64,000 nt of DNA from an uncultured Bacteroidales bacterium (GTDB lineage Bacteria; Bacteroidota; Bacteroidia; Bacteroidales; UBA932), in NCBI GenBank assembly GCA_900316955.1, contig ONEX01000005.1, positions 146,681-210,680 of the forward strand, read 5' to 3'. Numbering within the stretch: the first letter of the stretch is position 1; every line of letters starts with the position of its first letter. Under the pieces are notes generated by a model. That model saw only the letters and a program-made list of their open reading frames with translations, was not told the DNA's origin and made no database searches. Of this stretch, positions 1-64,000 are shown piece by piece. The position numbers were made by a program, and so were the translations under genes.

Positions 1-416
1 ACCTCAGGATCCGCCGCGTGTCCGAGAGCGCGCTGAAGGTGGCCACCTTCCTGAAGAACCACCCGGCCGTCGCCTGGGTACGCTATCCGGACCTGCCGGA
101 CGATCCCGAGCACGAGAAGCAGCTGAAATACCTGCCGGAAGGCTCCTGCGGCGTGATGTGCATCGGCCTCAAGGGTGGCCGCGCCTTCGACAACCGCTTC
201 ATGGACGCCCTGAAGCTCATCACCATCGAGACGCACGTGGCGGACTGCTATTCCTGCATCCTGCACCCGGCCTCGCATACGCACCGGCAGCTCTCGGACG
301 AGCAGCTCCGCGCCGCCGGCATCGACCCGGGCCTGATGCGCGTGTCCGTCGGCCTGGAAGATCCGGACGACATCATCGCCGACCTCGCCCAAGCCCTTGA
401 CGCCGCCGCGAAATGA
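1..416 (+). CDS. metY: O-acetylhomoserine sulfhydrylase, C-terminal part
   Basis: This is the C-terminal ~137 residues of a PLP-dependent Cys/Met-metabolism enzyme; the reading frame enters the window open at base 3, so the N-terminus and the PLP lysine lie upstream. The family-typical end is clear: a THVAD stretch, then HPAS.THRQLS, then a RVSVGLED segment that closes the small domain. The family joins O-acetylhomoserine with sulfide (homocysteine) or methanethiol (methionine) in the cytoplasm. The stop overlaps the start of metX (ATGA), and MetX makes its substrate, which favours MetY over cystathionine gamma-synthase. Any SAM-responsive element would be upstream of the window. Confidence 0.88.
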   Translation, partial: LRIRRVSESALKVATFLKNHPAVAWVRYPDLPDDPEHEKQLKYLPEGSCGVMCIGLKGGRAFDNRFMDALKLITIETHVADCYSCILHPASHTHRQLSDEQLRAAGIDPGLMRVSVGLEDPDDIIADLAQALDAAAK

Positions 417-1417
417 TCCGCAAAGAACTCATAACGGACTTGACCTTGGAAGCCGGGGGAGCGCTCCCCGGCGCCCATGTCGTGTACCATGTCTCCCAGG
501 AGGCCTGGGACGGCCGCAAGCCCGTCATCTGGATCTGCCACGCCCTCACGGCGAACAGCGATCCCGAGGACTGGTGGCCGGAGATGGTGGGCCCGGGCAA
601 GGCCATCGACACGGAGAAGAGCTTCGTGGCCTGCGTGAACATGCTGGGCTCCGCCTACGGTTCCGAAGGGCCGGCCCGCGAGAACCCGGCGACGGGGAAG
701 CCCTGGCTCCTGGATTTCCCGAAGGTGACAGTCCGGGACATGGTGGCGGCTTCCATCGTCGTTCGTAAGACGCTGGGTGTCAGCACGGTGGACCTCCTTA
801 TCGGCAGTTCCATCGGCGGTTTCCAGGCCATCGAATGGGCGGTGACCGAGCCGGAAGTGTTCAAGCGCTGCATGTTCATCGCGACGGCGCCGCGCGTGTC
901 GCCGTACCTGTCAGCGACGGTGGAGGCGCAGCGGATGGCGCTGGAGGCGGACCCGACATTCCGGGAGGCCCGGAACCTCCAGGGCGGCGCCGCCGGCCTC
1001 AAGTGCGCCCGCGCGCAGGCGCTCATCTCCTACCGCTGCTTCGAAGGCTACGGCCTCACGCAGCTCGAGGCCGACCCCGACACCCTCTTCGCCGGCCGGG
1101 CCGCTTCCTATGAGCGGTACCAGGGCGAGAAGCTGGTCCGCCGCGGGTTCGACGCCTATTCCTACTACACCCTGTGCGACGCCCTGGACAGCCACAACGT
1201 GGGCCGGGGCCGGGGCGGGGTCGACAACGCCCTCGCGCGGATCAAGGCGCGCACGACGGTCGTCTCCATCGACACGGACGCCCTTTTCCCGCCGCAGGAA
1301 TCGTCCGTCTGGGCCCGCTGGATCCCCGGGGCCGACTATATCGAAATTTCCTCCCGTTTCGGCCACGACGGCTTCCTGCTGGAAACCGCGCGCCTGACGG
1401 CTATATTAATGAAATAA
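413..1417 (+). CDS. metX: homoserine O-acetyltransferase
   Basis: A 334-residue alpha/beta-hydrolase-fold acyltransferase that transfers acetyl from acetyl-CoA to homoserine, the committed step of methionine synthesis. The nucleophile elbow reads GSSIGG (S133). A TDALFPP motif supplies the probable catalytic Asp (about D289) and a FGHDGF motif the His (H318). This is the full Ser-Asp-His triad in MetX order. The length is slightly short of common MetX proteins (about 350-380) but no domain is missing. The ATG overlaps the metY stop by 4 bp, suggesting coupled translation, and thrA follows 6 bp later. The substrate homoserine is made by the next gene product. Confidence 0.93.
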   Translation: MIRKELITDLTLEAGGALPGAHVVYHVSQEAWDGRKPVIWICHALTANSDPEDWWPEMVGPGKAIDTEKSFVACVNMLGSAYGSEGPARENPATGKPWLLDFPKVTVRDMVAASIVVRKTLGVSTVDLLIGSSIGGFQAIEWAVTEPEVFKRCMFIATAPRVSPYLSATVEAQRMALEADPTFREARNLQGGAAGLKCARAQALISYRCFEGYGLTQLEADPDTLFAGRAASYERYQGEKLVRRGFDAYSYYTLCDALDSHNVGRGRGGVDNALARIKARTTVVSIDTDALFPPQESSVWARWIPGADYIEISSRFGHDGFLLETARLTAILMK

Positions 1418-1423
1418 ACGAAC

Positions 1424-3787
1424 ATGCAAGTATTGAAGTTTGGAGGCACCTCCGTGGCCTCTTCCGAAGCGATGCTTCAGGTAGTCGATATCGTCCGCAA
1501 GGCCCTCGAGGAAGACCGCACCATCGTAGTCTCCTCGGCCGTGAGCGGCTGTACGGACGCGCTGATCGAGACCGGCCGGAAGGCGGCCGCCCGCGACGAG
1601 TCCTACAAGACGCTCATCGACGACCTCCGGAAGCGCCATTACACGATCATCGGCGAACTGCTGCCGGAAGGATACCGGGAGCGGACGGCCGCTTCCGTGG
1701 ACAAACTGTTCGAATCACTGGAGGGCATCACCTACGGCGTGTATCTCCTGGGCGAACTGAGCCAGGCGAGCCTGGAAGCCATCGAGAGCTTCGGCGAGCT
1801 GTTCTCCACGACCATCCTGACGGACAAGTTCCTGTCGCTGGGCATCACTTGCCAGTGGCTCGACGCCCGGACCTTCGTCCAGGTGCGCGACGGGGAGGTG
1901 GACGAGCCGGAAACCTACGCCCGCGTGGCCAAGACCGTGAATTCGAACCCGCACGTGGAACTGTTCGTCGTCCCGGGCTTCATCGCCACGGACGGGAACG
2001 GCCGCGTGACGACACTCGGCCGCGGCGGCTCCGACTTCACGGCCTCGCTCGTGGCCGTGGGCATCCACGCCCGCCGCGTGGAGATCTGGACCGACGTCCC
2101 GGGCATCATGACCGCCAATCCGAAGATCGTCCCGACCGCCCGCCCGATTCCGAACATCTCCTACCGGGCGGCGCAGGAACTGTCCCATTTCGGAGCCAAG
2201 GTCATCTATCCGCCGACCATCCAACCCGTTGTGGACGAGGGAATTCCGATCATCGTCAAGGATACCTTCCACCCGGAAGAGCCGGGTACGCTCGTGGAGC
2301 GGAACCCGCCGCGCGTGCGGGACGGCATGATCGGCATCGCCCATTCCGACCACATAGCCCTCATCTCCCTGGAGGGCAGCGGCATGGTGGGCGTTCCCGG
2401 CTTCTCGTCGCGCCTGTTCGACGCGCTGAGCCGGAAGGAGATCAACATCATCCTCATCACCCAGGCCTCTTCGGTCCATTCGATGTGCATCGCCATCGCC
2501 GAGCAGGACGCCGAGGCGGCCCGGGAGGCGGCCGATGCGTGCTTCGCCTATGAAATCTCGCTGGGCCGGCTGAATCCGCTCAAGGTGGAGACGGGCTTCT
2601 CGCTCGTGTGCCTGATCGGGGACGACATCCTCGGTCACAGCGGCGCCACGGGCCGGATGCTGGCCGCCCTGGGGGCGCACAGCGTCCCGGTCCGCGCCAC
2701 GGCGCAGGGCTCGTCCGAGCGGAACATTTCCGTCATCGTCCCTTCCGTCCGGGCCGAGGTGGCCATCCGGGCCATCCACCGGGAGTTCTTCGACAAGTGG
2801 AGCAACAAGGTCATCCACCTGTTCATCGCCGGTTACGGACGCGTGGGCAAGGCGCTGGTCGAGATGCTTTCCGAGAATGCGGCCTCCATCGCGAAGCGCT
2901 CCGGCAAGGAGCTGCGCGTGTGCGGTCTGGCGAACAGCCGGAAGTATGTGATCGACACCGAAGGCATCGACCTCACGAAGGCGCAGGAGCGCCTGGACGC
3001 CGGCAAGCCGGGCGCCGGCTACATCGACGCCGTAGCGGAACTGACGCTGGAGAATTCCATCTTCGTGGACTGCACCGCCAGCGGGGAGATCGGCTTCCGC
3101 TATCCCGCCCTGTTCCGCAGCGGCTACAGTGTGGTGGCCTGCAACAAGATTCCGTTCTCGGGTACGTATGCGCAATTCAAGGCGCTGCAGGAGCAGGCCC
3201 ATAAGGCCGGCGTTTCCCTGCGGTACGAGACCACGGCCGGCGCCGCCCTGCCGGTGCTCGTCACGCTGGACCGCGTGGTCCAGTCCGGCGACACCCTGGT
3301 CCGCATGGACGCGGTCCTTTCCGGAACGCTCAACTACCTGATGGACAATTACAAAGGAACGGGATTCGACGAGCTGGTGGAAGACGCCCGCATCAAGGGC
3401 TACACCGAGCCGGACCCGAACATCGACCTCAGCGGCAAGGACGTCCTCCGCAAGATCCTGATCCTGAGCCGCCAGACGGGCATTCCGCTGGAGGAGTCCC
3501 AGGTGACCCTCGAGCCCATCCCGGCCGACATCGCCGACCGCTATGCCGCGGCCAGCGCCAAGGGCCTGAAGCTGCGCTATGTCGCCTCCGTCGATGCCGA
3601 AGGCCACGCGACCGTGGGCCTGCAGGAAGTCGGCCCGGACAGCCCGCTCTATGCCCTGAAGGGCACGGACAACGCCATCATGATCACGACCGGCGACTAT
3701 CCTTCGCCGATGCTCATCCAGGGCGCCGGCGCCGGCACGCGCCAGACGGCCGGCGGTCTGCTGAACGACATCATGCTGACGCTGTAG
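1424..3787 (+). CDS. thrA: bifunctional aspartokinase / homoserine dehydrogenase
   Basis: 787 residues with two fused enzymes. The aspartokinase part begins with KFGGTSVAS (residues 5-13) and carries the LGRGGSDF nucleotide/aspartate motif near residue 197. Regulatory ACT-type sequence follows (about 300-450). The homoserine dehydrogenase starts with a Rossmann FIAGYGRVGKA motif near residue 465 and contains the ECT-like FVDCTASGEIG and KGYTEPDPNIDLSG motifs. It phosphorylates aspartate and reduces aspartate semialdehyde to homoserine, feeding both threonine and MetX. The ACT region implies feedback control, probably by threonine as in E. coli ThrA (family knowledge). It is a little shorter than the usual ~810-820 residues. 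Confidence 0.95.
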   Translation: MQVLKFGGTSVASSEAMLQVVDIVRKALEEDRTIVVSSAVSGCTDALIETGRKAAARDESYKTLIDDLRKRHYTIIGELLPEGYRERTAASVDKLFESLEGITYGVYLLGELSQASLEAIESFGELFSTTILTDKFLSLGITCQWLDARTFVQVRDGEVDEPETYARVAKTVNSNPHVELFVVPGFIATDGNGRVTTLGRGGSDFTASLVAVGIHARRVEIWTDVPGIMTANPKIVPTARPIPNISYRAAQELSHFGAKVIYPPTIQPVVDEGIPIIVKDTFHPEEPGTLVERNPPRVRDGMIGIAHSDHIALISLEGSGMVGVPGFSSRLFDALSRKEINIILITQASSVHSMCIAIAEQDAEAAREAADACFAYEISLGRLNPLKVETGFSLVCLIGDDILGHSGATGRMLAALGAHSVPVRATAQGSSERNISVIVPSVRAEVAIRAIHREFFDKWSNKVIHLFIAGYGRVGKALVEMLSENAASIAKRSGKELRVCGLANSRKYVIDTEGIDLTKAQERLDAGKPGAGYIDAVAELTLENSIFVDCTASGEIGFRYPALFRSGYSVVACNKIPFSGTYAQFKALQEQAHKAGVSLRYETTAGAALPVLVTLDRVVQSGDTLVRMDAVLSGTLNYLMDNYKGTGFDELVEDARIKGYTEPDPNIDLSGKDVLRKILILSRQTGIPLEESQVTLEPIPADIADRYAAASAKGLKLRYVASVDAEGHATVGLQEVGPDSPLYALKGTDNAIMITTGDYPSPMLIQGAGAGTRQTAGGLLNDIMLTL

Positions 3788-3791
3788 CCGT

Positions 3792-4211
3792 ATGGACGAG
3801 AAGCACTTGCTGGAACTGATGGAACACCACGGCGTCAAGCCGACGGCGAACCGCATCGTCATCGCCCGCGCCCTCGCGGCGGCGGGCCGTCCGATGTCCA
3901 TGACCGAGCTCGAAACGGTGGTGGAAACCATCGACAAGTCCAACATTTTCAGGACTTTGCAAGCGTTCCGCGAGGCGCATCTGGTGCACGTCCTGGATGA
4001 CTCCGGCGACGGTGTGCGCTACGAACTCTGCCACAGCCATCACGATGACGAGGACGACGATGTCCACGTCCATTTCTACTGCGAAAAGTGCCACCGCACC
4101 TTCTGCCTGGAAGACACCCCCGTCCCGCCGGTCTCCATTCCGGAAGGCTTCGAGCCCCGGACTGTCAATTATCTCTTAAAGGGAATCTGCCCGGACTGCA
4201 CAGATCGCTGA
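3792..4211 (+). CDS. Fur-family transcriptional repressor
   Basis: 139 residues with the Fur layout: an N-terminal winged helix (TANRIVIARAL then the SNIFRTLQAF recognition region), then a His/Asp-rich metal region (HSHHDDEDDDVHVHFYC) and two CxxC pairs (C97/C100 and C133/C136) for structural zinc. Only 4 bp separate it from thrA, so it is probably cotranscribed with the methionine/threonine genes. Which metal or signal it senses (Fe, Zn or peroxide) cannot be told from sequence. Its last 47 bp overlap the 3' end of the convergent tcdA gene. Confidence 0.88.
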   Translation: MDEKHLLELMEHHGVKPTANRIVIARALAAAGRPMSMTELETVVETIDKSNIFRTLQAFREAHLVHVLDDSGDGVRYELCHSHHDDEDDDVHVHFYCEKCHRTFCLEDTPVPPVSIPEGFEPRTVNYLLKGICPDCTDR

Positions 4212-4989
4212 TCACCAGTCCGGAGAGCGTGAAACCGAACAGGGCGGTGATGTGGGCGAGGGTGCCGTTGATCTGGGCCTTGGCGGAGCACCATTCGTGA
4301 CCAGCGAGGGAAGGGTCGCCTTCCGTTTTCTTGGGACAGATGCAGTGTTCGGTGCCGCAGGCATTCTTTTTTCCTCGGTTCGGGAGGACTTCCTCGTCGT
4401 AGACACACAGGAATTTTTTTGCCGGAAGGGTGCCTGCCTTTCGGAGTTTCTTGCGGAGCGCTGCCCCGAGTGGACAGCCGCGGACATCCCAGAATTCAGC
4501 GACGCGGACGCCTGTCGGGTCGATCTTGCAGGCTGCGCCCATCGACGAGAAGAAAGTGGCGCGGGTGGCCGTCGCCCGGAGGATGAGGGAGGCCTTGTCC
4601 TTCAAGGAGTCGATGGCGTCGATGATGTAGTCATAGCTGTCCAGGTGGAAACGTTCGCTGTCTGCATCGGTGTAGATGGCCTGGATGGCTTCGATTTCGG
4701 CCTTGGGATTGATTTCCAGCAGCTGCTCCCGGAGCACGTCCACCTTGACCTTCCCGACCGTACGCGTGGTGGCCATCCGCTGCCGGTTGACGTTCGTGAT
4801 GCAGACACAGTCTGAATCGACGAGGGTCAGATGGCGGATGCCGCTGCGCACGAGTCCTTCCGCGCACCAGCTGCCGACGCCGCCTACCCCGAAAATGATG
4901 ACGCGCGCTTCTGCAAACCGCTCCATGGCTTCTGGTCCAAGGAGCAGTTCCGTCCGGTTGAAAACCGCTTTTTCCAGGGTGCTTCTCAT
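4165..4989 (-). CDS. tcdA: tRNA threonylcarbamoyladenosine dehydratase (TcdA/CsdL type)
   Basis: 274-residue E1/ThiF-fold ATP-dependent enzyme. The nucleotide-binding loop FGVGGVGSW is near residue 35, followed by LVDSDCV and the NRQ motif typical of ThiF/MoeB proteins. Later segments YDYIIDAIDS and MGAACKIDPT match the TcdA group better than MoeB or ThiF, because the C-terminal CxxC zinc pairs of MoeB are not arranged here; a CGTEHCIC cluster is present instead. TcdA cyclises t6A37 in ANN-decoding tRNAs. It is the last gene of a five-gene minus-strand unit and its start overlaps the upstream hydrolase stop by 4 bp. Confidence 0.88.
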   Translation of the reverse strand: MRSTLEKAVFNRTELLLGPEAMERFAEARVIIFGVGGVGSWCAEGLVRSGIRHLTLVDSDCVCITNVNRQRMATTRTVGKVKVDVLREQLLEINPKAEIEAIQAIYTDADSERFHLDSYDYIIDAIDSLKDKASLILRATATRATFFSSMGAACKIDPTGVRVAEFWDVRGCPLGAALRKKLRKAGTLPAKKFLCVYDEEVLPNRGKKNACGTEHCICPKKTEGDPSLAGHEWCSAKAQINGTLAHITALFGFTLSGLVISDLCSPGRFPLRDN

Positions 4990-5906
4990 CGGGCCAGCCA
5001 GCTGTCCAGGCGCTCCCGGACGTCGCGCCAGACGTCCTCCCGGCCGATTTCATTCAGGATCTCGTGGCGCATCCCGGGATAGATCTGGCTCGTGACATCC
5101 CTATAACCGCGGGCGCGGAGGAAACTCACCGCCTGCGAGAACTTCTTCAGGTTGACGATGCAGGGATCGTCGGCGCCCGCGATGAAATGGATGGGCAGGT
5201 CCGGTTTCGTCACGTTCCAGCCCTCGGGGGAGTAGATGTCCTTCATCAGGCGGAAGAGACCGTTCCGGTAGCCGTTCACCGTGAAGACGAAACCGCACAG
5301 GGGGTCGTTGTTGTAGGCCTGGACATTGGCCTTGTTCGTGGAGAGCCAGGCGTTCTTGATGCCGTCGGCCTTGAATCTCTTGTCGTTGTTCCCGGTGCAC
5401 AGGTTCGCGAGGAACTCGGACCGGTAGCGCGGGCCCCGGAATACGGAGATGCAGCCGGCGAGGAAGTCGCCCAGGCCGGCGGCCGGGTTCTTGCTCGGGC
5501 TGCCGCAGACGAGCCCGTCGATGTCCCGGTCATACCGCTTGAGGTAGCTGCGGACGATCATCGACCCCATGCTGTGCCCGAACAGGAAGAAGGGTAAACC
5601 GGGGTATTGCGCCTTGGCCCAGTCGGTTACGCAGTGGACGTCGTCCACCAGGGCCTGCATGCCGCCCTTGCCCATCCAGCCGAGGTCCTTCGGATCCGTG
5701 ACCGTCTCGCCGTGACCGCGGAGGTCGCAGATGACGCAGGCGTAGCCCATCTCGGACAGGTAGTTCATGAAGGGGATGTAGCGCTCCTTGTGCTCCGCCA
5801 TGCCGTGCACCAGCTGGAGGACGGCCTTGGGAGATTCGGGGGCGATGACGAGAGTACTGAGCTGGACGCCGTCGGCGGCGCCGGGGACGGTGAACGTTTC
5901 CATCAT
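4986..5906 (-). CDS. alpha/beta hydrolase (monoacylglycerol lipase / lysophospholipase-like)
   Basis: 306 residues, cytoplasmic (no signal peptide). The nucleophile elbow is GHSMGS (S112). A HGMAEHKERY oxyanion region lies near residue 35, an IAGADDPC segment supplies the probable Asp, and YPGMRHEILNE supplies the catalytic His. This is the Hydrolase_4/monoglyceride lipase pattern. The substrate is not known; a lysolipid or monoacylglycerol is the family expectation. It overlaps both neighbours by ATGA junctions, so it is translated with the pseudouridine synthase and TcdA genes, though no shared pathway is obvious. Confidence 0.85.
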   Translation of the reverse strand: MMETFTVPGAADGVQLSTLVIAPESPKAVLQLVHGMAEHKERYIPFMNYLSEMGYACVICDLRGHGETVTDPKDLGWMGKGGMQALVDDVHCVTDWAKAQYPGLPFFLFGHSMGSMIVRSYLKRYDRDIDGLVCGSPSKNPAAGLGDFLAGCISVFRGPRYRSEFLANLCTGNNDKRFKADGIKNAWLSTNKANVQAYNNDPLCGFVFTVNGYRNGLFRLMKDIYSPEGWNVTKPDLPIHFIAGADDPCIVNLKKFSQAVSFLRARGYRDVTSQIYPGMRHEILNEIGREDVWRDVRERLDSWLAR

Positions 5907-6913
5907 TTCTCGGTTTTGTCGATTCTCTCGAACTTGTCGAAGGCGGCGGGCAGCGGGGACTTGAGGCGCACGATCTCGCCGGACATCGGATTGCGGAACA
6001 CGAGGGTGGCCGCGTGGAGGGCGAGCCGGCGGATCGGGTCCGTCTCGGCGCCGTATTTCTCGTCGCCGGCGACGGGATGGCCCAGGTCGGCGGCATGGAC
6101 ACGGATCTGGTTCTTGCGGCCGCTCTCCAGGGAGAATTCGGCCTTGGTGTACACGCCCTTGCCCCGGCGGACGTACTCCAGCACCTTGTAGTGGGTGATG
6201 GCGAGCTGGCCGCCGCGGACTTCCTCGGGATAGGAATAGACGATCAGGGACTTGGGATTCTCCACGAGCCAGCTCTGGACGGCGCCGGACTCCTTCTCGA
6301 GTTTCTTCTCGAGGACGGCGATGTAGCGGCGCTCGATGACGAGTTCCTTCCAGCGGCTCTGGAGGATGTCCTTCGCGTGCTCGTTCTTGGCGAAGACCAC
6401 GAGGCCGGAAGTGCCCTTGTCCAGGCGGTGGACGATCCAGATCTTGGCGGTGGACCGGTCGGGCGTGCGCCCGCTGGCGATATCCTCCTTCCGGCGGGAA
6501 CGGGCGTTCGTTTTCACGTATGCGTTAAGGATGGCGTACAGGGTGGCCTCCTTCTTGCCGTTCTTGCTCTGGGAGCCTTTGGCGGTGGAGACCGTCAGAA
6601 GGCCGGCAGGTTTGTCCACGACGATGTAGTTGTCGTCCTCGAAGACAATCTTGACGCCCGTCTTCTCCACCTCCTCGCGGGCGTTCTCGCTGCTCTCGCG
6701 GGCCATGGAAACGACCTTGGCGAGCACCAGGAGGGCGTCGCCGGCGCGGAGCGGATGGTCGAAGGCGGTGCGCCGCTCCCCGTTCACCAGGATCTGGCCC
6801 TTGGAAAGCATGTTCTTGACCCCGGTCTTGGACTGGGTCGGGAAGATTTCGTACAGATATTTCAGGAGGGGACTGTCGTGGGAGACGGTAAACTTTTGTC
6901 CGGCGGTGTTCAT
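5903..6913 (-). CDS. RluA-family RNA pseudouridine synthase
   Basis: 336 residues. An N-terminal S4-like RNA-binding region (GVKNMLSKGQILVNGE, about 30-50) is followed by the catalytic domain with HRLDKGTSGLV; the catalytic Asp is D165. The C-terminal part has the family RKNQIRVH and GHPVAGDEKYG motifs. It isomerises uridine in rRNA or tRNA; the exact site cannot be assigned. An apparent 515-residue open frame extends upstream, but that extension is antisense-like sequence over the LRR gene. The ATG at 6913, overlapping the LRR stop, gives the proper family N-terminus. Confidence 0.9.
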   Translation of the reverse strand: MNTAGQKFTVSHDSPLLKYLYEIFPTQSKTGVKNMLSKGQILVNGERRTAFDHPLRAGDALLVLAKVVSMARESSENAREEVEKTGVKIVFEDDNYIVVDKPAGLLTVSTAKGSQSKNGKKEATLYAILNAYVKTNARSRRKEDIASGRTPDRSTAKIWIVHRLDKGTSGLVVFAKNEHAKDILQSRWKELVIERRYIAVLEKKLEKESGAVQSWLVENPKSLIVYSYPEEVRGGQLAITHYKVLEYVRRGKGVYTKAEFSLESGRKNQIRVHAADLGHPVAGDEKYGAETDPIRRLALHAATLVFRNPMSGEIVRLKSPLPAAFDKFERIDKTEK

Positions 6914-7533
6914 AGTTCTTCGATGAATTCGTGGAGGGATTTGGGGAGGAGGGTGAGGAACCGGTTCAGGGTTCCGGCGGGGACGAGGATGGTCTCGAGG
7001 GATTCGCAGTCGTCGAAGGCGTCTTCGCCGATGGCCTCGAGCCCCTTGTTCAGGCGGATCTGGTACAGGTTGATGCAGCCCTGGAAGGCCCGGGGGCCGA
7101 TGACCCGCAGCGAGGCGGGGCAGGTGATCTTTTCCAGGTTCCAGCAGTCGCAGAAGGCTTCTTCGCCGATGGACAGGAGCCCCTTCGGGAGGCGGATGCT
7201 CTCCAGGAACCCGCATTCGTTGAAAGCGGCGTTGCCGATGTGCGTGAGGGAGGCGGGCAGGTGGATCTTCTCCAGGAAGGAGTCGCGCTCGTCCAGGGGA
7301 ATCTCCTCGCCGATCTTCCGGTCTTCGGCCATGTAGTCCTGGAAGGCGAACACGCCGTCGCAGAGGATGCGGCAGCCTTCGCGGACGGTCACTTCGGAGG
7401 GAAAGTTCTCCGCGTCGAGGAGCTTCTCCCCGTCGGCCGAGTAACAGCAACGGTTCTCGTCGTCCCAGACGTCATCGGCCCGCTCTTCGGGGCTGGCGGC
7501 CGTAGGGACGCGGAAGATTTCTTCAAGGGTCAT
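6910..7533 (-). CDS. BspA-type leucine-rich repeat (LRR_5) protein
   Basis: 207 residues with at least four consecutive LRR_5 units of the form (L/I)xxIGxxAFxxCxxLExIxLPxxL, for example IGNAAFNECGFL, IGEEAFCDCWNL, IGPRAFQGCINL and IGEDAFDDCESL. There is no signal peptide, so unlike most BspA proteins it appears cytoplasmic. The N-terminal ~60 residues are not repeat-like. The ATG at 7533 follows the preceding gene stop by 2 bp; longer frames upstream lack LRR character. The role is unknown; such repeats mediate protein contacts. Confidence 0.8.
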   Translation of the reverse strand: MTLEEIFRVPTAASPEERADDVWDDENRCCYSADGEKLLDAENFPSEVTVREGCRILCDGVFAFQDYMAEDRKIGEEIPLDERDSFLEKIHLPASLTHIGNAAFNECGFLESIRLPKGLLSIGEEAFCDCWNLEKITCPASLRVIGPRAFQGCINLYQIRLNKGLEAIGEDAFDDCESLETILVPAGTLNRFLTLLPKSLHEFIEEL

Positions 7534-7535
7534 TG

Positions 7536-7997
7536 TCAGAAGTTCTTGACGAATTCGATGTCTTTCTTGAGCATCACCTTCGGCTCCATCACGGAGACTT
7601 TCTGGAACAGCTTGAACTGGTAGGCGGGGGAGAGGTACACCACGTGCTCGTGCTTGCCCTTGCGCCACCACTTGTAGAAGGCGATGGGGTCCGTGTCGTA
7701 GGGGATCTTGGCCTCGATCTCGGAGGTGTATCCGGGAAAGTCGATGAGCATCTTGAGGCCGGTGATGCGCTTGTAATACTCGTAATCCGCCCGGCGGAGC
7801 TTGGAGACCAGCGGGGCGAACACTTCCATCGGATCCACTTTCAGGACCTTTTCGCGCACGACCATCCGGTGAATGCGGACAGGGTCCACATTCAGCCATT
7901 CACCAATTTTCCGGGTTTCGGGCCCGCCCTCACACGCAAGTGTCAGCAGGTCAGTGGAATTGTACGTTTTTTCTTGGTCAAGCGGATAGGTTTCCAT
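7536..7997 (-). CDS. protein of unknown function, first gene of minus-strand operon
   Basis: 153 residues, not recognised. An N-terminal segment (STDLLTLAC, then IGEWLNVDPVRIHRMV, about 15-45) has the spacing of a helix-turn-helix, but this is only a guess. The C-terminal part is rich in aromatic and basic residues (YKRITGLKML, FYKWWRKGKHEH). There is no signal peptide or membrane segment. A start 8 codons upstream (TTG, 8021) would lie inside the -7 box at 8018-8026, so the ATG at 7997 is chosen. It heads the operon with the LRR protein, pseudouridine synthase, hydrolase and tcdA. Confidence 0.7.
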   Translation of the reverse strand: METYPLDQEKTYNSTDLLTLACEGGPETRKIGEWLNVDPVRIHRMVVREKVLKVDPMEVFAPLVSKLRRADYEYYKRITGLKMLIDFPGYTSEIEAKIPYDTDPIAFYKWWRKGKHEHVVYLSPAYQFKLFQKVSVMEPKVMLKKDIEFVKNF

Positions 7998-8017
7998 CAA
8001 TTTTTTTCCTACTCCTT

Positions 8018-8066
8018 GCAAATATAAGAAAAATTTTGTCTTTTTCCACGAAAAAATGTATATTTG
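8018..8066. promoter_or_regulatory. divergent promoter region
   Basis: On the minus strand a TATATTTGC -7 box covers 8018-8026, 20 nt before the ATG at 7997. On the plus strand a TATATTTG box covers 8059-8066, about 47 nt before the ATG at 8114. Both match the Bacteroidota consensus TAnnTTTG. The AT-rich stretch between them contrasts with the flanking GC-rich genes. Confidence 0.7.
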
Positions 8067-8113
8067 AACGATTAATTAACACAGACAGCAACCTTTTAAA
8101 CACAAATTTTGAT

Positions 8114-8521
8114 ATGACTTACAAGATTATCGACATTCAGGGCATCGGCCCTGTGTACGCCGAGAAGCTCATCGGCATCGGCATCGAGACCGTGGACCAG
8201 CTCCTTGAGAAGGGCGCCGACGCCAAGGGCCGCCAGGGCATCGAAGACGCCACCGGCATCCGTCACGACCTCGTCCTCACGTGGGTGAACCATGCGGACC
8301 TGTTCCGCGTCAAGGGCGTCGGCCCGCAGTTCGCCGAACTGCTCGAGGCCGCCGGCGTGGATACCGTCAAGGAACTCCGCAACCGCAACGCCGCGAACCT
8401 CGCCGCCAAGATGCTGGAGGTCAATGAGGAGAAGCACCTCTGCCGCCGCACCCCGGTCGAGAAGGAAGTCGCGAAGTTCATCGAACTCGCCAAGGAGCTC
8501 GAGCCCAAGGTGACTCACTAG
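8114..8521 (+). CDS. DUF4332 helix-hairpin-helix protein
   Basis: 135 residues starting MTYKIIDIQGIGPVYAEKL. Two helix-hairpin-helix-like motifs are visible, IQGIGPVYAEKL (about 8-19) and VKGVGPQFAELL (about 67-78), each followed by a T(V)xxLL/EL helix, as in DUF4332 proteins. HhH motifs usually bind DNA backbone, so a small DNA-associated protein is possible, but the family role is not established. It is monocistronic: its own promoter is upstream and a strong hairpin terminator follows 20 bp after the stop. The ATG at 8114 is preferred over an in-frame start further up because those lie before the promoter. Confidence 0.82.
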   Translation: MTYKIIDIQGIGPVYAEKLIGIGIETVDQLLEKGADAKGRQGIEDATGIRHDLVLTWVNHADLFRVKGVGPQFAELLEAAGVDTVKELRNRNAANLAAKMLEVNEEKHLCRRTPVEKEVAKFIELAKELEPKVTH

Positions 8522-8540
8522 TCTTCCGGCACAAATGTCG

Positions 8541-8567
8541 AACGGCGTCCCTCGGGGCGCCGTTTTT
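8541..8567 (+). terminator. rho-independent terminator
   Basis: An AACGGCG / CGCCGTT stem extended inward by further pairs, with a CTCG-type loop, ending in five T. It closes the DUF4332 unit and lies just before the stop codon of the convergent nitroreductase gene. Confidence 0.8.
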
Positions 8568-8568
8568 C

Positions 8569-9198
8569 TTACAGGATCAGATCCTCCGCTTTCCGCTTGG
8601 GGACGAAGTGGACGCCGTCCTTCCGGTAATAGGTAAGGGATTCGCCGGCGTCGACAGGCTTCAGGTAGATGTTTTCAGCGCCCTTGCCGATGGCGATTAC
8701 CAGGAGGGGAGTCAGTTCCAGACCGAGCGCTGCCTGCAGTTTTCCGGGGTCGAAGGCGCGGATGATCAGGCCGTTCAGGCCCATTTCGACGGCCTTCAGC
8801 AGCAGGCTCTGCGCGGCGATGCCGAGGTCGATGTCCAGGACCGGGTTCTCCGGAACCGTGCTGCAGACGACCAGGAAGGCGCGGGGCTCCGTGCCCGGGA
8901 AGGGAAGATGCAGTTCCGGGAGCGCGGCGCCCATCCGGATCAGGGGCAGGACCTTGTCGCTTTCCTCTTCCGTGACGAGCCGGTAGCGGAGCGCCTGCAG
9001 GTTCTTCCCGGAAGGGACCAGCGTGGTCACTTCCACCATTTTCATCAGTTCTTCGCGCGTGACCGTGCGGGACGGGTCGTAGCCGCGGTAGCTCCGGTTG
9101 CGGTGGAGGAGGGTGTCCAGCGACAGGTGGTTCCGTCTGATCACCGGCCGTTTTTCCCGGAGTTCCTCGAATTTCTTTTCCAAATAGTTGTCTGCCAT
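8569..9198 (-). CDS. nitroreductase-family flavoprotein
   Basis: 209 residues. The family features are an N-terminal RNRSYRGYDPSR FMN-binding segment (about 33-44), a VPSGKNLQALRY region near residue 61, and D.GIAAQSLLLKAVEMGLNGL near 120-140, which resembles the dimer/FMN-contact helix. It probably uses NAD(P)H and FMN to reduce an unidentified electrophile. The start ATG at 9198 sits only 3 nt after a TATCTTTGC -7 box, so its mRNA is probably leaderless. Confidence 0.87.
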   Translation of the reverse strand: MADNYLEKKFEELREKRPVIRRNHLSLDTLLHRNRSYRGYDPSRTVTREELMKMVEVTTLVPSGKNLQALRYRLVTEEESDKVLPLIRMGAALPELHLPFPGTEPRAFLVVCSTVPENPVLDIDLGIAAQSLLLKAVEMGLNGLIIRAFDPGKLQAALGLELTPLLVIAIGKGAENIYLKPVDAGESLTYYRKDGVHFVPKRKAEDLIL

Positions 9199-9201
9199 AT
9201 G

Positions 9202-9230
9202 GCAAAGATACGGATTTTTCTTATCTTCGC
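9202..9230. promoter_or_regulatory. ultra-compact divergent promoter pair
   Basis: Two -7 boxes lie back to back: minus-strand TATCTTTGC at 9202-9210 (start codon 9198) and plus-strand TATCTTCGC at 9222-9230 (start codon 9234). Each is separated from its start codon by exactly 3 nt. The whole divergent intergenic region is only 35 bp, so each -33 region must overlap the other gene's promoter or coding sequence. Confidence 0.78.
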
Positions 9231-9233
9231 ATT

Positions 9234-9998
9234 ATGAGAATCACCTTGCTGCAGACGGCTCCGGAGTGGGGGAATCCCGCCCGAAGCCGCGAGGATGCCC
9301 GCCGGATGCTGATGGGCACCCTGAAGACGGACCTCGTCGTCCTTCCCGAAATGTTTTCCACCGGATTCGTCACGGACCCTGTCGGGGTGGCCGAGGACGG
9401 AGAAGGGGACAGCCTCCGCTGGATGCAGGACTATGCCCGCAGCAAGGGCTGCGCCGTGGCGGGCAGCGTGTCCACGCAGGTGGACGGCACGTACCGCAAC
9501 CGTTTCTATTTCGTGTTCCCGGACGGCCATTACCAGTATTATGACAAGCATCACCTCTTCACTTATGCGGGCGAGCATCACCGGTACACCGCCGGCGAGG
9601 AGCGGGTGGTGGTGGAGCACGCCGGGTTCCGGATCCTCCTCCAGGTGTGCTACGACCTCCGGTTCCCCGTCTTCGCCCGGAACCGCCTGGTGGACGGCAA
9701 GCCGGACTACGACCTGATCCTGTATGTCGCCAGCTGGCCGCAGCAGCGGATCGACGCCTGGGATTCCCTCCTGAAGGCCCGCGCCATCGAGAATGTGTGC
9801 TATGTGGCGGGTGTGAACCGGGTGGGGAAGGACCCCGGAAACCTGTATTCCGGACATACCAGTTTGTACGGCCCGCGCGGAGAATTGCTTTCAATTTGTA
9901 AGGAAGGACGCATCGACATTATCGAATCTGAATTGAAACGCCCTGTCCTGGACCAATTCCGTCAGTCGTTCCCGGCCCTGTTGGATGCTGATTATTAA
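9234..9998 (+). CDS. carbon-nitrogen hydrolase, omega-amidase (YafV/Nit2) type
   Basis: 254 residues of the nitrilase superfamily with the complete Glu-Lys-Cys triad: E39 in LPEMF, K105 in DKHHLF and C139 in QVCYDLRFPVF. The DKHHLF...AGEHHRYTAG context matches YafV-type omega-amidases, which hydrolyse 2-oxoglutaramate or 2-oxosuccinamate to the 2-oxoacid and ammonia (metabolite repair after glutamine transamination). It is cytoplasmic. The start codon follows the -7 box by 3 nt. No gene partner is evident, and the BCAA leader begins about 75 bp downstream. Confidence 0.88.
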   Translation: MRITLLQTAPEWGNPARSREDARRMLMGTLKTDLVVLPEMFSTGFVTDPVGVAEDGEGDSLRWMQDYARSKGCAVAGSVSTQVDGTYRNRFYFVFPDGHYQYYDKHHLFTYAGEHHRYTAGEERVVVEHAGFRILLQVCYDLRFPVFARNRLVDGKPDYDLILYVASWPQQRIDAWDSLLKARAIENVCYVAGVNRVGKDPGNLYSGHTSLYGPRGELLSICKEGRIDIIESELKRPVLDQFRQSFPALLDADY

Positions 9999-10017
9999 GA
10001 TTTTTTACGAGTTTTTC

Positions 10018-10049
10018 TTGTTTTTTAAAAACTAATTACCCATCTTTGC
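10018..10049 (+). promoter_or_regulatory. promoter of the branched-chain amino acid operon
   Basis: A TTG at 10018-10020 is separated by 20 nt from CATCTTTGC (10041-10049), one mismatch to the TAnnTTTG consensus. Transcription would start near 10054, 20 nt before the leader peptide. Confidence 0.65.
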
Positions 10050-10073
10050 TCTCGGTAACGATTTGAAACTCCT

Positions 10074-10124
10074 ATGAACAGCGTACTCGTCATTGCCCTT
10101 GTCCTCATTCTCCTTGTCAAATAG
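10074..10124 (+). CDS. ilv operon leader peptide
   Basis: A 16-codon open frame encoding MNSVLVIALVLILLVK. Eleven of the 16 residues are the end products of the downstream operon (four Val, five Leu, two Ile). The stop codon TAG (10122-10124) lies 2 nt before the 5' arm of the antiterminator. This composition and position are those of a classical attenuation leader peptide: ribosomes stall on Val/Leu/Ile codons when charged tRNA is scarce. It is too short for ordinary gene callers. Confidence 0.88.
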   Translation: MNSVLVIALVLILLVK

Positions 10125-10126
10125 AC

Positions 10127-10199
10127 GCGGACTGGAAAGGCATGACGGTATAAAGATAACATCAACCCCTTCCAGTCCGCACTGGAAGGGGTGTTTTTT
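10127..10199 (+). promoter_or_regulatory. transcription attenuator of the ilv-leu operon
   Basis: Two mutually exclusive helices can be read. Terminator: CCCCTTCCAGT (10166-10176) pairs perfectly with ACTGGAAGGGG (10181-10191) around a CCGC loop, followed by TG and six T. Antiterminator: GCGGACTGGAA (10127-10137) pairs perfectly with TTCCAGTCCGC (10170-10180), consuming the 5' arm and loop of the terminator; two further G-C pairs follow a bulge. A ribosome that reaches the leader stop codon would cover the 10127 arm and allow termination, while stalling upstream frees it. ilvD starts 11 nt after the T-run. Confidence 0.88.
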
Positions 10200-10209
10200 A
10201 TAGTAGTGT

Positions 10210-12042
10210 ATGAAACATCCTTTCAGAAGCAGCGTCACCTTCGAGGGACGTAGGATGGCAGGCGCCCGGGCTCTCTGGGCGGCGGCGGGTATGAAACCGG
10301 AACAGGTGGGCAAGCCTGTGATTGCGGTCGTGAATTCCTTCACGCAGTTCGTACCCGGACACACGCACCTGCACGAGGCCGGCCAGCTGGTCAAGGCCGA
10401 GATCGAGCGCCTCGGCTGCTACGCGGCCGAATTCGACACCATCGCCGTGGACGACGGCATCGCCATGGGCCACGACGGCATGCTGTATTCCCTTCCTTCC
10501 CGCGAAGTCATCGCAGACAGCGTCGAGTACATGGTCAACGCCCACAAGGCCGATGCGATGGTCTGCATCAGCAACTGCGACAAGATCACGCCCGGCATGC
10601 TCATGGCCGCCATGCGGCTGAACATCCCGGCGGTCTTCGTCTCCGGCGGCCCGATGGAGGCCGGCGTGCTCGGCGACCGGAAACTGGACCTGATCGACGC
10701 GATGGTCCAGTCGGCGGACACCTCCCTGTCCGACGCCGAGGTCGCGAAGATCGAGGCGGCCTCCTGCCCGGGCTGCGGCTGCTGCTCCGGCATGTTCACG
10801 GCCAATTCGATGAACTGCCTGACCGAGGCCATCGGCCTCGCCCTTCCAGGCAACGGGTCGGTGCTCGCCACCCACAAGAACCGGAAGGAACTCTTCCGCA
10901 AGGCGGCCGCCCTCGTCGTGGAGAATGCCTGGAAGTACTATCGGGACGGTGACGAACGCGTCCTGCCCCGCAGCATCGCGACCCGCGCGGCGTTCCTGAA
11001 CGCCATGGCGCTGGACATCGCGATGGGCGGATCCACGAACACGGTCCTGCATCTGCTCGCCGTGGCCCAGGAGGCCGGCGTGGACTTCACGATGGCCGAC
11101 ATCGACGCACTCTCCCGGAAGGTCCCCTGCATCTGCAAGGTGGCCCCCAATACCGCGAAATACCATGTCCAGGATGTGAACCGCGCCGGCGGCGTCATCT
11201 CCATCCTCCGCGAACTGGCCGTGGCCGGTCTCATCGACACCACCCTTTACCGGGTGGATGGATCCTCCCTGTCGGAGACGATGGACCGCTATGCCATCCT
11301 GTCGGAGCAGGTGACGGACGAGGCCCTTCAGCTGTACCGCAGCGCCCCTGCCGGACGGTTCTCGACCCAGCTTGGCTCCCAAGAGACCTATTACAAGGAA
11401 CTGGACACCGACCGGGAGAACGGTTGCATCCGGTCCGTCGCCCACGCCTACACGAAGGACGGCGGACTGGCGGTGCTCCGGGGGAACATCGCGGCCGACG
11501 GCTGCGTCGTGAAGACGGCCGGCGTGGACGCTTCCATCTGGAAGTTCACCGGCCCGGCGAAGGTCTTCGACTCCCAGGAAGCGGCCTGTGACGGCATCCT
11601 GAGCGGGAAAGTGAAGAGCGGCGACGTCGTCGTGATCACCTACGAAGGCCCCCGCGGCGGTCCCGGCATGCAGGAGATGCTGTACCCGACCTCCTACCTG
11701 AAGTCGGTCCATCTGGGCAAGGAATGCGCCCTGCTGACCGACGGCCGTTTCAGCGGCGGCACCTCCGGCCTGTCCATCGGCCACATCTCGCCCGAGGCGG
11801 CGGCCGGCGGCGCCATCGGCCTGGTCCGGGACGGCGACCTCATCGAAATCGACATCCCCGCCCGTTCCATCCGCGTCCTTCTCCCCGAGGACGAGCTCGA
11901 GCGCCGGCGGCAGGAGGAACTCGCCCGCGGCGACAAGGCTTTCACGCCGCCGTTCCGCGTGCGCGAGGTCTCCAAGAGTCTGAAAGTGTACGCCCGGATG
12001 GTCAGCTCCGCCGACAAGGGCGCCGTGCGGGTCATTGATTGA
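10210..12042 (+). CDS. ilvD: dihydroxy-acid dehydratase
   Basis: 610 residues, full length for IlvD. It dehydrates 2,3-dihydroxy-isovalerate and 2,3-dihydroxy-3-methylvalerate to the 2-oxoacid precursors of Val/Leu and Ile. Iron-sulfur ligands are visible in SNCDKITPG and in the [11 protein letters not shown] motif. The C-terminal [16 protein letters not shown] signature is intact. It is the first structural gene after the attenuator and is followed after 20 bp by ilvB. The ATG at 10210 gives the expected [13 protein letters not shown]... N-terminus. Confidence 0.97.
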
Positions 12043-12062
12043 ACGAACGATAACATTAGACT

Positions 12063-13766
12063 ATGATTACAGGTTCGGATGCATTGTGGCAGTCCCTCAT
12101 CGAAGAGGGCGTGGATACCGTCTTCGGGTATCCCGGCGGGCAGATTATGCCCGTGTACGACAGCCTGTGCGCTTATAAGGACCGTGTCCGCCATATCCTG
12201 GTGCGTCACGAGCAGGGAGCCATCCACGCGGCGCAGGGATTTGCCCGCGTGAAGGGCGATCCCGGCGTGGTGATCGTCACCTCCGGTCCCGGCGCGACCA
12301 ACGTCATTACCGGCGTCCATGACGCGATGACGGACTCCACCCCCGTGGTGGTCATCACCGGGCAGGTTTCCTCCGCCGCCCTGGGCACGGACGCCTTCCA
12401 GGAGGCCGATGTCATCGGCCTGACCGGCCCTATCAGCAAGTGGAACTACCAGATCCGCTCGGCGGACGAGGTGGCGTGGGCCGTGGCCCGGGCTTTCTAC
12501 ATCGCCCGGAGCGGCCGTCCCGGCCCTGTGGTCCTGGATTTCACCAAGGACGCGCAGGTGGGCCTGACGGACTTCAAATACGAGAAATGCAATTTCATCC
12601 GGAGCTACGTTCCCGACCCGAAGATCTCGGAAGTGGCCCTGAACAAGGCGGTCGCCCTCCTGAACGAGGCGGAGCGCCCCTTCGTCGTGTACGGCCAGGG
12701 CGTGGTCCTGGGCCATGCGGAGGAGGAGCTGAAGGCCTTCCTCGAGAAGGGGGACATCCCGGCGGGATCCACCCTCCTGGGCCTCAGCGCCTTGCCTTCG
12801 GATTTCCCGCTCTACCGCGGCATGATCGGCATGCACGGCAACGTGGCTCCGAATATCCTGACGAACACCTGTGACGTGCTGGTGGCCGTCGGCATGCGGT
12901 TCGACGACCGCGTGACCGGCACGGTCTCCACCTACGCGCGTCAGGCGAAGGTCATCCACATCGACATCGACACCTCCGAGATCGGGAAGATCATTCCCGT
13001 CGAGGTGGGTCTCCGCGGCGATGCCAAGAAGGTCCTCAAGGTCCTGACGGAGCGGATGAAAGCGCGGAAGCACCCCGCTTGGAACGCGAGTGTCGAGCGT
13101 TGCGATGCCGTGGAGAAGGAAAAGGTCATCGACCCGGAAGTGCACCCCGGCTCCGGCATGCTCCGGATGGGCGAGGTGGTGGACCGCGTGGTCCGCGCTT
13201 CCGACGAGAAGGCCGTCGTCGTGACGGACGTGGGCCAGAACCAGATGATGGGCGCCCGCTATTCCCGCTTCAAGCGCTCCCGGAGCTTCATTTCCTCCGG
13301 CGGCCTCGGCACGATGGGCTTCGGCCTGCCCGCCGCCATCGGCGCCAAGGTGGCCGAGCCGGGACGCCCCGTGTGCTGCTTCGTCGGCGACGGCGGCATC
13401 CAGATGACGATGCAGGAGTTCGGGACCATCATGCAGGAGCAGGTGGGCGTGAAGATCGTCCTGCTGAACAACAACTGGCTGGGCAACGTCCGCCAGTGGC
13501 AGGAGCTCTTCTTCGGCTGCCGCTACTCGGAGACCCGGATGCTGAACCCGGACTACGCGATGATCGCCCGCGCCTACGGCATCCCCTGCGTCACCGTGGA
13601 GAAGCGGGAGGAGCTGGATGCGGCCCTCGAGGCGATGTTCGCCGACGACAAGCCCTTCCTCCTGGACGTCCACGTCCTGGAAGAGGGGATGGTAATGCCC
13701 ATGGTGCCGCCCGGAAAGGGCATCCACCAGATCATGATTACGGAAAACGAATGGTACAATGGATAG
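12063..13766 (+). CDS. ilvB: acetolactate synthase, large (catalytic) subunit
   Basis: 567 residues with the three ThDP-enzyme domains. The N-terminal Pyr domain has GYPGGQIMP and the conserved glutamate in VRHEQGAIHAAQGFAR. The middle FAD-like domain has GMRFDDRVTG. The C-terminal PP domain has the metal-ThDP motif VGDGGIQM...LNNNWLG. It condenses two pyruvates, or pyruvate with 2-oxobutyrate. It overlaps ilvN by 8 bp, consistent with coupled synthesis of the two subunits. Confidence 0.97.
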   Translation: MITGSDALWQSLIEEGVDTVFGYPGGQIMPVYDSLCAYKDRVRHILVRHEQGAIHAAQGFARVKGDPGVVIVTSGPGATNVITGVHDAMTDSTPVVVITGQVSSAALGTDAFQEADVIGLTGPISKWNYQIRSADEVAWAVARAFYIARSGRPGPVVLDFTKDAQVGLTDFKYEKCNFIRSYVPDPKISEVALNKAVALLNEAERPFVVYGQGVVLGHAEEELKAFLEKGDIPAGSTLLGLSALPSDFPLYRGMIGMHGNVAPNILTNTCDVLVAVGMRFDDRVTGTVSTYARQAKVIHIDIDTSEIGKIIPVEVGLRGDAKKVLKVLTERMKARKHPAWNASVERCDAVEKEKVIDPEVHPGSGMLRMGEVVDRVVRASDEKAVVVTDVGQNQMMGARYSRFKRSRSFISSGGLGTMGFGLPAAIGAKVAEPGRPVCCFVGDGGIQMTMQEFGTIMQEQVGVKIVLLNNNWLGNVRQWQELFFGCRYSETRMLNPDYAMIARAYGIPCVTVEKREELDAALEAMFADDKPFLLDVHVLEEGMVMPMVPPGKGIHQIMITENEWYNG

Positions 13767-14319
13767 CGAAGTGAGAGAATACACGGTGACCATCTACACC
13801 GAGAACCAGATCGGCCTCCTGGCGCAGATCACGAACGTGTTCACGCGCCACGGCCTGAGCATCTGGAGCCTGTCCGCGGGCGCCACCTCCATGGAGGGCG
13901 TCCACAACATCACCATCGTGACCTCCGGCCTGGAGAAGAAGGTCCGCGAGAGCGTCCAGCAGATCGAGAAGCGCGTGGACGTGATCAAGGTCTTCTTCTA
14001 CACGTCTGACAAGATCGTGTACCGCGAGCTGTGCCTGTACAAGGTGCCCACCCCGGCCCTCCTCGAGTACGGCGACATCGAAACCCTGCTGAACCGCTAT
14101 CACGCGCGCATCGTGGAGATGAACAAGGTGTTCACGGTCATCCAGAAAACCGGCCTGTCCGACGAGACGGCCGCCCTGCATGACGACCTCAAGCCCATCG
14201 GCGTGCTGCAGTTCGTGCGTTCGGGCCGCATCGCGGTCTCCCGCGCCGAGCAAGAGCCCGTCTTCAAGTTCCTGAAGAAACGGGAAAGGGAAAGAAATCA
14301 ACAATTAAACAACAAATAG
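13759..14319 (+). CDS. ilvN: acetolactate synthase, small regulatory subunit
   Basis: 186 residues, the long bacterial form. The N-terminal ACT domain begins YTVTIYTENQIGLLAQITNVF (about 7-27) and contains the LSAGAT region where valine binds in homologues. The second half (YKVPTPALLEYG onward) is the C-terminal regulatory domain. It activates IlvB and gives feedback inhibition by valine (family knowledge). It ends 2 nt before ilvC. Confidence 0.93.
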   Translation: MDSEVREYTVTIYTENQIGLLAQITNVFTRHGLSIWSLSAGATSMEGVHNITIVTSGLEKKVRESVQQIEKRVDVIKVFFYTSDKIVYRELCLYKVPTPALLEYGDIETLLNRYHARIVEMNKVFTVIQKTGLSDETAALHDDLKPIGVLQFVRSGRIAVSRAEQEPVFKFLKKRERERNQQLNNK

Positions 14320-14321
14320 AC

Positions 14322-15371
14322 ATGGCAAAGATCAATTTTGGCGGTGTCGACGAGAACGTCGTGACCCGCGAGGAATTCACCCTGGAACATGCGCGCGAAG
14401 TCCTGAAGGACGAAACCATCGCCGTCATCGGCTACGGCGTGCAGGGCCCCGGACAGTCCCTGAACCTGAAAGACAACGGTTTCAAGGTCATCGTCGGCCA
14501 GCGCAAGGGCAAGACCTATGACAAGGCCGTCGCCGACGGCTGGGTCCCGGGCGTAGACCTCTTCGAGATCGAGGAGGCTTGCGAGAAGGGCACCATCATC
14601 CAGTTCCTGGTTTCCGACGCGGCCCAGATCGCGATCTGGCCCACGGTGAAGAAGCATCTCACCCCGGGGAAGGCCCTCTATTTCTCCCACGGCTTCGGCA
14701 TCACCTACAAGGAGCGCACGGGCATCGTCCCGCCCGCGGACGTGGACGTGATCATGGTCGCCCCGAAGGGCTCCGGCACCTCCCTGCGCCGGCTCTTCCT
14801 GCAGGGCCGCGGCGTGAACTCCTCCTACGCCGTGTATCAGGACGCCACCGGCCGCGCCCTCGAGCGCACGCTCGCGCTGGGTATCGGCGTGGGTTCCGGC
14901 TACCTGTTCGAGACCGACTTCAAGCGTGAGGTCTATTCCGACCTCACCGGTGAGCGCGGCACCCTGATGGGCGCGATCCAGGGCATCCTGTCCGCCCAGT
15001 ACGAGGTGCTCCGCGAGCACGGCCACAGCCCGTCCGAGGCCTTCAACGAGACCGTCGAGGAGCTCACCCAGTCCCTGATGCCGCTCTTCGCCGAGAAGGG
15101 CATGGACTGGATGTACGCGAACTGCTCCACCACCGCCCAGCGCGGCGCGCTGGACTGGATGGGCCCGTTCCACGACGCCACCAAGCCCGTGTTCGAGAAG
15201 CTGTACCAGCGGGTGGCCAGCGGCGAGGAGGCCCAGGTCTCCATCGACGCGAACTCCAAGCCGGACTATCGCGAGGGCCTGGAGAAGGAACTGAAGGCGC
15301 TCCGCGAGAGCGAACTCTGGCGCACCGGCGCCGCCGTCCGTAAACTGCGTCCCGAGGAGATCGACCGATGA
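14322..15371 (+). CDS. ilvC: ketol-acid reductoisomerase
   Basis: 349 residues. The N-terminal Rossmann domain contains [18 protein letters not shown], with GQRKGKTYD at the cofactor-specificity loop. The C-terminal knotted domain contains the metal-binding DLTGERGTL and EELTQS segments. It isomerises and reduces acetolactate and acetohydroxybutyrate. The sequence is the Bacteroidota form with a short C-terminus (class I size). The NADPH/NADH preference cannot be read with certainty. leuA overlaps its end by 4 bp. Confidence 0.96.
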
Positions 15372-16861
15372 GCGACCGGGTGTACATATTCGACACCACG
15401 CTCCGCGACGGGGAACAGGTCCCGGGATGCCAGTTGAACACTGTGGAGAAGATCCAGGTCGCCAAGGCCCTGGAGCTCCTCGGCGTGGACGTCATCGAGG
15501 CCGGTTTCCCGATCTCCAGCCCGGGTGATTTCAACTCGGTGGTGGAGATCTCCAAGGCGGTGACCTGGCCCACGGTCTGCGCGCTGTCGCGGGCCGTGGA
15601 GAAGGACATCGACATGGCCGCGGAGGCGCTCAAGTACGCCAAGCGGGGCCGGATCCACACCGGAATCGGCACGTCCGACTCGCACATCCGGTACAAGTTC
15701 AACTCCACCCGGGAGGAAGTGCTGGAGCGGGCCGTCCGCGCCGTCAAATACGCGAAGAAGTACGTCGAGGACGTGGAGTTCTACGCGGAGGACGCCGGCC
15801 GCACCGACAACGAGTTCCTCGCCCGCGTAGTGGAGGCCGTGATCAAGGCGGGCGCGACCGTCGTGAACATCCCCGACACGACGGGCTACTGCCTGCCGGA
15901 AGAGTTCGGCGCCAAGATCAAGTACCTGATGGAACACGTGGACGGGGTCCATAAGGCCATCATCTCCACGCACTGCCACAACGACCTGGGCATGGCGACG
16001 GCCAACACGATGGCCGGCCTGCTGAACGGCGCCCGCCAGTGCGAGGTCACGATCAACGGCATCGGCGAAAGGGCGGGGAACACCGCCCTGGAGGAGATCG
16101 CGATGATCCTGAAGGCCCATCACGGGATTCCGCTGGAGACGAACATCAACACCAAGCGCATCTATCCCACGAGCCGGCTCGTGTCGTCCCTGATGAACAT
16201 GCCGGTGCAGCCGAACAAGGCCATCGTGGGCAAGAACGCCTTCGCCCATTCGTCCGGCATCCACCAGGACGGCGTCTTGAAGAACGCCGAGACCTACGAG
16301 ATCATCGACCCGAAGGACGTGGGCATCGACACGAATTCCATCGTCCTGACGGCCCGCAGCGGCCGGGCGGCGCTCAAGTACCGCCTGGAAGTGAACGGCG
16401 TGAAATTGGACGAGAACAAGCTGGACGAGGTGTACGAGCAGTTCCTCCGCCTTGCCGACAGCAAGAAGGAGATCCACGACGATGACATCCTGATGCTCGC
16501 CGGGGCCGACCGGGCCTCCGCGCGCCGCATCAAGGTGGACTGGCTCCAGGCGACGAGCGGCATCGGCGTGAAGCCGGTGGCCTCCGTGGGACTGGACATC
16601 GCCGGGGAGAAGTTCGAGGCGGCCGCGACCGGCAACGGCCCGGTGGACGCCGCCATCAACGCGCTGCGGCAGATCGTGAAGCGTCATCTCACCATCAACG
16701 AATACACCATCCAGGGCGTCTCCAAGGGGTCCGACGACTGCTGCAAGGTCCATATGCAGGTGGAGAACGAGGGACGGGTGTACTACGGCTTCGGCGCTTC
16801 GACCGACATTGTGACGGCCTCCATCGAGGCTTATGTGGATTGTATCAACAAGATTGTATGA
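15368..16861 (+). CDS. leuA: 2-isopropylmalate synthase
   Basis: 497 residues. A DRE-TIM barrel starts at [13 protein letters not shown] (about 9-21) and has the metal-binding HCHNDLGMA motif near residue 200. NGIGERAGN follows, then the [14 protein letters not shown] subdomain and a C-terminal LeuA regulatory domain (about 370-497) for leucine feedback. It condenses acetyl-CoA with 2-oxoisovalerate. ATGA overlaps occur at both ends (ilvC, leuC). Confidence 0.95.
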
Positions 16862-18252
16862 ACACCCTCTTTGACAAGATCTGGGACGCGCATGTCGTCC
16901 AGCACGTGGAAGGCGGGCCCGACCAGCTGTACATCGACCGGCTCTACTGCCATGAGGTGACGAGCCCGCAGGCTTTCGACGGTCTGCGCGAGCGGGGCAT
17001 CCGCTGCCTGCGTCCGGAAAAGATTATCTGCATGCCGGACCACAACACCCCGACCGAGGGCCAGGAGCGGCCCATCGAGGATCCGGTATCCAAGAAACAG
17101 GTGGATGCCCTCGCGGCCAACGCCGCCGAGTTCGGGCTCACGCACTACGGGATGATGGACCCGAACAACGGCATCATCCACGTCGTGGGGCCGGAGAAGG
17201 GCCTTTCCCTGCCCGGCATGACCATCGTCTGCGGTGACTCGCACACGTCCACGCATGGCGCCGTCGGTGCCGTGGCGTTCGGCATCGGCACCTCCGAGGT
17301 GGAGATGGTCCTGGCGTCGCAGTGCATCCTCCAGCAGAAGCCCAAGTCGATGCGCATCCGCATCGAGGGCGAACTCGGGAAGGGCGTGACCGCCAAGGAC
17401 ATGGCGCTTTTCCTGATGAGCAAGCTCACCACCAGCGGCGCGACGGGCTACTTCGTGGAGTACGCCGGTTCCGCGGTCCGGGCCCTGTCCATGGAAGGCC
17501 GCCTCACCCTCTGCAACCTGTCCATCGAGATGGGCGCCCGCGGCGGTTTCATCGCTCCGGACGAGACCACCTTCGCCTACCTCAAAGGCCGCGACTATGC
17601 GCCGAAGGGGGAGGACTGGGACAAGGCCGTCGCTGTCTGGAAGGAGCTCCGCAGTGACGCGGACGCCGTCTTCGACCGGGAAGTCCTCTTCGACGCGGCC
17701 GAGATCACCCCGATGGTCACCTACGGCACCAACCCCGGCATGGGCATCGCCATCACGGGCTACTTGCCCACGCTGGACGATATCCCTGTCGAGGCCCATG
17801 CCTCCTTCTGCAAATCCCTGAAATACATGGGCTTCCGTCCGGGTGACATGCTCCTCGGCAAGCCCGTGGACTACGTCTTCCTGGGCGCCTGCACGAACGG
17901 ACGCATCGAGGATTTCCGGGCGTTCGCGTCCATCGCCGCCGGCCGCAAGAAGGCGCCGGGCGTCGTGGCGTGGCTCGTCCCCGGCTCCTGGAAGGTCCGC
18001 CGCCAGATCGAGGAAGAAGGCCTGGACAAGATCCTGGAAGCCGCCGGCTTCGAGATCCGCCAGCCCGGCTGTTCCGCCTGCCTGGCGATGAACCCGGACA
18101 AGGTTCCCGCCGGCAAGTACTGTGTCTCCACGAGCAACCGGAATTTCGAGGGTCGCCAGGGCCCCGGTTCCCGGACGCTCCTCGCCAGCCCGCTCACGGC
18201 GGCCGCCGCGGCCGTCACCGGCTACATCACCGACCCCCGCGTACTGCTATGA
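16858..18252 (+). CDS. leuC: 3-isopropylmalate dehydratase, large subunit
   Basis: 464 residues, aconitase family. The [4Fe-4S] cysteines lie in [11 protein letters not shown] and [11 protein letters not shown], and the [11 protein letters not shown] motif near residue 125 is intact. With LeuD it isomerises 2-isopropylmalate to 3-isopropylmalate. The ATG at 16858 is chosen because it gives [14 protein letters not shown], the canonical N-terminus, and overlaps the leuA stop by 4 bp; an in-frame start 18 nt upstream would extend into leuA. Confidence 0.96.
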
Positions 18253-18839
18253 AACAGAAATTCGACATCATAGAAAGCACCTGCGTCCCGCTCCCGCTCG
18301 AGAACGTGGACACGGACCAGATCATTCCCGCCCGCTTCCTGAAGGCCACCACGCGGGACGAACGCTTCTTCGGCGACAACCTGTTCCGCGACTGGCGTTA
18401 CCAGCCGGACGGCACGCCGGATCCGGACTTCGTCCTGAACGATCCGAAGTACGGCGGCGAGATCCTCGTCGCGGGCCGGAACTTCGGCTCCGGCTCCAGC
18501 CGCGAGCACGCGGCCTGGGCCATCGCCGGCTATGGGTTCAAAGTGGTGATTTCCAGTTTCTTCGCGGATATCCACAAGAACAACGAGCTGAACAATTTTG
18601 TCCTGCCGGTGGTCGTGACCCCGGATTTCCTGGAGGAACTCTTCGCCTCCATCGAGGCGGATCCTGCGACGAAGGTCCGGGTGGACGTCCCGAACCAGAC
18701 CGTGACGAACCTCGCCACGGGCCGGAGCCAGTCCTTCGAACTGAACGCGTACAAGAAGTACTGCCTGATGAACGCGCTGGACGACATCGACTACCTGCTC
18801 CTGCAGAAGGACAAGATCGAAGCCTACGAGAACCGATGA
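18249..18839 (+). CDS. leuD: 3-isopropylmalate dehydratase, small subunit
   Basis: 196 residues with the LeuD signatures [14 protein letters not shown] (about 19-32) and [16 protein letters not shown] (about 78-93). It is the swivelling partner of LeuC. The start overlaps the leuC stop (ATGA), as does its own stop with the next gene, indicating tight translational coupling. Confidence 0.96.
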
Positions 18840-20362
18840 TCGAAATCCTGGACACAACCCTCCGTGACGGCGAGCAGACGGCCGGCGTCTCGTTCAACCC
18901 GGACGAGAAACTGGCCATCGCGCGCCTGCTCCTGGAGGAAATGAAGGTCAACCGGATCGAGGTGGCCTCGGCGCGGGTGTCCCGCGGCGAGCAGGAGGCT
19001 TTCGCCAAGATCTGCGCGTGGGCTTCCACCTGCGGCAAGCTCGGCGCCGTCGAGGCGCTCGGCTTCGTGGACGGCGGCCTGTCCGTGGACTGGATCCGTT
19101 CGGCCGGGGGACAGGTGATGAACCTCCTCACGAAGGGCTCCCTCCGCCATGTGACCGGCCAGCTCCGGAAAACGCCGGAGGAGCACCTGGACGACATCCT
19201 CCGGGACATCCGCATCGCCGTCTCCAAGGGCCTGGAGGTCAACGTGTACCTCGAGGACTGGTCCAACGGGATGACGGACTCGCCGGAGTATGTGTTCTTC
19301 CTGGTGGACGCCCTGAAGGACGCCCCCGTGAAGCGGATCATGCTGCCGGACACCCTGGGCATCCTGGATCCGAAGCGCACGTGGGAGTACTGCCGGACGA
19401 TGGTGGAACGCTATCCTTCCCTCCATTTCGATTTCCACCCCCACAACGACTACGACCTCGCCGCGGCGAACGCCTTCGAGGCGGTCCTCGCCGGCGTGAA
19501 GGGCCTGCACACCACCGTGAACGGGCTGGGGGAGCGGACCGGCAACCTGCCCGTGTCCAGCGCCATCGGCATCCTCAATGACCACCTCAAGGTGGAGAAC
19601 ACCCTGGACGAGAGCCGTCTGATGCATGTGTGCCGCTATGTGGAGACGATTTCCGGCGTCCGGATCCCTTCGAACAAGCCCCTCGTGGGCGAGTTCGTCT
19701 TCACGCAGACGAGCGGGGTCCATGCCGATGGCGACCGCAAGGGCGGGCTGTACCAGAACGCCCTCCTGCCGGAGCGCTTCGGCCGCCACCGCCACTACGC
19801 CCTCGGGAAGACCAGCGGCAAGGCGAACATCGTCAAGAACCTGGAATCCCTGGGCATCAACCTCACGCCCGAGCAGATGAAGCAGGTCACGGCCCGCGTC
19901 GTCGAGCTCGGCGACAAGAAGGAAAGCCTGACCCCGGAGGACCTTCCGTTCATCGTGGCGGATGTCCTGAAAGGGGATGTCTCCACGACGGCCCCGGACC
20001 GGATCCACATCATCAATTACAGCCTGCAGCTCGCCCGCGGCATGCGCCCCATCGCGAACATCAGGATCGACATCGACGGAACCGAGTACGAGGAGGCGGC
20101 TGCCGGCGACGGCCAGTACGACGCCTTCATGAAGGCGCTCTGGATCATCTACGACCGGCTGGGCCGGCGGCATCCCCGCCTGACGGACTACGTCGTGAAG
20201 ATCCCGCCCGGGGGCAAGACCGACGCCCTCGTGGAGACGACCATCTCCTGGGACTGGCAGGGCAAGGGCTTCAAGACCCGGGGCGTGGACTCCGACCAGG
20301 CCGAAGCGGCCATCAAGGCCACGGTCAAGATGTTGAACTTAATCGAAAACAACCTGATATGA
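18836..20362 (+). CDS. second isopropylmalate/citramalate synthase-family enzyme
   Basis: 508 residues, DRE-TIM family: [13 protein letters not shown] at residues 4-16, [13 protein letters not shown] as the metal motif, NGLGERTGN, and a LeuA-type C-terminal regulatory domain (about 380-508, [21 protein letters not shown]). It is clearly paralogous to leuA four genes upstream, but the substrate-contact region differs ([15 protein letters not shown] near residue 40). It could be a (R)-citramalate synthase feeding the LeuCD/LeuB steps to make 2-oxobutyrate for isoleucine, or a second isopropylmalate synthase. No ilvA is in the window, which fits the first idea but does not prove it. Confidence 0.85.
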
Positions 20363-21408
20363 GACTCAAGATTGCAAAACTCCCCGGCGACGGCATCGGC
20401 CCGGAAGTCGTGGACCAGGCCGTCAAGGTCGTGGATGCCGTGTGCGCCCGTTTCGGGCATGAGGTTTCTTACACCTACGGGTATGTAGGCGCCTGCGCCA
20501 TCGACCGTTTCGGTGACGCCTATCCGGCCGAGACCCATGCCTTGTGCATGGAAAGCGACGCCGTCCTCTTCGGCGCGGTGGGCGACCCCAAGTACGACAA
20601 CGACCCCACGGCGAAAGTGCGTCCGGAGCAGGGCCTGCTGGCCATCCGGAAGCAGCTGGGCCTGTATGCGAACCTCCGTCCGGTGGAGACCTTCAAGTCC
20701 CTCGTGGACAAGTCCCCGCTGAAGACCGAGCTCGTGGACGGGGCCGATTTCCTGTGCATCCGGGAACTCACCGGCGGCATGTACTTCGGCGAGAAGGGCC
20801 GGAAGGACAATGGAAACACGGCCTATGACACCAACATCTACAGCCGCGCCGAGGTGGAGCGCATCCTGAAGCTCGCCTTCGAGTACGCCGGACGCCGCCG
20901 CAAGCACCTCACCGTGGTGGACAAGGCCAACGTGCTGGAATCCTCCCGCCTGTGGCGCCAGATCGCGCAGGAGATGGAGCCGGCCTATCCGGACATCCAG
21001 GTGGACTACATGTTCGTGGACAACGCCGCCATGCAGCTCATCCGCTGGCCGAAGTTCTTCGACGTCCTGGTGACCGAGAACACCTTCGGCGACATCCTCA
21101 CGGACGAAGCCAGCTGCATCAGCGGGTCGATGGGCCTGCTGGCGTCGGCCTCGGTAGGGGAGCACACCTCCCTGTTCGAGCCCATCCACGGCTCCTACCC
21201 GCAGGCGGCCGGCAAGAACATCGCGAACCCCGTCGCGGCCATCCTGTCGGCGGCGATGATGTTCGAGTACGCCTTCGGCCTGATGGACGAGGGCAAGGCC
21301 ATCCGCGAGGCCGTCGCCGCTTCCCTGGAGGCCGGCGTGACGACCGAGGACCTCGGCGGCAGCTATTCCACCTCCGCGGTGGGCGATTGGATCGCATCGA
21401 AAATATAG
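20359..21408 (+). CDS. leuB: 3-isopropylmalate dehydrogenase
   Basis: 349 residues. The N-terminus [15 protein letters not shown], the ELTGGMYFG substrate segment, [20 protein letters not shown] and the [14 protein letters not shown] metal/isopropylmalate signature are all present. It oxidatively decarboxylates 3-isopropylmalate with NAD. LeuB can act on 3-methylmalate in the citramalate route as well, relevant to the gene directly upstream. It overlaps that gene by 4 bp; ilvE follows after 6 bp. Confidence 0.96.
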
Positions 21409-21414
21409 AACGAT

Positions 21415-22455
21415 ATGGAACAGATAGACTGGAAAACCTTAGGCTTTGACGCCTACCGGACCCGCACTGTCGTCGTCTCCCACTTCAAGGACGGCAAGTG
21501 GTCCACTCCCGAATCGACGGAGACCTTCTACTTCACGTTCGACCCCTTCGCGCAAGTCTTCCACTACGCGATTTCCTGCTTCGAGGGCCTGAAGGCCTTC
21601 CGGCAGAAGGACGGACGCGTCGCGATGTTCCGTCCCGACCAGAACGCCGCCCGCCTCCAGCGGACCGCGGACTACCTGGGCATGCCCTGCCCGTCCCCGG
21701 AAATGTTCTTCCAGATGTGCGAAGCCTGCATCCGCGGCAACATGGAGTTCCTGGCGCCGTATGGCCTGGGGGCGTCCATGTACCTGCGCCCGCTGCTGGT
21801 GGGCATGCATCCCCAGATGCAGCTCGTGCCGTATCCGGAGGCCGTTTTCGCCGTGATGTGCGCCCCCGTGGGCTCCTACTACGGCGCACACCTGAAGTCC
21901 TGCGCGGCCGTCATCCCGGGCAACTATGACCGGGCGGCGCCGAAGGGCTCCGGCAGCTACAAGATCGGCGCGAACTACGCGAACACCTTCAAGCCCTACA
22001 AGTTCGCCCACGAACAGGGCTATGCGGAGCTCCTGTACCTGAATTCCTCCACCCGCGAGTTCGTCGACGAGTTCGGCTCGTCCAACTTCTTCGGCATCAA
22101 GGGGAACAAGTACATCACCCCGCTCTCCGACAGCGTCCTTCCGTCCATCACGAACAAGACCCTGCAGCAGGTGGCCATCGACCTGGGCATGGAAGTGGAG
22201 AAGCGGCCGGTCCCGCTCGAGGAGCTGGCTACGTTCGAGGAAGTGGGCGGCTGCGGCACCGCCGTGGTCATCACCCCGCTCTCGCACATCGACATGAAGC
22301 CGGTGCTCGAGGAGCCGGAAGTCTCCCGCGAATTCCGCTACTGCCCCGACGGCGAGGTGGGCCCGAAGTCCACGGCCCTGTACAAGCGCATCCGCGCCAT
22401 CCAGGACGGCGAATATCCCGACGAGCACGGCTGGTGCCGGTTCGTGGAGGTGTAG
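21415..22455 (+). CDS. ilvE: branched-chain amino acid aminotransferase
   Basis: 346 residues, fold type IV PLP enzyme. The PLP lysine is K183 in GSYKIGANYA. EFGSSNFFGI and a C-terminal GCGTAVVITPL motif correspond to the phosphate-binding and specificity loops of class II BCATs. It performs the last step to Val, Leu and Ile. It is the final gene of the operon: a strong terminator begins about 80 bp after the stop. Confidence 0.95.
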   Translation: MEQIDWKTLGFDAYRTRTVVVSHFKDGKWSTPESTETFYFTFDPFAQVFHYAISCFEGLKAFRQKDGRVAMFRPDQNAARLQRTADYLGMPCPSPEMFFQMCEACIRGNMEFLAPYGLGASMYLRPLLVGMHPQMQLVPYPEAVFAVMCAPVGSYYGAHLKSCAAVIPGNYDRAAPKGSGSYKIGANYANTFKPYKFAHEQGYAELLYLNSSTREFVDEFGSSNFFGIKGNKYITPLSDSVLPSITNKTLQQVAIDLGMEVEKRPVPLEELATFEEVGGCGTAVVITPLSHIDMKPVLEEPEVSREFRYCPDGEVGPKSTALYKRIRAIQDGEYPDEHGWCRFVEV

Positions 22456-22532
22456 CCTGCGCAGATGCGTGGATGGACCTGGCACTGACTGGTTTACAAC
22501 TAATTGAAAATTAGACAGTTACAATTTATGTG

Positions 22533-22575
22533 GTTCCGGGTCTCCATATTAGGGGAGACCTGGAACTCTCTTTTT
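22533..22575 (+). terminator. terminator of the ilv-leu operon
   Basis: GTTCCGGGTCTCC (22533-22545) pairs with GGAGACCTGGAAC (22554-22566), 13 bp with one G-T wobble, followed by TCTC and five T. It ends the 12-kb BCAA transcript. Confidence 0.82.
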
Positions 22576-22631
22576 AGGGAACGTTTGACAATCAATCGGT
22601 TATGAATGACTTGGTGCCAGGTGGGAATAGA

Positions 22632-22662
22632 TTGAAATTCTGGACGGAAAGTGTTATTTTTG
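22632..22662 (+). promoter_or_regulatory. promoter of the DUF3857 gene pair
   Basis: TTG at 22632-22634, 20-nt spacer, TATTTTTG at 22655-22662, then 22 nt to the ATG. This is a consensus Bacteroidota -33/-7 arrangement. Confidence 0.75.
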
Positions 22663-22684
22663 TCTCGAATAAAGAATTGAATCC

Positions 22685-24658
22685 ATGAGTCCTATGAACC
22701 GGTTTGTTTCAGTTTTATTCCTTCTCTTCGTGTGTCTTGCCGCCGGCGCCCAGCGGATTGCTGTCAATCCCAAGTTCGGGGCCGTATCTGACGCAGAGGT
22801 TGATATGACTGTGTATGAGCCTGATACATCGGCGGTTGCGCTGATGCTGTATCGCTCGTACAACCTTGATCTCGTCTTTGACAACAATATCGCCATCGTC
22901 CAGGAGATTACGGTCCATGAACGGATCAAGGTGCTCAAGGAGGAAGGAAAGAAATATGCTGATTTCAGTTTTCTGTACCTCAACACGACGGACATCAAGG
23001 AGAAGTATTCCGGGGTGAAGGTGGAGACCTACAACCGGGAGAATGGGAAGGTGGTCAAGACCAAGATGTCCAAGAAATATGAGTTCGACGAGAAGTACTC
23101 CGACGACGCCCGCCGGCTCTCCTTCACCGCGGAGAACGTCCGGGTGGGTTCTGTCATCGAGGTCACCTACCAATTCGTGACGCCCCGGTTTTATGACATC
23201 GACAACATCTACCTGCAACTGTCCATCCCGGTGAACGAGACGGACGTCACCGTGGGCCATTGCGAATACTTCCGGATCAACAAGTCCCAGCGGGGCTACA
23301 TCCTTCCGGCCTACCGGTCCGACAACCGCATCAAGCAGACATCCGTCGACGGTGGCCGGCTTTCGTACCAGGTGGAGATGGACTGCTACCACGCGGTGGA
23401 CCTTCCTGCCATGCAGTCCGAATCTTTCAGCTACTGCCCGACGCAGTACAGGACGCAGCTCCTGTACGACCTTTCCGGCGTGAGTATCCCCGGCTCGGTG
23501 TACAAGGACTATAGCGCGACTTGGAACGATGTGGACAAGGCCATTGCGGAATCGAGCATCTTTGACGAGGTCAAGGCGAAGTTCCGCGACGCCAAGGAAC
23601 TGGAAGCTGCCCTGCAGGGCGTCGAAGGGGACGAAGCCCGGATCGTCGCCGTGAGAAAATACGTTACGGACAAGGTCAAGTGGAATGAAAAGAGCCGCCT
23701 GGTCCCGAAGGGGGCGCGGGAAGTCCTCAAGCAGGGCTCCGGCTCGGACGCTGACATCAACGCGCTCACGGCCAGCGCCTTGAACGCCGTGGGCTACCTC
23801 GCCGAGCCTGTCATGATCCGCCGTCGCTCCGAGGGTGTGCTGGTGGATTTCCACGCTTCCATCAACGCCTTCGATACATTTATCATCAAGGTCACGACGC
23901 CGGACGCCAGCAAGAACTGGTACTTGGACGCCGCCCGCGAGTTCGGGTATCTGAACGTGCTCAATACCGATTTCCTGATTCCGCAGGCGCGGCTCATGCA
24001 TCTGGACGGTCATGGCGAATGGGTGGACCTGACCGCCCTGACCAAGAGCCGGGTGACCGAGATGGTCAAGGCCTCCGTCACTCCGGACGGAACCTTGACG
24101 GGCAACGCCACCATCCAGGCGAATAACGAAGACTCTTACGGGATCAAGGCCCAATACGACGATTTCGATTCGGAAGAGGAGTATATCGAGGACATCGAAT
24201 CCGACGAGCGCATCGACATCACCAGTTTCGAAATCCAGAAGGAGTACGGTCCGACGACCATGATCGCCTATGATTTCGAGCGGGACCTGGATACGGGGGA
24301 CCGCCTCTACATCCAGCCTTTCCTGTCCAACTATCACTCCGACACCTCATTCCGGAAAGAGAAGCGGGACATCCCTGTGGACTTCCCTTATCCCACCGCG
24401 ATCATTTACAGTTTCGTCCTGGACATCCCGGAGGGGTATGATGTGGAGGAACTGCCGGAGAGCGTGACCATGACCTGTCCGCCCGTCAAAGGACGGATCT
24501 TGTTCCAGTGCAAGCAGATAGGCAACCAGATTTCCGTCTCCTACCGCTTCACGATGGATGAGACCACCGTACTGCCGGAGTATTACGCCGATCTCCGCGC
24601 CTTCTGGGAGAAGGTGGTCGGGGTCGAGAAGAGCACCATCGTCCTGAAGAAACAATGA
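22685..24658 (+). CDS. exported DUF3857 / transglutaminase-like protein, likely non-catalytic
   Basis: 657 residues (or 654 from the ATG at 22694). A signal peptide (FVSVLFLLFVCLAAGAQ) directs export. The N-terminal ~220 residues are the DUF3857 region, followed by a transglutaminase-like core. The position that carries the catalytic Cys in the downstream paralogue (GDCKGLS) reads GSGSDADINAL here, and the His and acidic positions (FDTFIIKV, WYLDAA) are also not conserved. So the core is probably structural or binding only, which is common in this family. The C-terminal ~200 residues are beta-rich. It overlaps the next gene by 4 bp. Confidence 0.82.
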   Translation: MSPMNRFVSVLFLLFVCLAAGAQRIAVNPKFGAVSDAEVDMTVYEPDTSAVALMLYRSYNLDLVFDNNIAIVQEITVHERIKVLKEEGKKYADFSFLYLNTTDIKEKYSGVKVETYNRENGKVVKTKMSKKYEFDEKYSDDARRLSFTAENVRVGSVIEVTYQFVTPRFYDIDNIYLQLSIPVNETDVTVGHCEYFRINKSQRGYILPAYRSDNRIKQTSVDGGRLSYQVEMDCYHAVDLPAMQSESFSYCPTQYRTQLLYDLSGVSIPGSVYKDYSATWNDVDKAIAESSIFDEVKAKFRDAKELEAALQGVEGDEARIVAVRKYVTDKVKWNEKSRLVPKGAREVLKQGSGSDADINALTASALNAVGYLAEPVMIRRRSEGVLVDFHASINAFDTFIIKVTTPDASKNWYLDAAREFGYLNVLNTDFLIPQARLMHLDGHGEWVDLTALTKSRVTEMVKASVTPDGTLTGNATIQANNEDSYGIKAQYDDFDSEEEYIEDIESDERIDITSFEIQKEYGPTTMIAYDFERDLDTGDRLYIQPFLSNYHSDTSFRKEKRDIPVDFPYPTAIIYSFVLDIPEGYDVEELPESVTMTCPPVKGRILFQCKQIGNQISVSYRFTMDETTVLPEYYADLRAFWEKVVGVEKSTIVLKKQ

Positions 24659-26511
24659 AACGCCTGATCTTCCTCCCCATGCTCTGCTGGGCGGCCTTGC
24701 TCGTCGCTCAGGAGAAGTATAACGCCATCATCCTGGAGGATGAGGAATCCTTCGTGATGTCCGCGCCCACGTCCGGTACCTACAACGTCCGGAGAACGGT
24801 CCGCGTGTTCAACGACGCGGGCTTGGACGAGGCCGTGTTCCAGGAGTATACGGACCAGTTCCGCAGCCTTTCATCCTTCAAGGGAACGCTGGAACGTGAG
24901 AACGGCAAGCCCCTGAAGCTCAAGAAGGACGACCTGGTCATGGTTTCCGTCGCTTCCGGCCTCGCCGAGGACGGCTTTGTCCATGGCTACCAACCTTCAT
25001 CGACATATCCTTTCACCGTTACCTACGAATACACGATCACCTACCGGAAAGGCGTCGCTTCCTTCCCGACCTTCTTTCCGGTATCCAGCGAGAAAGTCAA
25101 GGTGGAGAAGGCCTCCTACACCTTCCAGGTTCCTTCCGGCACGAAAATCAATTGCGTCACGTCCAAGGTGGGCGATGTGCGGAAAGAAACCGGCAAGGCC
25201 GATACCTACCGCTGGGAAGTTCCTGTCTTCGAGGGCTATACCGCCGAGATGCTCATGCCCTCCTGGCGGGAGATCGTGCCCTATGTCTTCGCCTGCCCGG
25301 CGGATTTCACCTATGCCGGCATGAACGGCAGCCAGGCCACCTGGGAACATGTGGGCGCCTGGGTCCATGGACTCCGCGAAGGGACGGACGACCTCCCGGA
25401 ATCCTTCCGGGCCGAACTGAAGGAGATGACAGCCAAGGCCGGTTCCGATTTGGAGAAGATCCGGATTCTGTATGACTACCTCCGCGAGCATACGCGCTAC
25501 GTGAGCATCCAGCTGGGCATCGGCGGTTACAAGCCTTTCCCGGCCAGTCAGGTCCATAAGACCGGTTTCGGCGACTGCAAGGGCCTGTCCAACTACATGC
25601 AATCCATGCTGGACGCCGTTGGCATCCCGTCCTACTACACGCTCGTGAACACGAACCGGGCCGATTTCCTGCCCGGCTATTCCGGCGTCGGCCAGATGAA
25701 CCACGTAATGCTGTGCGTCCCGCTTCCCGAGAAGAAAGACACCCTCTGGCTGGAATGCACGAACCCGGCCGTGCCGCTGGGCTACCGGCATGAGGACGTG
25801 GCCGGCCACGAAGTGGTCGTCACGCAGGCCGGCGGCGGAATCCCGGTCCGGGTACCCGCCTATGCCGACACCCTGAGCCGGGACGTCTGCGAACTGGATC
25901 TGGAACTCGCTCCTGACGGGGCCGCGAAGGCGACCGTGAAGCGGAGCCTCTACCTGGACGAGACGGAAAGCTGGCTCTCCATCCGTGACTGGAAGCCCGA
26001 CACTCGGCGGAGCCGCCTTACGTCCGGGCTCACCGTCCAGCCGCAGGAAGTGACGCTCACGGGCGTGCAGGACAACTTCCGGGACTATGACGGTCCGGAT
26101 TTCTGCCCATGGATGGAAGTGGATTACACCTTCGACACCCGCCAATACGCGACCACCGGGAAGGACCGCCTGTTCGTGCCGGTCAATCCCCATCCCAAGG
26201 GCGCCTCGCTCCAGCGGGGAAAGCGGCAGAACGACCTTGTATGCAAGCAGGGCGGCATCGAACGCGACCGTATCTGGATCCACCTGCCCGCCGGCTACAA
26301 GCCGGAAAGCCTTCCCAATCCGGTCTCATTGGATACGGAATGGGGTACCTTCACCTCATCCTGTGAACTGAAGGACGGTACCGTCGTGGTTTTCCAGGAA
26401 TTCATTACCAAGCGCTTCCGGGAGCCGGCGGAACGCTTTGACGACTTCCGCACTTTCGTGCGGGCCGTCAACAAAGCGTATCAGGCGAATCTGGTGCTGG
26501 TCAAAGAATAA
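24655..26511 (+). CDS. exported DUF3857 / transglutaminase-like protein, catalytic residues intact
   Basis: 618 residues with a short signal peptide (LIFLPMLCWAALLVAQ). The DUF3857 domain spans about 30-230. The transglutaminase-like core (about 255-370) has the Cys in FGDCKGLSNYM (C308), His in MNHVMLCV (H350) and an acidic residue in WLECT (E367), a usable Cys-His-Glu set. It is probably periplasmic; the substrate is unknown. It is a clear paralogue of the upstream gene and is cotranslated with it via ATGA. Confidence 0.83.
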   Translation: MKRLIFLPMLCWAALLVAQEKYNAIILEDEESFVMSAPTSGTYNVRRTVRVFNDAGLDEAVFQEYTDQFRSLSSFKGTLERENGKPLKLKKDDLVMVSVASGLAEDGFVHGYQPSSTYPFTVTYEYTITYRKGVASFPTFFPVSSEKVKVEKASYTFQVPSGTKINCVTSKVGDVRKETGKADTYRWEVPVFEGYTAEMLMPSWREIVPYVFACPADFTYAGMNGSQATWEHVGAWVHGLREGTDDLPESFRAELKEMTAKAGSDLEKIRILYDYLREHTRYVSIQLGIGGYKPFPASQVHKTGFGDCKGLSNYMQSMLDAVGIPSYYTLVNTNRADFLPGYSGVGQMNHVMLCVPLPEKKDTLWLECTNPAVPLGYRHEDVAGHEVVVTQAGGGIPVRVPAYADTLSRDVCELDLELAPDGAAKATVKRSLYLDETESWLSIRDWKPDTRRSRLTSGLTVQPQEVTLTGVQDNFRDYDGPDFCPWMEVDYTFDTRQYATTGKDRLFVPVNPHPKGASLQRGKRQNDLVCKQGGIERDRIWIHLPAGYKPESLPNPVSLDTEWGTFTSSCELKDGTVVVFQEFITKRFREPAERFDDFRTFVRAVNKAYQANLVLVKE

Positions 26512-26875
26512 AAAAAGGCGGGGCCGTAAGCCGCTTTCTGTTTTTGAATCTGCCATTTATCTTCGCAACCTACCCCCCGGCATCGGACGGGCCGCCCTCA
26601 TCTGCCGGTATATTTGGTCTTGCAGGCCTGCCGCCGTACCCGCCGTACGTCGCCGCACGGCGTCGTGGGCTCTTACCCCGCGTTTTCACCCTTACCCTTG
26701 CGGGCGGTTTTTTTCTGTTACGGACGGAAAAGATTACTCCCTTCTGTGCTTTCCACAGCCAGGCGCCCTGCCCTGTGCGGACTTTCCTCACCGGTTTCCC
26801 GGCGCGGCAGATCGTCCCGCCTTTTTCGGTTGCAAAGGTACGAAAAAAGTTGTACTTTTGTCCGATTAAAGTGAG
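26512..26875. other. 364-bp intergenic region, no convincing gene
   Basis: Short open frames exist on both strands but are Pro/Arg-rich and look like chance frames in GC-rich DNA. It does hold signal-like elements: TATCTTCGC (26558-26566), TATATTTG (26609-26616), a CGCCGT/ACGGCG hairpin (26641-26662), and a run of seven T at 26708-26714 after a small GC stem. A short RNA between 26620 and 26714 is possible but weakly supported. The promoter of the next gene is at its 3' end. Confidence 0.45.
26830..26860 (+). promoter_or_regulatory. promoter of glutaminyl cyclase - thiamin receptor unit
   Basis: TTG at 26830-26832, 20-nt spacer, TACTTTTG at 26853-26860, start codon 16 nt later. No other consensus promoter is visible between here and the TonB receptor at 27711. 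Confidence 0.72.
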
Positions 26876-27628
26876 ATGAGAAAGTTTTTGCTCATAGCAG
26901 GCCTCGTGATCGCCGCGGTTTCCTGCGGGACGACGAAGGTGCAGGAGTACAAGGTGAAGGTCGTGCGGGAATACCCGCATGACGTGACTTCGTATACGCA
27001 GGGGCTGTTTTTCTACCGCGATTCGCTGTACGAGTCCACGGGCCAGTGGGGAGAGAGCACCTTCCGCACGGTGGACCTGGAGACGGGGAAGGCCCTGTCC
27101 CGGATGGACTTCTCACGGAAGTATTTCATCGAGGGATCCATCTTCTTCGAGGGCACCCTGTATCTCCTCACCTGGACGAACAACCTCGTCTTCCTGTACG
27201 ATGCCGATACGCGTAAATACCGGGAGACGGTCGCGTATCCCCGCGAAGGCTGGGGCCTGACCACGGACGGGAAGCAGCTCATCGCCAGCGACGGCAGCTC
27301 CTTCCTGTATTTCATGGACAAGGACCTGAACGTGGAGCGGCGCCTGCGGGTGACCATGGACGGGAAGTCGGTGCGCTACCTGAACGAACTCGAATACATC
27401 GACGGGAAGGTATGGGCCAATGTCTATACCACCGACACGATCGTCATCATCGACCCGGCCGACGGGAAGGTGGAGGCGACCGTGGACTGCCGGGGCCTGC
27501 TCCCGTACCGGGAACGGACCGCCGAGACGGATGTCCTGAACGGCATCGCCGTGGACAGGAAGGGCCGGATCTTCCTGACCGGGAAGTATTGGCCCAAGAT
27601 GTTTGAAATAGAACTGGTTAAGAAATAA
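26876..27628 (+). CDS. glutaminyl-peptide cyclotransferase, lipoprotein
   Basis: 250 residues. The lipoprotein signal ends at C17 (VIAAVSC). The rest matches the plant-type/bacterial glutamine cyclotransferase (beta-propeller) family: YPHDVTSYTQGLFFY, STGQWGESTFR, EGWGLTTDGKQLI, LNELEYIDGKVWANVY and LNGIAVD are the blade signatures. It converts N-terminal Gln to pyroglutamate on exported proteins, probably at the periplasmic face. It is cotranscribed with the thiamin receptor through an intervening riboswitch; the functional link is not obvious. Confidence 0.88.
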   Translation: MRKFLLIAGLVIAAVSCGTTKVQEYKVKVVREYPHDVTSYTQGLFFYRDSLYESTGQWGESTFRTVDLETGKALSRMDFSRKYFIEGSIFFEGTLYLLTWTNNLVFLYDADTRKYRETVAYPREGWGLTTDGKQLIASDGSSFLYFMDKDLNVERRLRVTMDGKSVRYLNELEYIDGKVWANVYTTDTIVIIDPADGKVEATVDCRGLLPYRERTAETDVLNGIAVDRKGRIFLTGKYWPKMFEIELVKK

Positions 27629-27629
27629 A

Positions 27630-27707
27630 AACTCGGGGTATCGGGCCAGGTGGCCCGGTTGAGAGCATACCCGTGAACCTGATGCGGTTCATACCGCCGG
27701 AGGAAAG
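27630..27707 (+). promoter_or_regulatory. TPP (thiamin pyrophosphate) riboswitch
   Basis: The conserved THI-element core is readable: CGGGGTATC (27634-27642), a GGGCCAGGTGGCCC-type variable stem, TGAGAG (27660-27665), and GAACCTGATGCGGTTCAT followed by ACCGCCGGAGGA (27675-27704). This matches the pyrimidine- and pyrophosphate-binding arms of TPP aptamers. The only good Shine-Dalgarno in the area, GGAGGA (27699-27704), lies inside the conserved 3' part of the aptamer, 6 nt before the ATG at 27711. Ligand binding would therefore hide it: translational control. No terminator hairpin is seen. Confidence 0.92.
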
Positions 27708-27710
27708 TAT

Positions 27711-29912
27711 ATGAAAAAAACCGTATTGTCGGCGGCCTTCGCCGCCTTGTGCCTCTGCGCAGGTGCGCAGGAGGTCGAAAAGCAGGAAAGACTGGACTCT
27801 GTCGTCGTTTCCGCTTCCCGTGCCGGGACACACACGCCTGTAACACACACCGATGTGGGCAAGGACGCCCTTCGCGCCGCCAGCCCCATGCAATCCCTGC
27901 CGATGGCGCTGAACCTGCTGCCGTCCGTGGTCACCTACAATGAAGGCGGCACCGGACTGGGCAACTCGGCGATGACCATCCGCGGCTCCAAGGGGTCACA
28001 GATCAACGTGACCCTGAACGGCATCACCCTGAACGACGCGGAGTCCCAGGAAGTGTTCTGGGTCAACATCCCCGCCCTGACGTCCCTGCTGTCCAGCGTC
28101 CAGGTCCAGCGCGGCCTGGGTACGTCGGCCAACGGCGCGGGCGCCTTCGGGGCCAGCGTCAATATGAACACGGCCTTCGTCACGCCGGATCCGGCCTTCC
28201 GCTGGGAGGTGTCCGCCGGCTCGTACGGGACGTACCTGACCACGGTGTCGGCGATGTCCGGCCTGCTGCCCTCCGGCCTGTATTTCAGCCTGGCGTATTC
28301 GGCCGGGAAGACGGACGGCTACATCCGGAACGCCGGGGTGGGCTCCGCCTCGCTCTTCGGCGTGGTCGGCTGGCTCAAGGGACGCAACTCGCTGCGGTTC
28401 ACCTATCTGATGGGCGACCAGCGGAGCGGCATCACCTGGGACGGCATCTCCCCGGAGATGTATGCCATCGACCGCACTTACAACGGCGCCGGCGAGTATG
28501 TCGATGACAGCGGGAAAACCTGCTACTACCCGAACCAGACCGACAACTACGCCCAGCACCATCTCCAGCTCAATTACACCCGCCGCCTGACGGACCGCCT
28601 GACCTGGGCCAATACGGCCGATTACACGCGGGGCGACGGCTACGACGAGTACTACAAGACGGGCCGGAAGTTCGCCGAGTTCGGCTATCCTTTCTCCGCG
28701 TGGCAGGGCCAGAAGAAGAGCGACATGATCTACCGGAAGCGGATGGACAACGACCTGTACGTGCTGCAGTCGGAGCTTCGGTATGTGGGGGAGAGCCTGC
28801 GCGTGAACGGGGGAGTGAACCTCTCGCGGTATATCGGCGGGCATTGGGGCGAGATGCTTTGGGCGCGCCTCCTGGGCCCGAATTACGATTACGCGTTGAT
28901 GAACCGGGACGAGACCTGGTACCGGAACACAGGTACCAAGCAGGAAGTCAGTGCGTTCCTCCGCTCTGAATATCAGCCGCTTCCGTGGCTGACGGCCTAT
29001 GCGGACCTCCAGTACCGGCACATCGGCTATTCGCTCGTGGGCCGGGACGACAAGGCGAGTTCCGTTCCGCTCGACTATCACGAGAAATGGGATTTCTTCA
29101 ATCCCCGGGCGGGCGTGACGGCCCTGTTCGGCGCCCATAAGCTGTACGCTTCCGCCGCCATCGGCCACCGCGAGCCCGGCAAGAGCGACATCAAGGAAAA
29201 CATCAAGGGGGAGATGATCCCCATCCGGCCCGAGTCCATGCTGGACATCGAGGCGGGCTACCAGTTCGCCGGGGAGCGTTTCACCGCATCGGCGAACGTC
29301 TATCTGATGGAATACAGGGACATGCTCTTGGAGACGGGCAAGCTGAGCACGTCCGGCTATGCGATCAAGGAGAACGTGGGCCGGGGCTGGCGCCGGGGTG
29401 TCGAGCTCGCGGCCGCATGGGTCCCCGCCTCCTGGGTCCGGGCCGATGCGAACCTGACGCTCTCCACCAACAAGCTGCGCTCCTTCAGCGCCTATCTCGA
29501 GAACTGGGTGGACGGGGGATACAAGCAGGAGACCTATGAGAATACGACCATGCTCCTCTCTCCGTCCGTCGTCGGTATGGGCCGAATCGCCCTCACGCCT
29601 TTCAGCGGCTGGTGGAAACCGCTTTCATTGACCTTGAGCGGCAAGTACGTCGGGAAACAGTATTGGGACAATACGCAGAACGAGGGCCGCAGCATTCCGG
29701 CCTGGTTCGTCACCGATCTCTCCCTGACCCATTCCTTCCCGCTTCCGACGGGTTCCCTGGGCATTTCAGTGTTCGTCAACAACCTGTTGAACAAGGCCTA
29801 TTATGCCAATGCATGGGTCTACAGGGCTTGGGATGGCGGCGAGTATGTGGAGGCCGGTCTGTACCCACAGGCACTCCGGAATCTTATGGTAAAATTTACT
29901 TATAGTTTTTAA
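27711..29912 (+). CDS. TonB-dependent outer-membrane receptor, probable thiamin transporter
   Basis: 733 residues. A signal peptide (VLSAAFAALCLCAGAQ) is followed by a plug domain (SVVVSASRAGT to about residue 150, with MTIRGSKGSQINVTLNGITLND) and a 22-strand-type barrel ending in the terminal aromatic motif MVKFTYSF. The specific assignment comes from the TPP riboswitch directly upstream: in Bacteroides the riboswitch-controlled OMP imports thiamin (from memory). The inner-membrane partner (PnuT type) is not in the window. Confidence 0.88.
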   Translation: MKKTVLSAAFAALCLCAGAQEVEKQERLDSVVVSASRAGTHTPVTHTDVGKDALRAASPMQSLPMALNLLPSVVTYNEGGTGLGNSAMTIRGSKGSQINVTLNGITLNDAESQEVFWVNIPALTSLLSSVQVQRGLGTSANGAGAFGASVNMNTAFVTPDPAFRWEVSAGSYGTYLTTVSAMSGLLPSGLYFSLAYSAGKTDGYIRNAGVGSASLFGVVGWLKGRNSLRFTYLMGDQRSGITWDGISPEMYAIDRTYNGAGEYVDDSGKTCYYPNQTDNYAQHHLQLNYTRRLTDRLTWANTADYTRGDGYDEYYKTGRKFAEFGYPFSAWQGQKKSDMIYRKRMDNDLYVLQSELRYVGESLRVNGGVNLSRYIGGHWGEMLWARLLGPNYDYALMNRDETWYRNTGTKQEVSAFLRSEYQPLPWLTAYADLQYRHIGYSLVGRDDKASSVPLDYHEKWDFFNPRAGVTALFGAHKLYASAAIGHREPGKSDIKENIKGEMIPIRPESMLDIEAGYQFAGERFTASANVYLMEYRDMLLETGKLSTSGYAIKENVGRGWRRGVELAAAWVPASWVRADANLTLSTNKLRSFSAYLENWVDGGYKQETYENTTMLLSPSVVGMGRIALTPFSGWWKPLSLTLSGKYVGKQYWDNTQNEGRSIPAWFVTDLSLTHSFPLPTGSLGISVFVNNLLNKAYYANAWVYRAWDGGEYVEAGLYPQALRNLMVKFTYSF

Positions 29913-29947
29913 AGAAATTTATTAATAAAATATTTATTCAAAAAAAT

Positions 29948-29977
29948 TTGCAGATAAAGAAACTTTGCGTATCTTTG
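29948..29977 (+). promoter_or_regulatory. strong intergenic promoter
   Basis: TTG at 29948-29950, 19-nt spacer, TATCTTTG at 29970-29977, a full consensus match. It points at the 150-bp stretch before the 30093 terminator, where there is no clear gene. Confidence 0.75.
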
Positions 29978-29983
29978 TCCTTG

Positions 29984-30129
29984 AAAAAGGTAGGCCCGTG
30001 ACGGGACGGCCCTTTTCAGAAGACAAAACGCTTCTTCTAACCAGTACAATTAACCTTCTTCTGAGTAAGAATACACTACTAACTAACCAAGAACAGGGCT
30101 CGCAGTGATTGCGAGCCCTGTCCTTTTCC
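29984..30129 (+). ncRNA. candidate small RNA (promoter-to-terminator unit)
   Basis: A consensus promoter (-7 at 29970-29977) and a perfect terminator (30093-30129) frame about 145 nt. The 5' part can fold (GAAAAGG-type arm near 29983 with CCTTTTC near 30011, and GGCCCGT/ACGGG inside). The middle (30020-30090) is unstructured, pyrimidine-rich and contains CTTCTTCTAA and CTTCTTCTGA. A 36-codon GTG frame (29998-30108) exists but has no ribosome site. I do not recognise an Rfam family. It could also be a short leader-type peptide gene. Confidence 0.5.
30093..30129 (+). terminator. rho-independent terminator
   Basis: ACAGGGCTCGCA (30093-30104) pairs perfectly over 12 bp with TGCGAGCCCTGT (30110-30121), 5-nt loop GTGAT, followed by CCTTTTCC. 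The T-rich side is on the plus strand, so it serves the 29.98-kb unit rather than trmD. Confidence 0.85.
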
Positions 30130-30145
30130 ATTGTATTCCAACCGG

Positions 30146-30820
30146 TTAGTCGAGGAGTTTGGGACGGCGTTCCTTCGTCCGCTGGAGGGCCTGCTCGTCC
30201 TGCCAGGCCTGGATGAGCTTGGGATTGCCGGAGAGGAGGACGTCCGGAACCTTCCAGCCGTTGAATTCGGCCGGGCGGGTGTAGACGGGCGGGGAGACTA
30301 GACCGTCCTGGAAAGAGTCGGAGAGGGCGGAGGTTTCGTCGGTGAGGACGCCCGGGATCAGGCGGATGATGCTGTCCGCGAGGAGGGCGGCCGGGATTTC
30401 ACCGCCGCTGACCACGAAGTCGCCCACGGAGATCTCCCGCGTCACGAGATGTTCGCGGATGCGCTCGTCGATGCCTTTGTAGTGGCCGCACAGGATGATG
30501 ATGTTCTCCTTGAGGGACAGCTCGTTGGCAATGCCCTGGTCCAGGATCTCGCCGTCCGGGGCCATGTAGATGACCTCGTCGTACTCCCTTTCGGCCTTCA
30601 GCTCCTCGATCATCCGGAACACGGGCTCCACCATCATGACCATGCCGGCGTCGCCGCCGTAGCAGTAGTCGTCCACGGTCAGACGCGGCCCGAGGCCGTA
30701 TTTGCGGAGATTGTGGACGTGGATTTCCACCAGGCCTTTCTTGACGGCGCGGCCGGGGATGGAATGGCTCAGCGGGCTCTCGAGGAGCTCCGGTACGACG
30801 GTGAGGATATCGATGCGCAT
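30146..30820 (-). CDS. trmD: tRNA (guanine-37-N1)-methyltransferase
   Basis: 224 residues, SPOUT family. N-terminus [21 protein letters not shown]; the SAM-binding trefoil knot is visible in [23 protein letters not shown] and [29 protein letters not shown]. It methylates G37 of tRNAs reading CNN codons, preventing frameshifts. It is monocistronic here, from a TACATTTGC -7 box at 30840-30848. Confidence 0.96.
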
Positions 30821-30839
30821 GCTTTTTCGGTTAGGTCCT

Positions 30840-30879
30840 GCAAATGTAATATTTATTGTCGAAAAAATGTTATCTTTGC
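30840..30879. promoter_or_regulatory. divergent promoters of trmD and the DUF349 gene
   Basis: Minus-strand TACATTTGC at 30840-30848 (20 nt before the trmD ATG) and plus-strand TATCTTTGC at 30871-30879 (34 nt before the ATG at 30914). Confidence 0.72.
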
Positions 30880-30913
30880 AATTCGTATGTTAAACTTTTG
30901 AACACCATTTATC

Positions 30914-32869
30914 ATGAGTGAAGAATTGAAGCCTGAGGTCCTCGAAACCGTCAACGAGACCTTAGATGTAGCGCAGGAAGCGTCCCAGGAAACCGTGGAA
31001 GAGACTGTGGAAGAAGTTGTCGAAGAAGTGGCTGAAGAAGCGGCCGAGGAAGTGAAGGAAGAAGCGGAGGAGAAGCCCGTCGTGGAGGAAGTGAAGGAAT
31101 CTGTGGAAGAGGCGAAGGAAGCGGTGGTCAATTTCGGTGAGAAGACCCTCGCCGAACTGTCCGGACTGTTCCAGGAATTGACGGAAAGTGTCGACCGGAT
31201 GAAGCGTTCCAAGGAGGCTGAGGCCATCAAGTCCGCCTTCTACAAGCGTCTGTCTCGCGAAAAGGCGGAGGCCGGCGAGGATGCGACCGTCGATGAACCC
31301 GATGCCGATACCGTGGAGGAGATCGCCCCGACCGAACCGCTGGAGAGCGCGCCCGTGAGCCCGTTCGCCGCCATCGAGGCCGGATTCAAGTCCCTCTACA
31401 ATAAGTATAAGAAGGAGCGTGCGGAATACAACCGCCAGCTCGACGCCGAGCGCGAGGCCAACCTCGTGAAGAAGCAGGCCATCATCGAGGACCTGAAGGC
31501 CCTCGTCGAGGAGCAGGGCGACATGAAGGACGCCTTCCCGAAGTTCCGCGAGATCCAGAACCGCTGGCGCGAGACCGGTCCGGTCCCGCAGCAGAACTTC
31601 CGCGACGTGAACGACACCTACCAGTTGTACGTGGAGAAGTTCTACGACCTCGTGCAGATCAACCGCGAGCTCCGCGACCTGGATTTCCGCAAGAACCTCG
31701 AGGCCAAGACCGAGTTCTGCGAGCAGGCCGAGGCCCTCGCCGAGAGCGAGGACGTCGTGGGCGCCTTCAAGGAGCTCCAGAAGCTGCATGAGCAGTGGAA
31801 GGAGTACGGCCCCGTGGCCAAGGAATTCCGCGATTCCATCTGGGACCGCTTCCGCGCCGCCACCGCCGTCATCAACAAGAAGTACCAGGCCCATTTCGAA
31901 GGTCTGAAGGAGCAGCACGCCGCGAACCTGGAGGCGAAGACCGCCCTCTGCGAGAAGGTCGAGGCCATCGCCGAACAGGAGATCGCCTCCTCCAACCAGT
32001 GGAACGCCCTCTCCAAGGAGATCGAGGCCATCCAGGCCGAATGGCGCAAGATCGGCTTCGCCACCCGCAAGGACAACCAGAAGGTGTACGACCGTTTCCG
32101 CGCCGCCTGCGACAAGTTCTTCAGCCGCAAGCGCGAGTACTACAACGAGTTCAAGGACAGCATGAACGACAACATGGCGAAGAAACTCGCCATCATCGAG
32201 CAGGCCGAGGCCCTCAAGGGCAGCACTGACTGGAAGAAGACTTCCGACGCCCTGATCGAACTCCAGCGCCAGTGGAAGGAGATCGGCGCCGTGCCGCGCA
32301 AGAAGTCCGAGCAGCTCTGGAAGCGCTTCCGCGCCGCCTGCGACGCTTTCTTCAACGAGCGTGACAAGCAGGGCAAGCCGGAGAACGACTTCTACGGCAA
32401 CCTCAAGGCGAAGCGGGCCCTCATCGAGGAGATCGAGGCCTATGTCCCCGCGGACGCCGAGGCCGATGCCGAGGCCGCGCGCGGCTTTGCCGAGCGCTGG
32501 AGCGCCATCGGTTTCGTGCCGTTCAAGGAGAAGGAGGCCGTGGGCGCCGCCTACAAGGCCGCCATGCAGGCCAAGTTCCCGGAATGGGGACGGGGCGGCC
32601 GCCGCGAAGGCGGTCGCGGACCCGTCCGCGAGCCGCGCGGAAACCGGCCGCTCACCGAGAAGGACAAGCTCACCCTCAAGTACAACCAGCTCCAGCAGGA
32701 CATCCAGACCTACGAGAACAACATCGGCTTCTTCGGCCTGTCGAAGGGCGCCGAGCAGCTCAAGGCCCAGATGCAGCAGCGTATCGACGCCGCCAAGGAG
32801 GACCTCAAGAAGCTGGAGGCGGAAATCCGCGAACTCGTCGCCAAGGAGGCCGAGGAGAACAACGACTAA
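30914..32869 (+). CDS. DUF349-repeat coiled-coil protein
   Basis: 651 residues. Residues 1-75 are an extremely acidic, low-complexity region (repeats of VEE/EEV/EVAEEA type). From about residue 160 onward come at least five DUF349 units of the form (L)xxxxxxFxxLQxxWKEIGPVPxxxxxxLWxRFRAAxDxFF, for example KFREIQNRWRETGPVP and IELQRQWKEIGAVP. A basic GGRRE/RGPVRE linker and a C-terminal coiled coil follow. There is no signal peptide. The function is unknown. It precedes yidC by 9 bp, so the two are probably cotranscribed. Confidence 0.85.
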   Translation: MSEELKPEVLETVNETLDVAQEASQETVEETVEEVVEEVAEEAAEEVKEEAEEKPVVEEVKESVEEAKEAVVNFGEKTLAELSGLFQELTESVDRMKRSKEAEAIKSAFYKRLSREKAEAGEDATVDEPDADTVEEIAPTEPLESAPVSPFAAIEAGFKSLYNKYKKERAEYNRQLDAEREANLVKKQAIIEDLKALVEEQGDMKDAFPKFREIQNRWRETGPVPQQNFRDVNDTYQLYVEKFYDLVQINRELRDLDFRKNLEAKTEFCEQAEALAESEDVVGAFKELQKLHEQWKEYGPVAKEFRDSIWDRFRAATAVINKKYQAHFEGLKEQHAANLEAKTALCEKVEAIAEQEIASSNQWNALSKEIEAIQAEWRKIGFATRKDNQKVYDRFRAACDKFFSRKREYYNEFKDSMNDNMAKKLAIIEQAEALKGSTDWKKTSDALIELQRQWKEIGAVPRKKSEQLWKRFRAACDAFFNERDKQGKPENDFYGNLKAKRALIEEIEAYVPADAEADAEAARGFAERWSAIGFVPFKEKEAVGAAYKAAMQAKFPEWGRGGRREGGRGPVREPRGNRPLTEKDKLTLKYNQLQQDIQTYENNIGFFGLSKGAEQLKAQMQQRIDAAKEDLKKLEAEIRELVAKEAEENND

Positions 32870-32878
32870 ACCCGGACT

Positions 32879-34750
32879 ATGGATAAAAACTCAATCATCG
32901 GCTGGGTCCTGATCGCCTTGCTCATGATCGGCTTCTTCGGCTACCAGAGCCGGCAGGTCCGCAAGCAGCAGGAGTGGCAGGCGCAGCTGGATTCTATTGC
33001 GCGCGTCGAGGCCTACAAGCAGGACAGCATCCGCGCCGCCTATCTCGCCGAGCACCCGGAGGATACGGTGGTCGCTGCCCTGCCTACGCCGGCGGCCGTG
33101 TACAGCGATTCCCTGCTGAACGCCGCCGCCAACGACGAGGCTCAGACCGTCACCCTCGAGAACGAGAAGCTGGAGATCGTCTTCACCACGCTGGGCGCCC
33201 AGCCGCTCTCCGTGCGCGTGAAGGACTATCAGACGTACGACAAGTCTGACCTGTACATCCTTGCTGAAGGCAAGTCCCAGCTGGGCTTCGTCGTGTACGC
33301 CCCGACCGCCGTGGACACCCGGAAGTTCAACTTCCAGTATGTCCCGGAGGCCTCCACCGATTCCACCGTCGTGATGCGCCTCCCGTTCTCGGGCGGCGGT
33401 TACATCGAGGAAACCTACACCCTGATGAAGGACTCCTACTCGGTGAACCAGGTGCTCTCCTTCGTGAACATGGAGAATCTGATCCCGCGCAACGTGGGCA
33501 GCATCGACGTGGATTTCGAGGCCGTCATCCCGCGGATGGAGAAGGGTTACAAGAACGAGAGCCAGTACTCCCGCCTGAACTACTACTTCCCGGACGACAA
33601 GAAGCCCGAGAACATCGGCAACGGCCGCAAGGGCGCCAAGCGTTTCGACAACAAGATCGAGTGGTTCGCCTTCCAGCAGCAGTTCTTCTCCGCGATCATG
33701 CGGGCGCCGAAGGACTTCACGTACGGCGAGTTCAGCATCGATTTCATGGGCAAGGACCACCCGAGCCAGGACCTGATGGCCTGCTCCGCGCAGATGCGGG
33801 CGGACATCCAGCCCGGCGCGCCGCGGATCGACATCCCCTTCGAGTTCTATTTCGGCCCCAACGACTACAAGGGCCTGAAGGCCTATGACCACGCCTACGA
33901 GAAGGTGATTCCGCTGGGCGGCAAATGGATCGGCTGGTTCACCAAGTGGGTGATCATCCCGCTGTTCGACTGGCTGAGCAAGTTCATCAAGAGCTTCGGC
34001 CTCATCATCCTCCTGATGACGATCTTCATCAAGCTGGTCGTCCTCCCGTTCGCCTACAAGAGCCTCTCTTCCTCCGCGAAGATGCAGGTCCTCCGGCCCG
34101 AACTGGACAAGATCAACGCCAAGTATCCCAAGCAGGAAGACGCGATGAAGAAGCAGCAGGCGACGATGGACCTGTACAAGAAGGCGGGCGTCAACATGAT
34201 GGGCGGCTGTCTCCCGATGCTCCTCCAGATGCCGATCCTGTGGGCGATGTTCCGGTTCTTCCCGGCCTCCATCCAGCTGCGCCAGCAGCCGTTCCTGTGG
34301 GCCGAGGACCTCTCCGCCTATGATGACGTCATCCATTGGGGCACGAGCGTCTTCGGGATGGACCACATCTCCCTGTTCGCCCTCCTGATGGCCCTGTCCA
34401 TGTTCTTCTACTCGCGCGTGACGATGCAGAACCAGAGCACCGGCGACGATCCGAACGCGAAGATGATGCGCTTCATGAGCCTCTATATGATGCCGATCAT
34501 GATGTTCCTCATCTGTAACAACCTCTCCTCCGGCCTCAGCTACTACTACCTCCTCTCCAACCTCATCACGATGCTGGAGACCTGGATCATCAAGAAGTGG
34601 TTCGTCCATCCGGAAGAGATCCTCGCGAAGCTCAAGGCGGCCGAAGGCAAGCCGGCGCCCAAGTCCAAGTGGCAGCAGCGCCTGGAAGAGGCCCAGAAGA
34701 TGCAGCGTGAAATGCAGAAACAGCAGGCCAAGAAAAATGGTAAGCGATAA
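32879..34750 (+). CDS. yidC: membrane protein insertase YidC
   Basis: 623 residues, Gram-negative type. TM1 is at residues 7-24 (IGWVLIALLMIGFFGY), followed by a large periplasmic beta-sandwich (about 75-340). The conserved insertase core has four further TM segments, including SFGLIILLMTIFIKLVVLPF and MMGGCLPMLLQMPILWAMFRFFP, and a lysine/glutamine-rich cytoplasmic tail that may contact ribosomes. It inserts and folds inner-membrane proteins with or without SecYEG. It overlaps the next gene by 14 bp. Confidence 0.96.
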   Translation: MDKNSIIGWVLIALLMIGFFGYQSRQVRKQQEWQAQLDSIARVEAYKQDSIRAAYLAEHPEDTVVAALPTPAAVYSDSLLNAAANDEAQTVTLENEKLEIVFTTLGAQPLSVRVKDYQTYDKSDLYILAEGKSQLGFVVYAPTAVDTRKFNFQYVPEASTDSTVVMRLPFSGGGYIEETYTLMKDSYSVNQVLSFVNMENLIPRNVGSIDVDFEAVIPRMEKGYKNESQYSRLNYYFPDDKKPENIGNGRKGAKRFDNKIEWFAFQQQFFSAIMRAPKDFTYGEFSIDFMGKDHPSQDLMACSAQMRADIQPGAPRIDIPFEFYFGPNDYKGLKAYDHAYEKVIPLGGKWIGWFTKWVIIPLFDWLSKFIKSFGLIILLMTIFIKLVVLPFAYKSLSSSAKMQVLRPELDKINAKYPKQEDAMKKQQATMDLYKKAGVNMMGGCLPMLLQMPILWAMFRFFPASIQLRQQPFLWAEDLSAYDDVIHWGTSVFGMDHISLFALLMALSMFFYSRVTMQNQSTGDDPNAKMMRFMSLYMMPIMMFLICNNLSSGLSYYYLLSNLITMLETWIIKKWFVHPEEILAKLKAAEGKPAPKSKWQQRLEEAQKMQREMQKQQAKKNGKR

Positions 34751-35399
34751 TCTGAAAGCCCTTTACGAGAAACTGCCATCAGCCGTGAAACTGGTGGCAG
34801 TTTCCAAATTCCACCCGGTCTCCCGCCTGATGGAGGCCTACGAGGCCGGCCAGCGTGTCTTCGGGGAGAACCGGCCGCAGGAACTGGCGCAGAAAGTGCC
34901 CCAGATGCCTTCGGATGTCGAATGGCACTTCATCGGCCATCTCCAGACCAACAAGCTCAAGCTCGTGCTCCCGTACGTCTCCCTGGTCCAGTCGGTGGAT
35001 TCTTTCCATCTGCTGGAAGCGATCGACAAATGGGGGAGCGACAACGGCAAAACCGTCGATGTCCTCCTGGAACTCCACCTTGGTGCCGAAGAAACCAAGC
35101 ACGGATTCTCTGAAGAAGAGATTGTTACGATACTCAATACCGCCGGGGAGGGTGGCTCTCATATCCGGATTCGGGGTCTCATGGGGATGGCAACGAATAC
35201 GGAGGACAAGGGGGTGATCGAGGCGGATTTCGCCAGGATCGAGGCGCTGTTCCAGCGGATCCGGGCGGAGCATCCGGAGCTTCGGAATACCTTCACGGAA
35301 CTATCCATCGGGATGTCCGGGGACTGGCCGATTGCCGTCCGGCACGGCGCCACGATGGTGCGTATCGGCACGGATATCTTCGGGGAACGGGAATACTAA
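34737..35399 (+). CDS. YggS/PLPBP-family pyridoxal phosphate homeostasis protein
   Basis: 220 residues forming the single alanine-racemase-like barrel. The PLP lysine is K24 in LVAVSKFHP. FGENRPQEL, WHFIGHLQTNK, ELHLGAEETKHG, RGLMGMAT, LSIGMSGDWPIAVRHGATMVRIGTDIFG are the family signatures, in order. It binds PLP and affects vitamin B6 and amino-acid homeostasis but is not itself an enzyme (family knowledge). The ATG at 34737 overlaps the yidC end; the longer frame upstream has no YggS similarity. Confidence 0.93.
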   Translation: MVSDNLKALYEKLPSAVKLVAVSKFHPVSRLMEAYEAGQRVFGENRPQELAQKVPQMPSDVEWHFIGHLQTNKLKLVLPYVSLVQSVDSFHLLEAIDKWGSDNGKTVDVLLELHLGAEETKHGFSEEEIVTILNTAGEGGSHIRIRGLMGMATNTEDKGVIEADFARIEALFQRIRAEHPELRNTFTELSIGMSGDWPIAVRHGATMVRIGTDIFGEREY

Positions 35400-35434
35400 A
35401 AAAAGCGGCTCGCAAATGTGCGGGCCGCTTTTTT
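35398..35434. terminator. bidirectional terminator
   Basis: AAAAGCGGC(T)CGCA pairs with TGCG(G)GCCGCTTTT around a 4-nt loop, with A-run before and T-run after. It closes the DUF349-yidC-yggS unit (+) and the OmpA-family gene (-). Confidence 0.85.
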
Positions 35435-35455
35435 GGATGGTTCCGTGCCGATGCC

Positions 35456-36541
35456 TTACCGGATCCGGCAGGTGACGGCGCGGTTCTTCTCGCCGGAGAA
35501 GGGCTGGACCTTGTCGCCGTGGGCGGCGGTCGAGATGCGGGCCTGGTCGATGCCGCGGCTCACGAGGTACTGGCGGACGGCGATCACGCGCTGCTCGGAC
35601 AGCTCCTGGTTGATCTCGGCGTTGCCGGTCTGCTTGTCGGCGTAGCCGTCCAGCTTGAGCTTGGCGTCCGGGGTGTTGCGCATGAAGCTGACGAGGCGAT
35701 TCAGCGTGTTCACCTGGTCGTCGCGGATGACGGACTTGTTCAGGTCGAAGAAGATGTCCACGTCGGCGCCCTGGTAGATGGGCTGCTCGGCCGGTTCCTG
35801 CCTGGCGGGTTCCGGACGGTATTCCTGCTTGGGCTCTTCCTTCTTGGGCGCGGGCTTATACTCCTGGGCCGGCGCGGCGACGACCGGCTTCGGCCTGCGG
35901 GGCTGGCCGCCGAGGTTGATTTTCAGACCGCCGAGGACCGCCATATGCACGTCGAATCCGAGTTTGCTCTCGCAGATGCGGGAATTGAAGGTCTCCGGAT
36001 AGAAGTGGGCGTCGCATTCCAGGTTGAGGGCGATCCGGTCCGTCAGACGGAGATCCAGGCCCAGGCCGGGACGGATGCTCCAGAAGGACTTGACGGGCTG
36101 CCAGAGGGCGCCGAAATACTCCGTGGCGGCCAGTTCGTTCGCCTTCTTGTTCTCCAGGCCCACGGCCAGGCCGGCGCCGACGAAGCTGTACACCGAGACG
36201 GGACGGTCCGGGCGCCAGCCGAAGATGGCGGAACTCCAGTCGAGGGTGAGGTCCAGGTTCGGCTGGACGAACTGGAATCCATAGATGGTCTTCGTGTCCA
36301 GGGAGGCGTGCTTCGCATTCCAGCCGTTCACCGCGAGCCGGGCGCCCCAGAATTCATCGAAGCGGTAGCCGATGGTGACCTGGGCGGCCGGGGAAAGCAG
36401 CTTGGCGAAGTCGCCCGCCTCGGAGAAGTCGTAGGAGGCGCCGCCTTGCAGCTGGATGTAAGGGTACGGAGTGAAATCCTGAGCCGCGGCGCCAAAAGTG
36501 ATGGCGGCGAAAAGGGACAGGACAAGCGTTATTCTTTTCAT
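35456..36541 (-). CDS. OmpA-family outer-membrane protein
   Basis: 361 residues. Signal peptide ITLVLSLFAAITFGAAAQ; an N-terminal beta-barrel-like domain (about 20-215); a Pro/Lys/Glu linker (PKPVVAAPAQEYKPAPKKEE region); and a C-terminal OmpA peptidoglycan-binding domain with DIFFDLNKSVIRDD and LDGYADKQTGNAEINQELSEQRV. It anchors the outer membrane to peptidoglycan. The ATG at 36541 is preferred: the earlier in-frame start is a TTG at 36565 only 7 nt after the -7 box and would put charged residues before the signal peptide. Confidence 0.92.
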   Translation of the reverse strand: MKRITLVLSLFAAITFGAAAQDFTPYPYIQLQGGASYDFSEAGDFAKLLSPAAQVTIGYRFDEFWGARLAVNGWNAKHASLDTKTIYGFQFVQPNLDLTLDWSSAIFGWRPDRPVSVYSFVGAGLAVGLENKKANELAATEYFGALWQPVKSFWSIRPGLGLDLRLTDRIALNLECDAHFYPETFNSRICESKLGFDVHMAVLGGLKINLGGQPRRPKPVVAAPAQEYKPAPKKEEPKQEYRPEPARQEPAEQPIYQGADVDIFFDLNKSVIRDDQVNTLNRLVSFMRNTPDAKLKLDGYADKQTGNAEINQELSEQRVIAVRQYLVSRGIDQARISTAAHGDKVQPFSGEKNRAVTCRIR

Positions 36542-36572
36542 AGGGATGTATTTAAGGATTTTCAAATGTGCG

Positions 36573-36581
36573 GCAAAGATA
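36573..36581 (-). promoter_or_regulatory. -7 box of the OmpA-family gene
   Basis: TATCTTTGC on the minus strand, 31 nt before the ATG, giving a leader of about 28 nt. It lies directly after the T-run of the gapA terminator. Confidence 0.72.
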
Positions 36582-36589
36582 ATAAAAAA

Positions 36590-36629
36590 AGTACAAAAAA
36601 AGAAGCAGATTCCCGAAGGAACCTGCTTC
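36590..36629 (-). terminator. terminator of gapA
   Basis: On the minus strand GAAGCAGGTTCC pairs with GGAATCTGCTTC around a stable TTCG tetraloop and is followed by a run of T. It separates gapA from the OmpA-family gene. Confidence 0.85.
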
Positions 36630-36674
36630 CATACAGACTCTTGAAAGAGTTTGCTTCTTCAGTGCCTGACGGAC

Positions 36675-37742
36675 TTACTTGAGTTCGGCGAGGTACTTGA
36701 TGGTGCGGACCATCTGGGAAGTGTAGGAGTTCTCGTTGTCGTACCAGGAGACGACCTGGACCTGATAGAGGTCATCGTCAACCTTGGAGACCATGGTCTG
36801 GGTGGCGTCGAACAGGGAACCGAACTTCATGCCGATGATGTCGGAGCTGACGATCTGGTCCTCGGTGTAGCCGAAGGACTCGTTGGAGGCGGCCTTCATC
36901 GCGGCGTTGATGCCCTCGACGGTGACATCCTTACCCTTCACGACAGCGATCAGGATGGTGGTGGAACCGGTCGGGGTGGGAACGCGCTGGGCGCTGCCGA
37001 TGAGCTTGCCGTTCAGTTCGGGGATCACGAGGCCGATCGCCTTGGCGGCGCCGGTGGAGTTCGGGACGATGTTGCAGGCACCCGCACGGCTGCGGCGGAG
37101 GTCACCCTTGCGCTGAGGGCCGTCGAGAATCATCTGGTCGCCGGTGTAGGCGTGGATGGTGCTCATGATACCGCTCTGGATGGGCGCGAACTTGTTGAGG
37201 GCGTCGGCCATCGGGGCGAGGCAGTTGGTGGTGCAGGAAGCGGCGCTGATCACGGTGTCGGCCGGGGTCAGGGTCTTGTGGTTGGTGTTGTAGACGATGG
37301 TCGGAAGGTCCTTGCCCGCAGGAGCGGAGATGACGACCTTCTTCGCGCCGGCCTGGATGTGCGCGGAGGCCTTCTCCTTGGAGGTGTAGAAACCGGTGCA
37401 CTCGAGGACGACGTCCACGTTGAGTTCGCCCCAAGGGAGCTCGGCCGCATTGGGCTTCGCATAGATGGTGATTTCCTTGCCGTCCACGATGATGGAACCG
37501 GGGGTGACAACCGTCTTGCCGTCTTCAGCGAGGACGGCGTCCTTGTAATCCACCGTGTGCTTTCCTTCACCGAACTTGCCGGCGAAGCCACCCTGGGCGG
37601 TGTCGTACTTCAGGAGGTGAGCAAGCATTTTGGGGCTGGTGAGGTCATTGATGGCGACCACTTCGTAACCATCAGCCTCGAACATCTGACGGAACGCCAG
37701 ACGACCGATACGGCCAAAACCGTTGATAGCAATTCTATTCAT
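36675..37742 (-). CDS. gapA: glyceraldehyde-3-phosphate dehydrogenase
   Basis: 355 residues, type I GAPDH. NAD-binding [13 protein letters not shown] at the N-terminus; an Asp in AINDLT (NAD rather than NADP preference); catalytic Cys in [32 protein letters not shown] and SWYDNENSY at the expected places. It is the glycolytic and gluconeogenic enzyme. Its own promoter (TAAATTTGC, 37809-37817) is about 66 nt upstream and a tetraloop terminator is downstream, so it is monocistronic. Confidence 0.97.
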
Positions 37743-37808
37743 GTTGAACTTGGATAAAAGTTAAATGTTTTCCATTCAAGCGCTTCGGCTTATTTCTCCG
37801 AAGGCGAT

Positions 37809-37848
37809 GCAAATTTACGAAAAAAATGGGAGAATTCCGTATCTTTGC
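37809..37848. promoter_or_regulatory. divergent promoters of gapA and surE
   Basis: Minus-strand TAAATTTGC at 37809-37817 for gapA and plus-strand TATCTTTGC at 37840-37848 for surE. Confidence 0.72.
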
Positions 37849-37883
37849 AGAGAGAAATTAATAAATTTTTTAAGAAAAGTTTT

Positions 37884-38723
37884 ATGCGGATCCTGATCAG
37901 CAACGACGACGGCTACAAGGCGGGTGGAATCCACGCCCTGGCCCGCATCATGGCGGCATTCGGCGAGGTGACCGTGGTCGCCCCGAAATACCACCAGAGC
38001 GCGATGTCGATGGCTGTCTCCCTGGGCATGAAGCGGCTGGCGCACAAGGCGTTACCCGAGGAAGGCCCCGGAAATTGGCACTATTTGGACGCGACGCCGG
38101 CTTCCTGCGTGAAGTTCGGCCTGGAATATTTCTACGAGCACCGGAACCCTGACCTCGTCATCTGCGGCATCAATCACGGCTCGAACGCATCGACGGCCGC
38201 GAACTATTCCGCGACCATCGGCGCGACCGAGGAAGGCGCCCTGAACGGGTGCAAGGCCATCGGCGTGTCCCTGTGCAATTTCCGGCCGGATGCGGACTTC
38301 ACGCTCGTGGAGACGTATCTCCCGCGGATTCTCGATTTCCTGCTGGACAACTGGCCCGAAGGCAAGTACGGCCTCCTGTACAACATCAATTTCCCGGACG
38401 TCCCGGTGGACCGCGTCAAAGGCGTCTGCTTTGCCCGGCAGGGCAAGGGCCATTGGGTGCGCGAGTTCCAGGAATGGGACGTGGAACGTCTCCAGGCCTA
38501 TGAAGCCACCGGCTTCCATCTGCAGGAAAACCTGCCGCCGCTGGAGGAAGGGGAGACGGCCTACATGATGATCGGCGACTTCGTCGACGACGAGGACGGC
38601 GCCATGGACGCGGACCACGTGCTCAACGAGTCCAACTGGATCACCATCGTCCCCAACACCATCGACCGGACCGATTTCGAGGAACTCAAACGCCTCCGGG
38701 ATCTCCAGGGAACTGCACTTTGA
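37884..38723 (+). CDS. surE: 5'/3'-nucleotidase SurE
   Basis: 279 residues. Metal-binding NDDG at residues 7-10, VVAPKYHQSAMS near 40, and the VICGINHGSNAS signature near residue 95 are intact. It dephosphorylates nucleoside monophosphates and is linked to stress and stationary-phase survival (family knowledge). The ATG at 37884 gives the canonical MRILISNDDG start; a frame beginning 13 codons upstream would overlap the -7 box. It precedes lpxB, as in many Bacteroidota. Confidence 0.93.
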   Translation: MRILISNDDGYKAGGIHALARIMAAFGEVTVVAPKYHQSAMSMAVSLGMKRLAHKALPEEGPGNWHYLDATPASCVKFGLEYFYEHRNPDLVICGINHGSNASTAANYSATIGATEEGALNGCKAIGVSLCNFRPDADFTLVETYLPRILDFLLDNWPEGKYGLLYNINFPDVPVDRVKGVCFARQGKGHWVREFQEWDVERLQAYEATGFHLQENLPPLEEGETAYMMIGDFVDDEDGAMDADHVLNESNWITIVPNTIDRTDFEELKRLRDLQGTAL

Positions 38724-38742
38724 GTCGTTAGACGAGAGTAAG

Positions 38743-38776
38743 TCCCTTCCCCGAGGGAAGGGATTTAGGGAAGGGG
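38743..38776. repeat. short palindromic repeat with duplicated 3' arm
   Basis: TCCCTTCCC (38743-38751) pairs perfectly with GGGAAGGGA (38755-38763) around CGA, and the 3' arm occurs again as GGGAAGGGG (38768-38776). Two alternative hairpins are thus possible in the surE-lpxB gap. There is no T-run, so it is not a typical terminator. Confidence 0.55.
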
Positions 38777-38797
38777 TAACGTGGATGAATATGTAAT

Positions 38798-39949
38798 ATG
38801 AAATATTACCTGATAGCCGGCGAGGCGTCCGGCGACCTGCACGGTTCCAACCTGATGCGCGGCCTGTACGCGCGCGACCCCGAGGCGGACATCCGCTTCT
38901 GGGGCGGCGGGCTCATGGACGCGGTGTTCAAGGAGAACCAGCAGGGGAGCGGCCTCGTGCGTGACTATCGGGAAGGGGCCGTCATGGGCATCTGGGAGGT
39001 GTTCGTCCAGGCGCGAAAGCTGCTCCGGCGGGTCCGCTCCTGCGAGGAGGACATCCTGGCCTGGAAGCCGGACGTGGTGGTGCTCATCGACTATCCCGGA
39101 TTCAACTTCCGGATCGCCGAGTTCGCCCACAAAGCCGGTTTCAAGGTGTTCTGGTACATCGCCCCGAAGGTCTGGGCCTCGCGCGAGAGCCGGATCAAGA
39201 AGTTGAAGGCCTATGTCGACAGGCTCTTCATCGTCTTCCCCTTCGAAATCGACTATTTCCGCCGGAAAGGTGTCGATTTCATCTACAAGGGCAATCCGCT
39301 CATCGATGCGGTGGACCGTTCGCCGGCCCTGCAGGAGCCGCGGGAGGCGTTCCTGACCCGGCACGGGCTGCCGGACAAGCCGTTTGTAGCCCTCCTGGCC
39401 GGTTCCCGCAGCGGGGAGATCAAGACGATGATGCCGGTGCTCTCGGACTTTGCCGCCCGGCTGCATCAAATGCCGCAGTACGAAGATTATCAATTCGTTA
39501 TCGCTGCCGCTCCGGGACGGACGCCGGCGGATTACGGCACGATTCCGGAGTATGTCCATCTGGTCTCCGGCGACACGTACGGCGTCCTCCGCCACGCGCG
39601 GGCGGCCGTCATCAATTCCGGCACGGCCTCGCTGGAGGCTGCCCTCATCGGCACGCCGCAGGTCGTGGGATACAAGATTGCCTGGCTTACCTACCTGGTC
39701 GGCCGGGTCATCCTCAAGATCAAGTACATCAGCCTCGCGAACCTCGTCATCGACCGGCCCGCCTTCAAGGAACTGCTGCAGAATTACCTGACAGGAGAGA
39801 ACCTCGTCGTGGAAGTGCAGCGCCTGCTGGAGGATGGGAACTACCGCGCCCGGATGACCGCCGATTATGCCGAAGTCCGGGAAAAACTGGGCGGAACCGG
39901 CGCTTCCGACGCCGTCGCCGAGGCGATGATCGCGGAATTGAAGAAATAA
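38798..39949 (+). CDS. lpxB: lipid-A-disaccharide synthase
   Basis: 383 residues, GT-B fold glycosyltransferase family 19. N-terminal YYLIAGEASGDLHGSNLMRGL (about 2-22), WYIAPKVWASRESRIKKLKAYVDRLFIVFPFE and PLLAGSR-like ALLAGSRSGEIK are typical. It joins UDP-2,3-diacylglucosamine and lipid X to form the lipid A disaccharide at the inner-membrane face. The length is normal. The surE stop is 74 bp upstream with a hairpin between. Confidence 0.95.
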   Translation: MKYYLIAGEASGDLHGSNLMRGLYARDPEADIRFWGGGLMDAVFKENQQGSGLVRDYREGAVMGIWEVFVQARKLLRRVRSCEEDILAWKPDVVVLIDYPGFNFRIAEFAHKAGFKVFWYIAPKVWASRESRIKKLKAYVDRLFIVFPFEIDYFRRKGVDFIYKGNPLIDAVDRSPALQEPREAFLTRHGLPDKPFVALLAGSRSGEIKTMMPVLSDFAARLHQMPQYEDYQFVIAAAPGRTPADYGTIPEYVHLVSGDTYGVLRHARAAVINSGTASLEAALIGTPQVVGYKIAWLTYLVGRVILKIKYISLANLVIDRPAFKELLQNYLTGENLVVEVQRLLEDGNYRARMTADYAEVREKLGGTGASDAVAEAMIAELKK

Positions 39950-39998
39950 CGATCCTTTTGTGCAAGATTTTTGCATGTCAAGGATTTAAAGGGCAGTT

Positions 39999-40280
39999 AT
40001 GAAAAAGGACCGTATCAGATGGCTGTTTGCGATCGGGCTTCTGGGCCTGCTGGGCTTCTCGTCCTGCAGCCCCCGGCTCCGGCCGCGCCGGACGGCGTCC
40101 CGGGACCTGGACAGTATCCGGGTGGTACCGCTTCCGGCCCCGGATACGGGGACGCGCCTCCGCCCGCTGCCCTTTCCCGGCGACATGCCGCCGGCCAAGC
40201 TGATGTACGGTGTCCCTCCGGGCCAGTTCAAGAAGATCGACCTGGAGAACAAGGAATCGACAAAAAAGGAATCGCGATGA
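39999..40280 (+). CDS. small lipoprotein of the rSAM/lipoprotein operon (diverged copy)
   Basis: 93 residues. A lipoprotein signal ends LLGLLGFSSC (C23). The mature part is short, Pro/Arg-rich and mostly disordered, ending KLMYGVPPGQFKK followed by a charged tail. Two features recur in the larger lipoprotein directly downstream: the LLGFS(S/G)C lipobox and a (M/E)YGVPxxxF motif. I therefore read it as a shortened member of the same family that has lost the beta-domain. Its stop overlaps the next ATG (ATGA). The role is unknown; it may be a second substrate of the radical SAM enzyme. Confidence 0.68.
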   Translation: MKKDRIRWLFAIGLLGLLGFSSCSPRLRPRRTASRDLDSIRVVPLPAPDTGTRLRPLPFPGDMPPAKLMYGVPPGQFKKIDLENKESTKKESR

Positions 40281-40753
40281 AAGCTGCGCTTGGAAAAGGA
40301 TGGAAATGGCTGCTGGGCAGCCTATTGACCCTGCTGGGATTCAGTGGATGCGAGCGGATTGGAATCATCCGCTGTGAATATGGTGTGCCCAACGCCGACT
40401 TCAAACTGGTCGGCGACGTGAAAGATGCGAAGGGCAAGGGAATCGAAGGGATCCGCGTCGTATTCACGCCATACCCTGACGCTCCGGAAGAACAGCAGAA
40501 ATGGGAGAGCGACACCCTCTATTCGGATGCCCAAGGACATTTCGTGAAAGAACGGCTGAAGCACGACTGGCCGGACGGCGCGAAGAAAGCCGCCGTCAAG
40601 TTTGAAGATGTGGACGGCGCTGCCCATGGTTCGTTCCGGACGAAGGTTCTCACCGGCTCAGATTTTACTGTCGAGCAGACGAAAGAAGGGGGCAAGGGTT
40701 GGTACAATGGCGCTTACACCATCAAGGCCGATGCCGTCCTGGAAGAAGAATAA
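40277..40753 (+). CDS. radical SAM-associated putative lipoprotein
   Basis: 158 residues. A lipoprotein signal ends LLTLLGFSGC (C25), followed by a CEYGVPNADFKLVGDV stretch and a transthyretin/CarboxypepD_reg-like beta-domain (KGIEGIRVVFTPYP ... LYSDAQGHF). A DVDGAAHGSF motif lies near the C-terminus. These are the marks, from memory, of the lipoprotein of the rSAM/lipoprotein system (TIGR04134). It is presumably anchored in a membrane and exported. It lies 2 bp before the radical SAM gene. Whether it is modified, and how, is not known. Confidence 0.82.
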   Translation: MKAALGKGWKWLLGSLLTLLGFSGCERIGIIRCEYGVPNADFKLVGDVKDAKGKGIEGIRVVFTPYPDAPEEQQKWESDTLYSDAQGHFVKERLKHDWPDGAKKAAVKFEDVDGAAHGSFRTKVLTGSDFTVEQTKEGGKGWYNGAYTIKADAVLEEE

Positions 40754-40755
40754 TA

Positions 40756-41829
40756 ATGGAAGAAAGACTTTCGCTCAGGCGCCGTATCGCGCTGGATATC
40801 ACGAAGAAGCTGCAGGATGATGTGATTGCGTCACATCCGCTCCGGCAGCTTTTTTGGGAGTGTACCCTCCGCTGCAACCACCAGTGCCGCCACTGCGGCA
40901 GCGACTGCAAGCAGACGGCCGCGGTCCAGGATATGCCGATGGAAGATTTCGCCAAGGTCCTGGACAGCGTGCGCGCCGCGACGGATCCGCACCAGGTGAT
41001 GATCAACGTCACCGGCGGCGAGCCGCTGATGCGGCCCGACCTGGAAGCCTGCGGCCGGATGATGTACGAGAAGGAGTTCCCCTGGGGCATGGTCACGAAC
41101 GGCTGGGGCTTGACGCCGGAGCGCTATCAGCGCCTCCTGCAGAGCGGCCTCCGCGCGATGACCATCAGCCTGGACGGCCTGGAGGCGGACCACGACTGGA
41201 TGCGCGGCGTCCCCGGCTCCTTCAAGCGCGCCTCGGCCGCCATCAAGATGGTCATCGACTCCGGCGCCATCGCATTCGACGTCGTCACCTGCGTCAATCG
41301 GCGCAATTACCCGCATCTGAATGAACTGAAAGAATACCTCATCGGCCTGGGCCTCAAGGAGTGGCGGCTATTCACCGTCTTCCCGGTCGGCCGCGCTGCG
41401 CAGGACCCTGAACTGCAGCTCACCGGCGGGGAACTCCGGGGCTTGATGGAATTTATCAAGGCCACCCGGAAAGAAGGCCGGATCAAGGCCGAATTCGCCT
41501 GCGAAGGCTTCCTGGGCAATTACGAAGGCGATGTCCGCGACCATTTCTACATGTGCCAGGCCGGCGTCAACGTGGGCTCCGTCCTCGCCGACGGCTCCAT
41601 CTCGGCCTGCGCCAGCATCCGCGCGGACTACCACCAGGGCAACATCTACGAGGACGACTTCATGGAAGTCTGGAACACCCGCTTCCAGCCCTACCGCGAC
41701 CGCTCCTGGATGTACAAGGATGACTGCGCCGCCTGCCGCTTCTGGAAATACTGCCGCGGCAACGGCATGCACCTCCGCGACGAAAATGGTCGCCTGATCC
41801 AGTGCCTCCTGAAGAAGATGGAACAGTAA
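40756..41829 (+). CDS. radical SAM/SPASM enzyme of the rSAM/lipoprotein system
   Basis: 357 residues. The SAM [4Fe-4S] motif is CNHQCRHC (C40, C44, C47), flanked by extra cysteines C36 and C51. NVTGGEPLMRPDLE follows as the GGE motif. The C-terminal SPASM region carries many Cys: FYMCQAG, ISACASI, DDCAACRFWKYC and IQC, enough for auxiliary clusters. From memory this is the TIGR04133 type, paired with the lipoprotein just upstream. SPASM proteins usually modify peptides, so the lipoproteins are candidate substrates; the cytoplasmic modification would precede export. The ATG at 40756 is chosen as the N-terminus of the recognisable domain. Confidence 0.85.
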   Translation: MEERLSLRRRIALDITKKLQDDVIASHPLRQLFWECTLRCNHQCRHCGSDCKQTAAVQDMPMEDFAKVLDSVRAATDPHQVMINVTGGEPLMRPDLEACGRMMYEKEFPWGMVTNGWGLTPERYQRLLQSGLRAMTISLDGLEADHDWMRGVPGSFKRASAAIKMVIDSGAIAFDVVTCVNRRNYPHLNELKEYLIGLGLKEWRLFTVFPVGRAAQDPELQLTGGELRGLMEFIKATRKEGRIKAEFACEGFLGNYEGDVRDHFYMCQAGVNVGSVLADGSISACASIRADYHQGNIYEDDFMEVWNTRFQPYRDRSWMYKDDCAACRFWKYCRGNGMHLRDENGRLIQCLLKKMEQ

Positions 41830-41857
41830 CTGATTGCCTAACAACGTTTTAATACGA

Positions 41858-41890
41858 GAGAGGTGCACCTGGAAGTGCACCTCTCTTCAT
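41858..41890 (+). terminator. terminator of the rSAM/lipoprotein operon
   Basis: GAGAGGTGCAC (41858-41868) pairs perfectly with GTGCACCTCTC (41875-41885), 6-nt loop, followed by TTCATTT. It closes the unit against the convergent S9 peptidase. Confidence 0.78.
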
Positions 41891-41909
41891 TTAAGTGATT
41901 GATTATCAA

Positions 41910-44645
41910 TCAATACTCGTACCCGAAGTAGTAGTCCTTCTTGATTGTCGGGACGCCGTCGCGCATCCAGGCGGGTTCAGGGGCGCCCTTCAGGTAGTGG
42001 TCGAAGAACTGCTGGAGCCGGATGGTCAGGTCCTTGCGGTTGCGGCGCTCACGGAGGTTGTGGGCCTCGTCGTTGTATTCCAGCAGCCAGGCGGGCTTCC
42101 CGAGGCGGCGCAGGCCCATGAACATCTCGATGCCCTGGTACCACGGAACGGCCCCGTCGTTGTCATTGTGCATGATCAGCACCGGCGTCTGCACGTTCGG
42201 GAGCCGGAAGAGGGCGGAGTTCTCCAGATAGAGTTCCAGCCCGTTCCAGAGGTCGCGTCCGATGCGGGACTGCGTCTGCTCGTACTGGAACTGGCGGCTC
42301 ATGCCGGATTCCCAGCGGATGCCGCCATAGGCCGATGTCATGTTGGATACCGGCGCCCCGGCGCCCGCCGCCTTGAACATGTTCGTCCGCGTGATGAGCC
42401 AGGCGACCTGGTAGCCGCCCCAGCTCTGGCCCTGGATGGCCATGTTGTCCTTGTCCACCCACGGGAACTTCGTCAGCGACTCCGCGCCGCTCACGACGCA
42501 GTTGTAGGCCGACTGGCCCGGCATGCCGGGCGTATAGACGATATCCGGGACGAAGACGATGTAACCCCTTGAGGCATAGAAGATCAGGTTCACCGTGGAC
42601 CAGCTGGGCTGCACGATGATGTTCTTGTACAGGTTCTCGGAATAGGTCTCGTAGAAATAGATCATCACGGGGTACTTCTTGGCGGGATCGAAGTCCTCCG
42701 GCTTATACAGGAGGCCGTCCAGCGAGCGGCCGTCGAACGCGGTCCAGTGATAGAGCTCGACGGTTCCCCAGTTGTAGTCCTTCTGCTGCGGGTTGATGGC
42801 GGTGAGTTTCTCCGTCGACTTGCCGAAGTCCGTCACGTACAGGTCCATCTGCTCCTGCAGGTTGCCCTTCTGATACGCGAACACCGGCGCGTTCTTCGCT
42901 TTCCGGAGTCCGTCCCAGGTATATCCGCCGAAGGCCAGCAACTTGAAGGAATCGGCCTTGTCCGCAAAAAGGAGGGAGGCCAGCCCGTTCTCCTTGGTGG
43001 TTTCGTCGAAAACGCTCAGGAACACCTGCTCCCGGGTCCCGATGCCGGGATCGTCCTCCGCGTCCTTGGTTCTCAGGTAACGGTAGGTCCGTTTCTGTTC
43101 CCGGCCGCGGGTGATGCGGGAGGCAGAGCCGTCGGAAAGCCGGACCCGCCAGAGGTCGTACCGGTCGTACAGGACGACCTCCGCGTCCTCCGTCGCCCAG
43201 AAGGCGAGCCCGTAGGACTCGGGCATCATCGGGTGGTCGTCCTTCTCGTCCCAGAAGACCGTGTCGATGCCGCCGGTCAGGTTCCGGACCTGCTCCGCGG
43301 CAACGTCATAAACGAACCATGCACGCTCGTTGTAATCCCACCAGATGGCGTATTTTCCCTTCGGGGAGAGCTGCACCGATTCGTAGGCGCCGCGCGCGAT
43401 TTCCTGCCGCCGGCCGGAGCCCGGGAAGATGAGGGTAAGGACGGATTCCCCCTGCGTATTCCATTGGCTTTCAACTACGTTAACTGGACTTACTTCAAGG
43501 ATTACATCCGCATCGTAGTTGTCGGTGAAGATGAGCCGGTCCGCCTTGTTGGTATTGAAGGGGATGAGGCCTTCGTCCTGATACAGGCAGGGATAGGTGC
43601 GCTGCTTGTCGCGCGAGAGATTCGCCTTCATCCTCGGCGGAATCTCGTCGGCATTCCATGTCCAGATGTCAAGTCCAGCGGTCTCGAAGGAGACGAGGTT
43701 GGTGTCCTTGACCGGGACGTATTCCTGGATGCCCGCGTAGATGGAGCCGTTCTTCTTGCTGAAGCGGTAGGAGCTGTTCTCCGTGAGGCCCCAGTTCTCG
43801 GGCATGTTGCGGCGCTGGTCGGCGGCCACGAGCTCCCGCGCCTCGTCCCGGACGACATCATACAGCCACAGGGAGGCGTGCTTGCTGCCGGTGGATGCCG
43901 TGTCCTTCGCCTGCAGGTAGAGGGCTTCCGTCCCTTCCTCGTTGAAGGCGGGCACCGCGTGGAAGGTGGCGGTGTCCGTGAACATCCGTGCCTTTCCATC
44001 GGCATAGAAACCGACCACCGAGTGCTTCTTGTCCGTCTTCTGCACGAGGCCCAGCGTACGGCCGTCCTTGGAGAAGGCGAACTTGTCGATACGCCGTAGG
44101 GTGTCCAGGCTGCCGTCGGCAAAGCGATAGACCGCGACCGTCGTGCCCTGGTCCTTGTCGGCCTTCTTCACGAACGTGGTGTCGACGGTCGAGAAGGCGA
44201 ACTGCTCCGTGGCATGCAGGCCCATCTGGAAGGACTTGATGTTCGGGAACTTACGGACGATGGCGCCGGAGGTCAGGTCGATGACCGCGAGCGAGTCCTG
44301 GGGCAGTTTGTTCCCGGTGAGTTTCTTGATCTTCGCCCGGCGGGTCTTCTGGAATTCGGGCTTGATCAGGCACACGGCGTAGCGGTCGTCGTCCGTGAGC
44401 CGGACTTGGTACCCCCGCGGGATTTCCAGGGTGCGGGCGCCCTTCTTGCCGGTGATGCGGATGAAGAGCGTGCCGTCGCCTTCCTGCGGATTGACCGCGT
44501 AGGAAACGACTTTCCCGGAAGGGGAGAGGACGGTTCCGCTGACGGCCTGCCAACTGTCATAGACGTCGTGGTCGAGGGGTTTCTTCTGGGCTGCCAGCGC
44601 GAGCGGCAGGGCGAGAAGGACGGTGAGGAGCGTGATTCGTTTCAT
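41910..44645 (-). CDS. S9-family prolyl oligopeptidase-like peptidase, exported
   Basis: 911 residues with a signal peptide (ITLLTVLLALPLALAAQ). The first ~620 residues are beta-propeller-like. The C-terminal alpha/beta-hydrolase domain has the nucleophile in GQSWGGYQVAWL (S741), Asp in MHNDNDGAVPW and His in NDEAHNLRERRN. It probably degrades peptides in the periplasm. The ATG at 44645 (MKRITLL...) is used; the longer frame upstream runs antisense-like into the next gene. The GH25 stop is 1 bp upstream, so it is probably in the same transcript. Confidence 0.92.
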   Translation of the reverse strand: MKRITLLTVLLALPLALAAQKKPLDHDVYDSWQAVSGTVLSPSGKVVSYAVNPQEGDGTLFIRITGKKGARTLEIPRGYQVRLTDDDRYAVCLIKPEFQKTRRAKIKKLTGNKLPQDSLAVIDLTSGAIVRKFPNIKSFQMGLHATEQFAFSTVDTTFVKKADKDQGTTVAVYRFADGSLDTLRRIDKFAFSKDGRTLGLVQKTDKKHSVVGFYADGKARMFTDTATFHAVPAFNEEGTEALYLQAKDTASTGSKHASLWLYDVVRDEARELVAADQRRNMPENWGLTENSSYRFSKKNGSIYAGIQEYVPVKDTNLVSFETAGLDIWTWNADEIPPRMKANLSRDKQRTYPCLYQDEGLIPFNTNKADRLIFTDNYDADVILEVSPVNVVESQWNTQGESVLTLIFPGSGRRQEIARGAYESVQLSPKGKYAIWWDYNERAWFVYDVAAEQVRNLTGGIDTVFWDEKDDHPMMPESYGLAFWATEDAEVVLYDRYDLWRVRLSDGSASRITRGREQKRTYRYLRTKDAEDDPGIGTREQVFLSVFDETTKENGLASLLFADKADSFKLLAFGGYTWDGLRKAKNAPVFAYQKGNLQEQMDLYVTDFGKSTEKLTAINPQQKDYNWGTVELYHWTAFDGRSLDGLLYKPEDFDPAKKYPVMIYFYETYSENLYKNIIVQPSWSTVNLIFYASRGYIVFVPDIVYTPGMPGQSAYNCVVSGAESLTKFPWVDKDNMAIQGQSWGGYQVAWLITRTNMFKAAGAGAPVSNMTSAYGGIRWESGMSRQFQYEQTQSRIGRDLWNGLELYLENSALFRLPNVQTPVLIMHNDNDGAVPWYQGIEMFMGLRRLGKPAWLLEYNDEAHNLRERRNRKDLTIRLQQFFDHYLKGAPEPAWMRDGVPTIKKDYYFGYEY

Positions 44646-44646
44646 A

Positions 44647-45459
44647 TCAGGGTTGTTGTTTGATGACGGAGAGATCGACATAGCCCCCGTTGGCGCCGTA
44701 CACGACGGCTTCCTCGGTGAACTGCCACATGGTCCAGTCCGCAAAGCGGGGCTCTTTCTTGTTATACCGGGCGATCCACATGGGATAGTGCGCGGTGATG
44801 TCGGGGGAGAGGACGTCCCGGGCGAAGGAATCGGAGGTATAGACGATGGGCTTACGCCCATAGTGCTTTTCCACGGCCTGCAGCCAGACGAGCGCCCTCC
44901 GGCTCAGTTCGTCCTTGGAACAGCCCGCGTGCATGGTTTCGATGTCCAGGACGGGCGGGAGGTCCTTGTGCCGGAGCTTGACGGTCGCGATGTAGCGGTC
45001 GGCCTGCTTCTGCGGATCCTTGGAGGAACGGAAGAAGTGGTAGGCGCCGCGGGTATATTCCCGTTTCCCGGCCTCGGTCCAGTATTCCTCGAACCGCTTG
45101 TCCACCATCCGTTCGCCTTCGGTCGCCTTGAGGATGACGGTCGATACCGGATAGATGCTCTTCGCGCGGAGCAGGTCCTTGGTGGTATGGCCGCTCCGGT
45201 CCACGACAACTTTCAGGGAGTCCCAGACGATCCGGTCGTTGTGATGGGAAAGGTCCACGCAGAAGTGATGCGCCCCGTCGGGGATCCGGGCCCCGGTCGA
45301 TGCGAACCGGCCTTCCCGGATGTAGGGGTAGAGGACGCCCGCCGCAACCAGCAGCAGCCCGGCGGCGACGAGCCACGGACTGACCTTCCATTTGCGGGTT
45401 TTCTTCCGCTTTCGGGCGCTCTTTTTCCCTTTTTGGGGGGTTAACTTTTTTGTTACCAC
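44647..45459 (-). CDS. GH25 (Chalaropsis-type) lysozyme, membrane-anchored
   Basis: 270 residues. A very basic N-terminus is followed by one TM segment (SPWLVAAGLLLVAAGVLY, about 27-44), then a GH25 domain: FCVDLSHHND, VILKATEGERMVD, YHFFRSS, the acidic pair in PPVLDIETMH, and WIARYNKKEP...WQF near the end. It cleaves peptidoglycan beta-1,4 bonds, presumably in the periplasm for wall remodelling. The start codon is GTG; the first AAA-rich codons look like a leaderless or short-leader start. It is cotranscribed with the S9 peptidase. Confidence 0.88.
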   Translation of the reverse strand: MVTKKLTPQKGKKSARKRKKTRKWKVSPWLVAAGLLLVAAGVLYPYIREGRFASTGARIPDGAHHFCVDLSHHNDRIVWDSLKVVVDRSGHTTKDLLRAKSIYPVSTVILKATEGERMVDKRFEEYWTEAGKREYTRGAYHFFRSSKDPQKQADRYIATVKLRHKDLPPVLDIETMHAGCSKDELSRRALVWLQAVEKHYGRKPIVYTSDSFARDVLSPDITAHYPMWIARYNKKEPRFADWTMWQFTEEAVVYGANGGYVDLSVIKQQP

Positions 45460-45554
45460 CTATAACAAAATAGTTTCTTTGATTAATTGACAATTAATTA
45501 CGAGATAATTACGCTATTCTTGCTCCGGAACGTCGTTTCTGTCGGAAAAATGCT

Positions 45555-45563
45555 TAACTTTGC
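45555..45563 (+). promoter_or_regulatory. -7 box of the rubrerythrin gene
   Basis: TAACTTTGC, 38 nt before the ATG at 45602. The stretch 45464-45600 is AT-rich and otherwise empty. Confidence 0.7.
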
Positions 45564-45601
45564 ATCTACCTGATACAAATATACAAACAATAAACGGAAT
45601 T

Positions 45602-46141
45602 ATGGAACTGAAAGGAACAAAGACCGAGGCCAATCTGAAGACCGCCTTCGCCGGCGAGTCCCAGGCCCACACCAAGTATCTCTACTATGCCGGAAAGGCC
45701 CGCAAGGACGGCTATGTCCAGATTGCGAACCTCTTCGAGGAAACCGCCAAGAACGAGAAGGAGCACGCCAAGATCTGGTTCAAGTACCTGCATGGCGGCG
45801 AGGTGCCTGCGACGGAAGTGAACCTCGCGGACGCCGCCGACGGTGAGAACTACGAATGGACGGACATGTACGCGCAATTCGCCGAGGAAGCGAAGGAAGA
45901 GGGGTTCAACGACATCGCCTTCCTGTTCGCCAAGGTGGGCGCCATCGAGAAGACGCACGAAGAGCGCTACCGCAAGCTCCTGGGCAACATCAAGGACGGC
46001 ATCGTGTTCTCCCGCGAGGAGGATATGATCTGGGAATGCTCCAACTGCGGCCACATCGTGGTCGGCAAGCGGGCGCCGGAGCTCTGCCCCGTGTGCAAGC
46101 ACCCGAAGAGCTACTTCATGCTCCGCGCCGAAAACTATTGA
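45602..46141 (+). CDS. rubrerythrin
   Basis: 179 residues. An N-terminal four-helix ferritin-like di-iron domain has the Glu/His ligands in [21 protein letters not shown] and [10 protein letters not shown]-terminal rubredoxin domain follows with CSNCG and CPVC. It reduces hydrogen peroxide with electrons from rubredoxin-type donors, a typical anaerobe oxidative-stress protein. The ATG at 45602 (MELKGTKTE) is the family start; the upstream 14 codons overlap the leader. Its last 26 bp overlap convergent pssA. Confidence 0.95.
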
Positions 46142-46832
46142 TCAGCGCGACGACGAGGTTCTCGACGATATAGACCGAGAACACGGCCAGGACGGCCAGG
46201 CTCCAGTTCTGCTTCAGCAGCACCACGGCGAGCACGCAGGCCGCGGCCAGGATGAGAAAGGCTGTACGCTTCGTATCCAGAAGCTTATGGCCTTTCTTGA
46301 TTTTCATCCCGAACATCGGGATCTCGCTCACGAGGAGGAGGCCCAGGATGACGGCGACGGCGGCCACGAGCCAGGGACCGGCGCCGGAAGGGACGCCGCC
46401 TCCCGCATGGAGGAAATAGGCGAGGGAACCGCACACCATCGCGCAGGAAGGGGTCGGGAGACCGAGGAAGTCCAGCGTCTGGCGGTCGTCCACGTTGAAC
46501 TTCGCCAGGCGGACGGCGGACATCACCGCCACGAACAGCGGCAGGAACCGCACGACGACCGGCGCATCCGCCGGCATGACTTTGTACAGCATCAAGGACG
46601 GCAGGACGCCGAAGCTGACGAGGTCCGCCAGGGAGTCCAGTTCGCCGCCGATGGGGGAATGCGCGTCGAGGAGCCGGGCGGCGAGCCCGTCGCAGAAGTC
46701 GAAGACCGCCGCCAGGACCATCATCGGGAGGGCCCATTCGAGGTGTCCCTCCAAAGCGAAGATCACTCCCATGATCCCTGAGAGCAGGTTCATGGAAGTG
46801 ATCGTGTTGGGAATGTGCTTGTAAAGGGCCAT
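46116..46832 (-). CDS. pssA: CDP-diacylglycerol-serine O-phosphatidyltransferase
   Basis: 238 residues, several TM segments. The CDP-alcohol phosphatidyltransferase motif D-G-x2-A-R-...-G-x3-D-x3-D reads [23 protein letters not shown] (about residues 48-70). It makes phosphatidylserine, precursor of phosphatidylethanolamine. The ATG is adjacent to the stop of the upstream C1B peptidase gene (1 bp apart), so the two are probably one transcript. Confidence 0.92.
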
Positions 46833-48041
46833 TTACTTGATGCCCAGCTTCTTGGCGATATCCTTCGGGAGGGCCTTCTTGTTGACGACGAAGTTCAGGG
46901 TCTTGCCCTTGACGAAGTTCTCGGACATGTACCAGACACCCTTGTAAGCGCCGGTGACGCCCCAGGAGTTCTTGATCAGGTAGTACTTGGTGCCGTTCTG
47001 GTCCTTGGCGATGCCGTAGAGATGCATGCCGTGGTCGTCCGTGGAAGTCTTCTCGTCGAACCACTTCTGGCGGTTCTCCTGGGTCACCTCGATCTCCTTG
47101 GGGAGTTCCTTCTTAGGCTGCTGCGCGGCCGGCTGCTGGGCGGCGGGGCCGACCCAGCGCTCCTGGTCGGAGCCGGTGGGCTTGACACTGGTGTCCACGA
47201 GGATGGCGAGACCGTCGCGGGTGAAGCCGGTTTCGGAGACGTCGCCGCCCCAGGCCACGGTGTAACCGTTTTCGACGGCATTGTCGATGACAGCCATGAA
47301 CTCATCCAGCGGCAGGTTGTAGCAGAGGCCCCAGCGCCAGTTGTCCTCCACCTCGATGACGAACTGGGAGTAGAACGGATGGTGCGTGAAGGAGGAGATG
47401 TTCACATAGTCGTCCGGGTTGATGCCCAGGGCGTCCCGGTAGCTCTGCGGGGTATAGGTGACCCCGTTCTCCACGAAGGTCTCGGGAATCTCGCCCAGGT
47501 AGGCGTCCAGGATTCCGTCGAAGCCCTTGGTCCACACGGGGGTGAGCTTCTTGTTGGGGTTCTTCACGACGGCCTGCACATAGCCCTTGAGGACGGCGTC
47601 CAGCTCGCCCTGGGCCGGGAGTTCGGTGCCGTAGTTCATGCCCGAGTAAACGCTCTGCGGCACGATGCCGTAGTCGCGGACGACCTCCAGCACGTCGCCG
47701 AAGCCGGAGCCCTGCGCCATGTTCAGGAAGCCGTTCAGGCGGACATACTTGATGGCTCTGTCATGGTAGGAATGGTGGACGACGAACATCTCGGACAGGT
47801 CCGGATAGGCTTCCGGCTTGAGGTTCTTGGCCTTGATGACCTCGGACTCGAGGAAGGAGAGGGCGGAGAAGCACCAGCAGGTGCCGCTGCTCGCCTGGTT
47901 CTTCATCGAGGTGACCGGAATCTCCTTGACGGTGGTGAACTGGTAGTCGGATACCTTGACGGCCGGGGCGGCCGTGCGGGTCTGGGCGGTGGCGGTCAGC
48001 GCGAGGAGGGCCGCTGCCAGGAGAACGAAAGATTTTTTCAT
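46833..48041 (-). CDS. exported C1B (bleomycin hydrolase / PepC-like) cysteine peptidase
   Basis: 402 residues with a signal peptide (FVLLAAALLALTATAQ). The catalytic Cys is in SSGTCWCFS (C55), the His in DDHGMHLYGIA and the Asn in YLIKNSWG, in the papain order. NQASSGTC supplies the oxyanion Gln. Unlike cytoplasmic bleomycin hydrolases it is exported and has a Pro/Gln/Ala insertion (GPAAQQPAAQQPKKE, about 300-315). It is probably an aminopeptidase acting on imported peptides. The ATG at 48041 gives the signal peptide; upstream codons lie in the leader. Confidence 0.9.
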   Translation of the reverse strand: MKKSFVLLAAALLALTATAQTRTAAPAVKVSDYQFTTVKEIPVTSMKNQASSGTCWCFSALSFLESEVIKAKNLKPEAYPDLSEMFVVHHSYHDRAIKYVRLNGFLNMAQGSGFGDVLEVVRDYGIVPQSVYSGMNYGTELPAQGELDAVLKGYVQAVVKNPNKKLTPVWTKGFDGILDAYLGEIPETFVENGVTYTPQSYRDALGINPDDYVNISSFTHHPFYSQFVIEVEDNWRWGLCYNLPLDEFMAVIDNAVENGYTVAWGGDVSETGFTRDGLAILVDTSVKPTGSDQERWVGPAAQQPAAQQPKKELPKEIEVTQENRQKWFDEKTSTDDHGMHLYGIAKDQNGTKYYLIKNSWGVTGAYKGVWYMSENFVKGKTLNFVVNKKALPKDIAKKLGIK

Positions 48042-48073
48042 ATCGATGTGTTGTAGATTTGTTTCTCTAACTG

Positions 48074-48103
48074 ACAAATTTAGCGATTTAATCGTATTTT
48101 TGC
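48074..48103. promoter_or_regulatory. divergent promoters
   Basis: Minus-strand TAAATTTGT at 48074-48082 for the C1B peptidase (32 nt before its ATG) and plus-strand TATTTTTGC at 48095-48103, only 3 nt before the GTG at 48107. Confidence 0.7.
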
Positions 48104-48106
48104 AAG

Positions 48107-48751
48107 GTGAAGACCATTTTGTATATCCACGGCATGGGCGGGGGCGGCGACAGCCGGATCCCGCGGCTCCTCCGGGAGCGGTTCGCCGGAACGGACCTCC
48201 GGTGCATCGTCCGCACCTACGACTTCGACCCGGAAATCGGCCATGCGCAGATCGCCTCCTGGGTGGAAGAACTGCATCCGGACCTGGTGATCGGCGAATC
48301 CCTGGGTGCCATACAGGCCCTGCGGGTACGGGGTGTCCCGCATCTGTTTGTCTCTCCGTCGCTGGGTGCTCCCGATATCCTGGTCCGGCTCGCCTGGGTG
48401 TGCAAGGTCCCTGGCGGGAAGGCGCTCCTGCACCGCATCTGGCGGGTCAAGGAAGGGGACCGGCAGCCGCTCCGCTTCGAGTATGAAATCCTGAAAAAGT
48501 ATGGGCCGCACTGGGCCGATGCGAAGAAAGCGGCCGCGGAGGGCGGCTATCACTATGCGTTCTTCGGCGCTCATGACCACTACATGAAATCCAGGGTGGT
48601 GAAGATATCCAGCTGGGAGGAACTGTTCGGGAAAACGTACACCGTCTACGACGGCACGCACTTCATGGAGGAGGAATACGTGTACGCCCTCCTAATCCCG
48701 AAGATACACGAGATCCTGGACGGCCCGACGGATGTTCTCCCGGGCGAATGA
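48107..48751 (+). CDS. small alpha/beta-fold hydrolase, YqiA-like
   Basis: 214 residues. ILYIHGMGGGGDS (about 4-16) starts the fold, the nucleophile elbow is GESLGA (S65), and GAHDHYM plus YDGTHFM give the probable Asp and His. The compact size and layout fit the UPF0227/YqiA esterase group. The substrate is unknown. It starts with GTG directly after the -7 box. Its last 60 bp overlap the 3' end of convergent glycerate kinase, coding on both strands. Confidence 0.78.
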   Translation: MKTILYIHGMGGGGDSRIPRLLRERFAGTDLRCIVRTYDFDPEIGHAQIASWVEELHPDLVIGESLGAIQALRVRGVPHLFVSPSLGAPDILVRLAWVCKVPGGKALLHRIWRVKEGDRQPLRFEYEILKKYGPHWADAKKAAAEGGYHYAFFGAHDHYMKSRVVKISSWEELFGKTYTVYDGTHFMEEEYVYALLIPKIHEILDGPTDVLPGE

Positions 48752-49723
48752 CTTGTCCAAATAATTGTTTTTCAGTGATTCTTCAGGAGTCACTTGAATA
48801 ACCGCATCAAATCCGGCGGCCCGCAGTTCTTCACGGTCTTCGACCTTTCCGGCGAGCAGGACGACGGGTGTTCCGGGCGCGTATCGACGGGTGGCCTGCA
48901 GCACGCCGAAGGGCGCTTTGCCGGTCAGGGTCTGCCTGTCCGCCTTGCCTTCGCCGGTGATGACCAGACCGCATTCCCGCACGCGTTCCGGGAAGCGGAC
49001 AGCCTCCAGGACGGCCTGGATGCCGGCGTGCATTTCTGCGCCGAGGCACACGGCGAGCGCGGCGCCGATGCCGCCGGCCGCGCCGGCGCCGGGAAGCCGC
49101 ATCGGGTCTATGCCGTACGCGGCCTTCCAGGCTTCCGCCTGCCGTTGGAACCTTCTTTCCAATTCCGCCACACCCTGCGCGTCCGCCCCTTTCTGAGGAC
49201 CGAACACGGCCGGTGCGCCACCCGGTCCGGCCAGGGGGACGTCGACGTCGTAGAAGGCCAGGATCCGGAGGCGGTCCGGAAGGGGAGAAAGCGCCTGGAG
49301 AAGTCCGGCGCCGCAGTCCATGACCGCGGTTCCGCCAAGGCCGATCCAGATTTCATCGACACCTTGTCGGACAGCGTCTTGCATCAGTTCACCTGTACCG
49401 ATGGATGAGGCATTGAGCGGATCCAGTTCTTCCGGTTTCAAGAGGGTGAGACCGCTGGCGGCGGCCGTCTCGATGACGGCGATCCTCCCTTCCTCCAGCA
49501 GGGCGTAGGAGGCATCGATGGGGCGGCCCAGGGGGTCGTGCACGGAGACTGTGCGGAAGACCCCGCCCAGGCAGCCGGCGAGACAGGCCGCGAAGCCTTC
49601 TCCGCCGTCGGACAACGGCATCCGGCAGACGTCGCGTCCCGCCAGCGCGGAAGCCGCGGCGTCCACCGCCTCGGGAGCCGTCAGGCATCCCTTGAAGGAA
49701 TCCAGGGCGAGGAGCGGGGTCAT
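48692..49723 (-). CDS. glycerate kinase
   Basis: 343 residues of the GarK/GlxK family: LALDSFKGCLTAPEA at the N-terminus, MPLSDGGEGFA (about 35-45), GLGGTAVMDCGAGLLQAL, PGAGAAGGIGAAL and LVITGEGKADRQTLTGKAP. It phosphorylates D-glycerate (to 2-phosphoglycerate in most members). It is somewhat shorter than the usual ~380 residues but all motifs are present. The start codon is 4 nt after a TATATTTGC box (49728-49736). It is monocistronic. Confidence 0.92.
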   Translation of the reverse strand: MTPLLALDSFKGCLTAPEAVDAAASALAGRDVCRMPLSDGGEGFAACLAGCLGGVFRTVSVHDPLGRPIDASYALLEEGRIAVIETAAASGLTLLKPEELDPLNASSIGTGELMQDAVRQGVDEIWIGLGGTAVMDCGAGLLQALSPLPDRLRILAFYDVDVPLAGPGGAPAVFGPQKGADAQGVAELERRFQRQAEAWKAAYGIDPMRLPGAGAAGGIGAALAVCLGAEMHAGIQAVLEAVRFPERVRECGLVITGEGKADRQTLTGKAPFGVLQATRRYAPGTPVVLLAGKVEDREELRAAGFDAVIQVTPEESLKNNYLDKSFARENIRRAVQDLVYLRD

Positions 49724-49727
49724 CTTT

Positions 49728-49757
49728 GCAAATATACTGATATTTCCGTATTTTTGC
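49728..49757. promoter_or_regulatory. divergent promoters of glycerate kinase and a lipoprotein gene
   Basis: Minus-strand TATATTTGC at 49728-49736 (4 nt before the ATG at 49723) and plus-strand TATTTTTGC at 49749-49757 (7 nt before the ATG at 49765). Confidence 0.72.
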
Positions 49758-49764
49758 AGAATCT

Positions 49765-50886
49765 ATGATCCGTATGAAGCATATCCTGACCGTCCTCGCC
49801 CTCCTGGTGGCGTTCGCTTCCTGCAACGAACGTCCGGCCGTGGTCCGGGACACGATTCCTTACGTCAAGCAGCTCGCCGCAGATACGACCGGCACTTTCC
49901 GGCTCGTCCGTTCATATCGCACCGCCGGCACCAAGGGCTCCATCGCCGTGATCGGCGAGCCTGAGGCCGCCGCCCGCCTCGCTTCCGTCCTTCTGGCGGC
50001 CGACCATGTGGACAACATCGACGGCCGTACGGCGCCGGACCGCCTGCCGGATTTCGCCGGCGAGACCTTCGACATCCTGATGGACCTGTACAACGCGCCC
50101 TACCTCCGCCTTGCGGCCTCCAGCCCGGACAGCCTCCGGGAAGTGGCCGTCCGGAATGTGATAACCGCCGTCGACACCGTGGCTTATTCCAACGCGGCGG
50201 ACCCGCGCTCCCGGCTGTCCAAAACCCGCGCGAAAGTGTTTGTCTTCGCGAATTCGCTCCTGTCGGAGTACGGGAAATTCGACGTGGACACCCTGTTCAA
50301 GATGGCCGGCCGCGAGGCCATTATCCTTACCTCCGTGGAAGCGGTGCTTCTGGAAGCCCAGCGGGCCGGCTGCAAGAGCGTGGCCGTCTGGGCCCCTTCC
50401 GAGGCCCGTTCCGCCTATGAGAACGCGGCGAAGAAACTGACGCCCCAGCTGGAAGTGACGGTGGTCTCCACCACCGGGAACGGCATCCTGCGTCCCGCTT
50501 TCCGCGACATGCTGAGCATTTTCCGGTCCCTGAAGCCGGGCGGCAACCTCGACGCAGTCCTCCTGGACAGTTTCACGGCCTCCCTGGAAGATCTGGAAGC
50601 CGAGAAGGAGCACATCCATCGTCAGATCACCGAAGAGGACATGGCCTTCGACCGCATCCTCACGCCTCGCTTCCGCTTCATCGAACCGAATGCCTCGCTG
50701 ACGGCCGCCCTTTACCGCCTGCTGCGGGAAAAGAACCTGTTCACGCACGACATCGCCTATCCGTCCGTCCGCTACTACCAGACGGAGGAGAACCTCACCG
50801 GCGAATTCGTCCCGGTCGAGGTGAGCGCCGCCTATCTCTCTTCCCAAACGAAGCCTGAACCCGCTTATGTTCCAGATATCGATTAG
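49765..50886 (+). CDS. lipoprotein of unknown function
   Basis: 373 residues. Lipoprotein signal LTVLALLVAFASC (C20). The rest has no motif I recognise. It looks alpha/beta: VVSTTGNGILRPAFRDML and KSVAVWAPSEARSAYENAAKKL alternate like a Rossmann-type or periplasmic-binding fold. Asp/Glu-rich helices follow. It is cotranscribed with the RNase D-like gene, which it overlaps by 20 bp. The start could also be the ATG at 49774. Confidence 0.75.
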   Translation: MIRMKHILTVLALLVAFASCNERPAVVRDTIPYVKQLAADTTGTFRLVRSYRTAGTKGSIAVIGEPEAAARLASVLLAADHVDNIDGRTAPDRLPDFAGETFDILMDLYNAPYLRLAASSPDSLREVAVRNVITAVDTVAYSNAADPRSRLSKTRAKVFVFANSLLSEYGKFDVDTLFKMAGREAIILTSVEAVLLEAQRAGCKSVAVWAPSEARSAYENAAKKLTPQLEVTVVSTTGNGILRPAFRDMLSIFRSLKPGGNLDAVLLDSFTASLEDLEAEKEHIHRQITEEDMAFDRILTPRFRFIEPNASLTAALYRLLREKNLFTHDIAYPSVRYYQTEENLTGEFVPVEVSAAYLSSQTKPEPAYVPDID

Positions 50887-51505
50887 TCCGGAAGAGATCG
50901 GCCGCCTGGAACTGGCGTCCTTTCCGGGGGAAATCCACGTCATCGACACGCTCGGGGACGAGTTCGGGAAGGCGGTCAATTATCTCAAGCGCCAGAAAGT
51001 CATCGGGTTCGACACCGAAACCCGTCCTACCTTCTCCCCGGACCAGCGTTCCAACGGAACCGCGCTCCTGCAGCTCTCCGGGGCCGAAAAGGCGTACCTG
51101 TTCCGCATCAAGCTGATGGGCGGCATCCCGCGCCGGCTGTGCGCCATCCTGGCCAACCCGGCCATCATCAAGGTGGGCGCCGCCATCCACGACGATGTCC
51201 ATGGCCTCCAGAAGTTCGCCGGCTTCCAGCCGCAGAACTTCGTGGACCTGCAGAAGATCGTCTGGGAGTATGGCATCCGGGACAAGTCGGTCAAGAAGAT
51301 GGCCGCCATCATCCTGGGCTTCAAGATCTCGAAGGCCCAGCAGCTTTCCAACTGGGAAGCCGAGAAGCTTTCCGAGTCGCAGCAGCGCTACGCCGCGACC
51401 GACGCCTGGGTGTGCCGGGAGATGTATCTCCGCCTGATGCAGTCCGAAAAGGCGCCCCTTACCCCCCAACAGCTCCATCCGGAGCTTTATCCCGACCAAG
51501 CCTGA
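50867..51505 (+). CDS. 3'-5' exonuclease, RNase D-like (DEDDy)
   Basis: 212 residues containing only the exonuclease domain. The motifs are ExoI IGFDTETRP (about residue 46), ExoII GAAIHDDVHG (about 105) and ExoIII RYAATDAW (about 170), giving the D-E-D-Y-D set. The HRDC domain of RNase D is absent, so it is a stand-alone DEDDy nuclease, probably in RNA or DNA end processing. It overlaps the upstream lipoprotein by 20 bp and shares a TGATG junction with the methyltransferase. Confidence 0.87.
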   Translation: MFQISISPEEIGRLELASFPGEIHVIDTLGDEFGKAVNYLKRQKVIGFDTETRPTFSPDQRSNGTALLQLSGAEKAYLFRIKLMGGIPRRLCAILANPAIIKVGAAIHDDVHGLQKFAGFQPQNFVDLQKIVWEYGIRDKSVKKMAAIILGFKISKAQQLSNWEAEKLSESQQRYAATDAWVCREMYLRLMQSEKAPLTPQQLHPELYPDQA

Positions 51506-52698
51506 TGGAAAAAGTCTATCTCCGTCCGCGCCGCGAGGATTCCATCCTCCGGTTCCATCCCTGGGTCTTCTCCGGGGCCATCGCCCAGATCACGGGCGAG
51601 CCTGCCGAGGGTGACCTCGTGGGGGTCTATTCCTCCGACGGCCAGTATCTGGCCACGGGCCATTACCAGATCGGCTCCATCGCCGTCCGCATCCTGAGTT
51701 TCGACGAGGATCCCACCGCGCCCGATTTTTGGGAAAAGATGGTGCGCAGGGCCTTCCAGGCGCGTGTCGCCTGCGGCCTGCACGGGTCGGCGTCGACCAC
51801 CTGCTACCGGCTCGTCCACGGCGAAGGCGACGGCCTTCCCGGCCTGATCATCGACTATTATGACGGCGTATGCGTCCTCCAGGCCCATTCCGTGGGCATG
51901 TTCAAGGCCAAAAACGCCATCTGCGAGGCCCTCAAGGCCGTTTATGGCGATGCGCTGAAGGCGGTCTATGACAAGAGTTCCGGCACCGCGCCCTTCAAGG
52001 CCGGGCTGGACCTTATCGACGGCTATCTGTACAAGGCCGATGGTTTCGACACGGACGAATGCGTCGTCCTGGAGAACGGGAACAAGTTCCATGTCAATTG
52101 GAACGAAGGCCAGAAGACGGGCTTTTTCCTGGACCAGCGCGAGAATCGCGCCGCCGTGGGCCGGCTCGCCAAGGGCCGGAACGTCCTGAACCTGTTCTGC
52201 TACACGGGCGGTTTCTCCATCTACGCCCTGAACGGGGGAGCGGTCCATGTGGATTCCGTGGACAGTTCCAAGAAAGCGATGGAGATGGTGGACCGGAATG
52301 TGGCCCTGAACGGCTTCACGCCCGACCAGCATACCTCTTACTGCGCCGATGCCATCGAGTTCCTCCGCGACGTGCCGGAAGGGAAGTACGACCTGATGAT
52401 CGTGGACCCGCCGGCTTTCGCGAAGCACCGCGGGGCGCTGAAGAACGCCCTCCGGGCGTACCAGCGCCTGAACGCGGCCGCGATCGCGAAGGTCGCCCCC
52501 GGCGGCTTCGTCTTCACCTTCAGCTGCTCGCAGGTCGTGGACAAGGAGGCCTTTGCCCTCGCGGTCTTCTCCGCCGCCGCCCAGACCGGCCGTTCCGTCC
52601 GCATCCTCGACCGCCTCAACCAGCCCGCCGACCACGCCGTGAACATCTACCATCCGGAAGGGGAGTACTTGAAGGGGCTGTTGCTATACGTCGAGTAA
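51505..52698 (+). CDS. class I rRNA (cytosine-C5) methyltransferase, RlmI-like
   Basis: 397 residues. An N-terminal PUA-like domain (VYLRPRREDSILRFHPWVFSGAI, about 3-25) precedes an EEHEE-type linker and a SAM-dependent domain with NLFCYTGGFSIYAL (motif I, about 230-243), DSSKKAM, and the catalytic DPPAFAKHRG motif. The order matches RlmI/RlmK-type 23S rRNA m5C methyltransferases. The longer upstream frame is antisense-like extension through the exonuclease gene; the ATG at 51505 gives the correct domain start. Confidence 0.9.
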   Translation: MEKVYLRPRREDSILRFHPWVFSGAIAQITGEPAEGDLVGVYSSDGQYLATGHYQIGSIAVRILSFDEDPTAPDFWEKMVRRAFQARVACGLHGSASTTCYRLVHGEGDGLPGLIIDYYDGVCVLQAHSVGMFKAKNAICEALKAVYGDALKAVYDKSSGTAPFKAGLDLIDGYLYKADGFDTDECVVLENGNKFHVNWNEGQKTGFFLDQRENRAAVGRLAKGRNVLNLFCYTGGFSIYALNGGAVHVDSVDSSKKAMEMVDRNVALNGFTPDQHTSYCADAIEFLRDVPEGKYDLMIVDPPAFAKHRGALKNALRAYQRLNAAAIAKVAPGGFVFTFSCSQVVDKEAFALAVFSAAAQTGRSVRILDRLNQPADHAVNIYHPEGEYLKGLLLYVE

Positions 52699-52700
52699 CC

Positions 52701-52727
52701 GTCATTCCGGGCTTGACCCGGAATCTC
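52701..52727. repeat. short intergenic palindrome
   Basis: ATTCCGGG (52704-52711) pairs perfectly with CCCGGAAT (52717-52724) around CTTGA, followed by CTCAG. This CATTCCGGGCTTGACCCGG-type palindrome recurs in many bacterial genomes (from memory). There is no T-run, so a role as terminator is uncertain. Confidence 0.5.
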
Positions 52728-52758
52728 AGAAAACTTTTGCACTTTCGGAAAATCTTCC

Positions 52759-52767
52759 TATCTTTGC
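52759..52767 (+). promoter_or_regulatory. -7 box of tRNA-Cys
   Basis: TATCTTTGC, ending 9 nt before the first base of the tRNA. Confidence 0.7.
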
Positions 52768-52776
52768 ATTCCAATC

Positions 52777-52850
52777 GGTGCTATGGCCGAGCGGTTAGGC
52801 ACAGGTCTGCAAAACCTGCTACAGCGGTTCGATTCCGCTTGGCACCTCCA
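52777..52850 (+). tRNA. tRNA-Cys (GCA)
   Basis: A cloverleaf can be read in full: acceptor GGTGCTA with TGGCACC, anticodon stem CAGGT/ACCTG around CTGCAAA, anticodon GCA at 52809-52811, and a T-arm with GGTTCGATTCC. The discriminator base is U (52847), the Cys identity element, and CCA is encoded (52848-52850). It has its own promoter and terminator. Confidence 0.95.
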
Positions 52851-52882
52851 GAGTCCCCTTGCACAAGGCGGACTCTTTTTTT
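52850..52882 (+). terminator. terminator of tRNA-Cys
   Basis: AGAGTCC (52850-52856) pairs with GGACTCT (52870-52876) and the inner CCTTG with CAAGG, followed by seven T. The stem begins at the A of the encoded CCA end. Confidence 0.82.
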
Positions 52883-52907
52883 AACCGTATAGTTAGACAC
52901 GAACCCG

Positions 52908-53753
52908 ATGAAAAGAATCCTTACCGCTATTTCAGCCTGCCTGATCCTCTTTGCCTGCAATCAGTCCCAGGAGCAGAAAGACATCGCCCTTGTCGGCGAC
53001 TTCTACGAACATGTGCTGGGCAACAAGCCCATGACGGACAAGTATCTGCAAAAGACGCTCTCCAAGGACGTCCTGGACGCCATTTGGGAAACGGAATATG
53101 AGGATACCTACTCCTTCTGGGTGTTCCGGACCGGCCTGCAGGACGGCCCTTCCAGCGAGTCCTCCGTGGAATCGATCGAGCCGATGGGTGACGGCTGGTA
53201 CCGCGTGACCTATTCCGACCTGGGCAATCCCGGCGTGACGGAAGTCCAGGTGGCGAACGGTCGAATCTGCGCCTACAAGGCCCAGGAGAAGGAAGATGAC
53301 GCCATGGCCGCCATCGGCCGCTACATGACGGAAATCGGCACCGACTATACCCCCGGCGAGCACTGCATCCCGTATTGCCTGGTGGCCGGCACCGAGGAGG
53401 AGAATCCCGAAGACATCCGGGTCTGGGGCGATTTCCACGTGGAGAACTACAACCAGGCTGGAGATACCCTCAAGGCCGTTTCCGGCGGCAGCCATCCCGG
53501 CTGCATGCACGTAAAGAAGACCGATGACGGTTTCGAAGTCTTCCAGTTCGATGCCGTCGGTGACGGTTCCGACTTCAATCCCACCGCCAAGGCCATCTTC
53601 GGCGACCGCTTCGATGCTTTCATGGCCCTCTATTCCAACGACGACGCCAAGAAGGCTGCCCGCGCGGAATCCATCCTCGACTATGCCGATGCCCACGGTC
53701 TGGACATCTCCTGCTACCAGGACTTCGGCTGGCCCGCGGTCAAGGTCAAGTAA
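52908..53753 (+). CDS. lipoprotein of unknown function
   Basis: 281 residues. Lipoprotein signal LTAISACLILFAC (C17). Two parts: the first ~120 residues (IALVGDFYEHVLGNKP ... DTYSFWVFRTG) resemble a DUF3828-like fold. The second (EDIRVWGDFHVENYNQAGDTLKAVSGGSHPGCMHVKK) is a beta-domain seen in Bacteroidota surface lipoproteins, with two Cys that could pair. I do not recognise a function. It is probably at the outer membrane or periplasm. No promoter-like box is clear between the tRNA terminator and the start. Confidence 0.7.
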   Translation: MKRILTAISACLILFACNQSQEQKDIALVGDFYEHVLGNKPMTDKYLQKTLSKDVLDAIWETEYEDTYSFWVFRTGLQDGPSSESSVESIEPMGDGWYRVTYSDLGNPGVTEVQVANGRICAYKAQEKEDDAMAAIGRYMTEIGTDYTPGEHCIPYCLVAGTEEENPEDIRVWGDFHVENYNQAGDTLKAVSGGSHPGCMHVKKTDDGFEVFQFDAVGDGSDFNPTAKAIFGDRFDAFMALYSNDDAKKAARAESILDYADAHGLDISCYQDFGWPAVKVK

Positions 53754-54722
53754 TTAGAGCGCATAGTCCAGCCGCATCACCTTCACCGGGCGTTCGTCGC
53801 CCCGGTAGAGGTGGCTGCACCAGTTGATGGCGCCCGTGTCGCGGAAGCCGCACTTTTCCATGACGCGGCCCGAGGCGGGATTGTCCACGAAAAAATCGCT
53901 CCAGAGGGTCTGGAAGCCCTTTTTGTTGAAGCAATAGTCGATCATCGCCCGGAGCGCCTCCGTGCAGATGCCCTGGTTCCAGTAGGGTTTCGCGATCCAA
54001 TAGCCCAGCTCGGCGTCGTTCTCGCCGATACCGATGTTGCTTTCGCCATAGAGATAATAGCCCATGCAGCCGATGGGCTCGCCGGTCTCTTTCAGCACCA
54101 GCGCCCAGGTATGGTCGTTGGAGAAGAACTTTCGGATGACTTCCAGGCTGTCCGCGACGGACCCGTGCGGCGGCCAGCCGGCGCGGGGGCCGACATCCGG
54201 GTCCACGGCATACTTGAACAAAGCCTCGGCATCGGATTCTTTCCAGGGCCGGAACAAAACCCGCTGCGTCTCAATCCTTTCTTCTTTCCAAGTCATCTTG
54301 ATGTGCGGGATGCCGTCCAGGATGAAGGGCTCGGAGGATTGGCGGAAACCGACCTGCTCGTAGAAGCCTTTCGCATACTCCTGGGCCTCGATGTCGATGA
54401 CCTGGGCGTCGAAATGCTCCCTGGCCGCGGCGATACCCTCCAGCATGATCCGCTTGCCATACCCCTTGCCGCGCTCGGTAGTAATCACTCGCCCGATGGA
54501 AACCTCCTGCATATGCGTCCCGGCGGGACAGACCCGGCACAGGGCGATGACCTTGTCGCCTTCCGTAAGCCACAGGTGGATGGAGGCCTGGTCGTCCCCG
54601 TCCATATCCTGATAGACGCAGTCCTGCTCCACGACGAAAACCTCGCTGCGCACGCGCAGGAGTTCGTAAAGCTCGTCCACCGTCAAGTCGGGAAACGCTT
54701 TCTTATGAAGGATGGCTGACAT
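53754..54722 (-). CDS. fusion of two GNAT acetyltransferase domains
   Basis: 322 residues. Residues 1-146 are ElaA-like (VRSEVFVVEQDCVYQD, then SIGRVITTERGKGYGKRIM as the acetyl-CoA loop, and IEAQEYAKGFYEQVGFR). From about residue 150 a second GNAT of the RimJ/RimL type begins (IETQRVLFRPWKESDAEALFKYA, ELGYWIAKPYWNQGICTEALRAM, NPASGRVMEKCGFRDTG). The two are normally separate genes. Substrates are unknown; RimJ/RimL relatives acetylate protein N-termini. The ATG is 3 nt after a TACCTTTGA -7 box (54726-54734). Confidence 0.85.
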   Translation of the reverse strand: MSAILHKKAFPDLTVDELYELLRVRSEVFVVEQDCVYQDMDGDDQASIHLWLTEGDKVIALCRVCPAGTHMQEVSIGRVITTERGKGYGKRIMLEGIAAAREHFDAQVIDIEAQEYAKGFYEQVGFRQSSEPFILDGIPHIKMTWKEERIETQRVLFRPWKESDAEALFKYAVDPDVGPRAGWPPHGSVADSLEVIRKFFSNDHTWALVLKETGEPIGCMGYYLYGESNIGIGENDAELGYWIAKPYWNQGICTEALRAMIDYCFNKKGFQTLWSDFFVDNPASGRVMEKCGFRDTGAINWCSHLYRGDERPVKVMRLDYAL

Positions 54723-54725
54723 GGT

Positions 54726-54764
54726 TCAAAGGTAAGGAATTATTCCGGAATTTCTTATCTTTGC
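54726..54764. promoter_or_regulatory. compact divergent promoter pair
   Basis: Minus-strand TACCTTTGA at 54726-54734 and plus-strand TATCTTTGC at 54756-54764, each 3 nt from the start codon of its gene (54722 and 54768). Confidence 0.75.
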
Positions 54765-54767
54765 GTC

Positions 54768-55775
54768 GTGAACCGATTCGAAATCCTCCGTCCAGCGCCC
54801 GGAAATACCTTCTCCGGCGCCTTGGCGTCCTTGTTTGACAGGATGGACCGCTTCTTCGGCGACGAGCGCGCCGAAGCGCGGTATCCTGTATTCGTCCGTT
54901 TCTTCCTGAGCGACGCGCAGAACCAGATCGCCGCACTCCGGAAAGCGCTTGAAACCTGGCCTTTGTACGCATCGCTGGCTGTTTCCATCGTAGAACAGCC
55001 GCCCCTGGACGGGAGCCGGATTGCCGCGCTTGTGCAGACCGCTTCCGAGAAGAAAACCGGTCTGTTCCACAGCCTGCGTCTTACCGAGGAAGAGGCCGCC
55101 GGGAAGGATTCCTATGCGCAGTCCCGACTGCTGTTCAGCAAATATCTCGAACTGATCCGTCCGCTGGGACTGGAGATGAAAACCCATTGCGTACGCACCT
55201 GGATCTATGTCCGGGACATCGATTCCAACTATGCCGGACTCGTGAAGGCCCGGAACGATGTCTTTGCCGAGGAAGGCCTCCGTCACGACACGCATTACAT
55301 CGCATCGACGGGCATCGGCGGGGCGACGGAGGGCCGCAACGCCGTCGTCGCCATCGACTTTCTCACCCGTCCGGACATCCGGGAATCGGACAAGACCTAC
55401 CTGAAGGCGCTTTCGCACTTGAGCCCTACGCACGATTACGGGGTGGCTTTCGAGCGGGGCGTCCGGCTCTCCGACGGCCAGATCTTCATCAGTGGCACCG
55501 CCAGCATCGACAGCCGCGGCCAGGTCCTGCACGAGGGCGATGTCCTCGCGCAGACGGACCGGTTGCTGGAGAACATCTCCGTTCTCTTGCAGGAAGGGGG
55601 ATCGAGCCTGGACGAGGTTCCTTATTTCGTCATTTATCTCCGGGACATCTCGGATTATCCCGTCATCGACGCCTATATGCAGGAACGGTTCCCGACCGTT
55701 CCCCGCATCCTCCTGGAAGCGCGCGTCTGCCGGCCTTCCTGGCTGATCGAGATGGAGTGCGAGGTGATTCAGTAG
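54768..55775 (+). CDS. Rid-family (YjgF/chorismatase-like) protein
   Basis: 335 residues, larger than single-domain RidA (about 130). The C-terminal ~120 residues are a clear Rid domain: GVRLSDGQIFISGTASIDSRG, DRLLENISVLLQEGG and LEARVCRPSWLIEMECE, with the conserved Arg in CRPSWL. The N-terminal ~200 residues look like a second, degenerate Rid-type fold (TWIYVRDIDSNYAGLV, HYIASTGIGG). This two-lobed layout resembles chorismatases and Rid proteins of Bacteroidota; enamine/imine deamination or chorismate hydrolysis is possible. It starts with GTG 3 nt after the -7 box. Confidence 0.75.
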   Translation: MNRFEILRPAPGNTFSGALASLFDRMDRFFGDERAEARYPVFVRFFLSDAQNQIAALRKALETWPLYASLAVSIVEQPPLDGSRIAALVQTASEKKTGLFHSLRLTEEEAAGKDSYAQSRLLFSKYLELIRPLGLEMKTHCVRTWIYVRDIDSNYAGLVKARNDVFAEEGLRHDTHYIASTGIGGATEGRNAVVAIDFLTRPDIRESDKTYLKALSHLSPTHDYGVAFERGVRLSDGQIFISGTASIDSRGQVLHEGDVLAQTDRLLENISVLLQEGGSSLDEVPYFVIYLRDISDYPVIDAYMQERFPTVPRILLEARVCRPSWLIEMECEVIQ

Positions 55776-57682
55776 GGGAGCTTGCAGGAGATCCCGACGA
55801 TTGCCCACAGGCCTGGCTGGGGAATGTCCCCGAAGTCGAACCAGGTCTTGTTCAGGAGGTTGTTGGCCCTCAGGTACAGGTTCAGCCGCGGGAAATCATA
55901 GCCGATCTTGGCATCCAGGAGCGAATAGGGTTTCAGGAGTTCCGAGCCCGTGTTCCGGTCCACATAGCGCCAGGAGAGGTCCAGGGCCAGCTTGTCCCAG
56001 AAGCGGAAACCGGCCTCGGCGACCACCTTGTGGCGGATGTATTCCAGGGAATAGATGGACCGCAGATTCGCCTCCAGCGCCTTGTCCTGCGCCTGATGGC
56101 TGTAACCGAGGCTCAGGGTGCGGAAGAAGAAACCGGGCCTTCCCAGCATGTCCGGCAAGGACATCCGGAGCGAGACTTCCTGTCCGAACGTATTCAGTCT
56201 CATATGGTTCACCGACTTCCACGGGGCATCGTCGCCCACGGAAGTGTCCATGATCCAGTCGATTAAATCGTATCCCCGGTTGTAGTACACCGTGGCGGTG
56301 GCCCGGACGCCCCGGCCGAGGAATTTGACGCCGCCCTCCAGGGCGCGCAGTTTCTCGGCCTTCAGGTTCGGGTCCGCCAGGTGACCGCCCACGGAATAGT
56401 ATAGCTCCGTGAAGGTCGGCATCCGGTAGGAGGTGTTGTAGGAGGCATAGAGCCGCACGGCGTCGGTGATGCGGAAGTTCGCGTCGATGCCCGGGAACAA
56501 GCGGATTCCCTCCTTGTTTCCGGTGTTATAGACGGTCGTCAGACCTGCGGAAGCAGAAAGCCGTCCCAGGACGACATGATGCTCCAGGAACAGGTTGAAC
56601 GCCGTCCGGCCGAGGCCGCAGACATAGACGCCCCGCGGATTGGCCAGTTTCTCGCCGAGGTTCGTGCTGACGATCCGCTCGTGCCGGGCCTCGGCGCCGA
56701 AGGCCGTCTGGCCCAGCCGGGTATCGACCCGGAAATTCAGGTTCGCGCCGAAGACGTCGGTCTTGTGGTAGTTGAACGGATACTTGTCGGGCGCGCCGCG
56801 GAAGAGCTCGAAGCGGTCTTCCCCATGGTTCCAGTACAGGGCGGGGGTGAAGTGCAGGGCGCCTTTCCCTTCCGACTTGACGGAAGCGAAGGTCTTCAGC
56901 GTGTGTTCGAACTGGTCGTCGAACTTGGCGCTGTAGAAGGTGCTGGACCCGAAGTCCTTGTTGCTCACGCCGGCCTGCCAGCTGAGATCGCGCCGCCCGA
57001 AGTCGTGCGCGCCGTGCCAGAAGGCCTTGACGGCTCCGAAGTCGTTGTTCAGGCCGCCGGCGGCGTTCCGGTTGAATCCGTCACTGCGCTGGTACCCGGC
57101 GGAAATGCCGTTGAAGCCGCCCCGGTGCTTGATTTCGGCCGATGCGGTGGCGCCCAGGGTGCCGAAGGAACCGCCTTCGACGCTGGCGGTCACCGCATTC
57201 TCCGGCGCCTTGCGCGTGACGATGTTGACGGCGCCCAGCAGGGAAGACGTCCCGTACACGCGCGCAGCAGGGCCCTCGAGCACCTCGATGCGCTCGATGT
57301 CGCACAGGTTCACCGGGAAGTCGAAGGAGTTGTGGCCCGTCTGCGGGTCGGTGATGTTGATGCCGTCCAGCAGGACGGCGACCTGGTTGTAGGTGCCGCC
57401 GCGGATGCTGATGTCCGTCTGCATGCCCATCGCGCCGCGCTGGCGCACATCCACGCCCAAGGCGTATTTGAGGAGGTCGTTGACGGTCTCGGCCGGGGCC
57501 GAGGCGATGGTCATGCTGTCCAGGAGGGTGACGATGCGGGCGGTGCTATGCAGGGCCACGGGCACGCGGGTCGCCGTGACGGTGATGCTGTCGATGGATT
57601 CGTTGCGGGATTGGGCGAAGGATGTCCCGGCGGAAAGGCCTGCCACGAGGCAGGATAAGGTCAAGATAGTTCTTCTCTTCAT
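55769..57682 (-). CDS. TonB-dependent receptor, BtuB/FepA-like
   Basis: 637 residues. Signal peptide (LTLSCLVAGLSAGTSFAQ), a plug domain (SITVTATRVPVA through ISIRGGTYNQVAVLLDGINI...VNIVTRK) and a beta-barrel ending LWAIVGISCKLPY. There is no CarboxypepD_reg domain, so it is the classical receptor type rather than a SusC. The ligand is unknown; vitamin B12 or metal chelates are the common substrates of this subgroup. It has a TAACTTTGG box (57691-57699) 8 nt before the ATG. It converges with the Rid gene with a 7-bp overlap. Confidence 0.9.
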   Translation of the reverse strand: MKRRTILTLSCLVAGLSAGTSFAQSRNESIDSITVTATRVPVALHSTARIVTLLDSMTIASAPAETVNDLLKYALGVDVRQRGAMGMQTDISIRGGTYNQVAVLLDGINITDPQTGHNSFDFPVNLCDIERIEVLEGPAARVYGTSSLLGAVNIVTRKAPENAVTASVEGGSFGTLGATASAEIKHRGGFNGISAGYQRSDGFNRNAAGGLNNDFGAVKAFWHGAHDFGRRDLSWQAGVSNKDFGSSTFYSAKFDDQFEHTLKTFASVKSEGKGALHFTPALYWNHGEDRFELFRGAPDKYPFNYHKTDVFGANLNFRVDTRLGQTAFGAEARHERIVSTNLGEKLANPRGVYVCGLGRTAFNLFLEHHVVLGRLSASAGLTTVYNTGNKEGIRLFPGIDANFRITDAVRLYASYNTSYRMPTFTELYYSVGGHLADPNLKAEKLRALEGGVKFLGRGVRATATVYYNRGYDLIDWIMDTSVGDDAPWKSVNHMRLNTFGQEVSLRMSLPDMLGRPGFFFRTLSLGYSHQAQDKALEANLRSIYSLEYIRHKVVAEAGFRFWDKLALDLSWRYVDRNTGSELLKPYSLLDAKIGYDFPRLNLYLRANNLLNKTWFDFGDIPQPGLWAIVGISCKLPY

Positions 57683-57713
57683 TTCGGAGCCCAAAGTTAG
57701 CAAATAAAAACCG

Positions 57714-57722
57714 TATATTTGC
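57714..57722 (+). promoter_or_regulatory. -7 box of the CDF exporter
   Basis: TATATTTGC, 4 nt before the ATG at 57727; divergent from the TonB receptor. Confidence 0.72.
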
Positions 57723-57726
57723 AAGT

Positions 57727-58830
57727 ATGAACCGTAGCGCGCAAATCATCCGGACCAGCATCGTGGGCATCGTCACGAACGTCCTGCTGGCCGCCTTCAA
57801 GGCCCTTGTCGGCTTCTTTTCCAGCAGCATCGCCATCGTGATGGATGCTGTCAACAACCTCAGCGACGCCCTTTCCAGCGTCATCACCATCATCGGCACC
57901 AAGCTCTCGCAGCGCCCCGCCGACCGCAAGCATCCGTTCGGCTACGGCCGGGTGGAGTACTTCAGCGCCATCATCATCGCCGTCATCGTCCTGTCCGCCG
58001 GCATCACCTCCCTGATCGAATCCGTCAAGAAGATCATCGAGCCCACCGAGCCCAGCTATACGACCACGACCCTCATCGTCATTGTGGTGGCCATCGTCGT
58101 GAAGCTGCTGTTGGGCTGGTATGTCAAGCGGCAGGGGACCCGGCTCAAGAGCGACGCGCTCGTCGCCTCCGGTTCCGACGCGCTCTTCGATGCGGTCATC
58201 ACGCTGGCCACGCTCGTCTCGGCCGGGGTGATGCTCCTCTGGGGCGTCTCGTTGGACGGCATCCTGGGCACGCTGATATCAGCCCTCATCATCAAGGCGG
58301 GCGTCGAGATGCTGGCCTCCCCGGTCGGGGAACTGCTGGGCTCCCGCGTGTCCCCGGAACTGGTCGCGGAAATCAAGAAAGAGGTTATGGCCTATGACCA
58401 GGTCCACGGCGTGTACGACATCATCCTGCACAACTACGGTCCGGAAGTGATGATCGGCTCGCTCCATGTGAGCGTGGACGACACCCTTTCGGCGCAGGAC
58501 ATCCACGGGCTCTCCCGCAAGATCTCCCTCCAGATGTACCGGGACCATGCAATCGTGATGACGGTCGGCGTCTATGCCGTCGCCACGGGCGAAAACCAGC
58601 GCGCGGAAATCCAGGCCCTGGTGATGCGGACGCTGACCGCCCGCAAGGACCTGGAACAGATCCACGGGTTCTTTTACGACGAGAAAGAGAACCTGGTGAC
58701 CGTCGACGTGATCCCGGACCTTTCGGTCCACGACGAACCGGCGCTGAGCCAGGAAATAACCCGGGACCTGGAGGCGCTTCTCCCCGGGAAGACGGTCCTT
58801 GTCACGGTGGACCACAACTACAGCGAATAG
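57727..58830 (+). CDS. cation diffusion facilitator, possibly Mn(II)-type
   Basis: 367 residues: six TM segments in the first ~210 residues and a cytoplasmic ferredoxin-like domain afterwards (HGVYDIILHNYGPEVMIGSLHVSVDD). The transport-site motifs are N43xxxD47 (DAVNNLSDALSS) in TM2 and D151xxxD155 (GSDALFDAV) in TM5. Zinc exporters have HxxxD, while NxxxD/DxxxD is the pattern, from memory, of manganese exporters such as MntE. It probably exports divalent metal against the proton gradient. Its C-terminal extension after about residue 300 is longer than usual. Confidence 0.88.
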   Translation: MNRSAQIIRTSIVGIVTNVLLAAFKALVGFFSSSIAIVMDAVNNLSDALSSVITIIGTKLSQRPADRKHPFGYGRVEYFSAIIIAVIVLSAGITSLIESVKKIIEPTEPSYTTTTLIVIVVAIVVKLLLGWYVKRQGTRLKSDALVASGSDALFDAVITLATLVSAGVMLLWGVSLDGILGTLISALIIKAGVEMLASPVGELLGSRVSPELVAEIKKEVMAYDQVHGVYDIILHNYGPEVMIGSLHVSVDDTLSAQDIHGLSRKISLQMYRDHAIVMTVGVYAVATGENQRAEIQALVMRTLTARKDLEQIHGFFYDEKENLVTVDVIPDLSVHDEPALSQEITRDLEALLPGKTVLVTVDHNYSE

Positions 58831-58876
58831 CCACAGGCTTGCAAGACCGGTTATAGCGATCCTGTCCGGAACATCA

Positions 58877-58915
58877 AAAAACAGCCCCTGAATTATTTCA
58901 GAGGCTGTTTTCTTG
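58877..58915. terminator. bidirectional terminator
   Basis: An AAACAGCC-CTGAA / TTCAG-GGCTGTTT stem around TTAT, A-run before and T-run after. It separates the CDF gene (+) from the M64-like protein gene (-). Confidence 0.82.
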
Positions 58916-58924
58916 TTTCTGGTG

Positions 58925-61900
58925 CTATTGGTCGCGCCAGGAGTGATTGATGACTACCGGCGGGGCAAGCGGCTGGCAGTTCTTCTCCACATAGTTCGGC
59001 TGCGCTTTACGAGGGGCGTGCGAGGCAGAGGTGCGGTTGATGGCATCCCAGGCCACGAAGTCCTCATAGGTGCCGTACCAGCTGGAGCCATATGCAAGTT
59101 TTCCTATCCTGTACCAGATGGCGTAGCGCGAAGGGGCATTGAAGCCTTCCGTATTGTTATTCATGATACTGTTCCGCGTCGGACGCCAGGCGCCGTAGTA
59201 GTAGGTGAATGCACCTTCGTAAACACCAAGGCCTTCGGCGCTATAGCGGTCGTCGGTCAGGAAGGCGGACCACTTCACGGCGGCCGGGTTGGAAGTGAAG
59301 TCGCCGTTTCTCCACCAGCCGTATGCGGCGGTTGCGCTGTACTCGTCTATCTTGTCCTGAGGGATGGTCCCGTTGGATGCATAGTAGTATTCATCGGCCA
59401 GCTTGCCGAAACCGTGGCCGCCGGCTTCATGCGAAACAAGGCCGGTGAAGGTCTCTTCAAAACTGCTCACAGGGAAGTAGGAAATGGACAATCCTCGGCC
59501 ATAGTCACCGTCTGCAACCGGATACATATAGCAGGTGCCTGCATAATAGTCGCGGTGCATCATCACGATAACCGTCGCATCGTCCATGCGGGAGTCGGGA
59601 ATCACCTTCCTGGCGTACTCGATCACCTTGGCATCGTTGCCGCCGACCGCCGTGCCGGTTCCGTACCAGGTATCGAGCGCAGTCTCGGCCGTGTACCGCT
59701 CGTTCTTGGAGACTACATCGACATAATAGACATTGAAGCAGTCCCGGAACGACTTGTACGGCTCTTCGGAGAAGAAGGCTTCCGTGGCCCTTTGCATGAC
59801 GGAGGCGTATGTGCCGTCAGCGATCAGACGGTCGGAGTAGCCGTCTCCCATCAGGACGATGTCGATACCGGCTCCGCGCGTTGCCGTTTGCAGGGTATGG
59901 ACGGTACCGTCGGCGGAGTAGTCGCTGGACTCGTACAGATTCGCGCTGGCTCCCAGGTAGTTCTCAACGAAAGACACCCATTCTCCCTCTGCTCCGAACT
60001 GGACGAATACGAGTTGGCCGGTTTTATCAAAAATGGAGATGCAAGGAATGACATTCACGGGATAGTGATCAAAGCCCATAGGCCAGTTGTCCTCGTAAGA
60101 GGTGCTGACTGTCGGCCAGGTGAAACCATAGCTGTCCGCAAAAGCCTGCACCGTGCTTCTGTTTTCGGCCGAATAGCAGATAACCTCAAGTCCCCGGTCT
60201 TTATACATCGGATAGATTTCTTTCATTTCCGCAATGACCGGAGGCGAGAACGGGCACCAGCTGGCTGTTTGAAACATAATGGTAAGTTCGCGCTCTGAGA
60301 ACTGCTCGGAACTGACCGTTTCCCCCGTCAGTGTGGTGGCCTCGAAAGGGACGATCATCGGCATGACCTCCTTGAAATCGAGATCGTTGCCATGGACGAT
60401 GTATCCCCAGTATTTTTGCCATTCAGGCCAGTTCCTGAATGCTTCAGGAACCTTCCCCGAAAAAGCATTTTCGGTAAGTTGGAGGCGGGTAGAGAAGAAA
60501 CTGCCCGGAGAAGCCTCCACTGTGTTATCAATCAAATGCAGGTTGGCAAGCTCTGCCGGAAGGGGACCGCTGAATTTGTTATGGGATAAACAGAGATTAT
60601 TCAGTTTTGTCAACTCTCCGATGCGGGGCGACAATTGTCCACCGATATGCGTGTCAACCATTTCCAGGGCTTCCAAGTTTTTGAGGTCATAAATATCATC
60701 CGGAAACTCTCCGCACAGGGGATTCGAGCCCGCTATTCTGTCTTCGCAGATGCTGGTAATGCTAAGGATAGTGAGGTTCTTGAGTTTTCCGAATCCCCGC
60801 TGAAGGGGCCTGCCCGTATTAAAATAATGGATATAAAGCCTCTCCAGATTCTCCATTCCAAAGAGTTCCTCCGGAAGATCGGCATTGACACCGGTCAGAT
60901 AAAGATAATTAAGCTTTTTCAGGTTCGAAATGCTGGCGGGAACAGCGAACATCAAAGTCTTGACATGGTCATATTCTCTTACCCAGTTATCCCCGATACC
61001 AAAAAACAGTGTTTCAAGTGAAGTGAGTTCGCCGAGTTGTTCGATGTTGGTAATACGTCCGTTACTTTCGAGGAGAATCAGTCTGTGCAAAAGCTTGAGA
61101 TTTGACAACTCGGAGGGCAAAGCGCCTTGGAGGCCGTTCTGCTCGAATACAAGATTGGTGACCCTTCCTGATTCCGAATCGGTACTTACGCCGAACCATT
61201 CGTTCAGCGGCTTGTCAGTGCACCAGTTGGTATTGTTTATCCAATGAGGACCGTCCATCGCATTGTAAAATGCAATCAGCGCGTCATGTTCCGCTTCAAT
61301 CAGCGCGTCATACTCTTCAATCATCTGGTCCATATCGACCAGCGTGTAGTTTTTGATGGTAGCCCTGGAAAGCGTAACGGACTTTTCAGTAGATTTCTCA
61401 GCCCTGCCTCCTTCATATTTCACCACCAAAGTGAACCCTTTGCTCAGCGTCACCGGAGGGAGGACAAACCATACATCAAGCGGTTCCTCTTTGGAAAGGA
61501 CGATATTGTCCAACCTTAAAGTGGTAAAGTCATATCCATCAGCGCCCTCACACCTCAAAATGGGTGTTTCCTCCTCCAGATTGATTCTGGACGGACCGCA
61601 TACCGGTTCACCCGCGTTGGATTTCAACGTGATGGACTTCAACGTCTGGGAACCCGTGATGGAAAAATGAAGAATACCGGCGGTATGCTTGAAAGCGAAG
61701 GAGGATCCATCATACCGGGCGACCATCGGGATATCCAATCTCGGATTCTTGCCTGTTCCCGCAATGTAATTGTACAAAAACAGTTCTTTCCTATTGGATT
61801 GTAACTGGATAGAGGAGTAGGGAAAGTAAGCATGAAACTCATGACCGCTGACGGATTCTCCGTTGGGACTGCGGAAATAGTTGCCCCCCCGATTGTAGAA

Positions 61901-62128
61901 GGGGACCGGGTCATCGGTATCGCTGAAGATGCCGATTTCATCCCATTCGTCCCACTTCATCTTGTCCGTACCTTCCAGGTGGGCTCTCGATTGGGGGATT
62001 TCGCTGAGGTATGCTTCGACGCCCGTTATGGTTTTCAACCCTTGGGGCGCTTCCTGCATTTCCCTGCTGCAGGAAGCGAAGAACAATGCCGCTGAGGCGG
62101 CCATTATGTAAATAGCTCTTTTTCTCAT
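58925..62128 (-). CDS. mosaic lipoprotein: fimbrillin-like + LRR + thioredoxin-like + M64 metallopeptidase-like
   Basis: 1067 residues. (1) Lipoprotein signal ending FFASC (C20). (2) A fimbrillin-like beta region (about 25-265; WDEWDEIGIF, AFKHTAGILHFSITG). (3) Leucine-rich repeats preceded by the cap HWINNTNWCTDKPLNEWFGV (about 290-540; LSHNKFSGPLPAEL). (4) A thioredoxin/AhpC-like segment (about 590-715; LTIMFQTASWCPFSPPV) with CPFS rather than CxxC. (5) An IgA peptidase M64-like domain (about 740-1060; GIDIVLMGDGYS, VSHEAGGHGFGKLADEY). The likely zinc motif is HEAGGH (H900-H905), one residue longer than HExxH. It lies downstream of the BIG2 gene, 2 bp apart. An alternative ATG at 62137 overlaps that gene. 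Confidence 0.82.
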   Translation of the reverse strand: MRKRAIYIMAASAALFFASCSREMQEAPQGLKTITGVEAYLSEIPQSRAHLEGTDKMKWDEWDEIGIFSDTDDPVPFYNRGGNYFRSPNGESVSGHEFHAYFPYSSIQLQSNRKELFLYNYIAGTGKNPRLDIPMVARYDGSSFAFKHTAGILHFSITGSQTLKSITLKSNAGEPVCGPSRINLEEETPILRCEGADGYDFTTLRLDNIVLSKEEPLDVWFVLPPVTLSKGFTLVVKYEGGRAEKSTEKSVTLSRATIKNYTLVDMDQMIEEYDALIEAEHDALIAFYNAMDGPHWINNTNWCTDKPLNEWFGVSTDSESGRVTNLVFEQNGLQGALPSELSNLKLLHRLILLESNGRITNIEQLGELTSLETLFFGIGDNWVREYDHVKTLMFAVPASISNLKKLNYLYLTGVNADLPEELFGMENLERLYIHYFNTGRPLQRGFGKLKNLTILSITSICEDRIAGSNPLCGEFPDDIYDLKNLEALEMVDTHIGGQLSPRIGELTKLNNLCLSHNKFSGPLPAELANLHLIDNTVEASPGSFFSTRLQLTENAFSGKVPEAFRNWPEWQKYWGYIVHGNDLDFKEVMPMIVPFEATTLTGETVSSEQFSERELTIMFQTASWCPFSPPVIAEMKEIYPMYKDRGLEVICYSAENRSTVQAFADSYGFTWPTVSTSYEDNWPMGFDHYPVNVIPCISIFDKTGQLVFVQFGAEGEWVSFVENYLGASANLYESSDYSADGTVHTLQTATRGAGIDIVLMGDGYSDRLIADGTYASVMQRATEAFFSEEPYKSFRDCFNVYYVDVVSKNERYTAETALDTWYGTGTAVGGNDAKVIEYARKVIPDSRMDDATVIVMMHRDYYAGTCYMYPVADGDYGRGLSISYFPVSSFEETFTGLVSHEAGGHGFGKLADEYYYASNGTIPQDKIDEYSATAAYGWWRNGDFTSNPAAVKWSAFLTDDRYSAEGLGVYEGAFTYYYGAWRPTRNSIMNNNTEGFNAPSRYAIWYRIGKLAYGSSWYGTYEDFVAWDAINRTSASHAPRKAQPNYVEKNCQPLAPPVVINHSWRDQ

Positions 62129-62130
62129 GA

Positions 62131-64000
62131 CTACCATTCTCCGTTTTCGTTGTTGAAACCTTCGGGGTCTCCCGGGTTGATGCCTTTCTTGACAGTGACA
62201 CTGCAGGTCGCCGTCTTGTCACCGGCCTTAGCCGTTATGACCGCCGTGCCTTCTTGCAGGGCGGTGACCTTTCCGTTCTGGTCTACGGATGCAACGGAAG
62301 GATTGCTGGAAGTCCAGGTGACAGTTTGATCGGTAGCATTCCAAGGCGAGACAAGTGTTGCCGTGTCTCCCTCCTTCAGTTCCAGTATATTCGTATTCAG
62401 GGTGACCGATTCGACGGGGGTCCTGACTGTAACCGTACAGGTGGCCGTCCTGTCACCGGCTTTTGCTGAAATGATCGCCGTACCTCCGTACAGAGCGGTG
62501 ACCTTACCAGATTGATCTACGGTCACAACGGAAGGATTGCTGGAAGTCCAGGTGACCGTCTTATCGGCAGCATTCTCCGGTAAGACAGTCGCATGTAGTG
62601 TTACGGTTTCGCCCTCATCGAGTTCCAGAGTGGTCTTGTCCAGGGTGACCGATTGTACGGGGATCTTGACTGTAATCGTGCAGGTGGCCGTATAGTCTCC
62701 GGCCTTAGCCGTGATAGCGGCCGTTCCTTCGTGCAGGGCGGTGACCTTTCCGTTCTGGTCTACGGATGCAACGGAAGGATTGCTGGAAGTCCAGGTGACA
62801 GTTTGATCGGTAGCATTCCAAGGCGAGACAAGTTCCATAGAGGTCTTGTTCAGGGTGACCGATTCGACGGGGACCGTGACAGTGAGGGTACAGGTGGCCG
62901 TTTTATCTCCGGCATAGGCCGTAATAGTAGCGGTTCCTTGCCAATTGGCGGTAACCTTTCCGTTCTGGTCTACTGATGCGATCCAAGTGTTGTCGGAAGA
63001 CCAATATACGGTCTTATTCGTAGCGTTGGCAGGCAAAACCGTTGCGACAAGTGTTGCGTCTTCGCCTACGGCCAGTTTCAGCGAGGTCTTGTCGAGGGTG
63101 ACTGATTCAACGGGCACAAACCCTTCGGTGACGGTCACGGCGCAGGTCGCCGATTTGTCACCGGCTTTGGCCGTGATGGTTGCCGTCCCTCCGCCCATGG
63201 CGGTAATCTTGCCGTTTTGGTCGACAGTTGCGATGGACGTGTTGTTGGAGGACCAGGTTACGGTCTTGTTCGTCGCGTTGTCCGGCTTCACGGTGGCGAT
63301 GAGGGTAAGGGTTTCGCCTGTGTTCAGGATCGCGGATGTGATGTCCAAGGTGATCGACTCAACCGCGACAACACCCTTCTTGACAGTGACCGTGCAAGTG
63401 GCTGTCTTGCCGCCGGCCTTGGCCGTGATGGTTGTCGTCCCTTCAGCTTGCCCGGTTACTGTCCCGTTCTGGTCGACAGACGCGATTAACGGGTTGTTGG
63501 AGGACCAGGTTACGGTCTTGTTCGTCGCGTTGTCCGGTTTCACCGTCGCGGTGATGGTGCCCGTCCCGCCTTCTGTCAGTTCCAGATAATTCTTGTCGAG
63601 GGTGATCGATTCAACGGGGATGTCCGTCTTCATTACGATGACCGTGCAAGTGGCCGTCTTGTCACCGGCTTTCGCCGTGACGATCGCCGTGCCTTGGGCT
63701 ACGGCAGTCACCTTGCCGTTTGCATCCACGGTGGCGACGGACGAATTGTTGGAAGACCAGGTGACGGTCTTGTTCGTCGCATTGTCCGGTTTCACCGTGG
63801 CGGTGAGCGTAAGGGTTTCACCGGTATTCAGGATCGTGGAGGTGATGTCCAATGTGACCGACTCGACGGCGATGACATTCTTCTTGACGGTGACCGAGCA
63901 GGTGGCCGTCTTGTCGCCGGCCTTGGCCGTGATGGTCGCGGTTCCTTCGGCCACAGCGGTCACCTTGCCGTTCGCATCCACGGTGGCGACGGAGGTTTTG
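62131..64000 (-). CDS. BIG2 (bacterial Ig-like group 2) repeat surface protein, N-terminus outside window
   Basis: The visible 623 residues consist of seven complete and one partial Ig-like repeats of about 80 residues, with consensus VESVTLDxTxLxLxxGETxTLxATVxPxNATNKTVTWxSSNxSVAxVDxNGKVTAxxxGTAxITAKAGDKTATCxVTV. The last repeat is followed by a short tail (GINPGDPEGFNNENGEW) with no sorting signal. The protein continues beyond base 64000, so its N-terminus and length are unknown. Repeat 6 (counting the partial one as 1) lacks 8 residues after MEL. It is probably an exported adhesin-like or scaffold protein, cotranscribed with the M64-like gene. Confidence 0.88.
   Translation of the reverse strand, partial: KTSVATVDANGKVTAVAEGTATITAKAGDKTATCSVTVKKNVIAVESVTLDITSTILNTGETLTLTATVKPDNATNKTVTWSSNNSSVATVDANGKVTAVAQGTAIVTAKAGDKTATCTVIVMKTDIPVESITLDKNYLELTEGGTGTITATVKPDNATNKTVTWSSNNPLIASVDQNGTVTGQAEGTTTITAKAGGKTATCTVTVKKGVVAVESITLDITSAILNTGETLTLIATVKPDNATNKTVTWSSNNTSIATVDQNGKITAMGGGTATITAKAGDKSATCAVTVTEGFVPVESVTLDKTSLKLAVGEDATLVATVLPANATNKTVYWSSDNTWIASVDQNGKVTANWQGTATITAYAGDKTATCTLTVTVPVESVTLNKTSMELVSPWNATDQTVTWTSSNPSVASVDQNGKVTALHEGTAAITAKAGDYTATCTITVKIPVQSVTLDKTTLELDEGETVTLHATVLPENAADKTVTWTSSNPSVVTVDQSGKVTALYGGTAIISAKAGDRTATCTVTVRTPVESVTLNTNILELKEGDTATLVSPWNATDQTVTWTSSNPSVASVDQNGKVTALQEGTAVITAKAGDKTATCSVTVKKGINPGDPEGFNNENGEW
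62255..62833 (-). repeat. 102-bp identical direct repeats within the BIG2 gene
   Basis: Bases 62255-62356 and 62732-62833 are identical over 102 bp, 477 bp apart (159 codons, two repeat units). Other units in the gene share the protein pattern but differ at many synonymous sites. The exact copy therefore points to recent duplication or gene conversion within the gene. Confidence 0.85.

Follow-up and report, generated by a model that had tools for sequence, protein, structure and literature searches.

In the ilv and leu attenuators of Escherichia coli and Salmonella, a leader peptide rich in the end products of the pathway precedes two mutually exclusive helices, an antiterminator and a terminator, and the stop codon of the leader lies at the antiterminator arm. 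Attenuators of ilvGMEDA, ilvBN and leu are named for both organisms in a passage of PMC1183508, and part of PMC3766115 distinguishes four specificities among the amino acid attenuators of Rfam, which may stem from gamma-proteobacteria and have undergone few transfers. For Bacteroidetes, a table row of PMC2864571 gives the Bacteroid-trp RNA (RF01692) as a predicted cis-regulatory RNA, an excerpt of PMC4833913 places leader genes 11–14 bp from structural genes, and a passage of PMC7366714 reports that long 5' UTRs of B. thetaiotaomicron hold small open reading frames reminiscent of leader peptides; the main text of the latter makes no mention of ilvD. The string 'Bacteroid' does not occur in PMC9413887, and in a 2021 survey of his genes in Bacteroidota a section refers to attenuation for enterobacteria only and does not contain the word 'leader'. 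Among the matches listed, no publication describes an ilvD attenuator from Bacteroidota; most subscription journals lie outside the coverage. The attenuator surveys by Vitreschak et al. (2004) and Lopatovskaya et al. (2010) are both said to touch Bacteroidetes/Chlorobi, so that attenuation in the phylum has probably been predicted before.

Here we describe a leader upstream of ilvD in an uncultured Bacteroidales bacterium, located in the window (the whole stretch of 64,000 nucleotides analysed). On comparative grounds, namely its parts and their geometry, conservation and covariation as obtained by computation, the leader is very probably (roughly 0.9) a classical ribosome-mediated transcription attenuator. 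It shares the above traits of the E. coli and Salmonella systems, and may also resemble them in a protector hairpin and in control by several amino acids, but differs in that it occurs in another phylum, has another type of promoter and employs one 16-codon leader for ilv and leu genes together; a sequence relationship was sought through Rfam only.

Leader, helices and operon

The features of the locus are listed in Table 1. Val, Leu and Ile occupy 11 of the 16 codons of MNSVLVIALVLILLVK (order V, L, V, I, L, V, L, I, L, L, V), and the antiterminator arms are perfectly complementary over 11 bp, extended in the fold by one mismatch and two further pairs. This frame, and its stop codon 2 nt 5' of an 11-bp antiterminator arm, had been described in a sequence-only reading of the locus, and direct reading of the sequence confirmed both. 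The terminator hairpin described there is also present, but the scan gives it a stem of 12 bp instead of 11; likewise, antiterminator and terminator do overlap, but share only seven bases of the terminator 5' arm (10170–10176) plus four loop bases.

Table 1. Features of the ilvD leader and the ilv-leu operon (positions in the window)
Feature	Position	Strand	Basis and details
Putative Bacteroidota-type promoter	10018–10048	+	-33 TTG 10018–10020; -7-like CATCTTTG 10041–10048
Leader peptide frame MNSVLVIALVLILLVK, 16 codons	10074–10124	+	ATG 10074, stop TAG 10122–10124; direct sequence reading
Putative 1:2 protector hairpin	10083–10097 with 10139–10151	+	Minimum-energy folds
Antiterminator 5' arm GCGGACTGGAA	10127–10137	+	Starts two bases past leader stop
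Antiterminator 3' arm TTCCAGTCCGC	10170–10180	+	Overlaps terminator 5' arm and loop
Intrinsic terminator	10165–10199	+	12-bp stem, 4-nt loop, six T; terminator scan; arms ACCCCTTCCAGT 10165–10176 and ACTGGAAGGGGT 10181–10192, loop CCGC, then G and TTTTTT 10194–10199
ilvD, dihydroxy-acid dehydratase, first structural gene	10210–12042	+	NCBIfam NF009103 and TIGR00110, above cut-off
ilvB, ilvN, ilvC, leuA, leuC, leuD, cimA-like, leuB, ilvE	12063–22455	+	NCBIfam, mostly above cut-off
Terminator-like hairpin at operon end	22532–22567	+	14 pairs, then T-rich tail

In the minimum-energy fold of the window leader, the putative protector hairpin encloses the antiterminator 5' arm and partly pairs with it. 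Compared with shuffled sequences, folding gave z-scores of -3.89 for the leader, -5.41 for the antiterminator stretch and -3.78 for the terminator stretch. The -7-like element CATCTTTG has one mismatch to TAnnTTTG, which we take to be the -7 promoter element of Bacteroidota, and the window carries only this one-mismatch form. Among 43 related loci with the full leader anatomy (see below), an exact TAnnTTTG was found at most 90 nt 5' of the leader start in 36, versus 2 of 43 control stretches of 90 nt, each taken farther upstream. A sigma-70 promoter scan of the window returned none at the leader promoter region.

The ten genes from ilvD to ilvE are separated by gaps of about 20 nt or less, with the starts of leuC, leuD, cimA and leuB set from family matches. 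The only + strand terminator-like sites of more than five pairs in the operon scan were the attenuator and the hairpin after ilvE; one further site had five pairs. Because the gaps are short and no internal + strand site exceeds five pairs, the genes look like one unit, as the sequence-only reading had proposed. The cimA-like gene has citramalate synthase NF042433 as its best match, below cut-off, and leuD was identified through Pfam Aconitase_C. Elsewhere in the window, Rfam detected a bacterial RNase P RNA, class A (26511–26823, - strand), and a TPP riboswitch (27624–27722, + strand).

Occurrence among relatives and chance controls

Of 101 relative genomes, 40 (own included) had a match to IlvD, and 30 of these loci were used; a further 80 loci from named genomes were the best 80 among the matches listed. 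The closest named IlvD relatives among these matches place the genome in Bacteroidota. Removal of two duplicates from these 110 loci left 108, of which 86 belong to Bacteroidota or relatives of the source organism and 22 to others, assigned by record title or kinship. Three parts were sought in the upstream regions: a frame rich in branched-chain amino acid (BCAA) codons (8 or more of 12), a terminator no more than 120 nt away, and an antiterminator whose score exceeded a fixed threshold.

The full three-part anatomy was present in 43 of the 110 upstream regions. Among the matches listed, it occurred in 43 of the 86 Bacteroidota or own-relative loci and in 0 of the 22 others, the frame with a terminator in 46 of 86 versus 0 of 22, and the frame, with or without the other parts, in 55 of 86 versus 1 of 22. 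Whether relatives retain the frame and the alternative pairing had been set beforehand as a refuting test, and both are conserved in these 43 of 86 loci, which favours the attenuator. The frame was present and the terminator or antiterminator criterion missed in 12 of the 86 (among the matches listed), several of which carry a T-tailed hairpin by eye. In 31 of the 86, again among the matches listed, the scan found no BCAA-rich frame; three of these (L048, L058, L061) have less than 200 nt of upstream sequence.

The element is patchy, not universal, among the Bacteroidota and own-relative loci. The 16 loci of the same genus, own included, comprise eight with full anatomy, three with the frame only and five with none, and the ten loci titled Prevotella or Prevotellaceae among the matches listed comprise two, one and seven, respectively. 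Among named isolates, the complete set of parts was found in, for instance, Bacteroides graminisolvens (L035), Phocaeicola faecalis (L043) and Odoribacter laneus (L099). In one locus of the same genus (L027), an open frame reaches to 2 nt before ilvD, so that ilvD probably follows another gene there; this could account for the lack of a leader.

A wider set was drawn from 198 genomes of the phylum, of which 147 contained IlvD; 60 upstream pieces from 59 of these were scanned. Full anatomy was found in 6 of 29 pieces of the same class and 3 of 31 of the same phylum only, the frame with a terminator in a further one and two, and the frame alone in three and eight, respectively; the remaining 37 of the 60 had neither. 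Seven same-phylum loci (L219, L221, L223–L227) carry long hydrophobic BCAA-rich frames about 65–110 nt before ilvD, with no terminator detected.

Dinucleotide shuffles of the ilvD upstream regions yielded the frame alone 94 times, the frame with a terminator once and the full anatomy in 0 of 2200. Among 848 tiles of the window, three had full anatomy, all overlapping the ilvD leader. A terminator-like site by itself is weak evidence, with one found here versus 0.4 in shuffles of the same stretch. The codon ATT accounts for 93 of 132 Ile codons in the 43 leader frames, versus ATC for 149 of 162 in six operon genes of the window, a contrast at most suggestive of control-codon choice because the genomes differ in composition.

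Covariation, folding and ribosome geometry

Alignment A1 and the multi-locus fold test comprised 43 of the 45 loci with frame and terminator; L082 and L092 were omitted because of doubtful antiterminators, while L055 and L081 were retained although they fall under the antiterminator cut-off. The 43 loci with full anatomy are a different set, which includes L082 and L108 and excludes L055 and L081.

The terminator is the best-conserved helix of the ilvD leaders: 96.3% of its cells in A1 are paired, changes on both sides occur in 12 of 12 pairs, and no shuffle of 500 was as high on any of five measures. In the antiterminator, 81.6% of the cells are paired and the covariation score is 0.222 versus 0.156, a value reached by 0 of 500 shuffles. 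Of 500 shuffles, 55 had as many doubly changed pairs as its six, and 10 matched its further pair types; sliding the helix by +1 gave more double-change cells (25 versus 23) and by +3 more double-change pairs (7 versus 6). Covariation in both helices, which the sequence-only reading had suggested looking for, is thus clear for the terminator and modest for the antiterminator, where it lies mostly above the controls, but not on every measure.

The 5' segment pairs better with the shared arm of its own locus than with those of others (sum -784 versus -607, sd 19). When shared arms were dealt among loci, the observed own pairing was never reached for either helix (0 of 10,000 permutations; relatedness of the sequences inflates this control and the shuffles), and own pairing fell within the best third in 29 of the 43 loci and not in 14. 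Folds from the leader start to the shared arm had a mean z of -1.82 against shuffles, with 29 of the 43 loci below -1 and several near or above 0; in these folds the codons of the leader pair with the antiterminator arm or close around it, consistent with a protector.

In 19 of 42 loci, the stop codon of the leader lies partly within the antiterminator arm, often as GTGAGAAAGG, a further difference from the E. coli and Salmonella systems. Assuming that a ribosome reaches 13 nt downstream, one standing at the leader stop would hide half or more of the arm in 38 of the 42 loci, while stalling would leave the arm free at a median of 10 of the 11 BCAA codons (n = 42 because L108 lacks a terminator row).

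For the window locus we infer a start site, a translated leader, in vivo termination and a response to the charging of Val-, Leu- and Ile-tRNA, which would act together as follows. RNA polymerase would start near 10055, giving a leader RNA of about 145 nt, and a ribosome would begin the 16-codon frame. When Val, Leu and Ile are ample, the ribosome would proceed to the TAG and cover 10127–10137, so that the terminator helix (10165–10192) could form and transcription would end near 10199. When a branched-chain aminoacyl-tRNA is scarce, the ribosome would stall upstream, leaving 10127–10137 free to pair with 10170–10180; this pairing would block the terminator and allow transcription of the ilv-leu operon. 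If the leader is not translated, its codons may fold around the arm as a protector, which would favour termination.

Alternative explanations

The hairpin could be the ordinary terminator of an amidohydrolase-like gene (9234–9998), which lies upstream on the same strand and ends 166 nt before it, and the short frame a chance hydrophobic ORF. We consider this very improbable, since the frame and hairpins arose together in 0 of 2200 shuffles, 36 of 43 leaders have TAnnTTTG before them, and a check of 1–1.5 kb 5' of each locus (less at contig ends) revealed the amidohydrolase gene in no more than 6 of the 43 loci with full anatomy (own included), so that the element goes with ilvD. It is similarly hard to credit that MNSVLVIALVLILLVK is a working small membrane protein and that the hairpins answer another signal, such as a protein, a riboswitch ligand or a T-box tRNA: the peptide is hydrophobic and could span a membrane, but its siblings before other genes (see below) turn into runs of His, Trp, Thr or Met/Cys, which track the pathway and not hydrophobicity. 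Moreover, neither the window leader nor any of 20 related loci (18 with a BCAA frame) contained an Rfam match at threshold, and the T-box and riboswitch covariance models gave no match at gathering score in the same sequences.

The leader might also work mainly via translation, either by reinitiation at ilvD or by an effect on mRNA stability, and termination would then play a minor part; leader genes near structural genes are common and are read as reinitiation in an excerpt of PMC4833913. In the window, however, 85 nt and the terminator separate the leader stop from ilvD, and the terminator is the helix that is conserved best, which leaves this explanation only a slight probability. Ribosome-mediated transcription attenuation is the reading that we retain.

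Related leaders before other amino acid genes

A model built from the ilvD leaders (R1), which scores the window leader with 51.5 bits, gave matches in 161 of 395 genomes of the phylum at E <= 0.01; these genomes are not counted as carrying attenuators because R1 is partly a generic terminator detector. The leaders of 37 matches were read, 34 of them mostly top-scoring and three weak matches in the own genome, and downstream proteins were named for twelve loci (ten plus two).

Frames rich in Leu/Ile were found before leuA (gene named in L145 and L148; from the sequence start only in L146 and L147), in Ile before ilvE (gene named in L141 and L136; sequence start in L151), and in Trp before trpE (gene named in L121, L137, L143 and L153). 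BCAA frames also precede ilvD outside the order (L120 and L128, gene named). The Thr-rich MNFIITTTTISTTTTISSCRKVCL precedes an aspartokinase-homoserine dehydrogenase gene (thrA) that is cut by the locus end (L131), and the Met/Cys-rich MMPMCMMMCCCCAKSTCENVLHKL (L123, minus strand; R1 score 48.5 bits) precedes an O-acetylhomoserine sulfhydrylase gene (121–1410) and is possibly a sulfur amino acid attenuator. The Trp-, Thr-, Leu/Ile- and Ile-rich frames are accompanied by hairpins resembling those of the ilvD leaders. In eight others of the matches read (L132, L133, L134, L139, L140, L142, L149 and L150) no fitting leader was seen, and the three weak matches in the own genome were unconvincing.

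In the own genome (C17; L155/L248), hisG is preceded by the His-rich MNRNDISKLHHHPVSMD and a T-tailed hairpin. At least three His in six codons were found before hisG in 25 of 30 loci, own included (with L277 unconvincing), drawn from 55 matching genomes, versus 24 of 900 shuffles. The predicted peptides of the sibling leaders match the product of the gene preceded (Trp, Thr, Leu/Ile, Ile, Met/Cys, His). No Thr-rich leader was found before either of the two aspartokinase-homoserine dehydrogenase genes of the own genome, among them the bifunctional one at 1418–3787 (+ strand) of the window, and the genome gave no match for a chorismate-binding enzyme.

At gathering score, none of the relevant amino acid leader families of Rfam, which we take to be the Leu, His, Thr and Trp leaders and Bacteroid-trp (presumably a trp leader), matched the window, the 20 related loci or 18 R1-match loci; the latter yielded only two rRNAs and one SAM-II at that score. 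Bacteroid-trp (RF01692) is likewise a predicted cis-regulatory RNA of Bacteroidetes, but had no gathering-score match in the window, the 20 related loci or the scanned siblings, including the trpE leaders. Sub-threshold Rfam scores for microRNAs, rnk_leader, PyrR and others in the window leader lay far under the gathering scores and were rejected.

A core of the CCTTTCTC type is present in 34 of 45 ilvD-leader terminators and in 20 of 104 other terminators of the examined loci; these 20, L138 aside, are either attenuators, for the most part detected by R1 itself, or hairpins of leaders read on the opposite strand. The core therefore hints at common descent but is not independent evidence of it. 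We tentatively propose, as a possibility that falls somewhat short of probable, a phylum-wide and uncatalogued attenuator family with the core GTGAGAAAGG ... CCTTTCTCAC ... GAGAAAGGCTTTT, which recoding of the leader would have fitted to ilv, leu, thr and trp operons, plus separate His leaders before hisG. The gamma-proteobacterial origin with few transfers considered in PMC3766115 is not favoured by the present data.

Implications

The attenuation mechanism itself is textbook, and its prediction for the phylum is probably not new. It requires a ribosome close behind the polymerase, and Bacteroidota mostly start translation without Shine-Dalgarno pairing. Working attenuators of this kind would demand close coupling of transcription to translation in Bacteroidota. 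This coupling seems to be little studied: within a limited literature coverage, none of the titles listed for Bacteroidetes was dedicated to it, and nothing was found that contradicts the remark of the sequence-only reading that it is little documented in Bacteroidota. The main interest of the ilvD leader lies in its value as a test case for coupling in this phylum. The ilv leader family supplies regulatory annotation that is missing from Rfam, and the conserved ilv leader and its His, Leu, Thr and Trp siblings would be natural reporters for the coupling question.
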